Source: Segatella baroniae B14
GTDB taxonomy: Bacteria > Bacteroidota > Bacteroidia > Bacteroidales > Bacteroidaceae
Direction: 5' to 3'
Length of the DNA: 64,000 nucleotides
Assembly: GCF_022024235.1 (NCBI RefSeq)
Contig: NZ_CP091800.1
Span: 300,001-364,000, forward strand
Part shown: positions 1 through 64,000 of the stretch, one piece after another
Layout: every line of letters starts with the position of its first letter
How positions within the stretch are numbered: the first letter of the stretch is position 1
The notes under the pieces: model-generated
Databases searched by the model: none
Seen by the model: the letters and a program-made list of their open reading frames with translations, nothing else
What the model was told of the DNA's origin: nothing
Position numbers and translations under genes: made by a program

Positions 1-1334
1 CTACAGACGGTAAAATTCTTGCCGACCGGTATAAACTGGAGCACATCTATTATAATTTGATGAGTAATGCCCTGAAGTATACCCCTTCAGGCCAAAGTGT
101 AACCACCTGTTTGTCAGAAGAAAGTGACACTTACGTCATTCAGGTGATAGATACCGGTGTTGGAATAGCGGCTGCAGATTTGCCACATATTTTTGATAAA
201 TTTTATCAAGGTAAGATGTCGGCCGGAGGAACGGGTATCGGTTTGGCTCTAGTGAAAGCTTATACCCTCCTACATCATGGTACAGCAACTGTAAATAGTG
301 TGAAAAATGAAGGTTCAACCTTCACCATACGTTTGCCGAAAACTCAGACTGAAGGAGAAATGGTGCATGCTATGGTTACTGATAGTAAAAACGTCACAGA
401 TACTTCTGCCAAGGTAAGTGTGAAAGAAACTTTAGAGGGGCAATGTATCAATGGTCCTGTTAATCAGGATGTTCATCTGAGTGATATCGTGACAGAAGAA
501 GAAAATGACAAGCCAGAAATCCTGATTATTGATGACAATAACGATATGCGCGAATATCTGCGTATCTTACTGAAGGCACAATATCATGTGCTTGAAGCTG
601 TAGACGGAAAAATTGGTCTATCTATGGCTCGCAAGCAAGTGCCAGATATCATTATATGCGATATTATGATGCCTGTAATGGATGGACTTGAATTTACAAG
701 AGCGCTAAAAAAAGATACCGTAACCAGTCATATTCCTGTTATTCTTCTTTCAGCTCGTAGTCTTGATGAGCAAAAAGTGCAAGGTTACCAAGAAGGTGCC
801 GATTCTTATATTACCAAACCATTCCAAGCTGATGTACTGATAGCTCGCATTGATAATCTGTTGAAGAGTAGAGAGCACTTGCATAAACTGATGTTGCAAA
901 GTCAACAAGGGGCAGTTGATTTACCATCTCATACCATGACGTCCACTTCTGCGACTCTTTTGAACGAGAGTAAGACAGATGATTTTAAGACATCCAGTCA
1001 GCTAAAACCAACTGATAAAGATACCAAGTTTATTGAGCTATTGCGTAAGAGCATTCAGGATAATCTAGGAAATTCCGATCTTAGTGTTGAACAGATAGGA
1101 GCAGAGATAGGTTTAAGTCGAATACAACTCTACCGCAAAGTTAAAGCTCTCACAGGTAAATCGCCAGTAGAACTGATTAGGACATCTCGCTTGACTCGAG
1201 GACGTAAACTTATAGAAACCACAGATATGACGATATCCGAGATAGCCTATACCGTAGGTTTCAGTTCTTCGAGTTATTTCACGAAATGCTTTAAAGATGA
1301 ATTTGGTATTGGTCCGAATGAATTACGAGTATAA
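1..1334 (+). CDS. Hybrid two-component system regulator (HTCS), C-terminal part
   Basis: The gene begins upstream of the window; the frame is open from base 3. Visible in order: the end of a histidine kinase ATPase domain (N box NLMSNALKY, G1 box DTGVGI, F box FDKFYQ, G2 box GGTGIGLAL), a linker, a receiver domain (acidic IIDDNND, phospho-acceptor Asp in IICDIMMP, conserved Lys in ITKPF), and a C-terminal AraC-type helix-turn-helix (SRIQLYRKVKALTG, then IAYTVGFSSSSYF). HTCS proteins span the inner membrane, sense a sugar in the periplasm and activate a polysaccharide locus. It converges on the fructan genes, so it is a candidate regulator of that locus. Unlike the second HTCS at 13671-16007, its kinase ATPase domain is present. 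The sensor domain, and so the ligand, cannot be seen. Confidence 0.93.
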   Translation, partial: TDGKILADRYKLEHIYYNLMSNALKYTPSGQSVTTCLSEESDTYVIQVIDTGVGIAAADLPHIFDKFYQGKMSAGGTGIGLALVKAYTLLHHGTATVNSVKNEGSTFTIRLPKTQTEGEMVHAMVTDSKNVTDTSAKVSVKETLEGQCINGPVNQDVHLSDIVTEEENDKPEILIIDDNNDMREYLRILLKAQYHVLEAVDGKIGLSMARKQVPDIIICDIMMPVMDGLEFTRALKKDTVTSHIPVILLSARSLDEQKVQGYQEGADSYITKPFQADVLIARIDNLLKSREHLHKLMLQSQQGAVDLPSHTMTSTSATLLNESKTDDFKTSSQLKPTDKDTKFIELLRKSIQDNLGNSDLSVEQIGAEIGLSRIQLYRKVKALTGKSPVELIRTSRLTRGRKLIETTDMTISEIAYTVGFSSSSYFTKCFKDEFGIGPNELRV

Positions 1335-1358
1335 TATCCCAAAAGAACTAAATCAATA

Positions 1359-1389
1359 AGAGGATGAACCCCGAAAAGGTTCATCCTCT
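1359..1389. terminator. Bidirectional hairpin terminator between HTCS and fructokinase
   Basis: A perfect 12-bp stem (AGAGGATGAACC with its complement) and 7-nt loop lie between two convergent genes. A T-rich tail follows on the plus strand. It probably ends both the HTCS transcript and the fructokinase-permease-GH32 transcript. Confidence 0.8.
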
Positions 1390-1434
1390 CTCTTTTATCT
1401 GTTAATAATTCTAACTATAAAGTTGTACAAGCTT

Positions 1435-2316
1435 TTATTTAATCTGATCTAGGAATTCTTGAGGAATCTTAGGCATAGCACCCTTTTGGGTACAAACATA
1501 CGCACTTACCTTTACAGCCAGTTCGTGAGCCTCTTGGATATCCTTACCAGCCAAAATTGCCGATGCAAAAGAAGCGGTAAAGCTATCGCCTGCACCAACA
1601 GTATCAGCAACCTCCACCTTAGGTGTAGGCTGATAACTGCTTATTCCTGGAGCGAAGACATAACTGCCATTTACGCCACAAGTAAGAACAAGCATATCCA
1701 AATCATATTTACCTAAGATTAACCAGCATTTATTCTCCATATCAAGACCAGGATAGTCGAACAATCTGCCGATAGCCACCAATTCCTCATCATTGATTTT
1801 CAAGATATTTGCTTGTTTTAGATTTTCCTTGATAATCTCTTTTGTATAGAAATTTTGACGGAGATTAATATCAAAAATCTTTAAACACTCTTTAGGAGTA
1901 TTAGCTAAGAATCGTTGAATAGTTTCATGCGAAACTTTGCTGCGTTGAGCCAATGAACCGAAGCAAACGCAACGGCAATTTTTGGCAATTTCTTCGAGTT
2001 CGGGTGTAAACGGAATATTATCCCAAGCCACATTTGTCTTGATATCATAAGTAGGAACACCCTCATTATCGAGTTCCACATTAACCACACCTGTAGGGAA
2101 GTCAACACGAGGCATAATATGCTTTACCCCTTTCTCGTTAAACTCCTTAATCGCCTGATCACCAAGAGCATCATTACCCAGCGCACTTATAGCCACAGCG
2201 TTGTGGCCAAACTGAGTAGTATGATACGCAAAGTTTGCTGGAGCACCCCCCAATTTTGCACCTTCAGGTAATACATCATATAACGCCTCTCCGAGGCCAA
2301 CAATTACATTTTCCAT
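1435..2316 (-). CDS. Fructokinase (PfkB/ribokinase family)
   Basis: Cytoplasmic sugar kinase of 293 residues, the usual family length. The N-terminal substrate-binding motif (GEALYD, then KLGGAPANFA) and the C-terminal PfkB signature DTVGAGDSF, with catalytic base Asp near residue 244, are both visible. It should phosphorylate the fructose released from fructans and imported by the adjacent permease, feeding glycolysis. It is the last gene of the minus-strand unit GH32-permease-kinase; the gap to the permease gene is about 10 bp. The order matches the characterised fructan locus of Bacteroides thetaiotaomicron (BT1757-BT1763), which supports fructose over another ketose. Identification as a PfkB kinase is firm; fructose specificity comes from context. 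Confidence 0.93.
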   Translation of the reverse strand: MENVIVGLGEALYDVLPEGAKLGGAPANFAYHTTQFGHNAVAISALGNDALGDQAIKEFNEKGVKHIMPRVDFPTGVVNVELDNEGVPTYDIKTNVAWDNIPFTPELEEIAKNCRCVCFGSLAQRSKVSHETIQRFLANTPKECLKIFDINLRQNFYTKEIIKENLKQANILKINDEELVAIGRLFDYPGLDMENKCWLILGKYDLDMLVLTCGVNGSYVFAPGISSYQPTPKVEVADTVGAGDSFTASFASAILAGKDIQEAHELAVKVSAYVCTQKGAMPKIPQEFLDQIK

Positions 2317-2326
2317 CTTTTATGAT

Positions 2327-3505
2327 TTATGCGTTAACTTGTTTCATATAAGTAAATAGGTATACTACGCCAACTGCCATGACGATAACTGCGCCTGCCT
2401 GTCCGATGGTATCAGAAGCAAAGCCCATGAGCAGCGGAAATACAGTACCACCAAACAATCCCATAATCATGAGTCCAGAAACCTCATTCTTTTTTTCTGG
2501 TAGGGCAAGAAGTGCCTGACTGAAGATCATAGAGAATACATTAGAGTTGCCATAGCCCACAAGAGCGATAGCAATATAGAGTGTAGCCTTGCTAGTACCC
2601 ACCAAAAGTCCTGCCATACTGAGTGCCATCATCACGACTGAAATAATGAAGAAGTAGCGAGTCTTCATGACACGAAGGAAGAAACTACCCGTAAGACATC
2701 CTATGGTACGGAAGATAAAGTACAAACTTGTAGCAAAAGCGGCTTCGTTGAGCGACATGCCCAAGCGTTCTATCAAGATCTTAGGAGCTGTAGTATTGGT
2801 GCCGACATCGATACCAACATGACACATAATACCAACAAAACTCAAGAGAACAATAGGTTTGCGGAGCAATTTGAAACAGTCTGTAAACTGTTGTGTCACA
2901 GAGACTTCCTCTTTTTGAGTGTTTGCTAAAATCTCTTCTTCTATAGGAGTAGAGGCAAGCAGTAAAGAAGCTACAATACCAATAACCATATAAATAGGGA
3001 AGAGAACACGCCACTCAAGACCGAAACTTGGAATAGTAGCAGAAGCACCCCACATAGCGATATACGGAGCCATGAAAGAGGCTATCGCTTTCACAAACTG
3101 TCCGAAGGTGAGTGTAGATGCCAGATGTCCTTTGGTCACTACAGATACCAAAGGATTGAGTGAAGTTTGCATCAAAGCATTACCAATACCTAAGAGGGAG
3201 AAAGAGATGAGCATGATTGGAAAATTCTCCGTGAATATAGGAAGTAAGAGTGATATAATTGTTACTACGAGCGATAACAATACCGTCTTTTTGCGACCAA
3301 TCTTATTCATCAATACGCCGGTAGGAACAGAGAAGATTAGGAACCAAAAGAATACCAAAGAAGGTAACGTGTTGGCTACTGTATCACTCAGTTGAAGATC
3401 TTCTTTCACATAGTTAGAAGCAATACCTACCAAGTCGACAAAGCCCATGGCGAAGAAACATAGCATCACCGGGATTAAGGCTAGTTTATTAGTTGTTTTA
3501 TTCAT
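2327..3505 (-). CDS. MFS monosaccharide permease (FucP/GlcP type), probably fructose
   Basis: Major facilitator protein of 392 residues with about 12 hydrophobic segments. The motif MNKIGRKKT after the second helix is the classic MFS loop 2-3 signature. It begins with a short cytoplasmic stretch and has no cleavable signal peptide, so it is an inner-membrane symporter. Its place between a periplasmic GH32 and a fructokinase indicates import of free fructose; the equivalent gene in B. thetaiotaomicron is BT1758. The start is the first in-frame ATG after the intergenic hairpin. Substrate is inferred from neighbours. Confidence 0.88.
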   Translation of the reverse strand: MNKTTNKLALIPVMLCFFAMGFVDLVGIASNYVKEDLQLSDTVANTLPSLVFFWFLIFSVPTGVLMNKIGRKKTVLLSLVVTIISLLLPIFTENFPIMLISFSLLGIGNALMQTSLNPLVSVVTKGHLASTLTFGQFVKAIASFMAPYIAMWGASATIPSFGLEWRVLFPIYMVIGIVASLLLASTPIEEEILANTQKEEVSVTQQFTDCFKLLRKPIVLLSFVGIMCHVGIDVGTNTTAPKILIERLGMSLNEAAFATSLYFIFRTIGCLTGSFFLRVMKTRYFFIISVVMMALSMAGLLVGTSKATLYIAIALVGYGNSNVFSMIFSQALLALPEKKNEVSGLMIMGLFGGTVFPLLMGFASDTIGQAGAVIVMAVGVVYLFTYMKQVNA

Positions 3506-3528
3506 TTTAAAGCTGTTAGATTGTTTAG

Positions 3529-3560
3529 TCGGGGCATACTGTGTTTTACAGTTTCCCCGA
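3529..3560. other. Stem-loop between GH32 and permease genes
   Basis: Outer stem TCGGGG/CCCCGA with an inner ACTGT/ACAGT stem. In the direction of gene transcription (minus) no T-run follows, so it looks more like an mRNA processing or stabilising hairpin, or a partial terminator setting the enzyme-to-permease ratio, than a strong terminator. Confidence 0.5.
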
Positions 3561-3586
3561 ATGTTATTTTTTTCTTTTCGTTTACC

Positions 3587-5323
3587 TTATTTCAGTGGAT
3601 AGATTTTGGCTTTACCGCCCTTAACGACCACCTTGTTATAGGCTTCTGTAGGGAAGACGATATTTGTCATTCCCATTTTGCCCTCAGCATCAAAGATTTC
3701 AATGCTTGATTTGTCTATGAAGATTTGAAGCGTTTTTATTTTTCCGTAAGTTGGAGATTTGGTGACTACAGGGAATTCTGCGCTAAAGTCTGTAATACCA
3801 CTCTTCGTGCGGTCCATGCTTAACTCCTCTTTCTTGTTATCATAAGCGATAACCACCTGTTCACCCTTGTCGTTTGTTAGTGTAATCGTGCTGTTTCCTC
3901 TGAGTTGTACATCTACACGACAAGCATCGGTAAGTCTGCCGGTTGCTTTAGGCGAGAAAGCTTTCATCACCTCAGGACTTGGTTTTACACTGAGATAGGT
4001 TTCTCCTTTGTAATTGAATGTACCCAAGTCGCGAGCAATACCATTAGCAGAGCGATACTGCATGGTAGGAACCTCATTAGCATACTGCCAGTTGCTCATC
4101 CATGGCAGAACGACGATACGACCATCAGGTGCATTGTTAAATGAAACGGTAGCGTAATGATCTTTTCCATAATCGAGCCATTTCGTTTCAGTCTTGTCAT
4201 CCTCACAAGTAAACTTGTGGCCATCAAAATCACCTACAAAATACTGTGTTGCACTACCACCGAACGGACCCCCAGGGTTGATATTTAGCAAAATAAACCA
4301 TTTGCCATTTATCTCAAAAATATCTGGGCATTCCCATACGCCGTCGTGACTACCGTACTCTTCACCAAAGCGGCTCTCAAATGTCCAGTTCTTCAGATCT
4401 TTAGAAGAATAGATATTGATGTGCGACTTTTCAGCGAGCACCATAACCCATTTCTGTGACTTTTCATGCCAAATAATATTTGGATCGCGGAAATCAGGAA
4501 TTTCAGAAGTCAGCACTGGGTTAGCTGGATATTTCGTGAAGGTATTACCATTATCAGTAGAGTAGGCCATACTCTGTGTCTGTGCCTGTCCGGCAGAGGT
4601 ATAATAAGTGACAATGGCGCCCTTGCCAAAACCAGCTGTATTATGATGATCGACAACAGAAGAGCCTGAGAAGATAGTACCAAAAGCATCACGTTCGATA
4701 ACATCATCCTCAAATTTCCAGTTGATTAAATCGGTAGAAGTAGAGTGTCCCCAAGTCATATTCTCCCATTGAGAGCCATACGGATTATGTTGGAAATACA
4801 GATGCCATACCCCATCCTTATAGAACATGCCATTTGGATCGTTCATCCAGCCCCAAGTAGGAGTATGATGATATACCGGGCGATATTTCTCACGATTAGT
4901 CGTGTCAAAAGTGTTAGAAACCTTCATGCCATTCCAGCAAGCAAAGTCTTTGATAGAAAGCTGACCACCTCGGTTACCATTATTTGCACTTCTGTGAATC
5001 GTAATATCAAGAACGATTTCGCCAGCTGCATTTTCGCTGCCTTTCTCATTCTTACGAATACGGCCTAAATCCAAAGGCACGGTATAATCGGTTTTGTTAA
5101 TAGCCAGTTTACAGTTGAATTCCTTCACCAACTTATTATCCAGAGATACACGGATATAGTCATTTTCGTGACTTTCCTCCACCGGCATCAGAAGATATTT
5201 ATAGTTAGCAGGAATACGAAGCATTGCGTGCGTATCGCTCAAAACTTTGAGCTCCTGCGCATTTGCAGATAATGCCATCATACCCGCAAATAACATTGTT
5301 ATAAGTTTCTTGTTTGTAGTCAT
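3587..5323 (-). CDS. Periplasmic GH32 fructan beta-fructosidase
   Basis: Exo-acting fructosidase or inulinase-type enzyme of 578 residues from the start MTTNKKLIT; this start gives a clean signal peptide ending SANAQ, whereas an upstream in-frame ATG adds an unlikely extension over the promoter. There is no lipobox, so the mature enzyme should be periplasmic. A beta-rich region of about 140 residues precedes the GH32 domain. The three acidic catalytic motifs are intact: Asp162 in WMNDPNG (nucleophile), Asp280 in FRDP and Glu331 in ECPD (acid/base). The C-terminal beta-sandwich typical of GH32 follows. It should release fructose from oligosaccharides brought in by the SusCD pair, for the permease and kinase downstream. 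Confidence 0.93.
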   Translation of the reverse strand: MTTNKKLITMLFAGMMALSANAQELKVLSDTHAMLRIPANYKYLLMPVEESHENDYIRVSLDNKLVKEFNCKLAINKTDYTVPLDLGRIRKNEKGSENAAGEIVLDITIHRSANNGNRGGQLSIKDFACWNGMKVSNTFDTTNREKYRPVYHHTPTWGWMNDPNGMFYKDGVWHLYFQHNPYGSQWENMTWGHSTSTDLINWKFEDDVIERDAFGTIFSGSSVVDHHNTAGFGKGAIVTYYTSAGQAQTQSMAYSTDNGNTFTKYPANPVLTSEIPDFRDPNIIWHEKSQKWVMVLAEKSHINIYSSKDLKNWTFESRFGEEYGSHDGVWECPDIFEINGKWFILLNINPGGPFGGSATQYFVGDFDGHKFTCEDDKTETKWLDYGKDHYATVSFNNAPDGRIVVLPWMSNWQYANEVPTMQYRSANGIARDLGTFNYKGETYLSVKPSPEVMKAFSPKATGRLTDACRVDVQLRGNSTITLTNDKGEQVVIAYDNKKEELSMDRTKSGITDFSAEFPVVTKSPTYGKIKTLQIFIDKSSIEIFDAEGKMGMTNIVFPTEAYNKVVVKGGKAKIYPLK

Positions 5324-5358
5324 TGGTTTTCGATTGTTTCCAAATTGATTTGTATTCG

Positions 5359-5366
5359 CAAATTTA
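5359..5366 (-). promoter_or_regulatory. -7 promoter element of the GH32-permease-kinase unit
   Basis: TAAATTTG on the minus strand fits the Bacteroidota -7 consensus TAnnTTTG, 35 nt upstream of the GH32 start codon. No good -33 element is seen, as expected for an activator-dependent promoter. Confidence 0.65.
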
Positions 5367-5397
5367 ACAATATATAGTTGGCTATATTGAAAATAAA

Positions 5398-5430
5398 CGT
5401 TCATATCATGCTAAATATGTTTCATGTAAC
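5398..5430 (-). promoter_or_regulatory. Probable HTCS operator of the second fructan unit
   Basis: Contains the near-palindrome GTTTCATGTAAC (plus strand, 5419-5430) and, 17 nt away, the pentamer CGTTC at 5398-5402. The same arrangement occurs upstream of susC. The palindrome centre lies about 101 nt before the start codon and 58.5 nt before the -7 box. Confidence 0.6.
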
Positions 5431-5508
5431 GAATTTGATATGAATAATACAAAATTTAATATGATGTCATCATATCCATGATGATAGAGGGTTTTTCGTG
5501 TACTTTTC

Positions 5509-5540
5509 AAAAAATCCCCAATCCAAAGAAGGATTGGGGA
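5509..5540 (-). terminator. Rho-independent terminator of the susCD-SGBP-GH32 unit
   Basis: A perfect 10-bp GC-rich stem (TCCCCAATCC and complement, loop AAAGAA) is followed on the minus strand by a six-T run. It separates the two fructan transcription units. Confidence 0.88.
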
Positions 5541-5584
5541 ATATTCTCTGTTTACGAATCGTCTAACCAGATGATAATCCTTTT

Positions 5585-7180
5585 TTAAAATTCACTCACT
5601 TTGACATCGCTGATACTGATAGAGCCACCATAGTTATTAATACTCCAGGTATTCTTCTGGATGCCATAGATACGGTTGGTGTAGCAAACATTATCGTTAA
5701 TATACATCACACAAACACTATTATCCGTGTAGATGGTAACATGATAAGTATTATCAGCCGGACGAGTAAAGTTATAACCATCGATAGCAGCGATAAAACC
5801 TTTACCCTCTGTACCCTCTTCTTCGAAGTTTATCTTACGAGTATCCTCATTCTCAGGATTAACAACCATCGTGTAATACTTCTTCGTATCACTACCACCA
5901 CGAACGAGCGAAATACCAAACTTATCCCAGTTATTGCTGGTTTTTACGGTAAACGAAATCTTGTTGTGATAGCCTAGACGATTGAAGAGGACATATGCAT
6001 TATCGCCCGTAAGGGTGTAGTCCTCGCCAGTCTGTGACAGACCCTGCTGGTCTACAACAGAAACGCTCTTCTCCTGATTATACTTCTCGCTAATACCTTG
6101 AACTTCACCTAAGGTAAGTGTACCGTCAGCATGCTGAACCACCTTGTGACAAACCAAAGCACCACTCCAGTTTGGTTCACCACCGTTATCGGTATTTACA
6201 TTCTTCTCCATATAGTTTGCACCTGAACGGAATGGATTCCAGCCCCAGATGAAGCGATCTGTACCGTTGCTGGCTGTCTTACCGGCATAGAAGCCACGAC
6301 TATCGAGAACACCCTCACGGCCATCTTTAGGCCAGTTCGCACCCGGGTCATTGAAACAAGCCTTCAATTCGTCATAACTCTTAGCCATCATATATTTCAC
6401 CTTACGGCTCCATGCTGCCCTGTAAGCCTCAGAGTAAACAAGATACCAGTAATCGCCCATCTTGAAGATATCAGGGCACTCGCACATACGATCCCATACC
6501 ATATTGAAACCACCAGCAGGAGTCCAGTTCTTCAAGTCAGTAGAAGTGAAATCGGCAAACTTATTCTTGCTGGCGATAACCATGTGATACAGGCCATCGT
6601 CAGTCTTGAAAATCTGCGGATCACGGAAATTGATAGAAGAGAAGCCATAGTCATCACCTTTCAGCTCCCATACATGATCACGCGTCCAGGTCTTGAAATC
6701 AGGAGAAGTAGCGCGCATAACCGTTTCTACATTCTTCAGCTGGCCATTGTGTCCTGTATAGTAAATGTAATAAAGACCATCTGCCTCGTTATAATAGCAG
6801 CATCCTGTACCCAGCGCAGCATCCTGAGCCAGTGCAGACTTACCCGTAGATAGCACCTCACCAAGGGAAGTATAGTTAGCACAGTCTTTTGTAGCTAAGC
6901 CCCAGAAAGGATGAAACATATAGGCATCATTGATATTGTATTCCTGCAGATACAACACTTTAAATTCACCAGCCTTCTGATCATAGAATGGCATAGGGTC
7001 GCCAACACGGCCGATAGCCGGTTGGTAATATGTAGAGAAATGACTCTCGTCTACTGAATTAAATACCTCTGTCGTTGTACTCAAGTCACGAACAGGATCA
7101 CCTTCGAATTTCTCGTCGCTGCAAGCTGTCAGCGATAAAGCTGACAGCGCAAGTGCGAATGAATATATCATTGTTTTCAT
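5585..7180 (-). CDS. Surface GH32 lipoprotein, probable endo-fructanase
   Basis: Divergent GH32 enzyme of 531 residues from MKTMIYSFA, 5 bp after the upstream gene; longer in-frame starts would lie inside that gene. Lipobox SLTAC with Cys20, followed by acidic residues, predicts a surface-exposed lipoprotein. Catalytic acids are conserved although the first motif is atypical: VGDPMP replaces the usual MNDPNG (Asp61), with FRDP (Asp187) and ECPD (Glu234). A C-terminal beta-sandwich covers roughly the last 150 residues. Position after the SusC/SusD/binding-protein genes and the lipid anchor match B. thetaiotaomicron BT1760, a surface endo-levanase. It probably cuts long fructan outside the cell. 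Levan versus inulin preference cannot be decided here. Confidence 0.87.
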   Translation of the reverse strand: MKTMIYSFALALSALSLTACSDEKFEGDPVRDLSTTTEVFNSVDESHFSTYYQPAIGRVGDPMPFYDQKAGEFKVLYLQEYNINDAYMFHPFWGLATKDCANYTSLGEVLSTGKSALAQDAALGTGCCYYNEADGLYYIYYTGHNGQLKNVETVMRATSPDFKTWTRDHVWELKGDDYGFSSINFRDPQIFKTDDGLYHMVIASKNKFADFTSTDLKNWTPAGGFNMVWDRMCECPDIFKMGDYWYLVYSEAYRAAWSRKVKYMMAKSYDELKACFNDPGANWPKDGREGVLDSRGFYAGKTASNGTDRFIWGWNPFRSGANYMEKNVNTDNGGEPNWSGALVCHKVVQHADGTLTLGEVQGISEKYNQEKSVSVVDQQGLSQTGEDYTLTGDNAYVLFNRLGYHNKISFTVKTSNNWDKFGISLVRGGSDTKKYYTMVVNPENEDTRKINFEEEGTEGKGFIAAIDGYNFTRPADNTYHVTIYTDNSVCVMYINDNVCYTNRIYGIQKNTWSINNYGGSISISDVKVSEF

Positions 7181-7185
7181 TGTTA

Positions 7186-8577
7186 TTATTTCATTAAGTA
7201 ATTGATTGCGTTCTTGGTCATCGTAGCGATGTTCTTGTGGTAATTCTCCGTATAACCTGCTTCGTAGGTATAAGAATACCAGTCGTAACAACCTGAACCG
7301 ATACAGATGATACCACCCTTAGTAGCTGTGCGTGGGTATTCCCAAGCAACGATAGCGCCATCACCGCCAACACCGAGGATCGTAGCACCCGTGCGAGAGG
7401 TCCATGCATTATAGTCTGGATAATCACCCCAGTCGGTACCTATGTGATACTGAGCAGTAGAGTTGGTGATATGGTAACCAGCATCAGTACAGTATACTTC
7501 GTTAGTATTGTCACCCTTAATGAGTCCCTGGTACAAGGCATGTCCATCCTGTCCTTCATACATTCTGAATGTCCATGGACCGCCACAAAGTTCGGCACCA
7601 CTTTCATCCTGACCCCAACAGTTGTTAGGTGTTGTCCATTCATCATCACCTGTAACACCGATGAATGAAGGTAGATTGGTAGCGTAGCGAGTAAGAAGGA
7701 ATGAACCACCGTTCTCATAGAAAGAGCGTAGTTGATTCTTAGCAGCGAGTGCCTTGGTAGCACGAGCAGCAAAGACATCGTGACCGTCTACACCACCATC
7801 TACATGGTAATGCCACCACATCACTTTACAATTAGAGAGATCGATAGTATTATTCTCGATATCAGCAAATGATGCATAGAGTGAGTTTGGTACGTTAGCC
7901 AACATCCATAGACAAGCTTCCTTAGCTTCTGGATCGAGTCCATTCAGATTAGAAGCCTCACCGATGAAGAGTGCAGCTGGTTTGTCAATGGCATTTACGG
8001 TAACGGTATAAGTGCTCTTTGCAGAATTGTTAACAACCTCGTAAGTAACAGGATTTGTGAAATCTTGAGCTACACCTGTAGCAGGAGTAATGGTTGCACC
8101 ATCGCTATAGGTAATGGTTGGAACCAGATTTGTAATATCAAGAGAATGAGGTACATACAATGTAATGGTTCTATTATCTTGATCGATAATACCGGTATAG
8201 ATATCATTGATGACAAACTGCTTGATGCGGGCTTCGTCATTGACTACCTGAAGAGTCCAGTCGATATACACATCACCATTTTTAACATGGAGCACCTTAG
8301 CAGCTTCCATATTAAGCGTTTGGCCAGCTTGAATATCGCAAGTCGCACCATCAGAAAGTGTCAACTCTGTAACCTTCATAGCTGAAGCATCGTAAATCTC
8401 AGGAAGTCGTACAGTAATGGTACGATTGGTTAGATTGACAGTACCCTCAAAGTCATCGAGCTTAATACTTTCAACCATACAGTCTCCTGAGAGTTGCAGA
8501 TCACTCACGTTATCATTGCTGCAGGCCGACAAAAGAATGGCGGCCATACAGAGTATATATTTGAAAATTGTTTTCAT
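7186..8577 (-). CDS. Surface glycan-binding lipoprotein, DUF4960-like
   Basis: 463-residue lipoprotein (lipobox ILLSAC, Cys19) in the SusE/SusF position directly after susD. Two short Ig-like beta modules occupy roughly residues 30-200; both carry an ITLYVP or ITVRLP strand pattern. A larger C-terminal region (about 205-463) rich in Trp, Tyr and Gly resembles DUF4960 proteins of fructan loci and contains WWHYHVDGGVDGHD. The likely role is to capture fructan at the cell surface next to SusD and the endo-acting GH32. No catalytic signature is apparent, although the C-terminal region has a fold reminiscent of ThuA/glutamine-amidotransferase-like domains, so a binding role is inferred. Confidence 0.78.
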   Translation of the reverse strand: MKTIFKYILCMAAILLSACSNDNVSDLQLSGDCMVESIKLDDFEGTVNLTNRTITVRLPEIYDASAMKVTELTLSDGATCDIQAGQTLNMEAAKVLHVKNGDVYIDWTLQVVNDEARIKQFVINDIYTGIIDQDNRTITLYVPHSLDITNLVPTITYSDGATITPATGVAQDFTNPVTYEVVNNSAKSTYTVTVNAIDKPAALFIGEASNLNGLDPEAKEACLWMLANVPNSLYASFADIENNTIDLSNCKVMWWHYHVDGGVDGHDVFAARATKALAAKNQLRSFYENGGSFLLTRYATNLPSFIGVTGDDEWTTPNNCWGQDESGAELCGGPWTFRMYEGQDGHALYQGLIKGDNTNEVYCTDAGYHITNSTAQYHIGTDWGDYPDYNAWTSRTGATILGVGGDGAIVAWEYPRTATKGGIICIGSGCYDWYSYTYEAGYTENYHKNIATMTKNAINYLMK

Positions 8578-8625
8578 ATTATTCCTGATTAGTATTAATG
8601 TTTACTATTCATTGTAGGCTAGTGC

Positions 8626-10356
8626 TTACCAGTTACCGATATTCTGGGTATAGTGGCCGTTAGAAGCAGCTATCTGAGAGTAAGGTATTGGTAAATATTC
8701 ATCCTTGTTTGCTGTAAAGTGAGCGCTGCTGTATATAGAACAGTCATTAGTCTCCTCTTGATAATATTTGTTCAGTACAGTGGCTGCTTCTCCCCAGCGT
8801 ACCAAGTCGAAGAAGCGTTCACACTCCATACCCAATTCCAATCGTCGTTCCATCTTGACTATCTTGATGGTTTCTTCCTGAGAATAGCTACCAGTATAGG
8901 TCTTGATATAAGGATTAACTCCGTAAGTGCTATGATAGTTACTAATCATCTGTGTACTGCCGGCAGCACGCTCACGAATCTGGTTAACCAACTGGATAGC
9001 CTGTTCGTTATTCCCCAACTGTGCATAAGCTTCAGCTCGTTCCAAGAGAACATCAGCATAGCGGAACACGATACGGTTCATAGAACTAGCCCAGTAAGAA
9101 CCCTTGATCAGATAAGTACCCACCAACGCAGGATCTATATTCTGTTTTAAAGTAACATAATAGCCATAAAGACCGTTAGAGCGACTCCAGATACTACTCT
9201 TCTCCATCATATAGTTCTTATTAAACTCGTAAGGTAAGCCAGGGATGCCTACAGTGAGGAAGAGGCGAGGGTCTGCGTTATCAGTAGTCATATCATAGTT
9301 CTGATTATTATATGAGTCGATCAAAGGAAGACCATTATCACCTGTGCGATAGGCATTAACCAGATTCTGACTAGGTTTGTAAAAGTCGCAACCACCATCT
9401 GTAGTACCAGGAATATTTGGGACGATAAGACCATAACTCCAGTTCAAGTTACCAAAGGTGCTACCATCATTCTTAGAGTATTGAATAGCCCAGATACTCT
9501 CCTTACCATTTTCATACTGTTCCTCAGGACGGAAATTGTTGTGGAAATCACTTTCCAAACCATAATTGGTATAAAGAGCAGGGTTCGTATATTCGATAAC
9601 CTTCTGCAAATCTTCCTTATTAATAGAAGTAACCTGATTACTCTTTGGATCATCCTGGCGATATGCCTTATATAAGTACACCTTAGCTAAGAACGCTGCA
9701 GCAGAAGCCTGAGTAGGTCTACCCTTATCAACCTGAGTCTTAGGCAGACTATTGTAGGCTTCAGTCAAGTCATCGATAATAAGTTGCCATCCCTGATCAT
9801 TAGAATATTCTGTATTCGAAAGAAGATTATATTCATCATACGTCATATTCTCATTCATAATAAAAGGAATATTCTTATAAAGACGTTTCAAGAGGAAGTG
9901 AGCATAAGCACGAAGGAATTTCATTTCGCCCAAACGCTCCTGCTTGAGACTATAGCTATTGTCTGTAGAATGAAGCAGTGCGATAGCAGAGTTGACACGA
10001 GAGATACAGTTATAAAGACGTACCCACATATCATTAATATTCCAGTTGGTAGTAAGAACTCCTTGCTGTACTTCAAGCTGGTGGAAAACATCACCATCAC
10101 TAGTACCGCTACCACCTTTATACGCATCGTCACTGCGTACATCAAAGTTCCACATAGAGAAAGAAGAGTTGATATCCTCTGCAGACGTAAAGATGGCATA
10201 CGCAGAAGTAACCATTGCATCAGCGTTTTCAGGCTTTTTCACCTGATCTTCGCTGAGAGAACCCTGTGGAGTGTGTTCATCTAAGAAGCTGTCGCATGAT
10301 GAAAAACCGGTTACGGCACATGCGGCTAAGATGAATGAATATATTTTGGTTTTCAT
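8626..10356 (-). CDS. susD: SusD/RagB-like starch-binding family lipoprotein
   Basis: 576 residues with a lipobox (GFSSC, Cys20) and the family start DSFLDEHTP. The TPR-like helical SusD core runs to the C-terminal region, with the conserved RYADVLLERAEAYAQLG helix and the late RRLELGMECERFFDLVRWG motif. It acts as the lid and glycan-binding partner of the SusC transporter on the outer membrane. It starts 18 bp after susC, consistent with one transcript. Substrate (fructan) is inferred from the GH32 enzymes. Confidence 0.95.
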   Translation of the reverse strand: MKTKIYSFILAACAVTGFSSCDSFLDEHTPQGSLSEDQVKKPENADAMVTSAYAIFTSAEDINSSFSMWNFDVRSDDAYKGGSGTSDGDVFHQLEVQQGVLTTNWNINDMWVRLYNCISRVNSAIALLHSTDNSYSLKQERLGEMKFLRAYAHFLLKRLYKNIPFIMNENMTYDEYNLLSNTEYSNDQGWQLIIDDLTEAYNSLPKTQVDKGRPTQASAAAFLAKVYLYKAYRQDDPKSNQVTSINKEDLQKVIEYTNPALYTNYGLESDFHNNFRPEEQYENGKESIWAIQYSKNDGSTFGNLNWSYGLIVPNIPGTTDGGCDFYKPSQNLVNAYRTGDNGLPLIDSYNNQNYDMTTDNADPRLFLTVGIPGLPYEFNKNYMMEKSSIWSRSNGLYGYYVTLKQNIDPALVGTYLIKGSYWASSMNRIVFRYADVLLERAEAYAQLGNNEQAIQLVNQIRERAAGSTQMISNYHSTYGVNPYIKTYTGSYSQEETIKIVKMERRLELGMECERFFDLVRWGEAATVLNKYYQEETNDCSIYSSAHFTANKDEYLPIPYSQIAASNGHYTQNIGNW

Positions 10357-10374
10357 ATTGTTAATCGTTTTAAG

Positions 10375-13300
10375 TTAGAAGGAAACATTGAGACCGAAGG
10401 TTACGTTCAATGGGATAGGATAGCCAAAGTTTGGATTCTCTGGATCTACACCACTGAATTTATTAGACTTGATTGTAAGCAAGTTCTGAGCTGAGAGATA
10501 TATGCGGAGACGTTCCATATAGAGCTTCTCGGCTAGCTTCTTAGGGAAGTTGTAACCCAACTGGATAGTACGAAGTTTTACGTATGAACCATTTTCTACG
10601 AAGTAGCTGCTTACACGTTTTTCGTTATTATTATCCATGGTGCTCACTGCTGGGATATTACTACCCATATTGGTAGGAGTCCAAGCGTTAAGAAGTCGTT
10701 CACCCTTATTCAAGTTAGAGATATTCAAACCACTCCAAAGGTCAGTTTGTTTCTTGAGGTCAGATATGACATCTACTCCCTGAACACCTTGCCAGAACAT
10801 CGTAAGGTCTAGATTCTTGTACTGCAGGTAAATATTAAGACCCCAAGTGAAATCTGGAGTAGGGTCGTAGATCCAAGTTTGGTCTTTCTCGTTGATGACA
10901 TTATTGCCGTCTAAATCTTTCCAGCGCATACGACCTAAACCAGCACCATTCTGAGTAGCGTGGTTATCAATCTCTTCTTGACTCTTGAAGATACCATCGA
11001 AAACATAACCTACCTGTGCACCCATAGGATGACCTACAACGCTCTCTACGCCGTTACCACCAAAGGTACCGTTAGCAGCGATCGTTTCAGGAAGTTTGGT
11101 AATCTTGTTGCGATAGGTACCGAGGTTAGCAGAGAGGTCATATTGGAAATCGTGAATCTGACCACGGTAGCCCAAATTAAGCTCAATACCCTTATTTTCC
11201 ATTTCACCAGCGTTGATCCACTGTGAACTACCTTCACCCATTACAGCGATACCTGGCATATATACCAAGATATCCTTGGTTTTCTTATAGTACCATTCGA
11301 AGGAACCATAGATCGAGTTTTTGAGGAATGCGAAATCGAGACCCAAGTTGGTTTGTGTCGTTGTTTCCCACTTCAAATCATCGTTACCAAGCTGATTACG
11401 TTTGTAACCACTAGGAAGTGTAGTACCACCGTTACTACCGGTGATATCATAGCTTGTACCATAGCTTTGTCCACCAAAGCCAGCCTCACCATAGTTACTC
11501 TCATAGAGTGTATAACGAGCGATGTTAGAGATTTCCTGGTTACCAGTTTGACCCCAACTGAAACGTAATTTCAAGTTGTCTATCCAGGTAGCCTTCTTCA
11601 TGAAGTTTTCCTGATTAATACGCCAGCCGGCGCTGACAGCTGGGAAGGTACCATAACGATTATGCTTACCGAAGCGGCTACTACCATCACGACGGATAGT
11701 AAAGCTGGCAAGATAACGATCGTCGTAAGAATAATTAGCCTTACCAAAGAATGAAACTAATGTATAACCTTCACCCGTACCATATGCTTCAGCCTCTCCT
11801 ACACCGGCATTAGGCCACATATAATCAGGATTCAAGATAGAGAAGTCATATTTTTTACCGCTAAAAGAAACATCATCTTCACGGTTTAACTCTGTACCAA
11901 TCATGAAGTCAGCACGATGTTTACCAGCTTCCAGGTTATAGGTAGCGATAGCGTTCCACATCCACTTCGTCCAGTGCTCCTGTTTGGCCTCTGAAGCATT
12001 TGTTGGATTAGCTACGTTACCCTCAGTAACAGGGTAGGTAAGGATACGCTGCTGTTTCTGTGCATAATCGAGACCGAAAGTTGTCTTGATATTCAAGTTC
12101 TTAATAGGATTGATGTTCACGTAAGCATCACCAAACATACGCCAATACGAATAGCGATTGTCGCTGTTGCGTTCGAGACGAGCTACAGGGTTTTCACGAT
12201 CAGGGTAGCCACCGATAGGACCTGCATATTCACCGTTACGAGTATAAACAGGGAGAGAAGGGTTAAACTGAAGTACATTTTCTAGGAAACCACCTGGAGC
12301 CTGAACTTCAGAAGTGCGGTTTAAGGTAAAGTTCTCACCTACTGTCACCACATTACGATTGCCTACTTTAATAAGTTTATAACTTGTATTCATACGAGCA
12401 GAGAATCGCTCGAAATCAGAAGACTTGATAATACCCTTGTTCTTGTAGTAGCCTAGAGAGAAGAAAGAGCTACCACGCTCACCACCATTGCTGAGTGATA
12501 CATTATAATTCTGAATCAACCCTGTACGAGTAGTCTCTTTGAACCAGTCAGTATCAGCAGCAGGAGTGGTACCAGCATTATCGATGTATTTCTGCATCGT
12601 GATATTGTTGAGTACAGGATATCCTTGAGCATCGTAAGCCCAGTCATAGTGATAGCCCAAACCATTTGTGTTAGGATCAAGTCCATCGTTTACATAGCCC
12701 TGCCACATGACTTGGCCGAATTCCTTGGCATTGAGCACCTTCATCTTGTGGGCATAAGTCTGTACGGCGATACTCGCATCAAAGTTTACCTTAACTTTGC
12801 CCTCTTTACCACTCTTTGTAGTAATAATGATAACACCATTAGCAGCGCGACTACCATAGATAGAAGCAGAAGCAGCATCCTTGAGTACTTGAATGCTCTC
12901 GATGTCGTTTCCGTTAAGTTCGTGCATACCAGCTTTGGTAGGCACACCATCAATAATGTAGAGTGGGTCGTTGTTATTCAAGGTTCCTATACCACGGATA
13001 CGTACAGTAGCATTACCAGCAGGAGAACCATCGGCAGTAATATTCATACCAGGAACTCGTCCCTGCATAGCCTTGATAGGGTTGTTTTCGTTTTGCTTTG
13101 CAATATCACTGGCACTTACTACAGAGATGGCTCCAGTTAAATCAGCTTTACGTTGTGTGGTGTAACCCGTAACTACTACTTCGTTCAAATCATTTGCTTC
13201 TTCATGAATTGTGATTTTCATGTTAGGAGTAGCAGGTAGTTCCTGTGTCTGGAAGCCTACATAAGAGATAACAACTATGGCACCTTTGTTAACTTTTAAG

Positions 13301-13485
13301 GAGAAGTTGCCGTCCATGTCTGTAACGACACCATTTGTGGTACCTTTTTCCATAATCGTAGCACCGATAACAGATTCACCTATGGGATCTAGTACGGTAC
13401 CACTGACATCAATCTTCTGTGCATTAGCGATAGTACATACCATCATGAACAAAATGCTCAGAATAGTCTTTGACAGATCTTTCAT
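10375..13485 (-). CDS. susC: SusC/RagA-like TonB-linked outer membrane transporter
   Basis: 1036 residues. Signal peptide to about residue 22, then a carboxypeptidase-regulatory-like beta domain (VSGTVLDPIGESVIGAT), a TonB box region (EVVVTGY), a plug with IRGIGTLNNNDPLYIIDGVP and the SusC signature ASASIYGSRAANGVIIITTK, and a 22-strand barrel ending in Phe (GLNVSF). It imports fructo-oligosaccharides across the outer membrane with TonB energy. It is the first gene of its unit; the -7 box and operator lie 40-110 bp upstream. Confidence 0.96.
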   Translation of the reverse strand: MKDLSKTILSILFMMVCTIANAQKIDVSGTVLDPIGESVIGATIMEKGTTNGVVTDMDGNFSLKVNKGAIVVISYVGFQTQELPATPNMKITIHEEANDLNEVVVTGYTTQRKADLTGAISVVSASDIAKQNENNPIKAMQGRVPGMNITADGSPAGNATVRIRGIGTLNNNDPLYIIDGVPTKAGMHELNGNDIESIQVLKDAASASIYGSRAANGVIIITTKSGKEGKVKVNFDASIAVQTYAHKMKVLNAKEFGQVMWQGYVNDGLDPNTNGLGYHYDWAYDAQGYPVLNNITMQKYIDNAGTTPAADTDWFKETTRTGLIQNYNVSLSNGGERGSSFFSLGYYKNKGIIKSSDFERFSARMNTSYKLIKVGNRNVVTVGENFTLNRTSEVQAPGGFLENVLQFNPSLPVYTRNGEYAGPIGGYPDRENPVARLERNSDNRYSYWRMFGDAYVNINPIKNLNIKTTFGLDYAQKQQRILTYPVTEGNVANPTNASEAKQEHWTKWMWNAIATYNLEAGKHRADFMIGTELNREDDVSFSGKKYDFSILNPDYMWPNAGVGEAEAYGTGEGYTLVSFFGKANYSYDDRYLASFTIRRDGSSRFGKHNRYGTFPAVSAGWRINQENFMKKATWIDNLKLRFSWGQTGNQEISNIARYTLYESNYGEAGFGGQSYGTSYDITGSNGGTTLPSGYKRNQLGNDDLKWETTTQTNLGLDFAFLKNSIYGSFEWYYKKTKDILVYMPGIAVMGEGSSQWINAGEMENKGIELNLGYRGQIHDFQYDLSANLGTYRNKITKLPETIAANGTFGGNGVESVVGHPMGAQVGYVFDGIFKSQEEIDNHATQNGAGLGRMRWKDLDGNNVINEKDQTWIYDPTPDFTWGLNIYLQYKNLDLTMFWQGVQGVDVISDLKKQTDLWSGLNISNLNKGERLLNAWTPTNMGSNIPAVSTMDNNNEKRVSSYFVENGSYVKLRTIQLGYNFPKKLAEKLYMERLRIYLSAQNLLTIKSNKFSGVDPENPNFGYPIPLNVTFGLNVSF

Positions 13486-13523
13486 TCGATACGATTTTTA
13501 GTTACTAATTAGATTTACTTTTG

Positions 13524-13531
13524 CATAGTTA
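13524..13531 (-). promoter_or_regulatory. susC -7 promoter element
   Basis: TAACTATG on the minus strand has one mismatch to TAnnTTTG. It was found by applying the operator-to-minus-7 distance of the other fructan unit (58.5 nt from palindrome centre), and it fits exactly. Confidence 0.5.
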
Positions 13532-13562
13532 CAACAAAAATCTAAGGATTAGCAATTGATAT

Positions 13563-13595
13563 CGTTCGTTAGATAGCAAAAATGTTACATGCAAC
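13563..13595 (-). promoter_or_regulatory. Probable HTCS operator upstream of susC
   Basis: GTTACATGCAAC (13584-13595) is a near-perfect palindrome inside the longer inverted repeat AAAATGTT/AACATTTT (13579-13600). CGTTC follows 17 nt away at 13563-13567. Both elements recur with the same spacing upstream of the GH32 gene at 5398-5430. A copy of CAAAAATGTTA also recurs at 13577 and 13614. Confidence 0.6.
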
Positions 13596-13670
13596 ATTTT
13601 TTGCAATTATAGTCAAAAATGTTATAATGTCATGGAGGTAACCTCTTGTAGTTGTGCTCGATAACGGGTA

Positions 13671-16007
13671 TTAATTGTTATTTTTCTTAAGATCAGCTGG
13701 GTAGATGTCGAATTCCTTTTTAAAGCAAGAGGCGAAGTAACTAGGGGTTCCAAAGCCCACTTCGTAACATATTTCTGATACACTTTTATCACTATTAAGC
13801 AATAGGGCGTAGGCTTGTTGGAGACGCATCTTTCGGAGCAGTTCTACTGGAGTAAGACCTGTGAGTGCTTTTACTTTCCTGTATAGTTGTACACGGCTTA
13901 GTCCGAGTTCATCTCCTAAGTCTTCCATTTTAAGATGTGAGTCTGCCATTTTTTCAAGAATTGCTGTTTTCAGATTATCGATGAAACGACGGTCGGCAGT
14001 GCTCATTTGTACGGCTGGAATCTCTTGTTTATGTTCATTGGCTTCCTTCTTCTGCGCATCATCTTTATGATGAGGAGTAGTACTGAGGTTTACATTTGCG
14101 GATTTCGCAAACTGTTGGCGCAATTTCTCGCGATTATAAAGTAAACTTTCTATATGACTGATGAGTAGTTGTGCATTAAACGGTTTGGTGATATATGCTT
14201 CGGCACCGTTCTTGAAACCTTCGATAAGTTGATGATCTGTACTTTGGGCTGATAGGAGTAAAACAGGGATATGGCTTGTGATAGGATCCTCTTTGATTCG
14301 TTTGCAAAACTCCAGACCATTCATGACAGGCATGATGATATCACTGACAATCAAGTCTGGCACTCCCTCGCGTGCCAATTTCAGTCCACTTTGTCCATCT
14401 GCAGCTTCAATAACATAATAGTTATCAGCAAATAGGGTGTGTAGAAATTTTCGCATATCACTATTTTCGTCAACCACCAGGATGGTAGGCAATTCATCTG
14501 TATCTAATTTCAGCAACATCTTCTGATGGCCCTTCTGAATATCGTTGGTGACAGACTTATCTTCATGCTGTTCATCCGCAAGCAACTGACTATTCGGGAT
14601 AGCATCATCACTTACAGACAGAAGAGTATCCTCAGCCATCGCTTTTTTCACCTGTTCCTTAAAATTTAAGACATGATAAACGACTTGCTCCAAAAGATTG
14701 ACATTTCGATTCAAAATTTCGAGAAGTTCTTTATCACGATCTTTTTTCTGTGAACAATTAGCAAGCAATTCCTTAGCCGGACCGGCTATTAATGTTAGTG
14801 GCGTTTTGAGCTGATGACTGGCATTCGTATAGAATAAAGTTTGTTCCTCATTTAGTTTTTTCATTTTGTTGTTAGCTTTTTTCATCTGATGGTTTGCGCG
14901 CCGTGTAGATTGGATAGCACGGCCAATCAAAAGAATTGCTACGAGCGAAATGAGAAAAGCGAAAGCAAGAAAGTAGAGCACCATTTGTTGGGTGTGATAC
15001 TGTCCTAAATAATTTTCAAGTTTATTTTGGATAGTTATCAGATAGTCATTCTGTTGCATCATGACTTGTGTACTAATCATGATATCATCTACATTAGTAG
15101 GAGTAACCACAAAACTCTGGATTGTATTATTTTGTTTATATTTTTTGCCTTCCAGAATATTCAGTGCTAAAAGAATAATCTCCTCGCCATGAGTAGGGTA
15201 GATATAAGTACCAGCTAATTTCCCACTTTTTACACCTTCCAGGCCCTGTCCCTCTCCAGGTAATCCGTCGATGCCGAGAAAACTGATACTTTTTTCCAGT
15301 CCACACTCTTTTGCGGCCTGATAAGCTCCTAAGGCATCGATATCGCTATGACAAAATACAATATCCGGTCGCTTACCAGCTTTCAGATAAGCCATCATCT
15401 TTTTGTAATTATCTTCTGGTGTCCAATTGGTTATCAAGAACTGATAATCTATCAGCGTATTTGGAGTGATGGTTTGCGCAAAACCTTTATGTCGTTCTCG
15501 TGCTGGTGACATTTCCATCGGACCAGTTAATTCGAGCACGCTTGTTTTTCTGCCTTTATTTTGTGATTGTAGACGATCGGCCAGTTGCAGCGCATATCGG
15601 CCGATACAAGCGCCAGCTTCCACATTATCACCACCAATATAAGCCGTATAGTTTTTGGGAGATATTTTTCGATCGAACAAGACGACAGGAATATTTTTTT
15701 GTCGTGCTCGTTCTATGCTTTTGGTAATGTGTGAATATTCATAAGGAGCGATAACCAACAAATCGACATTTGCATCGATGAGGCTGTCAATTTGTTGAAC
15801 TTGTTTTTGAGCATTATCATAACAGTTGGCAATCGAGATTTTTACTTCCTTATCATAGAGATGTTGTGCTGATAACATTTCATGATTTACCTTTTCACGC
15901 CATTTGCCACTTGAACACTGACTTACACCTATCGTATAATAAGAGGTAGACTTGTTGCAACATGTCAGCAAAAGTGGTATCAGCAAAAGGAGTATGTATT
16001 TTTTCAT
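13671..16007 (-). CDS. HTCS regulator with periplasmic-binding-protein sensor, lacking the kinase ATPase domain
   Basis: 778 residues. Order: N-terminal membrane/signal segment (1-20), a LacI/ribose-binding-type periplasmic sensor (about 25-320; IGVSQC, APYEYSHITKSIERA, IGGDNVEAG), a transmembrane helix (341-363), a HisKA dimerisation helix pair with His398 in ASHQLKTPL, a receiver domain (507-625; Asp556, Lys608 in ITKPF) and an AraC helix-turn-helix (690-778). The sensor type matches BT1754 of B. thetaiotaomicron, whose sensor binds fructose. Only about 55 residues of low-complexity linker separate HisKA from the receiver: the ATPase domain (N, G1, F and G2 boxes) is absent, with the frame intact. 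Phosphorylation must come from a partner, perhaps the HTCS at the other end of the locus, or regulation does not use phosphate. Confidence 0.92.
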   Translation of the reverse strand: MKKYILLLLIPLLLTCCNKSTSYYTIGVSQCSSGKWREKVNHEMLSAQHLYDKEVKISIANCYDNAQKQVQQIDSLIDANVDLLVIAPYEYSHITKSIERARQKNIPVVLFDRKISPKNYTAYIGGDNVEAGACIGRYALQLADRLQSQNKGRKTSVLELTGPMEMSPARERHKGFAQTITPNTLIDYQFLITNWTPEDNYKKMMAYLKAGKRPDIVFCHSDIDALGAYQAAKECGLEKSISFLGIDGLPGEGQGLEGVKSGKLAGTYIYPTHGEEIILLALNILEGKKYKQNNTIQSFVVTPTNVDDIMISTQVMMQQNDYLITIQNKLENYLGQYHTQQMVLYFLAFAFLISLVAILLIGRAIQSTRRANHQMKKANNKMKKLNEEQTLFYTNASHQLKTPLTLIAGPAKELLANCSQKKDRDKELLEILNRNVNLLEQVVYHVLNFKEQVKKAMAEDTLLSVSDDAIPNSQLLADEQHEDKSVTNDIQKGHQKMLLKLDTDELPTILVVDENSDMRKFLHTLFADNYYVIEAADGQSGLKLAREGVPDLIVSDIIMPVMNGLEFCKRIKEDPITSHIPVLLLSAQSTDHQLIEGFKNGAEAYITKPFNAQLLISHIESLLYNREKLRQQFAKSANVNLSTTPHHKDDAQKKEANEHKQEIPAVQMSTADRRFIDNLKTAILEKMADSHLKMEDLGDELGLSRVQLYRKVKALTGLTPVELLRKMRLQQAYALLLNSDKSVSEICYEVGFGTPSYFASCFKKEFDIYPADLKKNNN

Positions 16008-16041
16008 CTTTATAATTCAGTTTGATGTATTTATTTTGTTT

Positions 16042-16049
16042 CAAAATTA
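16042..16049 (-). promoter_or_regulatory. Promoter of the second HTCS gene
   Basis: TAATTTTG (-7, minus strand) with TTTG 20 bp upstream (16070-16073) as -33 element, 34 nt before the start codon. Confidence 0.6.
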
Positions 16050-16258
16050 TAAAAAAGATGTGAAACTCACAAATAACCACTCTTATTTGTATTAGAATTA
16101 TTATGGTTGGAGAAAGTGGGGGGGACATTGAATATGAGTAGAACGCAGCTTTTCCATTTTATATCAATCGACATTTTCGCTATAGTTTAGTATCTCTATT
16201 TACTGTATTTTTTGTAATATCACAACTTTTAGGTATTGTGTATATTGTATCGTCTACG

Positions 16259-16266
16259 TACCTTTG
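16259..16266 (+). promoter_or_regulatory. -7 promoter element of the PepSY gene; decides its start
   Basis: TACCTTTG lies 10 nt before the ATG at 16277. An earlier in-frame ATG at 16238 is upstream of the expected transcription start, so 16277 is the translation start, with a very short leader. Confidence 0.65.
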
Positions 16267-16276
16267 CAAACTAAAT

Positions 16277-17389
16277 ATGAGAAAAAAGATTCTACAGATT
16301 CACTTGTGGCTAGGATTCCTGTCAGGAATCGTGATTGTCATCATGGCTGTCACAGGAGCATTATATGCATTCGCTGAGGAGATTAAGACTGTGGGTATTG
16401 AGGCCGTTAATCCTCAAGGTGAGATACTTTATACCCCAGGGCAACTCAAAGAAATTCTTGTACCGGAACTGCGTAAGTTAGAGGGGGGCGATGTCGTGGC
16501 TTATGGTGTAACTTATCAGCCTGCACCAAAACCGAGTATGTTAACCTATTCTTCTCAGAATACGAGTTATGGTAATGTATATATCAATCCGTATACGGCT
16601 GAAATTTTGGGTAAACCAACGGGTGAAGATTTCTTCAACTGGGTCATGGCTGGTCATCGTTCATTATGGCTTCCACCAACCATTGGTCGGCTGATTATAG
16701 GATGGAGTATGGTTATTTTTGTTATCGAATTGCTTACGGGGTTGATACTTTGGTTTCCGCGCCGGTGGAATAGAAAAGCCATTCGTCAGCGATTAACCGT
16801 GAAAACCAATGGTGGGCACCGCCGATTTTTTTATGATTTACATAATTCTTTGGGCGGACTGATTTTGTTGCCTATATTGGCCATAACCTTTACCGGACTA
16901 ACCTGGAGTTTTCCTTTGCTAGCCAAAGGCTACTATACCTTACTTTCTAGTAAAACTTATCATGAATGGAGCATGCCTGTATCCGACACGACACATGTCG
17001 ATACAGCGAAAATCAATGATGAGGCTATGTGGGATAAAGTGTTAATGCGAAAGCCAGATATGAAAACGAGTTCTGTACGTTTCGATTTCCCGATGGGAAA
17101 CACGGGCGTCTATACAGTGGTTTTTAATCCGAAACCTGGTAAGAATTACTCTAATGACTATCATTTTTACGACCGTTATTCTCTTCGGGAATTAGCTGGC
17201 GGAGGAGTCTATGGCTTGTCCCAGTCCCAGGTGAATGGAGGTGACATCCTGTTTCGTATGTCTTATGATATCCATTCTGGAGCTATTGCAGGCATACCTG
17301 GCAAGCTGATCGCTTTCTTGTTGAGTATCATTGCAGCTTCTTTACCGATAACCGGATGTGTGATTTGGCTTATGAAACGTAAAAAGTAA
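16277..17389 (+). CDS. PepSY-associated transmembrane protein
   Basis: 370-residue inner-membrane protein with four main hydrophobic segments: IVIVIMAVTGALYAF near the start, SMVIFVIELLTGLILW, GGLILLPILAITFTGL and a last one before the basic tail MKRKK. The N-terminal KILQIHLWLGFLSG and the pattern of His residues in HRSLWLPP and HNSLGG are typical of PepSY_TM proteins, which often accompany iron/siderophore uptake or act as membrane reductases (heme-coordinating His pairs). No iron-uptake gene is adjacent, so the substrate is unknown. The start is set by the -7 element 10 nt upstream. A stem-loop covers the stop codon. Confidence 0.85.
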   Translation: MRKKILQIHLWLGFLSGIVIVIMAVTGALYAFAEEIKTVGIEAVNPQGEILYTPGQLKEILVPELRKLEGGDVVAYGVTYQPAPKPSMLTYSSQNTSYGNVYINPYTAEILGKPTGEDFFNWVMAGHRSLWLPPTIGRLIIGWSMVIFVIELLTGLILWFPRRWNRKAIRQRLTVKTNGGHRRFFYDLHNSLGGLILLPILAITFTGLTWSFPLLAKGYYTLLSSKTYHEWSMPVSDTTHVDTAKINDEAMWDKVLMRKPDMKTSSVRFDFPMGNTGVYTVVFNPKPGKNYSNDYHFYDRYSLRELAGGGVYGLSQSQVNGGDILFRMSYDIHSGAIAGIPGKLIAFLLSIIAASLPITGCVIWLMKRKK

Positions 17390-17414
17390 CCCTGAGGCGA
17401 CGTAGCAGGGTTAC
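17386..17414. terminator. Stem-loop at the PepSY / AraC-remnant convergence
   Basis: 9-bp perfect stem GTAACCCTG/CAGGGTTAC with 11-nt loop overlapping both stop codons. There is no long T-run, so it is a weak or bidirectional terminator. Confidence 0.55.
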
Positions 17415-17683
17415 TTATAACGATATTCTATCGGTGTACATCCTAAATGTTCTTTAACGTATTTTCCGAAGAAACTGGTATTCGGAAAACCTACTTTATC
17501 GGCTATTTCCTTAATCGTCATATTTGTGTTCTGTAGATAATGGATAATATCAGCCACAGTATACTCGGTAATCCATTCATTAGCCGTCTTTTGGGAATTC
17601 TTCTTGCAAATTACGGTAAGATATTTAGGTGACATTTTACAAAAAGTGTTGTGAGAATCGCATGAAACAAAAAGGGAAGGCAT
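17411..17683 (-). pseudogene. AraC-family regulator, C-terminal remnant
   Basis: Only the DNA-binding end of an AraC regulator is present: MSPKYLTVICKK, then IIHYLQNTNMTIKEIADKVG and FFGKYVKEHLGCTPIEYR. The sensing domain and first helices that normally precede SPKYLT in a protein of about 290 residues are missing; upstream the frame runs into the terminator and 3' end of the neighbouring gene. There is no promoter or ribosome site of its own. Either a deletion removed the 5' two-thirds of the gene, or this fragment was left when the redox-protein operon inserted. I consider it non-functional. Confidence 0.75.
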
Positions 17684-17700
17684 TAATGCTTTCCCTTTTT
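17669..17700 (-). terminator. Terminator overlapping the end of the C_GCAxxG gene
   Basis: Stem AAAAAGGGA/TCCCTTTTT around a short palindromic GCATTAATGC, followed on the minus strand by T-rich sequence. It covers the stop codon of the gene at 17683-18180. Confidence 0.75.
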
Positions 17701-18180
17701 GTTCGTCAGATATTCTGCAAAGATTCTGGCAGCACTCTCAACTTTAGCAACACACGGTCGCTTCTTGTAGTATTCAGCAGTACGTTCAGAGGCAACATAA
17801 CTGTTGGCTGCTTTATCATGCCCGTTGAGTCCTAATATCTCCGCACAGATAATAGAACCATTCTGCAGTTTGGATTCTTCCAGTAACTGTTGAACGATCA
17901 TATAGCAATGTGATTTGCCTTCACGGTCGGCACCATCAGTCTGTCCCTCTTCCAAGCCAACGAGCATCACGATTCCCGACACAGCCCCACACATCATACG
18001 CATTCTGCCTACGCCACCACCAAAGCCTGCAGCAATCTTTAAAGCTAATTGATGATCTAAACCATACAAATCGGCAAAAGCAGCTACCACACTCTGGCAG
18101 CAACCGTAACCTTGCATGAAATAATCGACAGCATGTTCTACACGTGTTTCAAATTCTGGGCTTATGGTATTATTCCTCAT
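17683..18180 (-). CDS. C_GCAxxG_C_C family redox protein
   Basis: 165 residues from MRNNTISPE; upstream in-frame codons code an implausible hydrophobic repeat and lie in the His-rich tail of the preceding gene. The family motif is clear: GYGCCQSVVAAF, then FGGGVGRMRMMCGAVSG, then later Cys residues in HCYMIV, IICAEIL and RPCVAKV. These proteins are small, cytoplasmic, cysteine-rich and thought to be redox-active or metal-linked. The gene overlaps the NifX/NifB-like gene by 11 bp, indicating translational coupling and a shared role. The precise function is unknown. Confidence 0.87.
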   Translation of the reverse strand: MRNNTISPEFETRVEHAVDYFMQGYGCCQSVVAAFADLYGLDHQLALKIAAGFGGGVGRMRMMCGAVSGIVMLVGLEEGQTDGADREGKSHCYMIVQQLLEESKLQNGSIICAEILGLNGHDKAANSYVASERTAEYYKKRPCVAKVESAARIFAEYLTNKKGKH

Positions 18181-18529
18181 GATGATGACAATGATGATGA
18201 CAACTACTGTCGCCATACACGATAGTACCGTTTAGATACTGTGTAAGTACTTCTTCGATAGCGATGGCAGGAGCTCCGCCATGAATCTTAATGCCCAACT
18301 GTTGGAGCATATTTACTGCACCCTGGCCAAGACCGCCACAAAGAACATCGGTAGCCCCTTGAGCAGCAATAAACTTAGGCATGGCACCATGTTCGTGCTC
18401 CGGAGCCTGCATCACGACAGAATCTTTTACCTTTCCGTTTTCAATGGTTACAAATGTTACTTGTGGTGCTTTACCGAAATGTTGCCACAATTTTCCTTCA
18501 CATGTTGGAATAGCTATTTTCTGATTCAT
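18170..18529 (-). CDS. NifX/NifB-like dinitrogenase iron-molybdenum cofactor family protein
   Basis: 119 residues with the small alpha/beta fold of the NifX/NafY/VnfX family: MNQKIAIPTCEGKLWQHFGKAP, then the conserved VLCGGLGQGAVNML and GIKIHGG. The C-terminus ends in a His-rich metal-binding tail (HHHCHHH with a Cys). No nitrogenase genes are nearby and the organism is unlikely to fix nitrogen, so a role in Fe-S or metal handling is more plausible than cofactor assembly. It is first gene of a two-gene unit with the C_GCAxxG protein. An in-leader palindrome suggests regulation. Confidence 0.88.
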   Translation of the reverse strand: MNQKIAIPTCEGKLWQHFGKAPQVTFVTIENGKVKDSVVMQAPEHEHGAMPKFIAAQGATDVLCGGLGQGAVNMLQQLGIKIHGGAPAIAIEEVLTQYLNGTIVYGDSSCHHHCHHHEE

Positions 18530-18555
18530 TACTTATATTTTTTGTTTTTATCTAC

Positions 18556-18594
18556 ACGTTATAATAACGTATGTTCTTTTTCATTGCAAAGATA
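18556..18594 (-). promoter_or_regulatory. Promoter and leader palindrome of the NifX-like/C_GCAxxG unit
   Basis: TATCTTTG at 18594-18587 (minus) is a -7 element. A perfect 15-bp palindrome ACGTTATAATAACGT (18556-18570) lies between it and the start codon, overlapping or just after the expected transcript start. Position suits a repressor site. Confidence 0.6.
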
Positions 18595-18630
18595 CTAAAC
18601 CTTTTTGAAAATATGTCCTTCCGTATCATT

Positions 18631-18685
18631 AAAAAAAATGGGCATGTCACATCTTATGGCTTTAGCCATCGTCAGTGTCATGCCC
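18631..18685 (-). terminator. Terminator of the 25-residue membrane mini-protein transcript
   Basis: A branched hairpin: 11-bp outer stem GGGCATGTCAC (one mismatch) and inner ATGGC/GCCAT stem, followed on the minus strand by eight T residues. Confidence 0.75.
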
Positions 18686-18726
18686 TTTCATTAATTCTTT
18701 AAATCCAAAATTTTTAATTCTCTTAT

Positions 18727-18776
18727 CTTCTTTTTTCCTTCTTTTTTCCTTCTTTTTTCCTTCTTTTTTCCTTCTT
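18727..18776. repeat. 11-bp tandem repeat (polypyrimidine/polypurine)
   Basis: Four full copies and a partial fifth of CTTCTTTTTTC head to tail. It lies in the 3' untranslated stretch between the mini-protein gene and its terminator. Such tracts slip easily, so copy number may vary between strains. Confidence 0.85.
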
Positions 18777-18810
18777 TCACTAGAGCTAACCTATTGTATA
18801 TTTGGAGCTT

Positions 18811-18888
18811 TTAAGCTTGAGTACTGATTAAGGCTACTAGACCTACACCAAGGACAATCATCGCCATATATAAAATATTCATTACCAT
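18811..18888 (-). CDS. 25-residue single-span membrane mini-protein
   Basis: The frame runs ATG-GTA-ATG to TAA: MVMNILYMAMIVLGVGLVAL, then ISTQA. It is one hydrophobic helix with almost no flanking residues. Support for translation: a strong Shine-Dalgarno (GGAAAGGAG) ends about 5 nt before the ATG. A complete promoter (TTTG, 19 bp, TATCTTTG) lies about 50-80 nt upstream, and a T-tailed terminator follows at 18685-18631. I do not recognise a family. Size and composition resemble small subunits or regulators of membrane complexes such as KdpF or CydX, but sequence does not match those. Nearby repeats of an ATCGyAwACGA motif imply tight regulation. Confidence 0.7.
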   Translation of the reverse strand: MVMNILYMAMIVLGVGLVALISTQA

Positions 18889-18928
18889 ATAATACTCCTT
18901 TCCTGTTGGTAATTTATTACACATTATC

Positions 18929-19018
18929 TCGTTTACGATGCAAAGATAGGAATAATATTTAGTATCGCAAACGATTAAGATAACTTATTAACTGGTTTTA
19001 ATAAATTATCGCATACGA
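18929..19018 (-). promoter_or_regulatory. Regulated promoter of the mini-protein: -33/-7 boxes with three operator-like motifs
   Basis: -33 TTTG (18971-18968) and -7 TATCTTTG (18948-18941) are 19 bp apart, the textbook Bacteroidota spacing. Three copies of ATCG(C/T)A(A/T)ACGA occur: reversed at 18929-18939 (over the transcript start), at 18964-18974 (over -33) and at 19008-19018. The core TCG-N4-CGA is an inverted repeat, as for a dimeric regulator. Confidence 0.65.
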
Positions 19019-19140
19019 GTATTGTAAATTATCAGTTGTTAACATATATCGTATAAAATTATTAATGGAAATCAAAGATGAGAAAATAGTACGAAACGAA
19101 AAAGGAAGAAATGAATTACTTTTGTAAAGTAATAACATTA

Positions 19141-19166
19141 TAACTTGTTTTATATCAAGAACTTGA
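19141..19166 (+). promoter_or_regulatory. Element AACTTG...ATCAAGaACTTGA upstream of mini-ORF A
   Basis: AACTTGTTTTATATCAAG followed by AACTTGA closely matches an element on the opposite strand at 25829-25795, upstream of the related mini-ORF. The repeated CAAGT/ACTTG half-sites suggest a protein site. A -7-like TACTTTTG lies just upstream at 19117-19124. Confidence 0.45.
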
Positions 19167-19174
19167 CGATTGAT

Positions 19175-19240
19175 ATGTATACCAAGTGTTTGGAGATATG
19201 GGGTGAATCCCTGTTGAATACACTTTATAATATGGCATAA
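19175..19240 (+). CDS. Mini-ORF A (WGE motif), possibly degenerate
   Basis: 21 codons from the ATG, ending TAA; the frame is open further upstream (7-14 residues, possible TTG start). The peptide shares Y-x-K-C-L-x-I-W-G-E-x-L-L and a Met-Ala end with the 38-residue mini-ORF at 25545-25661 on the other strand. Several differences between the two are silent third-position changes (AAG/AAA, ATA/ATT, CTG/CTT, TAT/TAC), which supports coding. The conserved N-terminal Met region of the other copy is missing here, so this may be a decayed copy. No family recognised. Confidence 0.45.
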   Translation: MYTKCLEIWGESLLNTLYNMA

Positions 19241-19494
19241 AGGTAAATATACATGAGGGCACTTCAAAAGTAACAGAAACGATCTCTTTGTATTAGTTAG
19301 ATTAACCATGGTATCGAAGGGTTTAAAGGTGGAATTTTTAACAAAAAAAGGTGATATTCTGATATTTATGACTTTTTTTGCAGAATTTTGCTCCTTTCTT
19401 TATTTCTTATTTACTTTATTTGTAGTCGTGAAAACTAATAACGAGAAAAGTATAACCTAAGCATTATAAAACATATCTAAAAAATTTAACCTAA

Positions 19495-22400
19495 ATGAAA
19501 TCTAAACAAAGTAAGAACATTTCTCATGCCGTATGGCAGCGAAGGGTATTGTTCTTGGGCGCATTGTCGCTGTCCATGATGGTACAAGCCCAAAAAATTG
19601 ATCTTGATCAGAGTGGTAGAAATACTACAGAGGTGACGATGGACAATTTCTCCAGTTGGCAGGTGAACGAGTTAACGGCTAATCAGAGTGAAACCAAAAC
19701 TTTTGGTAATGTCAAGGTGACCATTCAGAATTCCACCTCAGCCTATAGTCTGCGTTCTGGTTGGTACAAGGCTGCCATCGCCAATGATAAACTCATCAAT
19801 GATGGTATTCACCATGATGGCTCTCCGAAGAGTGCCACGAGCATAACCGTAACCATAAGTGGATTAAGCAACGGTACCCACACACTTCAGGCTTATCATA
19901 ATAATCCCGAGGGATTATCAGGTATGGGCAGTATCAATGTAGCCGTCAACGGCACGAAACAGACAACAGTAACACCTACCTCAAGAGCTGCTAACACGGC
20001 AGCGTCAGCTAAGAGTTATGTTACCTTCAGTGGCACATCGGCTACCATTACCTATAGTAGTTCTACCGATTTCTTTATCAATTCACTAGAATTAGATGTG
20101 ACTAATGCTGATGTTTTAGCCACCAGTCCTTCGCCAGCCGATAACGATCTGCATGCTAATGCCGACGGTGGAAGTATCTGGCTAAACTGGAAGGTGGCAG
20201 CCAGCGGTTCTGAGGGACAAAAACTATATTGGGGTACGGATAAAAATACCATTGCCAATGGTGGAGGTACCTGTATTAATCTAAATAGTACATCACATTC
20301 GCGCCAGCTTACGGGGCTTTCTCCGTTAAAGACCTATTATTGGCGTATCGACAATACCAAAAATGGTATAGTCTATAGAGGCGAGGTATGGACATTCCAG
20401 CCAAGACGTCTTGCTTTCCCTGGTGCTGAAGGTTATGGCAAATGGGCTATCGGTGGTCGTGGAGGACAGGTATATCATGTTACCAGTCTGGCCGATGACG
20501 GTAGTTATGGTACCTTCCGTTATGGTGTTACCCAACTGAGTGGTCCTCGCACTATTGTCTTTGATGTGGGCGGTGTCATTACCTTGAAAGAGCGGCTTAC
20601 CATAAACGATCCATATATCACGATTGCCGGACAGACAGCTCCCGGTAGAGGCATTATGTTTAAATCGAGTCCGTTGGGTGTTGCCAGCGATGGTATTACC
20701 CGTTTCATTCGTCTGCGTCTCGGTGGTGGCGACAGCTGGAGTGGAAGTGGTGCCAATGCCAATACGTCAGATGGTATGGGTATGGCTGGTAACAATCATG
20801 CTATTATGGACCACTGTAGTATAGGATGGGCCATTGATGAGGGATTTTCTAGTAGAAACAGTCGTAATCTTACCTTGCAACATACTCTGATTTCGGAAGA
20901 GTTGAATTATGCTGGTCATAGTCACTATGTAGAGCAATCTGGCCGTTATGTAGAGCATGGTTATGCTGCTACTATCGGTGGCGGCTATACGGATGGCGTA
21001 GGTAGTTATCACCACAATCTGCTGGCACATAATAACGGTAGAAACTGGAGTATGAGCGGTGGACTAAGTGATGGCGCCTATGCAGGTGCCCTTGATATTT
21101 TTAATAATGTATGCTACAACTGGGGTGACCGTACTACTGATGGTGGAACCCATGAGGGCAACTTTGTGAACAACTATTACAAGATGGGGCCGGCCAGTAC
21201 AGAGAAGTATCTTCTGACAGCCGATTTGGAAGGCACGGGAACAGGTACACAGAGTTATTATGTGGCTGGTAATATCCGGGAAAATACTGATGGAAGCAAA
21301 ACAACCAATCAGAGTGAACTGCGAAGACAACGTGCAACCAACGGTCAGGTTGTGAATTGGACCGTATTTCAGAGTGCGCCTTTTTTTGATAGCTATGCTA
21401 CTATTGAGAATGCTGAGGCTGCCTATAAGAATGTGCTATCCGATGTAGGTTGTAACCTGCCTGAACTGGATAATCACGACCAGCGTATGGTAAAGGAAAC
21501 TCTTAGCGGAAGTTATTCCAAGACGGGGCATTATACCGGAAAGAAAGGTCTTATCGACCGTGAAAGTGATGCCGAAGGTTTTGGTGGACTAAATATTACT
21601 ACAGCATCGCGCCCTTCTAACTGGGATACGGATAAGGATGGAATGCCAGATTGGTGGGAGAAGGCTTATGGTACTAATGCCAATTCAGCTGATCATAATA
21701 GCGATCTGAATGGCGATAACTATACGAATCTGGAAGAATACCTTAATTGGATGGCCGATCCTCATTTCACGATGAGTGGCAAGATAACCATCGACTTGGC
21801 TACCTATTTTGCTGGTTATACTAATGCCCGCTATCAGGTGGTAGCATGTGCAGAAGGTGCGGTAGCTGGTATCAATGGTAGTACGCTGACGGTTTACAAT
21901 GGTACTGCTTCGGCTCTTTTTACCGTTCAGGTGAAAGCTACGCAAGATGGTGTGTCGCTTACCCGAACCTTTAACTTTTATGTAGATGGGGCTTCTGCCG
22001 GACAACAGACTTCGGGCTCTACAGCAACAGCTACCCTGCCTAATGTCTCGGCTCAGAATGGTGTTATTCTCTGGCCTTTTGAACAGGGTGTCGCTCATCA
22101 GTTGGCTGTGGTCGGTGATGATCTGAAGAATTATGTCACCACAGATGTTACCATCGGTTCGGGGCTGACTTATGGTGGTGTCAAGGAGCTCAATGACCTT
22201 ACTGAGACCCGAATAGGAGTAACCGTGGATAATAATCCAGCACCAGATGCTGACAATAAATTATCTTTTAATATCGTACCTTTATCCGGTTACAGTCTGA
22301 ATATCACCCGTATCGACTTTACAGCCACCCGTATCGGCACCGATGGTGGAAATATAGATGTGAGCTGGTGTGGCAATAAAATAGCTTCCGGTCTTCGTCC

Positions 22401-22734
22401 GGCCCGTAATGCCCAGAATCCAGAATACACCACATATTGTTATAACGTAACGACTACCAATCCGGAGAAAGGTCATAAACTAACGTTTAACGTCTACAAC
22501 TTAGGTATTACCAAGCAGATGGCCTTTGCCAATATCAAACTCTATGGTACCATCAGCCAGACGGCCAATGCCAAGAGTAATACCATCGACAATGCCGTAA
22601 CAGGAATAGTCGATGTACAGTCTGACGCCTCTGTAGAAGAGAAATGGTATACCCTGAGTGGTGTGCGCATCAAAGCCCCAACCCAGAGTGGTATTTACAT
22701 ACTTAATGGGAAGAAAGTAAGCGTCAAGAAATAA
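19495..22734 (+). CDS. Secreted multidomain pectate lyase (PL1 family)
   Basis: 1079 residues. Signal peptide ending MVQAQ near residue 33. N-terminal beta-sandwich (about 34-200) and a fibronectin-like module (about 205-300) precede a parallel beta-helix pectate lyase domain from residue 303 (LAFPGAEGYGKWAIGGRGG, then DHCSIGWAIDEG, NNVCYNWG). The last ~225 residues are a beta-sandwich shared almost exactly with the next gene's product, ending in a WYTLSGVRI...GIYILNGKK tail like the C-terminal signals of Prevotella secreted proteins. It cleaves homogalacturonan by beta-elimination outside the cell or in the periplasm. It forms an operon with the PL11 gene 19 bp downstream; both ATGs are preceded by AACCTAA. 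No SusCD pair accompanies it. Confidence 0.9.
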   Translation: MKSKQSKNISHAVWQRRVLFLGALSLSMMVQAQKIDLDQSGRNTTEVTMDNFSSWQVNELTANQSETKTFGNVKVTIQNSTSAYSLRSGWYKAAIANDKLINDGIHHDGSPKSATSITVTISGLSNGTHTLQAYHNNPEGLSGMGSINVAVNGTKQTTVTPTSRAANTAASAKSYVTFSGTSATITYSSSTDFFINSLELDVTNADVLATSPSPADNDLHANADGGSIWLNWKVAASGSEGQKLYWGTDKNTIANGGGTCINLNSTSHSRQLTGLSPLKTYYWRIDNTKNGIVYRGEVWTFQPRRLAFPGAEGYGKWAIGGRGGQVYHVTSLADDGSYGTFRYGVTQLSGPRTIVFDVGGVITLKERLTINDPYITIAGQTAPGRGIMFKSSPLGVASDGITRFIRLRLGGGDSWSGSGANANTSDGMGMAGNNHAIMDHCSIGWAIDEGFSSRNSRNLTLQHTLISEELNYAGHSHYVEQSGRYVEHGYAATIGGGYTDGVGSYHHNLLAHNNGRNWSMSGGLSDGAYAGALDIFNNVCYNWGDRTTDGGTHEGNFVNNYYKMGPASTEKYLLTADLEGTGTGTQSYYVAGNIRENTDGSKTTNQSELRRQRATNGQVVNWTVFQSAPFFDSYATIENAEAAYKNVLSDVGCNLPELDNHDQRMVKETLSGSYSKTGHYTGKKGLIDRESDAEGFGGLNITTASRPSNWDTDKDGMPDWWEKAYGTNANSADHNSDLNGDNYTNLEEYLNWMADPHFTMSGKITIDLATYFAGYTNARYQVVACAEGAVAGINGSTLTVYNGTASALFTVQVKATQDGVSLTRTFNFYVDGASAGQQTSGSTATATLPNVSAQNGVILWPFEQGVAHQLAVVGDDLKNYVTTDVTIGSGLTYGGVKELNDLTETRIGVTVDNNPAPDADNKLSFNIVPLSGYSLNITRIDFTATRIGTDGGNIDVSWCGNKIASGLRPARNAQNPEYTTYCYNVTTTNPEKGHKLTFNVYNLGITKQMAFANIKLYGTISQTANAKSNTIDNAVTGIVDVQSDASVEEKWYTLSGVRIKAPTQSGIYILNGKKVSVKK
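22052..22734 (+). repeat. Long direct repeat, copy 1 (C-terminal domain of PL1 gene)
   Basis: 683 bp that recur at 24768-25450 with about 13 substitutions and no indels (98% identity). The block ends exactly at both stop codons. Confidence 0.95.
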
Positions 22735-22753
22735 AGAAAAACGAATAACCTAA

Positions 22754-25450
22754 ATGATATCAAAAATGAAAAACCAACTGAGGGCTATGGCCCTAACCGG
22801 CTTACTGGCAGCCACAACAACCCCGTTAGCCATACAAGCGCAGAATACGCCAGTCTCGCAAATGGAGAAAATCACCAGAGGAATCATTGCTGTACCAGCC
22901 ATGAATGCTACAGGTGAATTTGTGTCATGGAGACTGTTGGGTACCGACAATGCCAAAACAACCACCTTTGATGTGCTTCGTGATGGACAGACCATAGCGT
23001 CTAATTTGAAGAATGTAACCAGTTATCTCGATACAAATGGAAATACCTCAAGCAAGTATCAGATAGTAACCCGAGTTAACGGTGTCAAAACAGAGACATC
23101 GGCAGTTGTCACCCCTTGGAGTGATAAATATCTGAAGGTAAAACTCAGTAGTCCCGGAAGCCAATACACACCTAACGACTGTAGCGTGGGTGATGTAGAT
23201 GGTGATGGTGAATATGAAATTATCGTGAAGTGGAATCCAGAGAATGCCAAGGACAACAGCCAAAGTGGCAAGACAGATGCCGTTTTTCTTGACTGTTATA
23301 AGTTCTCAGGCCAACGTCTGTGGCGTATAGACTTAGGCTATAATATTCGTGCAGGTGCCCATTATACCCAACATCTGGTGTACGACTTTGATGGTGACGG
23401 CAAAGCAGAAGTAATCTGTAAGACCGCTCCGTTGACCAAGGACGGTAAGGGGCAGTATGTAACAGCAGCAGCTACCGACAGCAATATCAAAAATGCCTCA
23501 CAGACCAATTATCGTAACAGCAGTGGCTATATCCTGTCAGGTCCAGAGTTTCTGACCGTATTCAATGGACAGACCGGATCAGCTATACATACCGTATGGT
23601 ATAATCCGAACCGTGCTGGAGGAGCATCGGGTGCAGCCAGTATGCCTTCGAAGAGCTTCTGGGGTGATACCTATGGTAACCGATGCGACCGTTATCTATC
23701 GGCAGTAGCTTATCTCAATGGAGCCGGTAATAGACCAAGTGCCATCCTCTGTCGAGGTTACTATACCCGAGCTTATGTATGGGCTGTAGACTTTGACGGA
23801 AAGAAGTTGAGTACCCGGTGGCTTCATGCCTCTACTTCCAGCACATCGGCCAGTGTGACCGATGCCAATGGCAATACCACAACCAAGAGCTATGGCTCAA
23901 GTACAGCAAACCGCGGAAGTCATACCCTTTATGGTAATGGTAACCATAATCTCTCGATAGCTGATGTCGACGGAGATGGCTGTGATGAGATTATCTATGG
24001 ATCGGGTGCTCTGGATAACAATGGTTATCTGCTCTATGCCACAGGTTACGGTCATGGTGATGCTATTCATGTGGGCGATTTTAATCCAGATAGAGCAGGT
24101 CTGGAAGTATTCCAGGTACATGAAGAGAGTCCATACGGTTGGGATTTGCATGATGCCAAAACCGGACAAATTCTTTATTCGGCTACAACCAGCGGTGATA
24201 ATGGTAGAGGTATGGCAGGTTGCTTCGTGGCGAATAAGCGTGGAGGACAATTCTCATCGTATGGTGACAGAAGTTTGCGAAGTGCCGTCGACAATAGTAT
24301 AATTACCACTAATGGTACGTCTTGTAATTTTCGCATCTATTGGGATGGAAGTCTGCAAGATAACTGGTTTGATACGAATGTGAGCAAATGGAATGGCAGC
24401 TCAGCCACCACAATATTCTCACCAGGGAATTACAGTAATTCCAAGACTTGTAACACGACCAAGGCTACTCCATGTTTGCAAGCCGATATATTTGGTGACT
24501 GGCGCGAGGAAATCGTGGAGTACAGTGGTGATGACAATACGACTCTCACTATTTTTACCTCAACAGAGGCTACCAATTATCGTGTGCCATGTCTGATGCA
24601 CGACCATACTTACCGTATGGCTGTTGCTTGGCAACAGTCGGCTTATAATCAGCCACCTCATTTGGGTTACTATTTGCCTGATGCTGCTGCAGGCTTTATA
24701 GCCAACAGTTCTATTACGGTTCAGGATGACGCTTCTTCTTCATCGGCAACAATGCCAGCGGTGGTTCCTCAGAATGGTGTTATTCTTTGGCCTTTTGAAC
24801 AGGGTGTCGCTCATCAGTTGGCTGTGGTCGGTGATGATCTGAAGAATTATGTCACCACAGATGTTACCATCGGTTCGGGGCTGACTTATGGTGGTGTCAA
24901 GGAGCTCAATGACCTTACCGAGACCCGAATAGGAGTAACCGTGGATAATAATCCAGCACCAGACGACAACAACAAATTATCTTTTAATATCGTACCTTTA
25001 TCTGGTTATAGTCTGAACATCACCCGTATCGACTTTACAGCCACCCGTATCGGCACCGATGGTGGAAATATAGATGTGAGCTGGTGTGGCAATAAAATAG
25101 CTTCCGGTCTTCGTCCGGCCCGTAATGCCCAGAATCCAGAATACACCACATATTGTTATAACGTAACGACTACCAATCCGGAGAAAGGTCATAAACTGAC
25201 GTTTAACGTCTACAACTTAGGTATTACCAAGCAGATGGCCTTTGCCAATATCAAACTCTATGGTACCATCAGCCAGACGGCCAATGCCAAGAGTAATACT
25301 ATCGACAATGCCGTAACAGGAATAGTCGATGTACAGTCTGACGCCTCTGTAGAAGAGAAATGGTATACCCTGAGTGGTGTGCGCATCAAAGCCCCAACCC
25401 AGAGTGGTATTTACATACTTAATGGGAAGAAAGTAAGCATCAAGAAATAA
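22754..25450 (+). CDS. Rhamnogalacturonan endolyase (PL11 family)
   Basis: 898 residues. The start is the ATG after AACCTAA, the same 5' context as the upstream gene; signal peptide ends AIQAQ. The PL11 eight-bladed propeller follows (about 35-650): MEKITRGIIAV, WRLLGTD, repeated calcium-binding DVDGDGEYE, DFDGDGKAE and DVDGDGCDE loops, and HGDAIHVGDFNP. The C-terminal 225 residues duplicate those of the PL1 protein. The enzyme cuts the rhamnose-galacturonate backbone of rhamnogalacturonan I, complementing the PL1 homogalacturonan lyase. A terminator follows 16 bp after the stop. Confidence 0.94.
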   Translation: MISKMKNQLRAMALTGLLAATTTPLAIQAQNTPVSQMEKITRGIIAVPAMNATGEFVSWRLLGTDNAKTTTFDVLRDGQTIASNLKNVTSYLDTNGNTSSKYQIVTRVNGVKTETSAVVTPWSDKYLKVKLSSPGSQYTPNDCSVGDVDGDGEYEIIVKWNPENAKDNSQSGKTDAVFLDCYKFSGQRLWRIDLGYNIRAGAHYTQHLVYDFDGDGKAEVICKTAPLTKDGKGQYVTAAATDSNIKNASQTNYRNSSGYILSGPEFLTVFNGQTGSAIHTVWYNPNRAGGASGAASMPSKSFWGDTYGNRCDRYLSAVAYLNGAGNRPSAILCRGYYTRAYVWAVDFDGKKLSTRWLHASTSSTSASVTDANGNTTTKSYGSSTANRGSHTLYGNGNHNLSIADVDGDGCDEIIYGSGALDNNGYLLYATGYGHGDAIHVGDFNPDRAGLEVFQVHEESPYGWDLHDAKTGQILYSATTSGDNGRGMAGCFVANKRGGQFSSYGDRSLRSAVDNSIITTNGTSCNFRIYWDGSLQDNWFDTNVSKWNGSSATTIFSPGNYSNSKTCNTTKATPCLQADIFGDWREEIVEYSGDDNTTLTIFTSTEATNYRVPCLMHDHTYRMAVAWQQSAYNQPPHLGYYLPDAAAGFIANSSITVQDDASSSSATMPAVVPQNGVILWPFEQGVAHQLAVVGDDLKNYVTTDVTIGSGLTYGGVKELNDLTETRIGVTVDNNPAPDDNNKLSFNIVPLSGYSLNITRIDFTATRIGTDGGNIDVSWCGNKIASGLRPARNAQNPEYTTYCYNVTTTNPEKGHKLTFNVYNLGITKQMAFANIKLYGTISQTANAKSNTIDNAVTGIVDVQSDASVEEKWYTLSGVRIKAPTQSGIYILNGKKVSIKK
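24768..25450 (+). repeat. Long direct repeat, copy 2 (C-terminal domain of PL11 gene)
   Basis: Partner of 22052-22734. Differences cluster in a short stretch (around 24960-25015) and are mostly silent elsewhere. Confidence 0.95.
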
Positions 25451-25465
25451 AGACTTGCATATATA

Positions 25466-25498
25466 AAAGGCGTCAGTTCAAGCAGAACTGACGCCTTT
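25466..25498 (+). terminator. Terminator of the pectin lyase operon
   Basis: Perfect 14-bp stem AAAGGCGTCAGTTC with its complement and a 5-nt loop. Confidence 0.88.
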
Positions 25499-25544
25499 AA
25501 TGAATTCCTGAGAGATATCCCCTCAGGGACTATTTCTATTTCCA

Positions 25545-25661
25545 TTATGCCATACCGTATGGAGTTGATTTCAAAAGGGCTTCACCCCAAATCACCAAAC
25601 ATTTGGCATACAAGTTAACGATTCTCTTCATTGTTTTTCTCATTGCTCTCAACATGTTCAT
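25545..25661 (-). CDS. Mini-ORF B, 38-residue protein with WGE motif
   Basis: Starts MNMLRAMRKTMKRIVNLYAK and continues CLVIWGEALLKSTPYGMA before TAA. The N-terminal third is strongly basic and the rest amphipathic. A TAGGA sequence sits about 9 nt before the ATG and a -7 element (TACCTTTG, 25724-25717) 56 nt upstream. The C-terminal half matches mini-ORF A on the other side of the pectin operon. A small hairpin (CCTGAG/CTCAGG, 25507-25527) follows the stop. No known family was recognised. Conservation between two copies, promoter and ribosome site together make it a likely real gene. Confidence 0.6.
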   Translation of the reverse strand: MNMLRAMRKTMKRIVNLYAKCLVIWGEALLKSTPYGMA

Positions 25662-25716
25662 AATTTGTTATCCTAAATTTAATCAATAATATCCTGAATA
25701 CTTATTTTTTCTTCGG

Positions 25717-25724
25717 CAAAGGTA
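25717..25724 (-). promoter_or_regulatory. -7 promoter element of mini-ORF B
   Basis: TACCTTTG on the minus strand matches TAnnTTTG; the -33 region is weak. Confidence 0.5.
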
Positions 25725-25794
25725 AGCACAAAACAGTAAGAGACCATGTAACATGAGATATTTAATGAGAAAACAATCTTTTTCTTGATTAGTA

Positions 25795-25829
25795 TCAAGT
25801 ACTTGATTTAGAACAAGTTACAAAGTCTT
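25795..25829 (-). promoter_or_regulatory. Palindromic element upstream of mini-ORF B
   Basis: Contains the perfect palindrome ATCAAGTACTTGAT and, next to it, AACTTGTT. The same combination (one mismatch in the palindrome core) lies upstream of mini-ORF A at 19141-19166. Confidence 0.5.
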
Positions 25830-25917
25830 TGGATAATCGATATTGTTATTACATGTCTGGAAAACATTAGGATTGACCGAGTATTCGCTGATAACTTTAT
25901 AGGCGTGTGCAGGAATA

Positions 25918-27563
25918 ATCTACAATAGTAGAAATTAAATAAGCTTTATAGCCAAAGCCGATGAAAAAGTAAGTCCATATCTTATCTACAATAGTAGAAA
26001 TTAAATAAGCTTTATAGCCTGAAAAATTCATTATCATACTCTTTCTCATCTACAATAGTAGAAATTAAATAAGCTTTATAGCCAAGTCAATGAAAAAGTA
26101 AGTCCATATCTTATCTACAATAGTAGAAATTAAATAGGCTTTATAGCCTAACTTGGAAAATTGCATACCTCATTATGATCTACAATAGTAGAAATTAAAT
26201 AAGCTTTATAGCCCACACACACTTCACAGTAATTATCTTTAATCTACAATAGTAGAAATTAAATAAGCTTTATAGCCCTTCCAGGTAAATGTACGGGTAC
26301 ATGCAAATCTACAATAGTAGAAATTAAATAAGCTTTATAGCCCTAAAGAACCCTTCTTCAAGTTTCTGCAATCTACAATAGTAGAAATTAAATAAGCTTT
26401 ATAGCCAATATTTTGAAAGAGATCAAAGTTAACATCTACAATAGTAGAAATTAAATAAGCTTTATAGCCTCTCGTTACAATAGTCGTTTACTTTCTGATC
26501 TACAATAGTAGAAATTAAATAAGCTTTATAGCCTTTCTGGTCGCTCCAATCGGCTACTGCATATCTACAATAGTAGAAATTAAATAAGCTTTATAGCCAG
26601 CCAAAAAAGGACGATTGGATATATCTATCTACAATAGTAGAAATTAAATAAGCTTTATAGCCAAATAATATGAGCCAAAAATTTTATATCATCTACAATA
26701 GTAGAAATTAAATAAGCTTTATAGCCAAGCAATGTAGCAGGCGGTCGCCAATAGATCTACAATAGTAGAAATTAAATAAGCTTTATAGCCTTCAAAATCT
26801 GATTGTCGGCATTTACTTGATCTACAATAGTAGAAATTAAATAAGCTTTATAGCCTTCAAAATCTGATTGTCGGCATTTACTTGATCTACAATAGTAGAA
26901 ATTAAATAAGCTTTATAGCCTGGATTTTGTATTGTCCAACCGTCCGCATCTACAATAGTAGAAATTAAATAAGCTTTATAGCCATGCTTCTGGTCAACTT
27001 TCTATGGCATAATCTACAGTAGTAGAAATTAAATAAGCTTTATAGCCGTACCACGCCTTAAAGTCCCCAAGCCAATCTACAATAGTAGAAATTAAATAAG
27101 CTTTATAGCCTGGCGCATCCTACCCCTTGTCCTAACTTGATCTACAATAGTAGAAATTAAATAGGCTTTATAGCCATAAAAGTTAAATCACCCTGTTATT
27201 TTCTAATCTACAATAGTAGAAATTAAATAGGCTTTATAGCCATATGGTGAGCGTTCTGTTTGCCAATCAATCTACAATAGTAGAAATTAAATAGGCTTTA
27301 TAGCCCTTCATCCACCAATACCATATGTTTCGATCTACAATAGTAGAAATTAAATAGGCTTTATAGCCCTCTACTTGCCATAAGTATGTCAATCGGATCT
27401 ACAATAGTAGAAATTAAATAAGCTTTTTTATAGCCCCCCTAAAACTAACGATGAAAACTAGACTATCTACAATAGTAGAAATTAAATAAGCTTTATAGCC
27501 CGCTACTATTCATAGGCATAGCTCGCAATCTACAATAGTAGAAATTAAATAAGCTTTATAGCC
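25918..27563 (-). CRISPR. Type V-A CRISPR array, 26 repeats and 25 spacers
   Basis: 36-bp repeats and 27-30-bp spacers. Read on the minus strand each repeat ends in AATTTCTACTATTGTAGAT, the conserved Cas12a crRNA handle, so the array is transcribed leftward, in the same direction as the cas genes; the leader end is at 27563. Repeats 4 and 20-23 (counted from 25918) have AGG for AAG, repeat 18 has a G in the handle loop, and repeat 24 (27397-27435) carries three extra T. Spacers at 26791-26819 and 26856-26884 are identical. Spacers at 25954-25983 and 26084-26112 share their first 23 nt in the transcribed direction. Confidence 0.99.
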
Positions 27564-27737
27564 TCTTATTTTTTACAAAAATATAAAAAAGTACTGATAT
27601 ATAAGCATTTTTTGGATAATTATTTTTGAGTTTTTATCTCCCCGTCAGCTTCTTGATTGTTATATAAAAGTTTATAATGTGTTTGATATCAGAACTTTAT
27701 GAAAATGTAGGCTAAAACATAATATCGTATATTTGTA
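27564..27737 (-). promoter_or_regulatory. CRISPR leader
   Basis: AT-rich stretch between cas2 and the first repeat. A -7-like TATTTTTG on the minus strand (27580-27573) lies just before the first repeat, so transcription could start at the array edge. No open frame. Confidence 0.65.
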
Positions 27738-28007
27738 TTAAAGAAAAACAATGGCTTTATCCCGATGAATGGCATTACCGTATTTTATTAAATCTTTTTG
27801 ATCAACATCGAATATGATAACACTGTCGTCACCAGAAAAATGTTTTGACCAAGCTTCGATTTTGGTCATTAGATTGTCTGTAATCCTGTTTGTATTGATT
27901 ACTTCATAAACTGAATATTGTAACCTGATTGCACCATACTGTTTTAGCATTTTTGCAAATTTCCCTCTCCAAAAGTCATTGGAGATATCATAACTAATTA
28001 TTTTCAT
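27738..28007 (-). CDS. cas2: CRISPR-associated endoribonuclease-fold protein Cas2
   Basis: 89 residues, full length for Cas2. The ferredoxin-like start MKIISYDISNDFWRGKFAKM contains the conserved Asp of the first beta strand; the C-terminal strand has SVIIFDVDQKDL. In adaptation complexes Cas2 bridges two Cas1 dimers. Its ATG overlaps the cas1 stop (ATGA), so translation is coupled. It is intact, unlike the neighbouring cas1 and cas4, and may lack a full partner. Confidence 0.93.
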   Translation of the reverse strand: MKIISYDISNDFWRGKFAKMLKQYGAIRLQYSVYEVINTNRITDNLMTKIEAWSKHFSGDDSVIIFDVDQKDLIKYGNAIHRDKAIVFL

Positions 28008-28531
28008 TGATATACAAAATTAGGAAATTGTTGAGCTGATTTTCTACCCATGAAACATCGGTAGTATTGTTGAACATACTTAAAAATCTCAGTTTTGTAA
28101 TCTATTAATACTTTAAAGAATACATTATAATACACTGAAGATTTTTCATACTTTAAATGGATTTCACCTTTAAGTTTTATAAAGTCTTTATCTTTGAATT
28201 GACCTCTATGAAAAGCCAATAAGATAGTATGATCAATAATACATCTGAATGGTTCCATGATATCGCAAATTAGTGATTTGCGTTGATACCATAACCGATG
28301 ATATACACCTTTGTATAAATCGAATCCAAACATACGCATGAACGATTCCATATAGTTGAAAAGTATTGTGTATCCGATATCCAATGTAACGTTTAGTGTA
28401 TCACTTTTCATTCTTGGATGACGTCCTTTCCAGTTAAAGTCTTGAAAATAAGCAGAAAAGAAGCATTTGGCTACAGTTCCTTCCAACCCCATCAAAAGAT
28501 TGTAATCTTCTATGTCTTCAATTGTTGTCAA
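28004..28531 (-). pseudogene. cas1: cas1, C-terminal catalytic domain only (N-terminal domain deleted)
   Basis: 175 residues from a TTG, or 189 if entered by frameshift at 28573; the frame is closed by TAG at 28594-28596 upstream. Normal V-A Cas1 is about 330 residues. The helical integrase domain is complete: Glu in LMGLEGTVAK, His in VYHRLWYQ, and the acidic DIMEPFR segment. The N-terminal beta domain that forms the dimer is missing, along with the C-terminal half of cas4. A single deletion of roughly 0.7 kb would explain both. There is no ATG or clear ribosome site, so independent translation is doubtful. Without the dimer interface it is unlikely to integrate spacers, though the active site is preserved. 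Confidence 0.85.
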
Positions 28532-28557
28532 TGCAGCCTTACATTGTTGGATGGCAT

Positions 28558-28872
28558 CTATTGTTTTATTATCTTTTTTTCTGGTTTTCTAAGATTATTT
28601 TTCCTTTCTATTAATTGTTTCTTATCAGTTTTGTATACATCGATTTTGCCAGACACACCCAGCGTATCACTATAAACATGTATAGAAAAAATATCAGTTT
28701 TTTTTGTGCTACTCGTTTTATGGTCTACACCCTCATGAACTAAAGTACCTTTTATTTGTGGTGTAGCTTTATACATTCCTTCGTCCGTATCCATATATAC
28801 GTTATGCAAATATATGGAGTACGGACAAAAGATGTAATCATTTAGAGTGGCTATAGCAATATAGTCATCCAT
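28558..28872 (-). pseudogene. cas4: cas4, N-terminal half
   Basis: 104 residues; V-A Cas4 proteins are about 170-190. Present: the first iron-sulfur Cys in FCPYSIYLH, the His of GTLVHEG, the Asp of GVSGKIDVY and the ERK of motif III (LIERKNNL). Absent: the following Gln-Tyr motif and the three C-terminal cysteines that complete the Fe-S cluster. After ERKNNL the sequence becomes Cas1-like or junction sequence. The start follows cas12a by 6 bp, so it is on the cas12a transcript. PAM selection and prespacer trimming by Cas4 should be lost. Confidence 0.82.
28573..28579 (-). other. A_AAA_AAG slippery heptamer joining cas4' to cas1'
   Basis: The cas4' frame reads GAA AAA AAG, so the heptamer is in the exact phase of the classical -1 slip site (dnaX and IS-element type). 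A -1 slip continues directly into the cas1' frame (next codon GAT), giving one fused product of about 289 residues. Confidence 0.55.
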
Positions 28873-28878
28873 GTTTTA

Positions 28879-31800
28879 TCAATCATTAAGATAAGGTTTT
28901 TCTTGAGCAAATATAAGCCAATCTTTATTGGTAATAGGACTAAATTTGAAGCGATTAGAACTGGTTGAGTCTTTAATCTGTTGAATCAACATTAAACCTT
29001 TACGGGCTATGTTATATGCTCCATTAGCATCAGCATTAGCTGGAAGTGAGTTGTCACATATTCTACTATCATAGAAATTACCTTTAGAATCGTGAACAGG
29101 AGATATTAAATAATCTGTGGTTGTACCAGTAATGCTATTTCGCATCTGAAGTGTTAACTTCAACAAATGTAGTAAATCTTCAAAGAAGGACTTCTCCGTT
29201 TCCATGGCAATTGCTTCCTTAATATTATCATAGATATTTATTCCATGTTTGGCAAAGAACGCTTTGTAGGCTTTCGTTAAATCAATCTCTTCGTTGTCCC
29301 ATTGGGAATTCTTAGCTTGATTTCTGAAAGTTCTTATGCGTGAACCATAAGTACAAATGGTCCAGTTGGTTCTAGTTCCTTCTGCTTTTGTCGTAAAGTT
29401 GTTATAGTCAAAAGCAAATTCAAACCAATCTTTATCGGCATTATATCTGATACTGTCAAATTTTCCAAAGAAAGCTTTTGCCTTATCAATACTTTCATAT
29501 CGTGTGTCGAATAAATTTACAAATCCAGTTACAGGATCTATTTTTGAAGTATTCCAGGCAGGGATATAGAATAAGAATCCACTTTGCTTTCCTAATTTTT
29601 GGAAACTTTCAAACTTACTTGTAAGTTGATAAGCGTGCAAAAGTCCTCCTGCAGAATTTTGATCTGCCTTCTTGTTGACTAGATAATTTAGTTTATTAAT
29701 CAACATTTCTTCAAATTTCTGGTAAACTTGTTTTTCTACTTTTTGTCTACCACGCATGAATCCCATGTTCAAATCTTCCAAAACAACCACGGCATGATAT
29801 TTTTGCATCAAGTCAGTTATCTTATGGATTACTTGAGAAATATAGCCTTCTTTCAGTTCTTTGATATTCTCAATTGTTTGCCAGCTTTCTCGTGCCTTTT
29901 CTCGATTTTGTTCTCTTGTGTCAAGAAGATCATGATAATTTGTACGATAAATATTGCCACCATACTCATTTACAATTTCGTTCAAGGTAAATTGTTCTAC
30001 GATTTTGCCGTGGCTGTCGATGACGACAAGATATAAAAGATGACGTTCACCACGATCTATACCTATAATATGGGTATCGTCTTCTGTGCGCAAATAGTCT
30101 ATAACTTGCTGATTGATGTTAGTATTTCCCGTACTCTTGAAATTCATAGTTATAGGTACATGGAATTGGAACTTATCCACAGTATATCTCTTGTCTTTTA
30201 CCAAGTCGTAATCGAATATGCTTTCCTTTTTCTCATTGCATTTATTTTTATTCTTGATAGCTTGGTGAGCAGGATGAGTTGGGCGTTTATAGTTGAGGCT
30301 TTTCTTACGGAAGAAGATTTCTGCTTGTCCATTCAACTTATAAATGATATTATTAAGATTCTCTTTACTAAATAAAGAGTTCCAATATAGTGTGTGCATG
30401 TTCGGTGTACCTTTGCTGAATTCAGAGAAATCCTTATTATAAATTTGGAAGAGATATAGATCACCTTTCTCTACCATTTTATTAATATACTCTACAGATA
30501 CATCACAGAAGCTTATAGAATATCCTTGTTGCTCTACTTCGCGGTAAAAATCACTGAGATCCTCATAAGAAGAGGTGTCAGAAAAGTGGAAATTGAATTT
30601 ACTCCAGTCTTCATGTTTGGATATTGATGATTTGAAGAAATCAATTAGATTATGGCAATCAGCTAAGTTGAAATTGGCACCTTTTTTATGTGTTCCTTTT
30701 TTGTAGTTCTCAATAATATTTTCACTAGGCTTAAATTCATCAATCCTAGACTTGGAGAAGAAAACTTTTGGTAACATCTTGTTTGCACCTGGTAGTAATT
30801 TATATACCATTTTTTCGTAGCAGTCTCCAGAATTATCTAGTTTATCTTTGTCAAATATCTTATTGGCACTTTTCTTCATGATAGCCAAATAATATAGACC
30901 GTTTTTTCTTAGAATAATGGCTGTGTTATCATGCTCTTTATTCAGGTCCCATCCTCCTAAAAGAGTACTATTTTCAAAATTGAGTTTAATTTTTTCTTGT
31001 GAATATGGTTTACGAGTCATATAATTGCGAACCATATTGTAAAGAGGAGTTATTTGGTTAAGCGTTTCCCATAAAGGTGTAAAATCACCATAAAAGCGCT
31101 CATCTTTATCACTTTCATCACCCTTACCGAGTAATGGTTTGATAAAACGTTGCAATCGTTTTAAAGAGTCAAGGAGATTTTTAATTAATGCTACGGTCTC
31201 CTTGTCCTGTGCTAAATTCGCGTTTTCAGGATATGGTGTAGTAAGTATTGCTTGTACTGATGTATATGCATTTCTTACTTGTGCAAATAGATTAATGGTC
31301 TGTTCGTGCTCATTGTTAACTGCTCCTAGTTTTGCGAAGTAATCTTGTATGTTTTCAGTTTTTCCATAGGCACGTAAACAGTCATTTAAGTACTGGATGG
31401 AGAAACTCTCTTGTGAAGTGTAGAGTTTCTTTAAGCGGTCATTATAATCTTCTGCTGATTCTTTTTTCTTGCGTGAAACCTGCTTCTTCAAGTCAAGAAT
31501 GACAGCATCTTGAATGACGTTCCAACTAGCATACATTTTTTGTGAAATGTCTGTCAACTGTAAATCGTTGCGAATGAATATTCCTTTCAGGTTATAAGTA
31601 TCTATATTTTCCAGTAATAGTTTTAAATTACCCTCTCCTAAAACATTGCCATCATTCAATAAGTTCTTATAGCATGTATCAATAGAATCGAGCGCTTCTT
31701 GGTCATCCTTAAAGTTGTCAGGCAACCATGATATTGCAATGCGATCGCTTAGAATCTGTTTGAATAACAGCTTTAGTTTTGGAAGTTTACAATCCTTGTG

Positions 31801-32622
31801 TTTCTGATTATACAGATTAATGTACTCATTTAAACCCTGAATTTTCTTATCATTGGTACTTTTACCACCAATTATGGCATTATAAACTTCTATCTGTTTT
31901 TGTGTCATCACCATGCTGAAATAGTCAAGATGGAATATTTCATCGATGCTTTCTACATTTAAGTATTCTTCAAAATCTTGATAAATCTGATTTAATTTTT
32001 CTCGGAGTTCAGGAATAAGAATTATTTTCGAAAACGCATTAATATTATCAACAAACTTAGGAAGATTCTCATGAATTATGCGATGTGATATAGCTGTAGA
32101 CTTATCTTCAGCAGAGTACATGTTTTCACGATTCTCATAAAAACCTTTAAAGTAAGTGGTGAAGTCCTTAAATTCTTTTATTAATGTCCGTTCTTCGTCA
32201 GATTTGACAAAATCAGGCAAATTTTTACGAATAAGATCTTTGCTGAAAATAGTTTTATAAGATTCATCCCCTTTCAGGTGATCAGCGATTTGTTTTCTTA
32301 GGTTATCTTGTATTTTAGCAAATTTATCTTTTTCTGTTTTTTCAATGCGTTTCATGGAATAGTACATCAAATATTCTTCGAGTGAGTCTAATTTGTCTTC
32401 ACTTTGGTATTTCAGTTCGAAGTTTGATAAAGATTTTTCGATAAATGCTTTGTGGTATTCATCAATGATCTTTTTTACTTTCTTGTAGCTGTCAGCTCTA
32501 TGCTGATCTTGTTCAAGAAGACCTGCTTTCTTGATGTTTTCAAGGGTTTTACCTATAGGTTTGAGTTCGAAACGTAATGTTTTGGAAAGGGAATATAATC
32601 CCGTAAAATCAGTGAATTTCAT
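28879..32622 (-). CDS. cas12a: CRISPR-associated RNA-guided endonuclease Cas12a (Cpf1)
   Basis: 1247 residues from MKFTDFTGLYSLSKTLRFEL, the family's standard N-terminus; an ATG 11 codons earlier lies upstream of the -7 box. REC lobe follows; the WED/PAM-interacting region has GGWDLNKEHDNTAI and ANKMLPK. The crRNA-processing site is present (HPAHQAIKNKNK; YDLVKDKRYTVDKFQFHVPI). RuvC residues are intact: Asp856 in IGIDRGERH, Glu949 in VVVLEDLNMGF and Asp1198 in NADANGAYN; the Nuc-domain Arg is Arg1161 in LQMRNSITG. It should process its own crRNA and cut DNA next to T-rich PAMs. All catalytic residues are present, so interference is likely active even though adaptation is not. First gene of cas12a-cas4'-cas1'-cas2. 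Confidence 0.99.
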   Translation of the reverse strand: MKFTDFTGLYSLSKTLRFELKPIGKTLENIKKAGLLEQDQHRADSYKKVKKIIDEYHKAFIEKSLSNFELKYQSEDKLDSLEEYLMYYSMKRIEKTEKDKFAKIQDNLRKQIADHLKGDESYKTIFSKDLIRKNLPDFVKSDEERTLIKEFKDFTTYFKGFYENRENMYSAEDKSTAISHRIIHENLPKFVDNINAFSKIILIPELREKLNQIYQDFEEYLNVESIDEIFHLDYFSMVMTQKQIEVYNAIIGGKSTNDKKIQGLNEYINLYNQKHKDCKLPKLKLLFKQILSDRIAISWLPDNFKDDQEALDSIDTCYKNLLNDGNVLGEGNLKLLLENIDTYNLKGIFIRNDLQLTDISQKMYASWNVIQDAVILDLKKQVSRKKKESAEDYNDRLKKLYTSQESFSIQYLNDCLRAYGKTENIQDYFAKLGAVNNEHEQTINLFAQVRNAYTSVQAILTTPYPENANLAQDKETVALIKNLLDSLKRLQRFIKPLLGKGDESDKDERFYGDFTPLWETLNQITPLYNMVRNYMTRKPYSQEKIKLNFENSTLLGGWDLNKEHDNTAIILRKNGLYYLAIMKKSANKIFDKDKLDNSGDCYEKMVYKLLPGANKMLPKVFFSKSRIDEFKPSENIIENYKKGTHKKGANFNLADCHNLIDFFKSSISKHEDWSKFNFHFSDTSSYEDLSDFYREVEQQGYSISFCDVSVEYINKMVEKGDLYLFQIYNKDFSEFSKGTPNMHTLYWNSLFSKENLNNIIYKLNGQAEIFFRKKSLNYKRPTHPAHQAIKNKNKCNEKKESIFDYDLVKDKRYTVDKFQFHVPITMNFKSTGNTNINQQVIDYLRTEDDTHIIGIDRGERHLLYLVVIDSHGKIVEQFTLNEIVNEYGGNIYRTNYHDLLDTREQNREKARESWQTIENIKELKEGYISQVIHKITDLMQKYHAVVVLEDLNMGFMRGRQKVEKQVYQKFEEMLINKLNYLVNKKADQNSAGGLLHAYQLTSKFESFQKLGKQSGFLFYIPAWNTSKIDPVTGFVNLFDTRYESIDKAKAFFGKFDSIRYNADKDWFEFAFDYNNFTTKAEGTRTNWTICTYGSRIRTFRNQAKNSQWDNEEIDLTKAYKAFFAKHGINIYDNIKEAIAMETEKSFFEDLLHLLKLTLQMRNSITGTTTDYLISPVHDSKGNFYDSRICDNSLPANADANGAYNIARKGLMLIQQIKDSTSSNRFKFSPITNKDWLIFAQEKPYLND

Positions 32623-32652
32623 ATATATAATTTTTAAATTATTAATTTGCAA

Positions 32653-32660
32653 CAAAAGTA
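32653..32660 (-). promoter_or_regulatory. -7 promoter element of cas12a
   Basis: TACTTTTG on the minus strand, 30 nt before the start codon. The remaining stretch to 33048 is AT-rich and holds no convincing gene. Confidence 0.6.
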
Positions 32661-32979
32661 GTTTGTTGCTACGAAATATATGTTCACTGTTTTTTTAGAA
32701 TAGTGTTAAATATCTCAGAAATTAATATTTTTTAAGCATATGGGCTTTAATTTTTAGTTCGCTTATAATGAATTCTGAAGTTATAAACAATAATAGTAAA
32801 ATATGTCTAGGTATTGAATATATAATAGTAATTCGAATGAAGCTTTAGAAGTATTAAATTTATTTATTGTGGGTCGAAGGTATTCTACAGATTTGTCATA
32901 ATTTTAATGATGGCTCAAATCGATATAGTCAAATACTCCTTTTGCAGTGATTCGTCTTTGTTGATTATCCTTGTAGCAT

Positions 32980-33020
32980 ATAATCCGATATTTCTACGCA
33001 AAGCAGAAATATCGGATTAT
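32980..33020 (-). terminator. Long stem-loop downstream of the GH2 gene
   Basis: Perfect 16-bp stem (ATAATCCGATATTTCT and complement, 9-nt loop). There is no T-run in the direction of GH2 transcription, so it may be a processing or insulating hairpin rather than a classic terminator. Confidence 0.6.
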
Positions 33021-33048
33021 TAATTTTGATGTATCTATTTTTAGATCT

Positions 33049-35358
33049 TTATTTGGTCTTCAGCGATAGTGTTGCGATAGGCAGTTTACTCTTGATGCTT
33101 ACATTGACAGTGCCTTTCTTTTGCGAACTGCGAACCACGAGCATTGCACGTCCTTTCCAGGTCTTGCTGTGTACTGATGGATAAGGCTCTTCATCTTTCA
33201 GGTTAGCAGAAGCAAATGCCAGAAGTTTTCCGGTTCCCTTCACGGTAGCTTCGCATGGTATCTCTGCTTCAGGTACAAGGTTGCCGTCTTGGTCAACTAC
33301 TTCGACAATGATGTAGGTGAGTGATTGACCATCAGCTCTCATAACGGTTCGATCAGGAGTAAGTTTCAAACGAGCTGGTTCGCCTGCTGTCTTCAGCGTA
33401 ACGCTTTCTTCGCCAGCTTCTGCACGAAGTGTTCCTTTTTGGTAAGGTACAGTGAATACTGCTTTATACTCAGTATTGCGATTTACCTCCTTGGTACCAA
33501 TGAGTTGATCGTTTAGATAGAGTTTCACTTTTGGTTGATGGGTGTAAACTTCCACCTCTACAGGTTTTCCTTCCCAACCTTTCCAAGTCCAAGATTCATA
33601 GGTAGGCCATACGCTCCACATGGTTTGTTTAATTTCGCCATGATATCCCTCTGGTTCTTTCACTGCCATATAAAGAGGAGTGTTTTCGTTCCATAGCATT
33701 TCACGATAGTGGCTGATTGGTTTGCGACAACCTGTGATATCGACATCACCGCATGGTGCGCCATGCCATTCTGGTTGTCCACCTTTGATCCATGATTCAC
33801 CTTCGCGTTCACCTTTATAATAGGTACGGCCGATACCACTTTCACCTAAATAATCCAAACCTGTCCAGACGATATCGCCTACTACATAAGGGAAATCGTG
33901 TACTGTAGCCCAGTTCCTGAAGGCATCACGGGGATAGCTCTCGGTCTGCCATATTACGCGTTTAGGATCGCGCTTGTGGTCATCGGCGTGCTTGAAGAGC
34001 ATATAGTTATAGCCCACAACATCGAGCACCTCTGCATGAGGATCGTATATTTCCCAGTCGCTATCCCAAGCACAGAGGGCCTCTGTGACAGGGCGTGTGG
34101 TATCTTTCTCGTGAATAGCAGCTTTCATCTGTCGAGCTGTATATACCACCCGGATATCCTTACGCTCAATCACTTCATTACCAATGCTCCAGGAGATAAT
34201 GCTTGGATGATTGCGGTCGCGCAACACCATTGACTGTATGTCGCTCCGGAAACAGGAGTCGATTACGGTAGAGTAGTCGTATGGATTCTTCTGTGTGCGC
34301 CAACCGTCGAAAGCTTCGTCGATAACGAACATTCCGATAGAGTCGCATGCATCGAGAAATGCACGTGTAGTAGGATTATGGCTCGTGCGGATGAGGTTGA
34401 AACCTGCATTCTTCATCTGACGTACCTTTCGTATTTCAGCATCGTCGAAAGCGCTTGCTCCCAGTACTCCATCGTCGTGGTGAACACAGGCTCCATTGAT
34501 GAGTACCTTCTTTCCATTGAGTATAAACCCTTTTTCTGCATCGAATGAGAAAGAGCGTATACCATATTTCACGGTCTGCGTATCAAGAATTTTGCCTTTC
34601 TCCTTGAGTTGCACACTAAGGTTGTTGAGTGTAGGATGTTCCGTCGACCATAAACTTGGGTTATTCACGGTGAATTGGGTACGTACTGTTTGGGTCTCTC
34701 CTGCAGCAAGGTTAACCGTTAGTTCCTTTCCGCCGATTGTTATTATGGCATTACGGTTGGATGGTGACTCATTCGCAACGCTTACTTCTACTTGTACCAG
34801 TGCCTGATTATCTGAAACTTCAGGCGTAGTCACAAAGACACCATTCTCAGCGATATGCAAGGCAGCCATGCTTTCTAACCAGACATGGCGATAGATACCC
34901 GAACCGGAATACCATCGACAGTTAGGTTGCTGGCTGTTGTCTACTTTGACAACTACCTCGTTCATGCCTTTGTTTTTCAACATCTTAGTGATATCTACAG
35001 TAAACGGTGTATATCCATAGTGGTGTTGGCCCACTTTCTGTCCGTTGACGAAGATTTCTGATTTTTGATATACACCTTCAAAATGTAGTTTTACCACTTC
35101 GCCTTTAGGTGACGCAAATAACTTACGATACTCACCTTTACCGGCTTCGAACCATCCACCACCGGTACCTGTGGCTCCCTTGCCAGAGTGGGGACCTTCA
35201 AGAATATCCCAGTCATGAGGTAAGTCTACCAATTGTGTGGTTCCATTGTGAGTAAATTTCCAACCGAAATCGAATAGTTGTTTTTGTGACTGTGCTGAGA
35301 GAGTCGTAGTAGATGCCAGCGCAGTTAATGTTAGAAAATAGGTTTTAAGTTGTTTCAT
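33049..35358 (-). CDS. Glycoside hydrolase family 2, beta-galactosidase type
   Basis: 769 residues with signal peptide (ending LSAQS), so periplasmic or exported. Domains: jelly-roll sugar-binding (about 25-175), Ig-like (175-270), TIM barrel (270-560) and two C-terminal beta domains (DUF4982-like from about 580). The acid/base is Glu395 in SIGNEVIE and the nucleophile Glu473 in IWQTES. The short GH2 architecture is typical of Bacteroidota enzymes acting on galactosides or glucuronides from plant or host glycans. It is a single-gene unit with its own promoter. Substrate is not deducible from position; nearby pectin genes make galactan side chains possible. Confidence 0.9.
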   Translation of the reverse strand: MKQLKTYFLTLTALASTTTLSAQSQKQLFDFGWKFTHNGTTQLVDLPHDWDILEGPHSGKGATGTGGGWFEAGKGEYRKLFASPKGEVVKLHFEGVYQKSEIFVNGQKVGQHHYGYTPFTVDITKMLKNKGMNEVVVKVDNSQQPNCRWYSGSGIYRHVWLESMAALHIAENGVFVTTPEVSDNQALVQVEVSVANESPSNRNAIITIGGKELTVNLAAGETQTVRTQFTVNNPSLWSTEHPTLNNLSVQLKEKGKILDTQTVKYGIRSFSFDAEKGFILNGKKVLINGACVHHDDGVLGASAFDDAEIRKVRQMKNAGFNLIRTSHNPTTRAFLDACDSIGMFVIDEAFDGWRTQKNPYDYSTVIDSCFRSDIQSMVLRDRNHPSIISWSIGNEVIERKDIRVVYTARQMKAAIHEKDTTRPVTEALCAWDSDWEIYDPHAEVLDVVGYNYMLFKHADDHKRDPKRVIWQTESYPRDAFRNWATVHDFPYVVGDIVWTGLDYLGESGIGRTYYKGEREGESWIKGGQPEWHGAPCGDVDITGCRKPISHYREMLWNENTPLYMAVKEPEGYHGEIKQTMWSVWPTYESWTWKGWEGKPVEVEVYTHQPKVKLYLNDQLIGTKEVNRNTEYKAVFTVPYQKGTLRAEAGEESVTLKTAGEPARLKLTPDRTVMRADGQSLTYIIVEVVDQDGNLVPEAEIPCEATVKGTGKLLAFASANLKDEEPYPSVHSKTWKGRAMLVVRSSQKKGTVNVSIKSKLPIATLSLKTK

Positions 35359-35380
35359 GAGTTTTAAATTATATCAGGTG

Positions 35381-35388
35381 CAAAGGTA
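35381..35388 (-). promoter_or_regulatory. -7 promoter element of the GH2 gene
   Basis: TACCTTTG on the minus strand, 22 nt before the start codon. Confidence 0.6.
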
Positions 35389-35457
35389 ATAAAAAAAACG
35401 AAAAGGCTTATTAAAACGTTAATTTTAAAAAAATGTTTATAAGCAATCGGATATTGA

Positions 35458-36891
<1,434 letters not shown>

Positions 36892-36927
36892 AATTTCGTT
36901 TTGAATAAATTATGTTATCAAATTTGC

Positions 36928-36961
36928 AAAAGCAGACAAACTGTGAAGTTTGTCTGCTTTT
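36928..36961 (+). terminator. Rho-independent terminator of eno
   Basis: 12-bp perfect stem AGCAGACAAACT with complement, GTGA loop, flanking A and T runs; works in both directions. Confidence 0.9.
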
Positions 36962-37034
36962 TAGTTTACCTACATAACTACGAGGTCATGTAGGTAAATG
37001 TCGTTTATTTTATGGATATCATAATTAACTATAA

Positions 37035-39497
37035 TTACGATATCCCTTTAGCTATTGCTTCTTTTACTCGGTCGGCTAGTTCCTCATAGGTGTTATTGGC
37101 TTCTGGCATGATGGCAGGCAGAAATTCCAAAATAATCTTGTGTGGTTTCACAAGGAGACTGGAACGTGACCAGGCTTCGTAGGCTCCTGTAATACGAACC
37201 GGAATAATCGGAATGTTAAGTTCGGTAGATAATATAGCAAAGCTCTTCTTGAAGTTTCCCACTTTGCCATGGTGAGTTCGGCTACCTTCAGGGAAGATAA
37301 TCAAATTTTTATTATCCCTCAGTACCTGAGCTAATTTCAACAGAGAGTTGCGTAGATTGCTTCTTTCCATGAGAATGATATTGGTATTGCGAGCGTATGC
37401 TTTGCTCAAAGCATTCTTCACATGATCTTCTTTAGCATAAAAGTAAGAGTGTGAAAGTACCTGAGTAGGTATGGCTGCAGCTACCAATGGTCCATCGAGA
37501 AAACTCTGATGGTTAGGTGCAATGATGCAGGCATGGTCGAGTGGTAGGTTTTCGATACCTCTTACTTCCATTCGATTATAGCATTTTAAAAAGGCCTTAG
37601 ATAGTGCTCTAGACAGTGGAAGTAGGAAGGATGCTTTAGGTATCTCCACAGCGCTTGTGTCTGAATGAAGGAAGGTGTGCCAGTCTTCTTTCTCAACATC
37701 CATACGGGTTTTGCTCTCGGCAATGGCTTGTGCCAAAGTTTCTATATTTTTATAGGAAGGGAAAACAGAAGCTTTAATATGAGTACCGAACGTGTGCTCG
37801 ATAAAACCTTCGAGTGCTACCATATCAAGAGAATCTAAGGCTAGGTCGGTCTCGATATGATCGGTTGGCTTTACCTGAATTTTCTTTTCGCTTTGAATGT
37901 AATCCTTGAGTATCTGGTATTCCTCTGATTTTGGTTCATCGATGGTGACTTCTGTAGTGACAGATTTTGCACCACTCAGAATATCCTTCAGTTTGAATCG
38001 TTGCAGTTTCTCTAGTTTTGTGCGAGGTAATTCGCCACGGTACACCATAAGACTCATAACCTTCTTATAGTTGGTTACGCTACGATTATAAGGTTCCAGA
38101 ACCTCACGCTTCAGCGCATTTTCTACCACTTCATCCGTAAGGTTTTCAGCCCATGTTTTTTGTGGAACAATGATTGCCTTGAGTAAGTCACCATCTTGTA
38201 CAACTGCAGCTTCTTTGATACGCTCGGTATACTTCTCGAGTTTGTATTCTATTTCAGCAGGCTGAACATTTTTTCCATTGGAAAGTACGATAATCTCTTT
38301 ACTTCTGCCGGTAATATAGATGCGCCCTTTCTCATCTATTCTTCCTAAATCGCCTGTATGTAAGAATCCGTCTTGATCGATAACAGCTGCAGTCTCTTCA
38401 GGTCGATTATAATAGCCCTGCATGATGTTTGGTCCCTTGGCACATATCTCACCATTGATAATTTTACACTCTAAATCGTTAAGTGGGAGTCCGACACAAT
38501 TAGGTACTAAGTCGCCTGGTCGAGTGAAAGCAATCATTGGTGCTGCCTCGGTCATACCGTATCCCTCCAGAAGTTCAAGTCCTAGTGTTTGCAGGCCCAA
38601 TGCTATCTCTCGGTCGAGTGGTGCACCACCGCTGACAAAATAACGAATGTTTCCACCCATTTTCTGATGAACGGCCTTAAATATAAAGCGTGAGAAACTT
38701 ACCAGGTTCACCTTTGCACAGAGATCGAACAACTTACGGGTAATCCATTTCTCATCGATTTTCTTTTTGATTCCTCCATAAAGGGTCTGCCATAAGCGAG
38801 GAACACCAACCATAATGGCAACTTTACCCCGTTGAAGGGTATCCATAATGTCTGGACCCGACATAGAAGGGCAGATGGCAATGCCGCCACCTGCAAATAG
38901 TGGCATCACTACCGTTCCGACAAGTGGTAATACATGATGTAGTGGTAGTAAGACAAGAGTGCGACGGTCTGGTGTGAAGATAGGTACTTCTTGGGTTACA
39001 GCCTTAATATTGACGAGTATATTTTTAAAGGATAGCATAACACCTTTAGGAGAACCGGTAGTTCCGCTGGTGTAGATAATCACAGCAGTGTCTTCTTCTT
39101 GGTAAGCGATCTTCGCTTTTTCTCCATTTGCAGTTTCAGACTCGTAATCCTCTACCTGCAAGATATCCGCCTTTTGACCTACTTCTTGTAGTGCAGCTTG
39201 TACGATTTCCACTCGTTTGGCATTCGTCCAGATACTTGTAGGCTTACTGTCGTTGAGAATGTAAGCGACGTCGCTTATGGTAGCTGAAGCATCTACAGGC
39301 ACAGCGATACCTCCGTTAGCCCATATCGAATAGAAGGCATAAATCCATCCGGTACTATTTTCGGCAAAAATCAAAGTTCTTTCGCCTTTTGCCCTAGGAT
39401 TCTTTTGTGCATACACATAAATATGTTCGAGCAACTCCGAGAACGTAACCTGTTTTTCTCGTGAGATAATCGCAATCTTATTGGAATCTTTAATCAT
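37035..39497 (-). CDS. Fused acyl-CoA/acyl-ACP synthetase, carrier domain and 1-acylglycerol-phosphate acyltransferase
   Basis: 820 residues in three parts. AMP-binding ligase (about 1-510): phosphate loop YTSGTTGSPKGVML, GYGMTEAAP, and HTGDLGRID. A phosphopantetheine carrier domain (about 515-590) with the attachment Ser in LDSLDMVAL. A C-terminal PlsC acyltransferase with the HX4D motif in NHQSFLDG and FPEGSR. It should activate a fatty acid, hold it on its own carrier domain and transfer it to a lysophospholipid, like Aas of E. coli but with an added carrier. Probably membrane-associated; single-gene unit with its own -7 box. Confidence 0.9.
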   Translation of the reverse strand: MIKDSNKIAIISREKQVTFSELLEHIYVYAQKNPRAKGERTLIFAENSTGWIYAFYSIWANGGIAVPVDASATISDVAYILNDSKPTSIWTNAKRVEIVQAALQEVGQKADILQVEDYESETANGEKAKIAYQEEDTAVIIYTSGTTGSPKGVMLSFKNILVNIKAVTQEVPIFTPDRRTLVLLPLHHVLPLVGTVVMPLFAGGGIAICPSMSGPDIMDTLQRGKVAIMVGVPRLWQTLYGGIKKKIDEKWITRKLFDLCAKVNLVSFSRFIFKAVHQKMGGNIRYFVSGGAPLDREIALGLQTLGLELLEGYGMTEAAPMIAFTRPGDLVPNCVGLPLNDLECKIINGEICAKGPNIMQGYYNRPEETAAVIDQDGFLHTGDLGRIDEKGRIYITGRSKEIIVLSNGKNVQPAEIEYKLEKYTERIKEAAVVQDGDLLKAIIVPQKTWAENLTDEVVENALKREVLEPYNRSVTNYKKVMSLMVYRGELPRTKLEKLQRFKLKDILSGAKSVTTEVTIDEPKSEEYQILKDYIQSEKKIQVKPTDHIETDLALDSLDMVALEGFIEHTFGTHIKASVFPSYKNIETLAQAIAESKTRMDVEKEDWHTFLHSDTSAVEIPKASFLLPLSRALSKAFLKCYNRMEVRGIENLPLDHACIIAPNHQSFLDGPLVAAAIPTQVLSHSYFYAKEDHVKNALSKAYARNTNIILMERSNLRNSLLKLAQVLRDNKNLIIFPEGSRTHHGKVGNFKKSFAILSTELNIPIIPVRITGAYEAWSRSSLLVKPHKIILEFLPAIMPEANNTYEELADRVKEAIAKGIS

Positions 39498-39523
39498 TTC
39501 AATCGTTAATATTTTTATAAATG

Positions 39524-39531
39524 CAAAAATA
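39524..39531 (-). promoter_or_regulatory. -7 promoter element of the ligase/acyltransferase gene
   Basis: TATTTTTG on the minus strand, 27 nt before the start codon. Confidence 0.55.
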
Positions 39532-39643
39532 CGATAAGAATCGGGAAAGTGAAAAAATATCCTATAAAATCATGCGATATAAGTTGATTAAGCCTATTTT
39601 GTCCTATTAGGAATACAACAAAATCCTATTTTGTGAAGACTTT

Positions 39644-40274
39644 TTATCCAATCAACCTCTTTCGATATTCTTCAGGAGTGAAGCCAATTTGTTTTTTGAA
39701 AAGTCGAATAAAATAAGATGAGTCGTCCATGCCTACAGCTTGTGCAATTTCTTGAATGCTCATCTCTGAGCCCAAGAGAAGTGTCTGGGCATGCTGGATT
39801 TTCTTGTGGTTAATATATTGAAGCGGAGAGATTCCAAGAGTTTGTCTGAAGGTACGGATAAGATATGATTTGGTAAGGCATGCATTAGCAGCCAAATCTT
39901 CTATCGATATGCGCTTATTGATATTCTGTTGTATCATATCGAGTACAGTAGTAAGGCGTTTGTCGTTGAATGCGGCCTTCGGATGGGCATGTTTAACAAA
40001 GTAAGATAATAGTATTTCGACCATGCCATGCAACTGTAAGCGCTCATAGGAAGCCATTTTCATATATTCTTTTAGATAGTCGAAATATGACATGTGATAG
40101 AGAAAAGCCACCGAGTTTCGGGAAGGAAGGTTAAGCTGAGGATAGAGCATACAGTAATGTTCGAAAAGTAATCACATAAAATAATCGCACAAATGGTGAT
40201 GAGATATCCTCATTCATCCATTTGTGTACGGTTTGTGCATGTCCTATATTCAATACGATGAAATTATCCTCCAT
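39644..40274 (-). pseudogene. AraC-family regulator with internal deletion and frameshift
   Basis: The 3' part (168 codons) holds helical and complete AraC DNA-binding regions (ISIEDLAANACLTKSYLIRTF; IQEIAQAVGMDDSSYFIRLFKKQIG). In another frame upstream, from the ATG at 40274, the N-terminal cupin start is still readable (MEDNFIVLNIGHAQ to SSPFVRLFYV), then frame is lost near 40170-40190 just before FEHYCML of the 3' part. About 40 residues of the beta-barrel sensing domain appear to be missing between the two. A -7 box TAACTTTG (40291-40284) 10 nt before the old ATG is still intact. The gene is probably broken, though the DNA-binding half could be made from an internal start. Confidence 0.7.
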
Positions 40275-40395
40275 ATAGTGATGCAAAGTTACATTTTTTC
40301 ATGAATATATCGTAGTTATGGTATATTGATGTTAATTCTGCATATTTTGAGAATATGGCAAGGACCCTACCAGGACCTTTTTTATTATAACGTAT

Positions 40396-40431
40396 AAAAT
40401 CTCCCCAAGTTATATTTTAGGGGGAGATTTT
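40396..40431 (-). terminator. Hairpin terminator downstream of the small secreted protein gene
   Basis: 11-bp perfect stem AAAATCTCCCC with complement; the tail on the minus strand is ATTTTA. The stretch 40275-40534 holds nothing else recognisable. Confidence 0.7.
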
Positions 40432-40534
40432 AATGCTTTTTTTAAGAAATCATAAGTTTTGTATCCTATGAATTTATGTCGTGTCTTCACATAGGATTAA
40501 CTCCCTATGATGGTTTATATAATGCTTTCAGCAT

Positions 40535-40849
40535 TTATTTTTTGATGTTCTTCTTTACTACTTTCTTCTTGGCTACAGTTTTCTTGGCTTGAGCAACAGG
40601 TTTCTTGTCTACCTTCAAGACAGCAGTGCGAATTTTCGCAGGAGCAGTTTTTTTCTTGTCATATACCACTACTACAGTTTTGGTCTTGGCATTATATATA
40701 GCCTGCTTAACACCTGGAGCGGCTTTGGCTGCAGCTTCAATTTTAGCCTTGCTTTCATAACCGTTAACCTTAATATTAGTCTTTACCTGCTGTGCTGATG
40801 CTGCAACAATCATCATGGCTGCAAGCATTGTCATCATTAATTTCTTCAT
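40535..40849 (-). CDS. Small secreted HMA-like protein with Lys-rich tail
   Basis: 104 residues. Signal peptide MKKLMMTMLAAMMIVAASAQ, then a single ferredoxin-like domain of the heavy-metal-associated type (VKTNIKVNGYESKAKIEAAA; GVKQAIYNAKTKTVVVVYD), then a tail of about 30 residues made mostly of Lys, Val and Ala. The metal-binding CxxC of HMA domains is missing (NGYES stands in its place), so it probably does not bind copper in the usual way. The basic tail may bind polyanions or the cell surface. Single-gene unit; function unknown. Confidence 0.75.
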   Translation of the reverse strand: MKKLMMTMLAAMMIVAASAQQVKTNIKVNGYESKAKIEAAAKAAPGVKQAIYNAKTKTVVVVYDKKKTAPAKIRTAVLKVDKKPVAQAKKTVAKKKVVKKNIKK

Positions 40850-41056
40850 AACTCTCAGTATTTTTTATTCTAATAAATATTATGTCAATCTTGTTTTGAT
40901 CACCTGTTTTCGTTGCAAAGTAAAGGTTTTCAGTCTGATTATTCAAATACTTTCAACTAATGGCTCTTTTTATTCTGTAAATGACGGATGTTTCATGTGC
41001 AATCATTTTCTGAGTGTCTGTTATTCTCTATATTGGGTATCAGTCTTTCCTATAAT

Positions 41057-41092
41057 AAAAAAAAGTGCCCTCACTCTAACGAATGAGGACAC
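41057..41092 (-). terminator. Terminator with eight-T tail overlapping the nitroreductase-like fragment
   Basis: Stem GTGCCCTCA/TGAGGACAC (one mismatch) followed on the minus strand by eight T. The open frame at 41071-41400 ends inside the stem, unusual for an intact gene. Confidence 0.8.
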
Positions 41093-41400
41093 CAAGTGAT
41101 GTATGAATTATCATCGGTTACGGTTATAGGCATATTACCAACAATCTTTTTCACATCGCTATTGGTATCTGCATCGGTATAACGACCATAGCCAGGAGAG
41201 AATACGTAGATATCGCCATTGTCATTGCTCCAGATAGTCTGATAGTATTCGTTCAGGTAATTGAAAAGTATACCTTTTGCAACATTATCTTCGCCTGGAT
41301 ATCCGATTAATACTACAGCTAGCGGAATAAATTGTTCGCTTAGTTGTAATCTTTTGCGTATGCCATTTACCTTTTTTCGATAGGATATGCGGTAGTCCAT
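41071..41400 (-). pseudogene. Hypothetical protein with nitroreductase-like C-terminal remnant
   Basis: 109 codons. The N-terminal third ([20 protein letters not shown], then [11 protein letters not shown]) resembles the C-terminal end of NAD(P)H nitroreductases, where an IPL.V...GYP motif precedes the terminus. The rest ([20 protein letters not shown] and later) matches no family I recognise. It sits between two terminators with no visible promoter, and its stop lies inside the downstream terminator stem. I read it as a remnant, possibly joined to unrelated sequence. An intact small orphan gene is possible but less likely. Confidence 0.45.
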
Positions 41401-41420
41401 ACTGCACCTTTTCTAAATAA

Positions 41421-41454
41421 AATGAGGAGCAAACCGAAGTCTGCCCCTCATCAT
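41421..41454 (-). terminator. Terminator downstream of the SdhC remnant
   Basis: Stem ATGAGGAGCA/TGCCCCTCAT (one mismatch), followed on the minus strand by TTTTATTT. Confidence 0.7.
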
Positions 41455-41487
41455 TTGTTATAAATATATAGATGTATAAATGTTTTT

Positions 41488-41781
41488 TTATTTAAAGATC
41501 ATACTGATATTTTCACTTTCCCATGTTACCCCCTTCTGTCGGATATTCACTTCATACTTACTCTTACCACGTGCGATGGCATTTTTATGGCCGAGAAGCA
41601 TAGCAAAACTAAAATGTACCAGTACTAGAAAACCGATAACCATAGAACCGACAAGAGCATACCAGTTAGCGCCAAGTAGGCGGCATATAGTATTGTAGGC
41701 TTCTTCAGAGAAAACCAATGTCAAGTTCATACCACCATGAAAAAGAAGGAATGCTGTCAGCGCTAGTCCTGAAACGCTCAT
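41488..41781 (-). pseudogene. Succinate dehydrogenase/fumarate reductase cytochrome b (SdhC), N-terminal remnant
   Basis: Reads MSVSGLALTAFLLFHGGMNL, then LLGANWYALVGSMVIGFLVL and VTWESENISM, the first half of Bacteroidota SdhC (normally about 225 residues). Homologous codons (INSPIGRKVV) continue upstream of the first ATG to about 41811, into the end of the GH51 gene, so the native start is lost. The frame stops right after the second helix, so the later heme-binding helices are lost too. No sdhA or sdhB is adjacent. It is a broken fragment at the 3' side of the GH51 gene, marking a deletion or rearrangement junction. Confidence 0.75.
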
Positions 41782-41810
41782 AACGACCTTACGGCCGATG
41801 GGTGAATTAA

Positions 41811-44222
41811 TTATCTCTTCAATCTCACGATATTGAGAGAGAATGCAGGAATCGTCAGTTGTAGTTTATCATGATGTGGAGAAACGGTTTCAGACATAGG
41901 CACGACCAGAGTAGGGGTGTCAATAGAATTTTCATGAATGCCCTTAGCTGATGACAAGCGGATAACTTCACCCTGTTTTACCTGATAGCCATCAAGATCG
42001 ATTTGACATGTGGTGTTCTCCTCGCTGGTATTTGCTATTTTCACGATAACATCACCTTGGAGTTCATCAAGTGTAGCCGTCGAGAAAATACCTGGAGTAG
42101 TATTTTGTTGTAGTTTAGTATCAAAAATGAGTTCGTCATTCAGCCATGCTTTGAGTTTGTCACCATCTTGTTCGAAGGTTATGTCGTACCATTTACCGGT
42201 TTCCACCTTGCCAGTCTTAGTGGCAATCTGCATCTTAGCACCGTTAACCACTTGTTCGATGCCATGTTGAGTATTTCCCCATCCGCCGAAATTAACCCAA
42301 CTGTAGTTGTTTTCGTCGATATAATTGAATACCAGCATAAAGCCCTCAGCACCACTATCTTTACGAGCGCGCAATTTAATGGTAGAGTGGTTGCTTACTA
42401 ACATATCGCCGATATTCAGACAAGATTCTCCGTTGCCTTTCTGGCTGATGATGTTGTCCTCATGGTGCCAGTCACCCTTTAGGGCTGTATATTTCTGATC
42501 AACAGGTTTATCGTTTACACTTACCAGTTGATATGAAGCTTGAGTAGCCCATGTTGCGAATCCCAGTTTACTCTTTTCTGGCGAAACCAATTTAGCTTCG
42601 AGATCAGTTTGATATGGATTATCCTGAGTAACATGGAGAACACGTGTTCCGATGTGATCAGCCATCATCTTTTGTACGTAATAAGAAGGTGTGCCAAAAG
42701 CACTTTTTGCGTTAAACTGAATCATATCAGGGCGCCATCTTAAATCATTAAGATTCGCGAAAATAGGGGCATAACTTGCCATCTTTACCACGTCACTATT
42801 ATTTTCGATGCCCATCATATACACCGCTTCACCAAGCGCAGCATCAAGTGAACCGTTTACACCGAATCCCTGTGTTACAGCATATTCGCCCACATAGATA
42901 TCGTGTTTACCACGTTCATATGAATCGTATTTATGAAAATTATTAGCAAACCATGCCGGGTTACGATAGTAATGTTCATCCAAGAGTTCTACCTGCTCAT
43001 CAGAGTTCCATTTTGGATTATCATTACCCCACGCTACCACATTGCCGATAATATGCATTTTCGGATATTTAGCTAGAATAGCATCTCGGAAGAGTTGGTA
43101 ACGTTTGTAGTACTGGTCGCTCTGCTGGGTAGGATCTTCCTGATTATTTTCGTTACCTATTTCGATATATTCGATATGGTATGGTTCTGGATGACCGTTT
43201 TTAGCACGGAGGGCACCATATTTTGTGGTAACATCGCCGTTGGCATATTCGAGTGCGTTGAGCGCTTCATCTATCCATGGCTGTATGCTGTCTACGGGTG
43301 TGAATCCTCCATGCCAAATACCGACATTTACAACATAGAGCGGTTTGGCGCCAAGGTCTTCTGCCATTTGTAGATATTCATCGAAGCCGATACCATCGGT
43401 AGTACGATACCCCCAGTTTACATTCCAGTGGCCAGGACGCTGTTCGATAGGTCCGATAGTACGTTCCCATCTGAAAGCATTATCAGGACTCTGTTGCCCT
43501 TCGACGAAGCAGCCTCCAGGGAAGCGGAAAAATTTGGGATGAAGTGCTTTGAGCATAGAAGCCAAGTCTGGTCGCAATCCATTTTCGCGATTATTAAAGG
43601 TAGGAGGGAAGAGACTTACTACATCAAAATCTACAGTACCTTTGCCCTCAGAAGTAATCCAGAGACGAGCCTTTTCATGATTGGTCGTTGCAGTAAACTC
43701 AGCAGTGTATTTCTTCCACTTGTTTGTAATCTTTTCATTGATGTTGGCAACGGCAAACATCTTCTTTCCACAATTACAGCCCAGATAAACTTTCAGATTA
43801 CCATTCAGTTTACCCTTAGCCCAAAAAGAGAGTTTATAAGTTCTGCCTTTAACGGTATTGATACCCCAGAATCCCTCATTGCTGATACCCGAGGTACCCT
43901 TACCGGTAAAGTTGACTTCCAGATAATTTTTCTGTGCTCGATTTAGTTGTTTCTTGGCCGAATTAACCAAGGTCATAGTAGCCCCTTGATAAGTTTTCCA
44001 AGCCTCTACTGTTTTATCATTATCTTCGAAAGAACGGTTTCTTACCAGTTCGGCATACAGACCGCCATCTGCAGCATGATTAATATCTTCATAGAAAATG
44101 CCATAAAGATTTGGTGAAACTCTGACCCCAGGATTTTGAGTATCAATATGAATATTTACTTGCGCCTGAGTCAGAGTTGTCATACCCAGCAAAGCTGAGA
44201 AAAGTAATCCTTTTCGTATCAT
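41811..44222 (-). CDS. Alpha-L-arabinofuranosidase (GH51)
   Basis: 803 residues with signal peptide (ending TQAQ). Architecture: short N-terminal strand, an inserted carbohydrate-binding-like domain (about 75-205), the GH51 TIM barrel (FRFPGGCFVEG near 233, acid/base Glu358 in IEIGNENNQ, nucleophile Glu446 in IYVGEYAV), a LamG/DUF1080-like insert (about 590-700) and the GH51 C-terminal beta domain. It removes arabinose side chains from arabinan, arabinoxylan or pectin. It is a single-gene unit, and could act with the pectin lyases. The stop codon lies in the remnant of sdhC. Confidence 0.92.
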   Translation of the reverse strand: MIRKGLLFSALLGMTTLTQAQVNIHIDTQNPGVRVSPNLYGIFYEDINHAADGGLYAELVRNRSFEDNDKTVEAWKTYQGATMTLVNSAKKQLNRAQKNYLEVNFTGKGTSGISNEGFWGINTVKGRTYKLSFWAKGKLNGNLKVYLGCNCGKKMFAVANINEKITNKWKKYTAEFTATTNHEKARLWITSEGKGTVDFDVVSLFPPTFNNRENGLRPDLASMLKALHPKFFRFPGGCFVEGQQSPDNAFRWERTIGPIEQRPGHWNVNWGYRTTDGIGFDEYLQMAEDLGAKPLYVVNVGIWHGGFTPVDSIQPWIDEALNALEYANGDVTTKYGALRAKNGHPEPYHIEYIEIGNENNQEDPTQQSDQYYKRYQLFRDAILAKYPKMHIIGNVVAWGNDNPKWNSDEQVELLDEHYYRNPAWFANNFHKYDSYERGKHDIYVGEYAVTQGFGVNGSLDAALGEAVYMMGIENNSDVVKMASYAPIFANLNDLRWRPDMIQFNAKSAFGTPSYYVQKMMADHIGTRVLHVTQDNPYQTDLEAKLVSPEKSKLGFATWATQASYQLVSVNDKPVDQKYTALKGDWHHEDNIISQKGNGESCLNIGDMLVSNHSTIKLRARKDSGAEGFMLVFNYIDENNYSWVNFGGWGNTQHGIEQVVNGAKMQIATKTGKVETGKWYDITFEQDGDKLKAWLNDELIFDTKLQQNTTPGIFSTATLDELQGDVIVKIANTSEENTTCQIDLDGYQVKQGEVIRLSSAKGIHENSIDTPTLVVPMSETVSPHHDKLQLTIPAFSLNIVRLKR

Positions 44223-44268
44223 AATTTAGGTTTAATTGATTATATTAGATTTATATGATTTCTAATGG

Positions 44269-44276
44269 CAAAGATA
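44269..44276 (-). promoter_or_regulatory. -7 promoter element of the GH51 gene
   Basis: TATCTTTG on the minus strand, 46 nt before the start codon. Confidence 0.55.
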
Positions 44277-44329
44277 CAATATAAACCTTATTATGAAGTG
44301 GATTAAAGGGGCAAAAAGGTGGATAATCC

Positions 44330-45817
44330 CTATTTATGCGATAATTTCGCGTTACCTACACAGCTATTTGGCATTTGTATGTGAAGCATCTCACAGATAG
44401 TAGGTGCGATGTCTACATTCTTCGTAGGTTCTGAGCTTTCGCCATGGTTTACATGCCAGCCATAAAGTATGAATGGGATATGAGAATCGCTTGGGTTCCA
44501 CATACCGTGTGTAGTACCAGTATAATCAGGTTTATTAGAAACATTCTCCCAACCCTCTCGTGCAATATAGAGCAGATCACCACTTCGAGAAGGCATGTAA
44601 CCATTGATAACACGCTCACGAATCAGCTGAGGTATTGGCGAGGTTAATATCTTATTATAATCTACAGTAAAGAGAATATTTGGATTTTTGTTAAACTCAG
44701 CAATTACCATTGCTTTGACTTCATCGACAGTTTTGCCTGTTTTCTCGATAGCAGAATGATTCAGATACACGCTACCAGCAATTTCATCGCTAATAATCTG
44801 CTCACTCGTTCCGAGTTGTTCACCTATAGTCTTATTCACTTCTTTAATGAAAGTCTTAGTTTGTAGGCCACCTGCAGGAATCTTATGCGATTTTAGTACG
44901 TTATGATTGTGTTCTGCACCATGATCAGCAGTAAGGAAGAGTAGATAGTTACCTTTACCCACTTTAGAATCGAGTATTTCAAAGAAATGAGCCAGTTGCT
45001 TATCGAGTTCCATATATACCCCTTCATTCTCATTTCCACGAGTGCCGTAAGCATGGCCGATGACATCGGTAGAAGAGACACTTACAGCGAGAAGGTCGGT
45101 GATATCATCTTGTCCCATTTGTTCATTTTCGATAGCAGCTTCAGCCATCTCAAAAGTCTTGGTAACGCCCATATTCGATGATTTGACATCGAATCCTGGT
45201 TTGGTACCTATCTTTTTATTGATTTTCTTTACCCATTCAGGTAATTCCTGACAATAATATGTAGAGGTAACAAAGTGTCCAGCTGAAGTATCCCACCAGT
45301 AAGCACCGTCAGCACTGAAACCTGCAGGAAGAATAGCAGCACGGTCTTTCAGAGCAACACCGATAACTTTGGCCTTCTGATCAGTTGCCATTTTAAGCAT
45401 ATCACCAATACCTGTAGACTTCAAGCGATGAGGTGACATCTGAGCCTCTTTGCTCTTGCTGCCAACCCCCTGTACATTGGTATCAGTACAGCAGTACACA
45501 TTTTTACCATCTACATGAAAATTGTTACCGGTAATACCGTGAAAAGCAGGACATGTACCTGTATAGATAGAAGAATGGCCAACAGCTGTAATCGTCGGAA
45601 TATAGTCTATCATTGTGTTTTCGTAACTATATCCCTGGTCAACCAAGCGTTTTAATCCGCCCTCCTGAAATTTGTCGTAGTAATAATACAGATAATCCCA
45701 TCTCATCTGGTCGACTACCAGCCCCACAACCAATTTTGGGCGTTCGATTTTAGCTTGAACTTGAATGGTAGAAGCAGCCAGAAGGCAAACAGCTATCAAA
45801 ACATTCTTCATATTCAT
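44330..45817 (-). CDS. PafA-type alkaline phosphatase
   Basis: 495 residues with signal peptide (ending VQAK). Alkaline phosphatase superfamily: metal Asp in VVDQMRWDYL, nucleophile Thr77 in IPTITAVGHSSIYTG, and metal ligands in SSTDVIGHAYG, LTADHGAEHN and TTHGMWNPSDSHIPFI. The phosphate-contacting Asn and Arg/Lys pattern (GITGNNF) is that of PafA, the broad phosphomonoesterase of Bacteroidota, which acts in the periplasm to release phosphate. Its promoter is divergent from the MATE gene. Confidence 0.9.
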   Translation of the reverse strand: MNMKNVLIAVCLLAASTIQVQAKIERPKLVVGLVVDQMRWDYLYYYYDKFQEGGLKRLVDQGYSYENTMIDYIPTITAVGHSSIYTGTCPAFHGITGNNFHVDGKNVYCCTDTNVQGVGSKSKEAQMSPHRLKSTGIGDMLKMATDQKAKVIGVALKDRAAILPAGFSADGAYWWDTSAGHFVTSTYYCQELPEWVKKINKKIGTKPGFDVKSSNMGVTKTFEMAEAAIENEQMGQDDITDLLAVSVSSTDVIGHAYGTRGNENEGVYMELDKQLAHFFEILDSKVGKGNYLLFLTADHGAEHNHNVLKSHKIPAGGLQTKTFIKEVNKTIGEQLGTSEQIISDEIAGSVYLNHSAIEKTGKTVDEVKAMVIAEFNKNPNILFTVDYNKILTSPIPQLIRERVINGYMPSRSGDLLYIAREGWENVSNKPDYTGTTHGMWNPSDSHIPFILYGWHVNHGESSEPTKNVDIAPTICEMLHIQMPNSCVGNAKLSHK

Positions 45818-45843
45818 ATTTATTTATTTTTGTTTAACATCTG

Positions 45844-45880
45844 CAAAGATAGTGAATTATAATAAAAAGTGGTAACTTTG
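45844..45880. promoter_or_regulatory. Divergent promoters for pafA-like and MATE genes
   Basis: TATCTTTG on the minus strand (45851-45844) and TAACTTTG on the plus strand (45873-45880) are back to back, 21 bp apart, so polymerase binding at one may exclude the other. Confidence 0.65.
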
Positions 45881-45912
45881 CCACCGTAAATTGAATATGT
45901 GTTTTTAGGATA

Positions 45913-47262
45913 ATGAAATCGCAGAAATCGCTTAAAGGTCAGCTTAAGGTGTTGACTGTACCTGTTTTTATTGAAATAGCCCTTGTTATGTTGCTTGGAG
46001 CCGTTGATACGGTGATGTTAAGTCGATATAGTGACAACAGTGTAGCAGCTGTGGGACTCGACAATCAATTGATGTCGCTTATATTTCTAGTTTATCAGTT
46101 TTTCTCTATGGGTGCAGCTATACTATGTGCTCAGTATATAGGAGCTAATCTGCAGAAGCGGTTGGTTCAGGTCGTAGGTGTAGCGTTGCTAGTGAATTTC
46201 TTTTTAGGGTTATCTGTAAGTATACTGCTGTATTTCTTTGCTCCACAGATGCTACAGTTGATGGGGCTACGTCAGGAACTGATGGGCGATGGACTGGTAT
46301 ATCTTAAAATAACAGGTGCATTATCCTTTTTTCAGGCATTATCCCTCACCTTTTCAGCTTCGCTTAGAAGTGCCGGAAAAGTAGTATATCCGATGACGGT
46401 AACGGGTATAGTAAACATTCTCAACATTTTTGGTAACTATGTTCTGATATTCGGAAAATGGGGATTTCCGCAGTTAGGTGTAGAAGGAGCAGCGATTTCA
46501 ACAGCCATCAGTCGTGCTATCGCAACACTTTTATTGGCAACCATTCATTTCCGGGTGCATATTCCAAAATTTCCGTTTAGCTATTTCAGACCATTTCCGT
46601 GGAGTGAATTTAAGAATTTGCTACATATCGGTGTGCCAGCGATGAGTGAGGAGTTATCCTACGGTTTATCCCAGGTAGCCATCACCTATTTTATCAATAA
46701 GATAGGCAATGAAGCCCTTGCAGCTCGTACCTATTGTGTCAACATCATCATGTTCGTTTATCTCTTTTGCGTAAGTATAACACAGGCTGGTGATATACTA
46801 GTTGGGCATCTCGTGGGGCAGTTACGCCATCGTGCAGCTTTCGTGTTAGGTAATTATTTCTACCATTTGGCATTGGTCGTAACCCTTTCAGCTTCAGCTA
46901 TTATGGCCATTTTTGGTAAGCCCTTATTTTCGATGCTGACCAATAATCCAGACATCATCTCTATGGGCTTTTGGGTGCTTGTAGTAGATCTATTCTTGGA
47001 ATACGGTCGTGTATCTAATATCTTTGCTTGTGGAACACTTCGTGCTACAGGTGATGCTGTCTATCCGGTTATAATTGGTATCATTTTCCAGTGGAGTATA
47101 GCCGTAGGTGTAAGTTATGTTATTGGTATACCTATGGGCTTCGGACTTATAGGTATGTGGGTGGGATTTGCGCTCGATGAAAATATTCGAGGTATTATCT
47201 TGAAGCGTAGATGGCGCTCATTAAAGTGGACGACTAAAGGATTTGTGAAGTCAGCAGCCTAA
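45913..47262 (+). CDS. MATE family multidrug/toxin efflux transporter
   Basis: 449 residues with 12 hydrophobic segments in two related halves. Typical MATE features: VFIEIALVMLLGAVDTVMLS at the start, GAAILCAQYIGA, GVEGAAISTAISR and, in the second half, GVPAMSEELSYGLSQ with IGNEALAARTY. It is an inner-membrane exporter driven by proton or sodium gradient. Substrate unknown; single-gene unit reading toward the regulator gene at 47335. Confidence 0.92.
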   Translation: MKSQKSLKGQLKVLTVPVFIEIALVMLLGAVDTVMLSRYSDNSVAAVGLDNQLMSLIFLVYQFFSMGAAILCAQYIGANLQKRLVQVVGVALLVNFFLGLSVSILLYFFAPQMLQLMGLRQELMGDGLVYLKITGALSFFQALSLTFSASLRSAGKVVYPMTVTGIVNILNIFGNYVLIFGKWGFPQLGVEGAAISTAISRAIATLLLATIHFRVHIPKFPFSYFRPFPWSEFKNLLHIGVPAMSEELSYGLSQVAITYFINKIGNEALAARTYCVNIIMFVYLFCVSITQAGDILVGHLVGQLRHRAAFVLGNYFYHLALVVTLSASAIMAIFGKPLFSMLTNNPDIISMGFWVLVVDLFLEYGRVSNIFACGTLRATGDAVYPVIIGIIFQWSIAVGVSYVIGIPMGFGLIGMWVGFALDENIRGIILKRRWRSLKWTTKGFVKSAA

Positions 47263-47334
47263 GAACATTTCAGAATAGTCAAGGCACTTGAATCATGTTA
47301 TGTTTTAAGCTATTTTTAATGCTTTGATTTAGAT

Positions 47335-49113
47335 TTATTCTTTACTTTCCGCCTCTTCATCTGGCGTCAGTATCCAATCGTATTTCTTTACCCATCGCCA
47401 GATGGTGACACGTGAGAGTTCGGTCATGCTTTGTATCTGAGGTTTAGAGAGTCCGATACGCATAAGGTAGCAGACCTGCATCTGCTGTTCGGTGAAATTA
47501 CCCAATTCCTTTAACAATCTGTCCTTGAATAAGGGATATAGTTTATCTACGGCTTGGTATAACTGCTTCCAGTCAGACGATTTCATGTTTTTCTTTCCTT
47601 TAGAGGACTGCCTGATGGCATAAATCACATCCTCAGCCTTGCCCTCCAATTCTGATTGGTGCAACAGTTTGATAAAAGTCTTATTCTGGTCCATCTTTTC
47701 CGATAACTGTTTTTCTTTCGCTTTCAAAGCCTCGTGATAATCAGACAGTTCAGTATTAACTCGTTGAAGTTCGCGTTTCACGTTGCTGAGTTCATCAGAT
47801 GATTTTTCCAATGATTTCTTTGATCTCGCAAGTTCTTTCTCTTTCTGCTCAATATCTTTACGAAGTTGCTGCTCGTCATTAGATACCCGCTGTAGTTCTG
47901 CCGAAAGTGAAACAACCTCCTTTAAATGTTTGTTACGCCTTCTTACATAAAAAATGTAGGCAACACACGCTAATAGTATTGTTGTCATGACTACAAAGAT
48001 AAGCGTGTTCTTATACTTTTCTTTCTCATCTTTTAAAGTCTGCTCTTTCTTTTGATCAAGATGATACTGAAACTCGTTATTGACTGTTGCAGCTAATTCT
48101 TGGCGTTTCCCAAAATCCAAAGAATCACTTATTTGCATATAAACTCCTGCATAGTAATTGGCATTTTTCATATCCCCCATTCTGTCATATATCCGATAAA
48201 GAAGCTTTGATGCGTCATACATATTATATATGTCTTTTCCTTTATTAAGTAAGAGCTTAGCATATATGATAGCAGAATCTTCTCTATTACATAATTCATA
48301 GTATTGCGCAAATGCCATGCAATGGAAATCCGAAAACTCGTATATTGGATCAGTTTCTATTAGAGAAAAGCATTCTCGAGCACTAGAAGATTGTTTCAAA
48401 ACAGAATAGTCACACAACAGATAGAATAGTGCATCTTCATGTCTTGAAGTGTTTTTTGAACGAACAATTTCATCAAAGGCCGCATCAAAAGCGATACAAG
48501 CTTGCTGTTGGTTATTCTGCGCAAGAAATGCTGTACCAATATGCAAGTATGGAAGCGTTGTGTTTTTCCTCATCTGCTTGGTGATTTCAAGTTCTTTCTG
48601 AGCCATTTTTACAGCATCATTATAATTCTGAACTTTATAATATAGGTCATTTAGATTTGAATACGCATTGCGCATCATAACCGAGTCACAATCATTTTCA
48701 TTCTTGGCATATTCTATAGACTTGAGGAAATATTCCAAAGATCGGGGGGTGTCTTGTAAGTCACGATATACACTACCTGCATAATAATATACTTCTTGTC
48801 TATCATGCATAGAGCCATTTTCTTCAAAATAGCCAATAAGATTCTTAATCATAATATCTGAATTGGGTATATTGTCAGCCTTGTCATTCAGTCTGATTTG
48901 TAATAAATCATATTTGTTCTTGACATAATCACTCTCTTCTCTAATTAAAATTTTCAGAGAATCCAACATTGCAAGTGCTTTCTTAGGGTTATCGTCACCT
49001 ATCATTTTAATTCTCTCTAATTCTTCTATAGAATGTTGTTCTTTAGAGCATGAGAACAAAAATAACAAACCAAATGTGCACAGAACACGAACAATGAATC
49101 TTACTATACTCAT
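47335..49113 (-). CDS. Membrane-anchored TPR/coiled-coil regulator with C-terminal HTH
   Basis: 592 residues. The N-terminus has a signal/lipobox-like LLFLFSCSKE. Tetratricopeptide-like helices fill about residues 30-360 (SRSLEYFLKSIEYAK-type repeats), then one transmembrane helix (about 373-393), a long charged coiled coil (about 400-475) and a C-terminal helix-turn-helix (QMQVCYLMRIGLSKPQIQSM, then SRVTIWRWVKKYDW). Many Bacteroidota sensors have this TPR-TM-coil-HTH build; they bind DNA from the membrane. It is transcribed divergently from the radical-SAM/export operon, so it is the natural candidate regulator of that operon. Ligand unknown. Confidence 0.82.
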   Translation of the reverse strand: MSIVRFIVRVLCTFGLLFLFSCSKEQHSIEELERIKMIGDDNPKKALAMLDSLKILIREESDYVKNKYDLLQIRLNDKADNIPNSDIMIKNLIGYFEENGSMHDRQEVYYYAGSVYRDLQDTPRSLEYFLKSIEYAKNENDCDSVMMRNAYSNLNDLYYKVQNYNDAVKMAQKELEITKQMRKNTTLPYLHIGTAFLAQNNQQQACIAFDAAFDEIVRSKNTSRHEDALFYLLCDYSVLKQSSSARECFSLIETDPIYEFSDFHCMAFAQYYELCNREDSAIIYAKLLLNKGKDIYNMYDASKLLYRIYDRMGDMKNANYYAGVYMQISDSLDFGKRQELAATVNNEFQYHLDQKKEQTLKDEKEKYKNTLIFVVMTTILLACVAYIFYVRRRNKHLKEVVSLSAELQRVSNDEQQLRKDIEQKEKELARSKKSLEKSSDELSNVKRELQRVNTELSDYHEALKAKEKQLSEKMDQNKTFIKLLHQSELEGKAEDVIYAIRQSSKGKKNMKSSDWKQLYQAVDKLYPLFKDRLLKELGNFTEQQMQVCYLMRIGLSKPQIQSMTELSRVTIWRWVKKYDWILTPDEEAESKE

Positions 49114-49135
49114 ATTGAATCTTGATTTATGGATG

Positions 49136-49143
49136 CAAAGGTA
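49136..49143 (-). promoter_or_regulatory. -7 promoter element of the TPR regulator gene
   Basis: TACCTTTG on the minus strand, 23 nt before the start codon. The intergenic stretch to 49405 otherwise holds the divergent operon promoter and AT-rich sequence. Confidence 0.6.
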
Positions 49144-49363
49144 GAAAAAAAATAGAGCAAAAAACTAAATTTTGGACAGAAAATGTTTCTCTGCGTTTCT
49201 CACAAATTAGCATAGCATTCTAAGATTTGTTACTTTATAGTACTACTTAAACCGCTGATATACAGATGGTTAAAATTATTGAATGGGGAATGGGTAACAT
49301 ATTTTAATATATATCAGAAACACAATGAAACAAAAAATATATCTATGCATGGATAAAGGTTCG

Positions 49364-49371
49364 TAACTTTG
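49364..49371 (+). promoter_or_regulatory. -7 promoter element of the DUF3244/radical-SAM operon
   Basis: TAACTTTG 35 nt before the ATG at 49406. The paired palindromes found at the two other promoters of this region are absent; only a single GGGTAAC half-site-like stretch lies farther upstream near 49287. Confidence 0.6.
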
Positions 49372-49405
49372 CACCCAGAAAATTCAAACATTTAAATTCA
49401 AATTG

Positions 49406-49810
49406 ATGAGAAAAAACATCAAATTATTGGCAATCATGTTTGCCTTCGCAATGCAAAGTGTTACGATGTGGTCAGCTACCACTTCTATGTACCCTGTATC
49501 TCTCTCTTATCGACAAGGACCTCTGGTGGGAAACAACCCAAAGCCATCGAAAGCTCCGGCTCACTTTTGTATTCCTTTGAGCGTCGTCCTTGATGAGGAT
49601 AGTCAACAATTGTTGGTAACCGCATTAGCAGAAGGAGAATTCACATATAATATATATAATGAAAGTAATGAAATCGTCTCTCAGGGAGTCTTGAATTGTA
49701 GCAACAATGGTAGTTATGGTATCAATCTCAGATTTTGCTCCTATGGGACATATAATATCGAAGTTTCATATAATGAACATGTTTATGAGGGAACATTCAT
49801 ACTTGATTAA
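49406..49810 (+). CDS. Small secreted beta-sandwich protein, DUF3244-like
   Basis: 134 residues from the ATG after a TTG; signal peptide MRKNIKLLAIMFAFAMQSVT ending near WSA. The mature part is beta-rich with the DUF3244 pattern: PLSVVLDEDSQQLLVTAL and IYNESNEIVSQGVLN, ending YNIEVSYNEHVYEGTFIL. Function of the family is unknown; members often sit in operons with peptide-maturation or export genes and end in this short Ig-like fold. It is the first gene before the radical-SAM enzyme, 43 bp upstream, where a precursor peptide gene would be expected, but it lacks a GG leader or a Cys-rich core. Confidence 0.72.
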   Translation: MRKNIKLLAIMFAFAMQSVTMWSATTSMYPVSLSYRQGPLVGNNPKPSKAPAHFCIPLSVVLDEDSQQLLVTALAEGEFTYNIYNESNEIVSQGVLNCSNNGSYGINLRFCSYGTYNIEVSYNEHVYEGTFILD

Positions 49811-49853
49811 AAGTCCATCTTTATGATAACATAATAGAGTCGACAATATTAAT

Positions 49854-50885
49854 ATGTATCACATTGTTATTAATACCACATTGGACTGCAATTTAAGATG
49901 TTGGTATTGTTATGAAAGTAAATTCAAAGGTAGTCAGATAAAGGTTGATATCTTGGAGGCAATCAAGAAGAACATAGAACTTCATTACCACAAAGAAGCA
50001 TATGAGATTCTAAAACTTTCTTTCTTTGGCGGGGAACCTTTTATGAATTTTAAAGCAATTAAGCAGGTTTTGTCTTTTGCACAAGAATTTTGCTTGGCGA
50101 ACCGTATAAAATTGACTGCCGATTTCACGACAAACGCCACTTTAATAAATAAAAATATAGTAGACTACCTTAAGAATTTTAATTGTATGTTCCAAATAAC
50201 GCTTGACGGGAATTGTGAACAGCATAACAAAGTAAAGGTGTTAAAGGGAATTGACACATTTCAACTTGCAATAGACAATATTCATCAGATAGAAAATAAT
50301 ATTCCTGAATCTAAAATTTGGGTTCGTATAAACTATGATGCTGATACACTAAAGAACATAGACAGCATCTTTGCGAAATTGAATGATCTCAATCGCAAAA
50401 AAGTTTATATAATGCTAAGAAAAATTTGGCAAGTTCCCTCCTGTGATATATGTTCTGAAGACCTGTTGTCAGTTATACAAAAGGGTATAGACTTGGGATT
50501 TATCTTGGATTGTTACCCTTTAAATCCAAGAAGAATGTGTTTTGCAGAGTACAAAAATCAGGTATTAATCAACTTTGATGGAAAAGTTTTCAAGTGTTCA
50601 ACAATATCCGCTTTTGATGATGCACATTCTTTAGGCAAGTTAAATACGGTTGACGGTTCTATAGAATGGGAGAACAAAAAAATTCAAAGCTATGATGAGA
50701 CATTATCTTCTAAGAGGTGTGAAAACTGTCCTCTATTTGGAACTTGTTATGGAGCATGCACCCAAAAGTTATTAAAAAACAGAAATGATAATTTTTGCAT
50801 TTTGGATGGATTAGGGCTTAGCATAGAGCAATTTTTAATGTATAACTTCAAATTGAGTCTATTACACAAAAAGATTTTTGGTTAG
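49854..50885 (+). CDS. Radical SAM/SPASM peptide-maturase-like enzyme
   Basis: 343 residues. The radical-SAM cluster motif CNLRCWYC (Cys12, 16, 19) is followed by the SAM-binding LSFFGGEPFMN and FTTNATL. The C-terminal SPASM region has cysteines in RRMCFAEY, KVFKCSTI, RCENCPLFGTCYGACTQ and NFCILDG, able to hold auxiliary Fe-S clusters. Such enzymes modify ribosomal peptides (thioether, epimerisation or cross-links) or sulfatases; here the neighbouring C39 peptidase-exporter favours a peptide. The gene is AT-rich compared with the next one, suggesting a mosaic operon. It is followed 2 bp later by the outer-membrane protein gene. The substrate peptide was not found. Confidence 0.88.
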   Translation: MYHIVINTTLDCNLRCWYCYESKFKGSQIKVDILEAIKKNIELHYHKEAYEILKLSFFGGEPFMNFKAIKQVLSFAQEFCLANRIKLTADFTTNATLINKNIVDYLKNFNCMFQITLDGNCEQHNKVKVLKGIDTFQLAIDNIHQIENNIPESKIWVRINYDADTLKNIDSIFAKLNDLNRKKVYIMLRKIWQVPSCDICSEDLLSVIQKGIDLGFILDCYPLNPRRMCFAEYKNQVLINFDGKVFKCSTISAFDDAHSLGKLNTVDGSIEWENKKIQSYDETLSSKRCENCPLFGTCYGACTQKLLKNRNDNFCILDGLGLSIEQFLMYNFKLSLLHKKIFG

Positions 50886-50887
50886 CT

Positions 50888-53191
50888 ATGAGGATCTGGT
50901 TGTTATTACTGTTTGTTTTCATAAAAACAGATATTTCTGCTCAGAGCATTAAAGGTAAAATCGTTGATGAAGAGCAGGGAGCTTTGGCATTTGCCAACAT
51001 TATGCTGCTAAACCCAGCTGACTCCACTTTCGTGAGGGGGACGGTGTCGAGAGAGGACGGAACTTTCACCATTGAAACAAACAACTCTGAAGGGCTGCTC
51101 AAAGTGTCGAGCGTAGGATTTATAACAAAATATGTCAAGGCACATCAGGGAAACATAGGCGACATACAGATGCAGTCTGACTCGCAGATGCTGGGAGAAG
51201 TGACGGTAAAAGGCGAGCGACCTCACTTCCAGACTAAGGACGGCTCAATAATTGCGAATGTGGAGGGTACAGTTCTGGGCAAAATCGGTACTGCCGAGGA
51301 CGTGCTTGCTCATATTCCTGGCATCACGAAGAAACAGGGCGGTATTGAAGTATTCGGCAAAGGTACTCCCATCATCTACATCAATGGAAAGAAACTACAG
51401 GACTTGTCGGAACTTGACAGGCTAAACTCTACAGACATCAAGAACGTGGAACTGGTAACTGAACCAGGTGCAGCCTACGATGTCACCATTAATGCGGTGA
51501 TTAAAATTAAGACCATCAAGAAACTTGGCGACGGTCTGGGCGTAGCCTATCGCCAAGTGTATAGCCAAGCCCACCAAAACGGTTTACAGGAACAGATTGA
51601 CATCAACTACCGACATTACAACTTTGACCTGTTCGGCTCATTATATTATGGATTGTCTCATGGCCGCCAAGAGCAGTGGAACGACCAAACGGTGAACGGA
51701 GAACATACACTTGAACTCATTGAAGACCTTATCATCAAATCACGAAACGAGGACTTCAAGGGTACTCTCGGCTTCAATTACGACATCAACGAGCAACATT
51801 CCTTTGGAGCAACCTTCACCAGCAACACACCCACTTACAGCAAGGCTGGTTGGGTAACCAGTATGGACGTGTTAAGGGACGGAGCCAAGGCTGACAGGCT
51901 ATTAAACATTTTCAGCTACACTGGAAGAAAGCGTCCGACCAACGACATCACTGCATACTATAAAGGAAAAATCGGCAAGGTTGACATAGACTGGAACGGC
52001 GAGGCATATTACAGAAAGAACGGTAACACACAAAACTCACAAGAGACTGGAGAAACGCCAGACAGCGAACGAGCCTTGACCACACACTATGCAGCCGACA
52101 GCAGGCTATATGCATCCAAGTTAGTTTTGAGCGTACCTGTTTGGAAAGGCAACTTGCAGATTGGCAGCGAATACACGGACATCGACCGCAAGAATATCTA
52201 CCAGATAGATGCCTATGGCAATAATCTCCCGACAAGTTCGGATGATAAAATCAAAGAAAGCAATATCGCAGCCTTCGCTTCCTATACATTCACGATGAAC
52301 AAACTACATGTGGTTGGTGGTCTACGTTATGAACATGTTGTGTCAGACTATTACGACCACGATGCATATGTGGCGGAACAAAGCAAGACCTACGACAACC
52401 TATTTCCTCATCTTTCAGTCTCGTTTCCCATTAAAAACGCATCGGCAAATCTGAGTTACAACATCAAAGCACGCCGTCCGTCATATAGCATTTTGAGCAG
52501 CAACACCCAATATAACAATCGTTACACTTATCAAAGCGGCAATCCCCTTGTGCAGCCCTCATATCTCCACACAATTGCTGCAAATGTATCCTACCGATGG
52601 CTGCGCTTCTACTTCAATTGGCGGTACACAAAGGATGCTTTCTACCAGTGTGTCGAACCATACGAGAAGGACAACGAGATAACACTTTTCACATTTCGTA
52701 ACCTCTCGCACTATCAGACCATTTCCTCGGGCATTACGCTGTCGCCGAAGTTTGGCTGCTGGCACCCAATGCTTGACCTAAGCATGATGCGTCAAAATTT
52801 CTCTGCGGGGGACCGTGATTACAACAAACCTCTGTTTTTTCTGAAGTTCAACAACTCCATCCAGTTGCCCCACGACTTCATCATCAATATTGACATGGAT
52901 TATATGTCAAAAGGCCATTCTACCAATATAGAATGGGCAGAGACAGGTGGAGTAAACATTGGTATTTACAAAGGTTTCTTCAATGACAAGTTTTCTCTAA
53001 ATGTACAAGGGCGGGATTTGTTTGCCTCCTATCGCGGCTCCAACTGGATGCGCTATGGCAACAGAGACATTTACAAGTGGAACTATGCTGATACGCGGAA
53101 ACTTGTGCTCACCCTCCGCTACAAGTTCAATACTACCCGAAGCAAGTACAGGGGAGTGGGTGCAGGTATTGATGAAAAGAAGCGATTATAA
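50888..53191 (+). CDS. Outer membrane beta-barrel protein with carboxypeptidase-regulatory-like domain (copy 1)
   Basis: 767 residues; signal peptide to about 18, then a CarboxypepD_reg-like domain (IKGKIVDEEQGALAFANIML), a plug-like segment (VLAHIPGITKKQGGIEVFG, then GTPIIYINGKKL) and a beta-barrel of the OMP_b-brl_3 type (NLSYNIKARRPSYSILSS). It is shorter than SusC and has no SusD partner. In this cluster it may form the outer-membrane exit or receptor for an exported peptide. The stop overlaps the ATG of the C39-ABC gene by 1 bp. It is richer in G and C than the radical-SAM gene. Confidence 0.87.
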   Translation: MRIWLLLLFVFIKTDISAQSIKGKIVDEEQGALAFANIMLLNPADSTFVRGTVSREDGTFTIETNNSEGLLKVSSVGFITKYVKAHQGNIGDIQMQSDSQMLGEVTVKGERPHFQTKDGSIIANVEGTVLGKIGTAEDVLAHIPGITKKQGGIEVFGKGTPIIYINGKKLQDLSELDRLNSTDIKNVELVTEPGAAYDVTINAVIKIKTIKKLGDGLGVAYRQVYSQAHQNGLQEQIDINYRHYNFDLFGSLYYGLSHGRQEQWNDQTVNGEHTLELIEDLIIKSRNEDFKGTLGFNYDINEQHSFGATFTSNTPTYSKAGWVTSMDVLRDGAKADRLLNIFSYTGRKRPTNDITAYYKGKIGKVDIDWNGEAYYRKNGNTQNSQETGETPDSERALTTHYAADSRLYASKLVLSVPVWKGNLQIGSEYTDIDRKNIYQIDAYGNNLPTSSDDKIKESNIAAFASYTFTMNKLHVVGGLRYEHVVSDYYDHDAYVAEQSKTYDNLFPHLSVSFPIKNASANLSYNIKARRPSYSILSSNTQYNNRYTYQSGNPLVQPSYLHTIAANVSYRWLRFYFNWRYTKDAFYQCVEPYEKDNEITLFTFRNLSHYQTISSGITLSPKFGCWHPMLDLSMMRQNFSAGDRDYNKPLFFLKFNNSIQLPHDFIINIDMDYMSKGHSTNIEWAETGGVNIGIYKGFFNDKFSLNVQGRDLFASYRGSNWMRYGNRDIYKWNYADTRKLVLTLRYKFNTTRSKYRGVGAGIDEKKRL

Positions 53192-55386
53192 TGAAAAGAT
53201 TTCCATTCTTCAGACAATCGGATGCAATGATGTGCGGTATCACCTGTCTTCAGATGATATGCAAATACTATGGTAAGAGGTATAATCAAAATTTTTTATC
53301 TGGTATATGTTGCGCGTCTAAAGAAGGGGTATCCCTTCTTGGCATCAGAGACGCAGCCGTTAAAATTGGATTATATACTATTAGTGGTCGTTTAACTATA
53401 GATGAACTATCCTCAGCAACATTACCGTGTATTCTTCACTGGAACCAGAATCACTTTGTTGTTTTATATAAGGTGAAGAAAAGACAAAAGTTCTATATAG
53501 CCGACCCAGGAAAAGGACTGATAACTTACACTATGGATGAGTTCAAACAGCATTGGATAGGAACGGGTCGAGACAACGAGGGTAAAGGAATCGCCATGTT
53601 TCTTGAACCAACTCAGGCTTTTTACGATAATACCAACGAACATGAAACACGAACAGAAAAGCCGTTCAAGTTCTTATTCGGCTATATCAAGCAATACCGT
53701 AAGTATTTCTTCCAGATAATACTTGGCTTGCTTGTTGGAAGCCTTCTACAACTTGCATTGCCATTCCTTACCCAGAACATCGTCGATATTGGCATTAAGA
53801 ACAAAGATATAAGTTTCATCTGGCTAATATTGATAGGGCAACTTGTCATCACACTCAGCCGGACATCGGTTGATTTTATCCGTAGGTGGCTCTTGCTGCA
53901 TATCTCCATGCGCATCAATATCTCACTGGTAAGCGACTTCTTCATTAAGTTGCTTCAACTTCCCATGTCGTTCTTCGACACAAAGCTGATGGGTGACTTG
54001 ATGCAGCGTATCGGTGATCATTCACGGGTTAACTCATTCCTGACACAGCAGACGTTAAATGTGGTTTTTTCCCTTATCAGTTTTGCTGTGTTCGGTTGTG
54101 TGCTGTTGGTCTATAACAGGCTCATCTTCTTAATATTTCTTATTGGAAGTATTCTGTATGGTGGATGGATGGCACTGTTTTTGCGCCGTCGTAAGGTTAT
54201 TGACTATGAGTTGTTTGAGCAACAAGCTATCAATAACAATAAGACATACCAGTTTCTCACTTCCATGCAAGAAATAAAGTTGCAAGACTGCGAACAGCGC
54301 AGACGATGGGAATGGGAGGATGTACAGGCAGACTTGTTCCACATTCAGATGAAGAGTCTGAAACTCCAACAAGCGCAGGAGGCAGGAAGCATTTTTATTA
54401 ATGAATTGAAGAATATCATCATAACTGTCGTTTCGGCTACTGCAGTCATTAATGGAAGCCTTACACTTGGTATGATGCTGGCCGTGCAGTATATAATAGG
54501 TCAGTTGAACAGCCCCATAGAGCAACTTATGCATTTCATATACTCCATACAGGATGTAAAGATAAGCCTTGAGCGCATCAATGAGATTCACAAAAAGGAC
54601 AATGAAGAAGATTACAATCGTTCAAGAGCAGAGTTTGACAATGAAAGTCATGATATAGAATTGAGCAATATTGACTTCAAATATGATCCTCATGCCCTGT
54701 CGAAGACCATTGAGGGCGTGAACATACATATCCCAGAGGGGAAAATCACAGCCATCGTGGGGGCATCAGGAAGTGGCAAGACCACACTGATAAAACTCAT
54801 GCTGGGGTATTACCCGGTAATGAATGGTGAAATAATGATTGCTGGGCACAACATTTCCGAATATAACTTGAAATGGTGGCGACGGCAATGTGGTGTTGTC
54901 ATGCAAGATGGTGTCATATTCTCTGAATCTATTGCAAGGAATATTGCGGTTGATGATGGCGAGATAGATGAGGAAAGACTTGAAATGGCTGCCGAAATCG
55001 CTAATGTCAAAGACTTTGTTATGGCTCTCCCGTTGAAGTTCAATACAAACATTGGAAGGGACGGAATGGGATTAAGCCAAGGTCAGAAGCAGCGTATCTT
55101 GATTGCTCGCGCAGTGTATAAGAATCCGAAGTTCATCTTCCTTGATGAAGCGACAAATTCTTTGGATGCAAGCAATGAACGTGCCATCGTTGAGAATCTG
55201 GATAAGTTCTATATAGATAAGACAGTCATAGTAGTAGCGCATCGTCTGAGTACAGTAAAGAATGCTGACCAGATCATCGTCTTGGATAAGGGCAAGGTGG
55301 TTGAGACTGGAAATCACAAGTCCCTGACAGCAAAGAGAGGAACGTATTATAATCTTGTTAAAAACCAGTTGGAATTAGGAAATTAA
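53191..55386 (+). CDS. Peptidase-containing ABC transporter (C39 bacteriocin-processing exporter)
   Basis: 731 residues: C39 cysteine peptidase (1-140; Cys15 in MMCGITCLQ, His88 in NQNHFV, Asp105 in YIADPG), six-helix membrane domain (about 160-430), and ATPase (Walker A GASGSGKTT, signature LSQGQKQR, Walker B FIFLDEATNSLD, His in VVAHRLS). Such PCAT proteins cut a leader, usually after Gly-Gly, and export the peptide. From residue 51 to 353 the gene is nearly identical to the truncated copy at 59728; the first ~45 residues around the catalytic Cys are very different. Full-length and apparently functional. Confidence 0.95.
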   Translation: MKRFPFFRQSDAMMCGITCLQMICKYYGKRYNQNFLSGICCASKEGVSLLGIRDAAVKIGLYTISGRLTIDELSSATLPCILHWNQNHFVVLYKVKKRQKFYIADPGKGLITYTMDEFKQHWIGTGRDNEGKGIAMFLEPTQAFYDNTNEHETRTEKPFKFLFGYIKQYRKYFFQIILGLLVGSLLQLALPFLTQNIVDIGIKNKDISFIWLILIGQLVITLSRTSVDFIRRWLLLHISMRINISLVSDFFIKLLQLPMSFFDTKLMGDLMQRIGDHSRVNSFLTQQTLNVVFSLISFAVFGCVLLVYNRLIFLIFLIGSILYGGWMALFLRRRKVIDYELFEQQAINNNKTYQFLTSMQEIKLQDCEQRRRWEWEDVQADLFHIQMKSLKLQQAQEAGSIFINELKNIIITVVSATAVINGSLTLGMMLAVQYIIGQLNSPIEQLMHFIYSIQDVKISLERINEIHKKDNEEDYNRSRAEFDNESHDIELSNIDFKYDPHALSKTIEGVNIHIPEGKITAIVGASGSGKTTLIKLMLGYYPVMNGEIMIAGHNISEYNLKWWRRQCGVVMQDGVIFSESIARNIAVDDGEIDEERLEMAAEIANVKDFVMALPLKFNTNIGRDGMGLSQGQKQRILIARAVYKNPKFIFLDEATNSLDASNERAIVENLDKFYIDKTVIVVAHRLSTVKNADQIIVLDKGKVVETGNHKSLTAKRGTYYNLVKNQLELGN
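53341..54249 (+). repeat. Duplicated C39-ABC segment, copy 1
   Basis: 909 bp matching 59878-60786 at about 97% with no net length change. Identity is highest after about 53620; the 5' 150 bp of the two genes are strongly diverged. Confidence 0.93.
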
Positions 55387-55397
55387 ACAATAGGAAT

Positions 55398-55550
55398 ATG
55401 GCTAAAGATTTTGAGAAGAAAGATATCCGAAGCGATAAAGTTCGCAACATCATGATGGAGAAACCACCAGTATTAATTCGATATGGTATGGCAATAATAG
55501 CAACTTTATTAGTTGCTGTGGCTTTTGTTGCTTTCTACATTATAAGGTGA
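55398..55550 (+). CDS. 50-residue single-span membrane protein (HlyD N-terminus-like)
   Basis: Starts MAKDFEKKDIRSDKVRNIMM, then EKPPVLIRYGMAIIATLL and VAVAFVAFYIIR before the stop. The IRSDKVRNIM...PP.LIRYG pattern is how Bacteroidota HlyD-type periplasmic adaptors begin, with the same single helix, but the periplasmic coiled coil and lipoyl parts are missing. AGGA precedes the ATG by a few bases and it follows the exporter by 11 bp. Either it is a genuine stand-alone accessory subunit of the exporter or what is left of an adaptor gene. No HlyD remains are visible downstream, which favours a stand-alone subunit. Confidence 0.7.
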   Translation: MAKDFEKKDIRSDKVRNIMMEKPPVLIRYGMAIIATLLVAVAFVAFYIIR

Positions 55551-55627
55551 ACAAAATTGATATGTAAAATATAACAGACTCCGGAACTCTGTAAAACAGA
55601 CTAGACTGGATAAAAAACAAATATTAT

Positions 55628-56107
55628 ATGACTGTATATAATGAAGAAAAGGCGTTATATTCCGATACATCTAATATATATATAGCTCGATACGATCATA
55701 AAATGATAGGATCTATAAGAGTTTTCAAATGGGATAGAAAAAAAGAACTTCCAATAGAAAGGATGTATGGTATAAATCCTTTAGAGGCAATATCTCATGA
55801 AAAATATGCGGAATATTGGCATATAGGAAGATTTGCAATTGATTCATCTATTGGTATTTCTCCTGTTCATTTATTTAAGCAACTCATGATTTATGCTGTA
55901 ACGCCTATAATGAAAAGCGAATATGGATATATGGTGGCGGAAGTTGATGCTAAATTGTTGAAAGTTGTCAATGCATTAGGTATTCATTCTATTAATTTGG
56001 GGGAATCAATATACTATCTATCCTCAGAGACTATCCCAATATATGCAAGCCAGAAAGGGATAACTCCCTTTTATCAACATTATCTAGGATTGTGTAATTC
56101 TGCATGA
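55628..56107 (+). CDS. Autoinducer-synthase-like / N-acyl amino acid synthase-like acyltransferase
   Basis: 159 residues of the GNAT-related fold shared by LuxI-type and FeeM-type acyltransferases. Points of resemblance: IYIARYDHKMIGSIRVFKW (the G.iR strand), LPIERMYGIN, and YWHIGRFAID (compare W-E-x-S-R-F in LuxI proteins), then MVAEVDAKLLKVVNALGI. It probably joins a fatty acyl group to an amino acid, amine or peptide. In this setting it could make a diffusible signal or lipidate the exported peptide. A second, N-terminally truncated copy lies at 60788-61093. Both stop codons run into the first of two palindromes at the next promoter. Family assignment is by eye; the exact product is unknown. 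Confidence 0.68.
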   Translation: MTVYNEEKALYSDTSNIYIARYDHKMIGSIRVFKWDRKKELPIERMYGINPLEAISHEKYAEYWHIGRFAIDSSIGISPVHLFKQLMIYAVTPIMKSEYGYMVAEVDAKLLKVVNALGIHSINLGESIYYLSSETIPIYASQKGITPFYQHYLGLCNSA

Positions 56108-56192
56108 TTACCCAAAAGGGTAATTGTTGAGCATAACAATTGCTAATTACCCTATTGGGTAGTGGAAATAATAAAAACATTAAGTATTTTTG
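56107..56192 (+). promoter_or_regulatory. Tandem palindromic operator and promoter of the GLPGLI unit
   Basis: Palindrome 1, ATTACCC-AAAA-GGGTAAT (56107-56124), overlaps the acyltransferase stop. Palindrome 2, ATTACCC-TATT-GGGTAG (56146-56163), begins 39 bp after the first. The -7 box TATTTTTG is at 56185-56192, 30.5 bp from the centre of palindrome 2. The site near -45 suits an activator. Same geometry at 61093-61178. Confidence 0.75.
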
Positions 56193-56221
56193 CAAACGAA
56201 AAAGTAAATACATAATATTAA

Positions 56222-56308
56222 ATGGAATACATGATTTCAATAATACAATATGTATTATCCGCTTACAAAATAAGTGGAAAAAGAAATGACATCTATAATA
56301 TAATTTAA
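56222..56308 (+). CDS. Possible 28-residue leader peptide
   Basis: An open frame beginning MEYMISIIQYVLSAYKISGK about 23 nt after the expected transcript start of the palindrome-controlled promoter. No clear ribosome site and no GG or Cys motif. It could be a leader or signal peptide, or chance; no counterpart follows the second palindrome pair. Confidence 0.22.
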   Translation: MEYMISIIQYVLSAYKISGKRNDIYNII

Positions 56309-56339
56309 TAAGTACTGCTAATCATCTTTAATGTATCAA

Positions 56340-56378
56340 TTGGGTACCCTCATTATTTAATAACATGAGAGTACCCAA
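56340..56378 (+). other. Leader hairpin just upstream of the GLPGLI gene
   Basis: 14-nt arms (TTGGGTACCCTCAT and ATGAGAGTACCCAA, one mismatch) with an 11-nt loop, ending 20 nt before the ATG. There is no T-run, so it may control translation or protect the mRNA. Confidence 0.55.
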
Positions 56379-56398
56379 CATAAAAAAACAATACATAA

Positions 56399-57175
56399 AT
56401 GAAGAATTATATATTATTAACTCTGATTATGCTTGTGAAGGTGGGACTTGTTTCAAAGCTCTCAGCTCAAAGTACAACCCCTATAGAATCATCTATATTA
56501 GAAGTTAGATACATAGTTACGCATAAAAGTGATAAAGATATGTTTGTCCTTCGTTGCGGAAAGAACGTAAGCCAGTATTTCAGCGTTGGCAAATTACGGG
56601 ATGATTCGCTCCGTGCATCACCAGACCCGACAGTCAGCCAGATACCATTGAACGAGATGATGGAAGAGGCCATGCACCGCGATGACCCCAGCAAACGGCG
56701 TCCAAGTTCGCCCTGTCATAGTGACTACTTGTATTGGAATCTATCGGTAGGCAAGGTGTCGGTTTATACCAGTGTATTTGGTAGCAAATATGTTATTGAG
56801 GAAGAAACGCCAACGATGGATTGGGAAATCTACGAGGATTCTGTGCGGACTATTATCGGCTATGAGTGCCACAAGGCCGTTACGAAGTTTCGTGGCAGAG
56901 AGTGGGCTGTATGGTATGCTGATGGAATCCCAGTGAGCCTTGGGCCGTGGAAACTGAACGGACTGCCAGGAATCATATTGCAGGCAGAATGTGATGGCTA
57001 CATGAAGATAAATGCTTGTGGCATCATAACCAGCGACCTTTCGCCCGTCACGTTCTACAACTTTGCGGAATATAAATTTCAGCCTGTAGAGCGCAAGAAG
57101 TTGCTGAAGATGAAAATGAATCCCAACTTCTATCCTGCAAATACGAAGATAACCCCAACGATGGAACTGGAATGA
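56399..57175 (+). CDS. GLPGLI family protein
   Basis: 258 residues with signal peptide (ending LSAQS). The family-defining segment is WYADGIPVSLGPWKLNGLPG, followed by IIL. The preceding RTIIGYECHKAVTKFRGREW is also typical. These Bacteroidota proteins are envelope-associated with unknown function; they are usually encoded directly before a TonB-type outer-membrane protein with a carboxypeptidase-regulatory domain, as here (4-bp overlap ATGA with the next gene). First gene of the unit controlled by the tandem palindromes. Confidence 0.9.
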   Translation: MKNYILLTLIMLVKVGLVSKLSAQSTTPIESSILEVRYIVTHKSDKDMFVLRCGKNVSQYFSVGKLRDDSLRASPDPTVSQIPLNEMMEEAMHRDDPSKRRPSSPCHSDYLYWNLSVGKVSVYTSVFGSKYVIEEETPTMDWEIYEDSVRTIIGYECHKAVTKFRGREWAVWYADGIPVSLGPWKLNGLPGIILQAECDGYMKINACGIITSDLSPVTFYNFAEYKFQPVERKKLLKMKMNPNFYPANTKITPTMELE

Positions 57176-59721
57176 AGCGACACCTTATCATTATATTATG
57201 CTGTCTCTTTCCGTTTTTGGCAATGGCGCAGATGCGGATAATGGGAACGGTCACCGACAAAAACGGTGATCCGTTGACGGGTGCCATCATCCAAGTGCGC
57301 AGCAATAGCACGAATAAGATGATACGCTTTGGCAAGACCGATAGCAAAGGCTCGTTCTCCATTGAAGCAAATGCCGATAGTTATCTGGAAGTCTCGATGC
57401 TTGGATTCAAGAAACAGCGCATTGATAATCTGTCAAACGAGAAACCGTTGAGAATAGTGATGCAGGAGGAAAGCGTAACATTGAAGGAGGTGACCGTCAA
57501 GGCAAGTAAGGTACGTGAGCATGGCGACACGCTGACATACAACGTGGCGACCTTTGCCGACCAGAACGACTGCAACATCGGCGATGTGCTTTCCCGCATC
57601 CCTGGTTTCGAGGTGAACAAGCAGAACGGACAGATCAAGTATGAGGGTAAGCCCATCAGTAAGTTCTATATTGAGGGACTGGATATGTTAGGAGATAAGT
57701 ACGGCATAGCCACCAACTCACTGCCACAGGTGGATGTGGGCTCCGTGCAGGTGATGAGAAACCATCAATCCATCCGTGTGCTGGAGGACTTCACCTATAC
57801 CGACGAGGCGGCAGTGAATATCCGTATGAAGGAGGGAGCCAAGAGCCATTGGGTGACGTCGTTCAACGGAGGGGCAGGCATCAGCAGCCATACAGGGTTA
57901 TGGAAATTCGAGGGCTTTGGTCTGCGGTTGAAGTCAGATTTCCAGACCATGCTCACCTACAAGACCAACAACACGGGGCAGGACATCAGCAAGGAAACAA
58001 CGAGTCTATTCAACTTCGACGATTTGGAAAGTCAAGGCGACTATATCCAACTGTCACCGCCTACGACACCCAACCTTGCCGAAAGCCGCACCATGTTCAA
58101 CCGCAGCCATGCCGTCACGCTCAACACACTGAAACGGTTTAATGAGTCGTCGCAGATGAACGTACAGATAATCTATAACAACAACCGCGAAACGGCAGAG
58201 GGTGAAAGGCGCACGGAGTATTTCCTGCCAGACGGTAACCGCATCATCGACAATCGCAAGGACTATCTGCAAAAGGTCAACGAACTATATGCACTGGTGA
58301 AGTATGAGCGCAACAGCACCAACCAATATCTGAAGAACTCGCTTTCGGAAGATTTCACATGGAGCCGCCAGTGGCTTAATGAGTCGGGGTCATCCAACCA
58401 TAATCAGTTTGCCCGCAAGCCCGAATACGATATCAAGGACAATCTGTATATCATCCGCAAGTACGGCAACCGCCTTGTTTCGTTCTATTCCAATAACCGC
58501 ATCATCAGCCGTCCGCAGTCATTGTCCGTAGATTCACTTTATCAGTACATTAGCAGTCAGCGATACAGCACCGACACCTATGCTATGGGTGGTATCAAAC
58601 TCGGACGATTCAGCCTCTCACTCAAAGCGGGTGTGAATGCAGCCTTGCATCGTCTGGAGTCTGATCTGACAGGACTTCCCGACACCATCGGACAGTTGGC
58701 AGATAACAGCCGTTTCTCTTTTGCCCGCATCTATATGCAGCCGAATATAACCTACAAGACGCGCGACATTAATGTGGAACTCAGCCCTACAACGGAATAC
58801 CTTTACGAGAAATACAGCCACGACAACGGTCATCACCAAATGCTCTTCATGCCAGACCTCAGCATCCGATGGTATGTCACGCCCCGTCTGCGTCTTTCGT
58901 TGGGTGGTTCTGCGTCCGTGGAGCCTTTGGATGCTAGTCGTTTCTACCGTTCACTGGTATTGCAGGACTTCCAGTATATCAACCGAGGATATGCGGGCTA
59001 TCGGCATAGCCATACGCAGGCAATCCGTGGCGGCATCAACTATAACGATGCACTGAAGGCCCTGCACACCATTTTGACCGTATCGCGTACTTTCAGCACC
59101 TCGCCCTACACACCGACACGCCAGTTCGTGGGCGATTACATCATCCTCTCTGCTGTAGAGCAGGAAAGCAAGTCTGACTCTTGGCAAGCCAACCTGATAG
59201 CCAGCAAGGGCATCAACCTCTGGAATGGCGTTGTCAATCTCCGTGCCTTGTATCTTAACAGCGATGCCTCGATGCTTCAAAACGGAATAATGACCGACTA
59301 CAACAGTCAGATGCTCAACGTCCGCGCAGGTCTCGACTTCTCTTTTTGGAAGGATATGCATCTGCGCTATGGCCTCACGTTCAATCAGAGCCGTATGCAA
59401 ATCCAGTCGATGGATTATTCGCTGAAAACTGACGGCTGGAAGCAAGACCTCTCCATCATCATTCCTGTAAGCCCGTTCACTATCGACCTCCGAGGCGAGT
59501 ATTACCGCAACGAGATTACCAGCGGAAATTACAAAGACTTCTTTCTGGCTGACATCAAAGCCAGTTACAAGTCAAAGCGTCTTGATCTCACTCTCTCGCT
59601 CAACAATCTGCTGAACCGTGACACCTATTCATACGTCATCACCAGCGACCTCACCAGCAGCACCTCCACTAACCGCATTCGTGGACGCGAGTTGTTTTTT
59701 TCAGTATATTATAAGTTATAA
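57172..59721 (+). CDS. Outer membrane beta-barrel protein, TonB-receptor-like (copy 2)
   Basis: 849 residues; signal peptide ending AMAQM, CarboxypepD_reg-like domain (IMGTVTDKNGDPLTGAIIQV), plug-like region (LSRIPGFEVNKQNGQIKYEG, then FYIEGLDMLGDKYGI) and a large barrel ending in an aromatic-rich strand (FFSVYYKL). It is the standard partner of GLPGLI proteins. It is related in plan, not closely in sequence, to the barrels at 50888 and 61272. GC-rich compared with the AT-rich exporter gene 6 bp downstream. Confidence 0.88.
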   Translation: MKRHLIIILCCLFPFLAMAQMRIMGTVTDKNGDPLTGAIIQVRSNSTNKMIRFGKTDSKGSFSIEANADSYLEVSMLGFKKQRIDNLSNEKPLRIVMQEESVTLKEVTVKASKVREHGDTLTYNVATFADQNDCNIGDVLSRIPGFEVNKQNGQIKYEGKPISKFYIEGLDMLGDKYGIATNSLPQVDVGSVQVMRNHQSIRVLEDFTYTDEAAVNIRMKEGAKSHWVTSFNGGAGISSHTGLWKFEGFGLRLKSDFQTMLTYKTNNTGQDISKETTSLFNFDDLESQGDYIQLSPPTTPNLAESRTMFNRSHAVTLNTLKRFNESSQMNVQIIYNNNRETAEGERRTEYFLPDGNRIIDNRKDYLQKVNELYALVKYERNSTNQYLKNSLSEDFTWSRQWLNESGSSNHNQFARKPEYDIKDNLYIIRKYGNRLVSFYSNNRIISRPQSLSVDSLYQYISSQRYSTDTYAMGGIKLGRFSLSLKAGVNAALHRLESDLTGLPDTIGQLADNSRFSFARIYMQPNITYKTRDINVELSPTTEYLYEKYSHDNGHHQMLFMPDLSIRWYVTPRLRLSLGGSASVEPLDASRFYRSLVLQDFQYINRGYAGYRHSHTQAIRGGINYNDALKALHTILTVSRTFSTSPYTPTRQFVGDYIILSAVEQESKSDSWQANLIASKGINLWNGVVNLRALYLNSDASMLQNGIMTDYNSQMLNVRAGLDFSFWKDMHLRYGLTFNQSRMQIQSMDYSLKTDGWKQDLSIIIPVSPFTIDLRGEYYRNEITSGNYKDFFLADIKASYKSKRLDLTLSLNNLLNRDTYSYVITSDLTSSTSTNRIRGRELFFSVYYKL

Positions 59722-59727
59722 TACTAT

Positions 59728-60831
59728 ATGAAAAAGATACACTATATTAAGCAATATGACAGTATGAAATGCGGGATCGCATGCCTACAAATGATATGTG
59801 CGTATCATGGAAGGACATTTTGTCAGGATTATCTTTCGAATATTTGTTTTGCAACTACTGAAGGTGTGTCCCTTCTCGGCATCAGAGACGCAGCCGTTAA
59901 AATTGGATTATATACTATTAGTGGTCGTTTAACTATAGACGAGCTATCCTCAGCAACGTTACCATGTATCCTGCACTGGAATCAGAACCATTTTGTTATT
60001 TTATATAAGGTAAAGAAAGGACAAAAGTTCTATATAGCCGACCCAGGAAAAGGACTGATAACTTACACTATGGATGAGTTCAAACAGCATTGGATTGAAA
60101 CGGGGCAAGGAGAAGATGAAAAAGGAATTGCCATGTTTCTTGAACCTACACAGGCTTTTTACGATAACACCAACGAACATGAAACACGAACAGAAAAGCC
60201 GTTCAAGTTCTTATTCGGCTATATCAAGCAATACCGTAAGTATTTCTTCCAAATAATACTTGGCTTGCTTGTTGGAAGCCTTCTACAACTTGCATTGCCA
60301 TTCCTTACCCAGAACATTGTCGATATTGGCATTAAGAACAAAGATATAAGTTTCATCTGGCTAATATTGATAGGGCAACTTGTCATCACACTCAGCCGGA
60401 CATCGGTTGATTTTATCCGTAGGTGGCTCTTGCTGCATATCTCCATGCGCATCAATATCTCACTGGTAAGCGACTTCTTTATTAAGTTGCTTCAACTTCC
60501 TATGTCGTTCTTCGACACAAAGCTGATGGGTGACTTGATGCAGCGTATCGGTGATCATTCACGGGTTAACTCATTCCTGACACAGCAGACGTTAAATGTG
60601 GCTTTTTCCCTTATCAGTTTTGCTGTGTTCGGTTGTGTGCTGTTGGTCTATAACAGGCTCATCTTCTTAATATTTCTTATTGGAAGTATTCTGTATGGTG
60701 GATGGATGGCACTGTTTTTGCGCCGTCGTAAGGTTATTGACTATGAGTTGTTTGAGCAACAAGCTATCAATAACAATAAGACATACAAAATATGCGGAAT
60801 ATTGGCATATTGGACGCTTTGCTATTGCTAA
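59728..60831 (+). pseudogene. Truncated C39-peptidase ABC transporter (copy 2)
   Basis: 367 codons. The C39 peptidase is complete (Cys15 in SMKCGIACLQ, His88 in NQNHFV, Asp105 in YIADPG) with a distinct N-terminal 45 residues. The membrane domain is cut after NNNKTY, inside the fourth or fifth helix region, and the frame ends 14 codons later in sequence belonging to the second acyltransferase gene. The ATPase is missing entirely. Compared with copy 1, about 1.55 kb (54250-55801 equivalents) have been lost. It cannot export by itself; an isolated peptidase function is conceivable. In an assembly, the near-identity of the two copies makes a collapse artefact possible. Confidence 0.85.
59878..60786 (+). 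repeat. Duplicated C39-ABC segment, copy 2
   Basis: Partner of 53341-54249. Identity stops abruptly at 60786, the deletion junction. Confidence 0.93.
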
Positions 60832-61093
60832 AGATTCGGGAATATCTACATTGACTTTGTTCAAGCGGTTAATGGCATTGGCTGTAAAGCCGATAGTAGA
60901 GGACAAGTACAGTTATATGATTGCAGAGATTGACAGCAAACTATTGAAAGTAATGAAGGTCTTGGGATTTGGCACACGCCAAATAGGAAAATCCATAGAC
61001 TACCTGACATCGGAGACCGTTCCTGTATGTTCCAGTAAAAGAGGTATCAAGGGTTTCTTTTCAAAGTATGGTGAACTTTGCAAGGCTGTATGA
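60788..61093 (+). pseudogene. Acyltransferase copy 2, N-terminally truncated
   Basis: 101 codons corresponding to residue 59 onward of the intact copy: KYAEYWHIGRFAIAKDSGIS, then YSYMIAEIDSKLLKVMKVLG and the C-terminus. The first 58 residues, containing the G.iR strand, are gone. The frame is open upstream into the exporter fragment but in a different phase from the exporter's own frame, so no fusion protein is made unless an internal start is used. Sequence is about as diverged from copy 1 as expected for a distinct substrate or specificity, unlike the near-identical exporter part. Confidence 0.82.
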
Positions 61094-61178
61094 TTACACT
61101 TTTGTGTAATATTTAAGCCAATAAACTTAGAATTACACTTTTGTGTAGTGAAAAGATTTGGAGAAGACAATACATTTG
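61093..61178 (+). promoter_or_regulatory. Tandem palindromic operator and promoter of the third barrel gene
   Basis: Palindrome 1, ATTACAC-TTTT-GTGTAAT (61093-61110), overlaps the acyltransferase stop. Palindrome 2, ATTACAC-TTTT-GTGTAG (61132-61149), begins 39 bp later. The -7 box TACATTTG is at 61171-61178. Distances are identical to those at 56107-56192, but all half-sites are TTACAC rather than TTACCC. Confidence 0.75.
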
Positions 61179-61202
61179 CAACATCGAAAGACAAGAAAAG
61201 TT

Positions 61203-61224
61203 GTCGGCATATCATGATGCCGAC
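61203..61224 (+). other. Leader hairpin upstream of the third barrel gene
   Basis: 8-bp perfect stem GTCGGCAT/ATGCCGAC with a 6-nt loop, between the predicted transcript start and the ATG. Confidence 0.5.
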
Positions 61225-61271
61225 TCCAAAATTATAATAAGACAATGCATATAATAAATAAGATAATGTTT

Positions 61272-63566
61272 ATGAAAAAGGAACTTCTCACATTGCTCAT
61301 GTCTGGCTGCTCCGGTATCCTTGTTGCACAAACTACGGGAACGGTAGTAGATGAAAACAAGCAACCATTACCAGCTGCAACGGTTTCGTTATTTCGTGAA
61401 AGCGAAAATAAGATGATTAGTGGAGTGGTAACTGATATAAATGGCGGCTTTGAACTGAATACGCATGAAGGAGAGAACTATAGAATAAGGATATCCTTTG
61501 TAGGGTATTCTACGCAGGAAGTTAAATGCCAAAACATTTCTAAACACCTATCGTTGGGTACAATAGTGTTGGAACCGGACAGTAAGATGCTTAATGGTGT
61601 AACCGTGACAGCCAATAGCGTAACACAAAAAACTGACCGACAAATTATCATCCCTAATCAGCTTCAGCGAAAAACATCAAGCAATGGTTTAGGTTTGTTG
61701 CAGCATCTTCAGCTTTCACGCATCTCAGTAAATACGCTTGACAGTAAGGTAACTACTACTATGGGGGATGCCGTAGAATTGCGTATTAATGGCGTAAAGG
61801 CGGAGATACAGGAGGTGAAGGCTCTCCTGCCGGCAGATGTATTGAAAATAGAATATCATGATAATCCTGGTCTAAGATACGGAAATGTAGCTGCCGTAAT
61901 TGACATTATTTTAAAGGAAAAGAAGAATGGAGGAAGCATCTCCGGAGAGTTGATGAACACTATCAATCCTTTAGGTATAGGAGATTATCAGCTATCGGGT
62001 AATTATCATGTAGGTAATTCAAACTTCAAGGCATCTGTAAACTGGAATCGGCGTAATGTAAACTGGTTACGTGAAAACATGGAGGCCTTCAATGCAACGA
62101 CACCCGGTATCAGCAACTATGAGATAGGGCAAAAGACAAAGGCACGATACGATAACATCAATCTATCCATTGGCTACGATTACATACATAGCGGAAACAT
62201 ATTGAGTGTTACTTTTCGTGATTTATATAACAATACCCCTCATGCGGTATCTGACAGAAACTCCAGGCTTATTCAGGCCAGCAACACATTCGATATCAAG
62301 GACCGCACCAAGTCAAGGAGCAACAATCCATCGTTAGATATTTATTATCAGCATGAGTTTACCAAGGATAGGCATCTGTTCTTTGACCTGATAGGAACAT
62401 ATATCTATACTAAAAACGACCGTTTATATCGCCAATCTCAGGGGAATGCTGTGCAGGAAATAACTTCCCATGTCGATGGGAATAAATATTCGGCCATAGC
62501 TGAAGTTATTTACGAGCAGAAAATCAAGGATTCGCGGTTGTCATTCGGTCTGCGACATCAGCAGATGTACACAAAAAACGCATATGATGGAAACACATCC
62601 TCAAGCGTTAAGATGAATACAGCTGAGAGTTATGCTTTTGGAGAATGGGCTTCAACGTTAGGGAAACTGGATTATACGGTAGGTATTGGTGTAATGAGGA
62701 CCTATGCCAGCCAAGGAAATGCAAAACAGGTAAAATATATATTTCGCCCGACTATTCAGCTGGGATACCGTTTCAACAATTATCTGTCAATACGCTACAA
62801 AGCCTACATGGGAGGGTACGCACCCTCACTTGCCGAATTAAGCGATGTTGAACAGCACATAGACATTTACCAAATACGCCGTGGAAATCCAAATCTACAG
62901 GCGGTCAGTTTTTTCTCTAATGAACTATCAATTAGCGTAGGAACAAAGTATATCAGTGCAGAATGGTTTACCCGTTACAGCTATGACAACAAGCCATATA
63001 TGGAAGAAACAATCTACACGAATGGCCTCTATGTTAGGAGTTATGCCAATCAAAGAGGCTTCCATCGACTGAACTCTCAAATAAATCTAAAAATACGACC
63101 TTGGAAGGATTATATATCCATTCAATTAGCCCCATTTGTCAATCGCTATATCAGTAATGGCAATACTTATACGCATGCACATACCAACTGGGGGGTACGC
63201 GCCAACTTAATGGGAATGTACAAGAATTGGTACATAGGAGCCAATCTTGAGACAAGTTTTCATAGCCTGTGGGGGGAGACACTTAACAAAAATGAGAAAT
63301 CACATAGTATAGTCTTTGGGTACAATAGAGAAAAATGGGGTATAGAACTCCAGTTGCAGAACATCTTCAGTTCACGTTATGAAATGTCTGTAGAAAATTT
63401 TTCCCACCTTGCTCCTTACAATCAAATGGTATGGTCGAGAAATCTATGTAAAGTTTTCGGCATAGACTTTCATTTCAACCTGAACTTTGGAAAGCATGGC
63501 TCTGAGGTGAACCAACGTATTCATAACTCTGATACTGATGCAGGCATTGTGCCAACAACGAAGTAG
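61272..63566 (+). CDS. Outer membrane beta-barrel protein with carboxypeptidase-regulatory-like domain (copy 3)
   Basis: 764 residues from MKKELLTLLMSGCSGILVAQ; the longer frame upstream lacks a signal peptide. CarboxypepD_reg-like domain (TGTVVDENKQPLPAATVSLF), a plug-like region (LQHLQLSRISVN; VELRINGVKAE; LPADVLKIEYHDNPGLRYGN) and a barrel of the OMP_b-brl_3 kind. Controlled by the second palindrome pair. It converges on the LuxR-type gene, 62 bp apart. With the barrels at 50888 and 57172 it makes three in one cluster, each likely to serve a different exported or sensed molecule. Confidence 0.86.
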   Translation: MKKELLTLLMSGCSGILVAQTTGTVVDENKQPLPAATVSLFRESENKMISGVVTDINGGFELNTHEGENYRIRISFVGYSTQEVKCQNISKHLSLGTIVLEPDSKMLNGVTVTANSVTQKTDRQIIIPNQLQRKTSSNGLGLLQHLQLSRISVNTLDSKVTTTMGDAVELRINGVKAEIQEVKALLPADVLKIEYHDNPGLRYGNVAAVIDIILKEKKNGGSISGELMNTINPLGIGDYQLSGNYHVGNSNFKASVNWNRRNVNWLRENMEAFNATTPGISNYEIGQKTKARYDNINLSIGYDYIHSGNILSVTFRDLYNNTPHAVSDRNSRLIQASNTFDIKDRTKSRSNNPSLDIYYQHEFTKDRHLFFDLIGTYIYTKNDRLYRQSQGNAVQEITSHVDGNKYSAIAEVIYEQKIKDSRLSFGLRHQQMYTKNAYDGNTSSSVKMNTAESYAFGEWASTLGKLDYTVGIGVMRTYASQGNAKQVKYIFRPTIQLGYRFNNYLSIRYKAYMGGYAPSLAELSDVEQHIDIYQIRRGNPNLQAVSFFSNELSISVGTKYISAEWFTRYSYDNKPYMEETIYTNGLYVRSYANQRGFHRLNSQINLKIRPWKDYISIQLAPFVNRYISNGNTYTHAHTNWGVRANLMGMYKNWYIGANLETSFHSLWGETLNKNEKSHSIVFGYNREKWGIELQLQNIFSSRYEMSVENFSHLAPYNQMVWSRNLCKVFGIDFHFNLNFGKHGSEVNQRIHNSDTDAGIVPTTK

Positions 63567-63628
63567 CAGATAAATATAAATTCACGTACAAGATAAAGAG
63601 GATGTCGAAAATCTTTGTTGGTTATAAT

Positions 63629-64000
63629 TTACAACAATCCGTAGCTTGTAGCGTATGATAATGCTTCTGTGATATTTTTTACACCTAACTTGTCAAAAAG
63701 GTTGCGTCTATAGAATTTAATTGTATCTACAGACTTGCACATGTGATCGGCTATCTCGTCACGGTTAAATCCTTGTGCCGACAAAACCAATACATCTTTT
63801 TCTTCGGAAGTTAGTTCTATTTTCTCTTTTTCTTTCCATTTGTGTGAGAGACGAGAATACTCCCATATACGATCATCGCCAGACATACGGAATTCTATGT
63901 GTCCTGCGGAAGTGTGAGGTGATAATGAGACAACACATAACCCTAACCATGTCCTTCCATCTTCCGTCATAACGAGAGGAGTTATCTTATGATTGATTAA
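63629..64000 (-). CDS. LuxR-type HTH transcriptional regulator, C-terminal part
   Basis: The frame is open to the window edge, so the N-terminus lies beyond it. Visible: the end of a sensory domain (TPLVMTEDGRTWLGLCVVSL, then GHIEFRMSGDDRIWEYSR), then a GerE/LuxR DNA-binding domain (LTSEEKDVLVLSAQGFNRDE, then IADHMCKSVDTIKFYRRNLF, DKLGVKNITEAL). Members of this Bacteroidota type usually have about 230-250 residues. As the only LuxR-type protein visible next to the acyltransferase/palindrome modules it is one candidate for the palindrome-binding activator, alongside the TPR-HTH protein at 47335. This link is inference. Confidence 0.85.
   Translation of the reverse strand, partial: LINHKITPLVMTEDGRTWLGLCVVSLSPHTSAGHIEFRMSGDDRIWEYSRLSHKWKEKEKIELTSEEKDVLVLSAQGFNRDEIADHMCKSVDTIKFYRRNLFDKLGVKNITEALSYATSYGLL

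Follow-up and report, generated by a model that had tools for sequence, protein, structure and literature searches.

Two acyltransferase-like gene ends, each followed by paired palindromes and a promoter motif, raise the question of how such a locus arose and whether it still makes and perceives a signal. We examined it in the window (the whole stretch of 64,000 nucleotides analysed here), in the surrounding genome, and in relatives across Bacteroidota.

Operator pairs and truncated acyltransferase genes

The geometry described in the earlier note was reproduced exactly when the coordinates were re-derived. The last base of each stop codon (TGA 56105-56107 and TGA 61091-61093) is the first base of an 18-bp palindrome, located at 56107-56124 in copy 1 and 61093-61110 in copy 2. 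The second palindrome starts at 56146 and 61132, 39 bp after the first in both copies, and 30 bases separate its centre from a TAnnTTTG -7 box (the centre is thus 30.5 bp upstream). Half-sites are TTACCC in operator pair 1 (ACCC type, 56107..56163, + strand) and TTACAC in operator pair 2 (ACAC type, 61093..61149, + strand), and the respective -7 boxes are TATTTTTG (56185..56192, + strand) and TACATTTG (61171..61178, + strand). With up to three mismatches allowed, the paired pattern was matched four times in the window (two sites on both strands), and 100 shuffles averaged 0.00 matches; with none allowed it occurred at three places in the 3.63-Mb genome, compared to zero for the reversed pattern. 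All three pairs have the 39-bp spacing and the offset of 30 to the -7 box. The third, also of ACCC type, begins its palindromes at window coordinates 64446 and 64485, just beyond the window end, where it adjoins a regulator gene; it corrects the earlier count of two.

The same note had spoken of two copies of an acyltransferase gene; both genes are truncated. Against a family model of 208 positions, remnant 1 (55628..56107, + strand, 159 aa, with ~50 N-terminal residues gone) covers positions 50-207, and remnant 2 (60787..61093, + strand) covers 103-207 and is fused to a truncated ABC-transporter gene in another frame. Searching the genome with remnant 1 as query (E 1) or with a 42-row model (E 1e-5) gave no further acyltransferase, leaving two remnants and no intact LuxI/FeeM-like gene. 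We consider it very improbable that remnant 1 is a still-active enzyme producing a simpler signal. Its 159-aa frame is open and the family motifs of the C-terminal part are largely retained in the alignment, yet it lacks the N-terminal FVVxENYxHH block, whose F27, V29, N32, H35, and H36 are invariant among 42 full-length acyltransferases and fall in the part absent from both remnants. Homology to an intact relative (locus L069, from uncultured Prevotella RUG126) also starts exactly at the remnant 1 ATG, as expected of a junction.

Remnant 1 scores 24.9 bits against Pfam FeeM (PF21926, cut-off 27), and three intact relatives score 23.5, 18.7, and 18.7; for Pfam Autoind_synth (cut-off 24), the intact L069 protein reaches 15.1 bits and remnant 1 has no reported match. 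The predicted fold of the L069 protein (pLDDT 94.5) matches FeeM (2g0b) with TM 0.61/0.69, as well as the AHL synthases TofI, LasI, MesI, and BjaI, all including FeeM with E below 1e-6, and ordinary GNAT enzymes outrank FeeM by E-value. By this model, the L069 acyltransferase falls in the FeeM/LuxI branch of the GNAT fold, with other GNATs giving similar or better E-values. Sequence searches of the PDB with the acyltransferase and of a plasmid collection with 55628-56200 returned no match, and 12 pattern matches in viral contigs included no relative.

The cassette in other Bacteroidota and known systems

Searching Bacteroidota for the operator geometry showed that it accompanies this acyltransferase family phylum-wide. 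Among 80 GTDB loci with a ThiF gene, 76 had a regulator match and 58 a match to the full-length acyltransferase model, in the order ThiF (+), regulator (-), acyltransferase (+). Palindromes were observed between regulator and acyltransferase in 64/73 regions (18/1460 random windows from the same loci), past the acyltransferase in 48/58 (17/1160), and ahead of ThiF in 58/79 (17/1580), counts that are partly circular because the pattern was built from these same loci. It was absent from 9/73, 10/58, and 21/79 regions, respectively. Where palindromes were present, the offset to the -7 box was exactly 30 in 45/64, 39/48, and 45/58 regions, in the same order. Paired palindromes ahead of ThiF were rare (2/79 compared to 3/1580 random windows), and most sites at that position are therefore unpaired.

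Linares-Otoya et al. (Nature 2025) are said to have described N-acyl-cyclolysine (ACL) signalling, in which an acyltransferase and a ThiF/E1-like enzyme yield an acylated, cyclised lysine. At 301 bits, PDB entries 9egb/9egc/9egd match the ThiF protein encoded in the source lineage; these structures presumably belong to that 2025 paper. The ACL system reportedly combines a LuxI/FeeM-kind acyltransferase, a ThiF/E1-like enzyme, and a dedicated regulator, with operators ahead of each gene and of nearby operons whose products are secreted or surface-located. To this we add pairs of palindromes spaced 38-39 bp, with palindrome 2 lying 30 bases before TAnnTTTG, a shared feature derived here that all three pairs in this genome display. 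The locus differs from the system in having two acyltransferase stubs, no ThiF that we could find, operator types of two lineages, and one regulator. A passage of the review PMC13419125 cites a 2025 report of ACL signalling in Bacteroidota, and PMC12561686 cites the same DOI for it; among the passages retrieved by our literature search on an ACL-type system, these two sources alone were relevant, and those of PMC12565237 had no bearing. The anatomy of the locus fits the ACL system, a name that we take from the PMC13419125 passage and from an abstract, and to the extent of that passage the earlier view that such a circuit is not well described in Bacteroidota was at least incomplete.

Other systems resemble the locus in part. 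FeeM, an N-acyl amino acid synthase, is the nearest named Pfam family and has the highest TM among the fold matches listed, but the acyltransferase here shows 14-17% identity in fold matches, falls below the Pfam cut-off, and is partnered with ThiF and a regulator. LuxR/LuxI AHL quorum sensing shares a GNAT-type synthase fold, as predicted, and a LuxR-type HTH; its palindromic site lies close upstream of the promoter, in a position like that seen here. In contrast, the present regulator has a PAS-like sensor, the acyltransferase is below the Autoind_synth cut-off, and an E1-like gene forms part of the cassette. LuxR solos are receptors without a synthase, and the locus is alike in having an intact receptor beside operators and likely targets in a genome where we detected no intact synthase, although this receptor belongs to a Bacteroidota PAS-LuxR family and synthase stubs persist beside the operators. 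VqmA, the Vibrio PAS-LuxR receptor for the signal DPO, has the same two-domain architecture (TM 0.30-0.35 by query length), while its ligand and DNA site differ.

Mosaic structure and the single regulator

The modules had been described as duplicated, and DNA comparison instead identified them as pieces of two acl lineages. Region 55628-56200 has 90% DNA identity to L069, covering the 3' part of its intact gene and the operator, and 63617-64506 has 96% identity to the same locus. Between them, 60802-63616 has 93% identity to ACAC-lineage acl loci (L076/L072/L074/L079) carried by Prevotella vespertina, P. histicola, P. ihumii, and Hoylesella timonensis. At the DNA level, then, each module matches its own acl lineage, one with ACCC and the other with ACAC operators, and for this reason we rejected paralogous duplication in place. 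A genuine near-duplicate exists in the transporter segments 53227-54249 and 59764-60786, the latter being 93% identical to part of the intact transporter gene at 53191-55386 and belonging to the truncated C39-peptidase ABC transporter (59728..60786, + strand) that is joined to remnant 2. The first large gene past operator 1 encodes a GLPGLI-family protein (56399..57175, + strand; TIGR01200, 136.1 bits, cut-off 50), followed by an outer-membrane-type protein with an N-terminal CarboxypepD_reg domain match (57172..59721, + strand). A second protein of that type and domain (61245..63566, + strand) is, by DNA comparison, ACAC-lineage cargo. We also observed a 50-aa ORF at 55399-55551 resembling the beginning of a membrane ORF that is 154-159 aa long in relatives, and repeated fragments at 64446-65071.

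Next to the operators lies a dedicated PAS-LuxR regulator (AclR-like; 63629..64000 in the window, full gene to 64387, - strand), with a PAS-like sensor and a LuxR-type HTH. Its frame of 252 aa is intact, it carries Arg227 in the recognition helix, and its sensor domain is 99% identical over 185 columns to the L069 regulator, which belongs to a full cassette. Only the C-terminal GerE HTH exceeds a Pfam cut-off, and no autoinducer-binding domain does. In a fold search with a model of the L069 regulator, the top PDB matches were 3clo and VqmA, both of sensor plus LuxR-type HTH, with low whole-chain scores (TM 0.44 or less for both); RhlR and CviR first appeared from rank 30 with low scores.

We then asked how the recognition-helix residue relates to half-site type in 91 regulators, comprising cassette and lone regulators and leaving out identical proteins, fragments, and rows with fewer than two counted half-sites (none in L105 and L036, no usable site in G073 and G222). 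Mainly ACCC half-sites accompanied 10 Arg and 0 Lys regulators, and 25 Arg and 56 Lys regulators did not have them; the 25 are 20 rows of a Flavobacteria group plus L125, L102, L094, G361, and G346. With a cut of one half instead, ACCC was counted in 17 Arg and 2 Lys rows. The Arg/Lys column ranks second of 206 among 57 Bacteroidales-type regulators and fifth among all 77 rows including Flavobacteria; the column ranked first, an N-terminal position where 14 residue types occur, looks like overfitting. With relatedness allowed for, the link was not significant across the 3-4 independent pairs on supported branches, of which an average of 1.3/3 pointed in the same direction, none in the opposite, and the others showed no difference. 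The proposal that covarying half-sites reflect regulators of different specificity is consistent with, though not proven by, the Arg/Lys association; a single cognate regulator was found in the genome.

A probable response locus and rival readings

Searches of the genome recovered no cognate ThiF gene: at E 1 there were three weak matches, the best 35% identical across 141 residues (E 1e-16) and another 43% identical across 80, and the family model gave none at E 1e-40. With two synthase stubs and no detectable ThiF, the cell probably makes no such signal and keeps the response half. In terms of sequence, the locus is very probably a decayed, chimeric, receptor-only response locus of ACL type in a Prevotella-type bacterium. 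The resemblance to a cell-cell signalling circuit suggested earlier is partly borne out, in that a synthase-like gene and a LuxR-type regulator occur together with an operator before export and outer-membrane genes, but each synthase gene is cut short and the searches recovered no cognate cyclase. In intact relatives, acyltransferase and ThiF/E1-like enzyme would produce an acylated, cyclised lysine signal, which the PAS-LuxR regulator would sense before binding the palindromes 38-39 bp apart as a dimer. Palindrome 2, 30 bases before the -7 box, would sit at about the place of a -33 element, and the bound regulator would activate the acyltransferase gene together with the secretion/outer-membrane operon that follows. 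An ACCC-type locus (near that of Prevotella RUG126) and an ACAC-type locus (near those of P. vespertina and others) probably recombined here, leaving two acyltransferase 3' stubs, no detectable ThiF gene, one intact ACCC-lineage regulator, and two ACCC pairs plus one ACAC pair. Since the signal-making genes are broken or not found while receptor and DNA switches are intact, the cell may only listen, and its outer-membrane genes may respond to signals of neighbours.

Beyond this, we tentatively propose a working receptor-only listener in which Arg or Lys at 227 sets ACCC or ACAC, insulating acl circuits within one cell, and in which cargo operons shift between loci when recombination occurs within the acyltransferase gene, each event leaving synthase stub, operator, and promoter as a signal-controlled cassette. 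It is possible, if doubtful, that the locus is dead, regulator output included, and merely a relic of shuffled acl loci. The two stubs, the truncated transporter, the 50-aa ORF, and the repeated fragments would suit such a relic, while the intact regulator frame with its nearly unchanged sensor, the spacing of 39 and offset of 30 preserved in 3/3 pairs, and the open large outer-membrane ORFs argue against it. Rather unlikely is a regulator that responds to another ligand or none and does not eavesdrop on ACLs. Of 399 family genomes, 27 matched the regulator strongly (at least 250 bits), and 14 of these had no ThiF match, none of the 14 having an intact acyltransferase; with lone regulators this frequent, the ligand could have drifted, but the sensor here is nearly identical to one within a complete cassette. 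That the palindromes serve some other regulator, for instance the TPR-HTH protein encoded upstream in the same window (47335-49113), is hardly credible given that palindromes in acl loci adjoin the PAS-LuxR gene in the large majority of regions noted above.

The counts in the 399 genomes indicate that receptor-only genomes are frequent (7 of the 14 without ThiF are at least 90% complete), and eavesdropping or cheating in Bacteroidota signalling thereby becomes open to testing. The suggested one-residue specificity switch is directly testable as well, and the exact phylum-wide geometry means that ACL-type-controlled genes could be found from sequence alone. With a looser pair spacing (gap of 11-31 bases), nine matches were observed in the 399 genomes, compared to one for the reversed control. 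Three of them (G336, G059, and G206), with no acyltransferase match, look like chance, and the other six lie directly behind an acyltransferase.

Operator pairs, acyltransferase remnants and mosaic origin

The geometry described in the earlier note was recovered in full: two acyltransferase ORFs, their palindromes, the 39-bp spacing, and the 30.5 bp to TAnnTTTG. The palindrome pair occurs at two places within the window, 56107 (half-site type ACCC) and 61093 (ACAC), whereas 100 shuffled versions gave 0.00 on average. Genome-wide (3.63 Mb, 2 contigs), there were three occurrences of the 39-bp-spaced pattern, at 356109, 361095, and 364447 on the contig, and none of the reversed pattern. The third pair (64446/64485 in window numbering, ACCC) lies just beyond the window end and adjoins the regulator gene, itself only partly inside the window.

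Both acyltransferase ORFs are 3' stubs. Remnant 1 (55628-56107) spans positions 50-207 and remnant 2 (60787-61093) positions 103-207 of a 208-position acyltransferase model, and both lack the part with F27, V29, N32, H35, and H36, which are invariant in 42 full-length aligned acyltransferases. A genome-wide search found no acyltransferase match beyond these two. The intact acyltransferase of L069, a locus of uncultured Prevotella RUG126, has a predicted structure with a pLDDT of 94.5; the first 50 PDB matches of this model include FeeM (TM 0.61/0.69), TofI, LasI, MesI, and BjaI, as well as further members of the GNAT superfamily, some of which rank above FeeM by E-value. The acyltransferase sequence falls below the Pfam cut-offs for FeeM and for Autoind_synth.

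Alignments point to two source lineages. Positions 55628-56200 share 90% DNA identity with the 3' part and operator of the L069 acyltransferase, and 63617-64506, comprising the regulator and the operator upstream of it, share 96% with the same locus. The stretch 60802-63616 (remnant 2, the ACAC operator, and an outer-membrane gene) is 93% identical to four other loci, from P. vespertina (L076), H. timonensis (L072), P. histicola (L074), and P. ihumii (L079), and the L069-like and P. vespertina-type alignments abut at 63616/63617. Sequence behind operator 1 (56108-56301) recurs behind the third operator as 64446-64639 (91%), as if an acyltransferase had been lost there between two operators. 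Local shuffling is also suggested by two pieces of the outer-membrane gene at 57172-59721, namely 58645-58949 and 59607-59721, which are repeated at 64659-65071 behind the third operator with 98% and 90% identity. A 28-aa ORF (56223-56309) is the first ATG frame observed downstream of operator 1, and its start recurs after the third operator, in a longer frame beyond the window end (64560 in window numbering).

Genes in the run at 49403-55551 encode a DUF3244-like small protein, a radical SAM/SPASM enzyme, an outer-membrane protein, and a C39 ABC transporter that is intact; the run also holds a 50-aa ORF that looks like the beginning of a longer membrane ORF of relatives, HlyD-like by eye. This run is preceded by a TAACTTTG box, no palindrome pair of the acl kind was found at it, and its opposite-strand neighbour, a TPR-HTH protein, weakly matches the BT3442 family.

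The cassette and its operators in relatives

A search of relatives for palindrome pairs had been proposed, and the suspected association with the acyltransferase was seen: across 399 family genomes, the paired pattern gave nine matches in seven genomes, six of them directly behind an acyltransferase. The cassette read from those loci consists of a ThiF/E1-like gene, an opposite-strand regulator, and the acyltransferase, followed in several loci by radical SAM-, outer-membrane-, C39 ABC-transporter-, and HlyD-like genes (by eye). A GTDB scan with a ThiF alignment gave 317 loci, of which the best 80 were taken into the counts; they come from Bacteroidales, Flavobacteriia, one Cytophagales record, and one record labelled Candidatus Zambryskibacteria. 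Among these best 80, the regulator was matched in 76, and the acyltransferase was full-length in 58, present only as fragments in 7, unmatched despite room in 9 (one of which, L088, has a short N-terminal piece overlooked by the model search), and cut by a contig end in 6. In the tree, the regulator of the Candidatus Zambryskibacteria record (L104, QILQ01000022.1) is nested among those of Flavobacteria, so this bin label is probably wrong. Six loci (L055, L068, L085, L089, L092, and L097) have ThiF and the regulator with no acyltransferase match, and a large outer-membrane-looking gene comes after the regulator's operators. For one of them, Hoylesella timonensis S9-PR14 (L085), a full cassette is present on another contig (L072).

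Palindromes of the form nnACnCN4GnGTnn, and pairs of them 36-42 bp apart, were counted in the best 80 of 317 loci, with random control windows drawn from the same loci. Between the regulator and the acyltransferase, 64 of 73 regions had palindromes, 46 as a pair (random windows: 18/1460, no pairs); behind the acyltransferase, 48 of 58 did, 28 as a pair (17/1160, one pair); and before ThiF, 58 of 79 did, 2 as a pair (17/1580, three pairs). Pairs in the first two regions were spaced at 39 bp in 53 cases and at 38 bp in 20. TAnnTTTG stood at an offset of exactly 30 in 45/64, 39/48, and 45/58 of the palindrome-bearing regions, respectively. A dimer site at such a place before the -7 box is the usual position of a class II activator.

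One regulator and two half-site types

The regulator (63629-64387) is encoded by an uninterrupted frame of 252 aa and carries a LuxR-type HTH. Its sensor part is 99% identical to that of L069, whose locus has ThiF and a 209-aa acyltransferase. For a predicted model of the near-identical L069 regulator, the first PDB matches were 3clo (TM 0.44) and VqmA (TM 0.30-0.35), with single PAS domains and LuxR-type HTH domains ranking lower. The proposal of paralogous activators, one per site type, was not borne out, as the genome holds a single regulator of this family and five other matches at E 5e-8 or worse.

In the regulator of the window, the recognition helix carries Arg227 (column 226 in trimmed alignment numbering), and the two operator pairs belonging to this regulator's lineage are of the ACCC type. 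When alignment columns were ranked by how well they explain the proportion of C at the variable half-site base, this Arg/Lys column came second of 206 in a set of 57 distinct Bacteroidales-type regulators (48 rows with Lys, averaging 0.08, and 9 with Arg, averaging 0.67); it was fifth once Flavobacteria were added. With lone regulators, found without the rest of the cassette, included, all 10 mainly-ACCC rows have Arg, and 0 of 56 Lys rows are mainly ACCC. Relatedness alone could still account for this association, given that only 3-4 independent Arg/Lys pairs lie on supported branches, none of them in the opposite direction. As 25 Arg rows, lone regulators included, have mixed, ACAC, or ACTC sites, Arg may permit ACCC rather than require it. 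The single regulator may still act through the ACAC operator at 61093.

Relation to the N-acyl-cyclolysine system

The system of Linares-Otoya et al. reportedly combines lysine acylation and ATP-dependent cyclisation with a dedicated transcription factor, AclR, and is said to show autoinduction, with co-localised operons under its control. The lineage from which the window derives has a ThiF protein that scores 301 bits against PDB 9egb/9egc/9egd, presumably structures from that work. Given the close fit, we take the circuit to be the already known N-acyl-cyclolysine (ACL) circuit. Passages of a 2026 review (PMC13419125) credit Linares-Otoya et al. with discovering N-acyl-cyclolysines in Bacteroidota and describe the system as widespread in samples from the human gut and mouth. 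The cell-cell signalling circuit suggested in the earlier note fits in type, and its remark that such circuits are not well described in Bacteroidota gives way to what those passages report. No description of the operator or of the Arg/Lys association was found in the literature searched, which did not include the primary ACL paper.

Unlike the ACL system, the window has acyltransferase remnants only, and ThiF was not detected: the family model gave no match in this genome at E 1e-40, and three weak matches were the only others (the best 35% identity over 141 residues, E 1e-16; another 43% over 80). Since neither of the two defining genes tested is there intact, the locus is not a full ACL member and, judged by its sequence, is best called a receptor-only, chimeric derivative. 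The sequence shows operators and promoter boxes, a regulator gene whose frame is open, synthase genes cut short, and two source lineages; a cyclase gene was not detected. In such a derivative, ligand-bound dimers would sit on both palindromes and the promoter would then be activated, in response to neighbours' signals. Cargo operons would move via recombination within the acyltransferase gene.

Across the 399 family genomes, 27 had a regulator match of at least 250 bits (59 at E 1e-15). ThiF was matched in 13 of these 27 and not in the other 14; the acyltransferase was full-length in 9, reduced to remnants or broken copies in 3 (G000, G205, and G002), and missing from 15, a count that includes the 65% complete G234. 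All 14 without ThiF also lacked an intact acyltransferase, and 7 of them reach 90% completeness or more. Genes can escape detection in draft assemblies, and the regulator lies at a contig end in G271 and G045. Several lone regulators adjoin a palindrome pair and an outer-membrane-looking gene. In one genome with a lone regulator, the 2-contig G056, a part of the window's outer-membrane gene from the ACAC lineage is present, with 91% DNA identity across 1278 bp.
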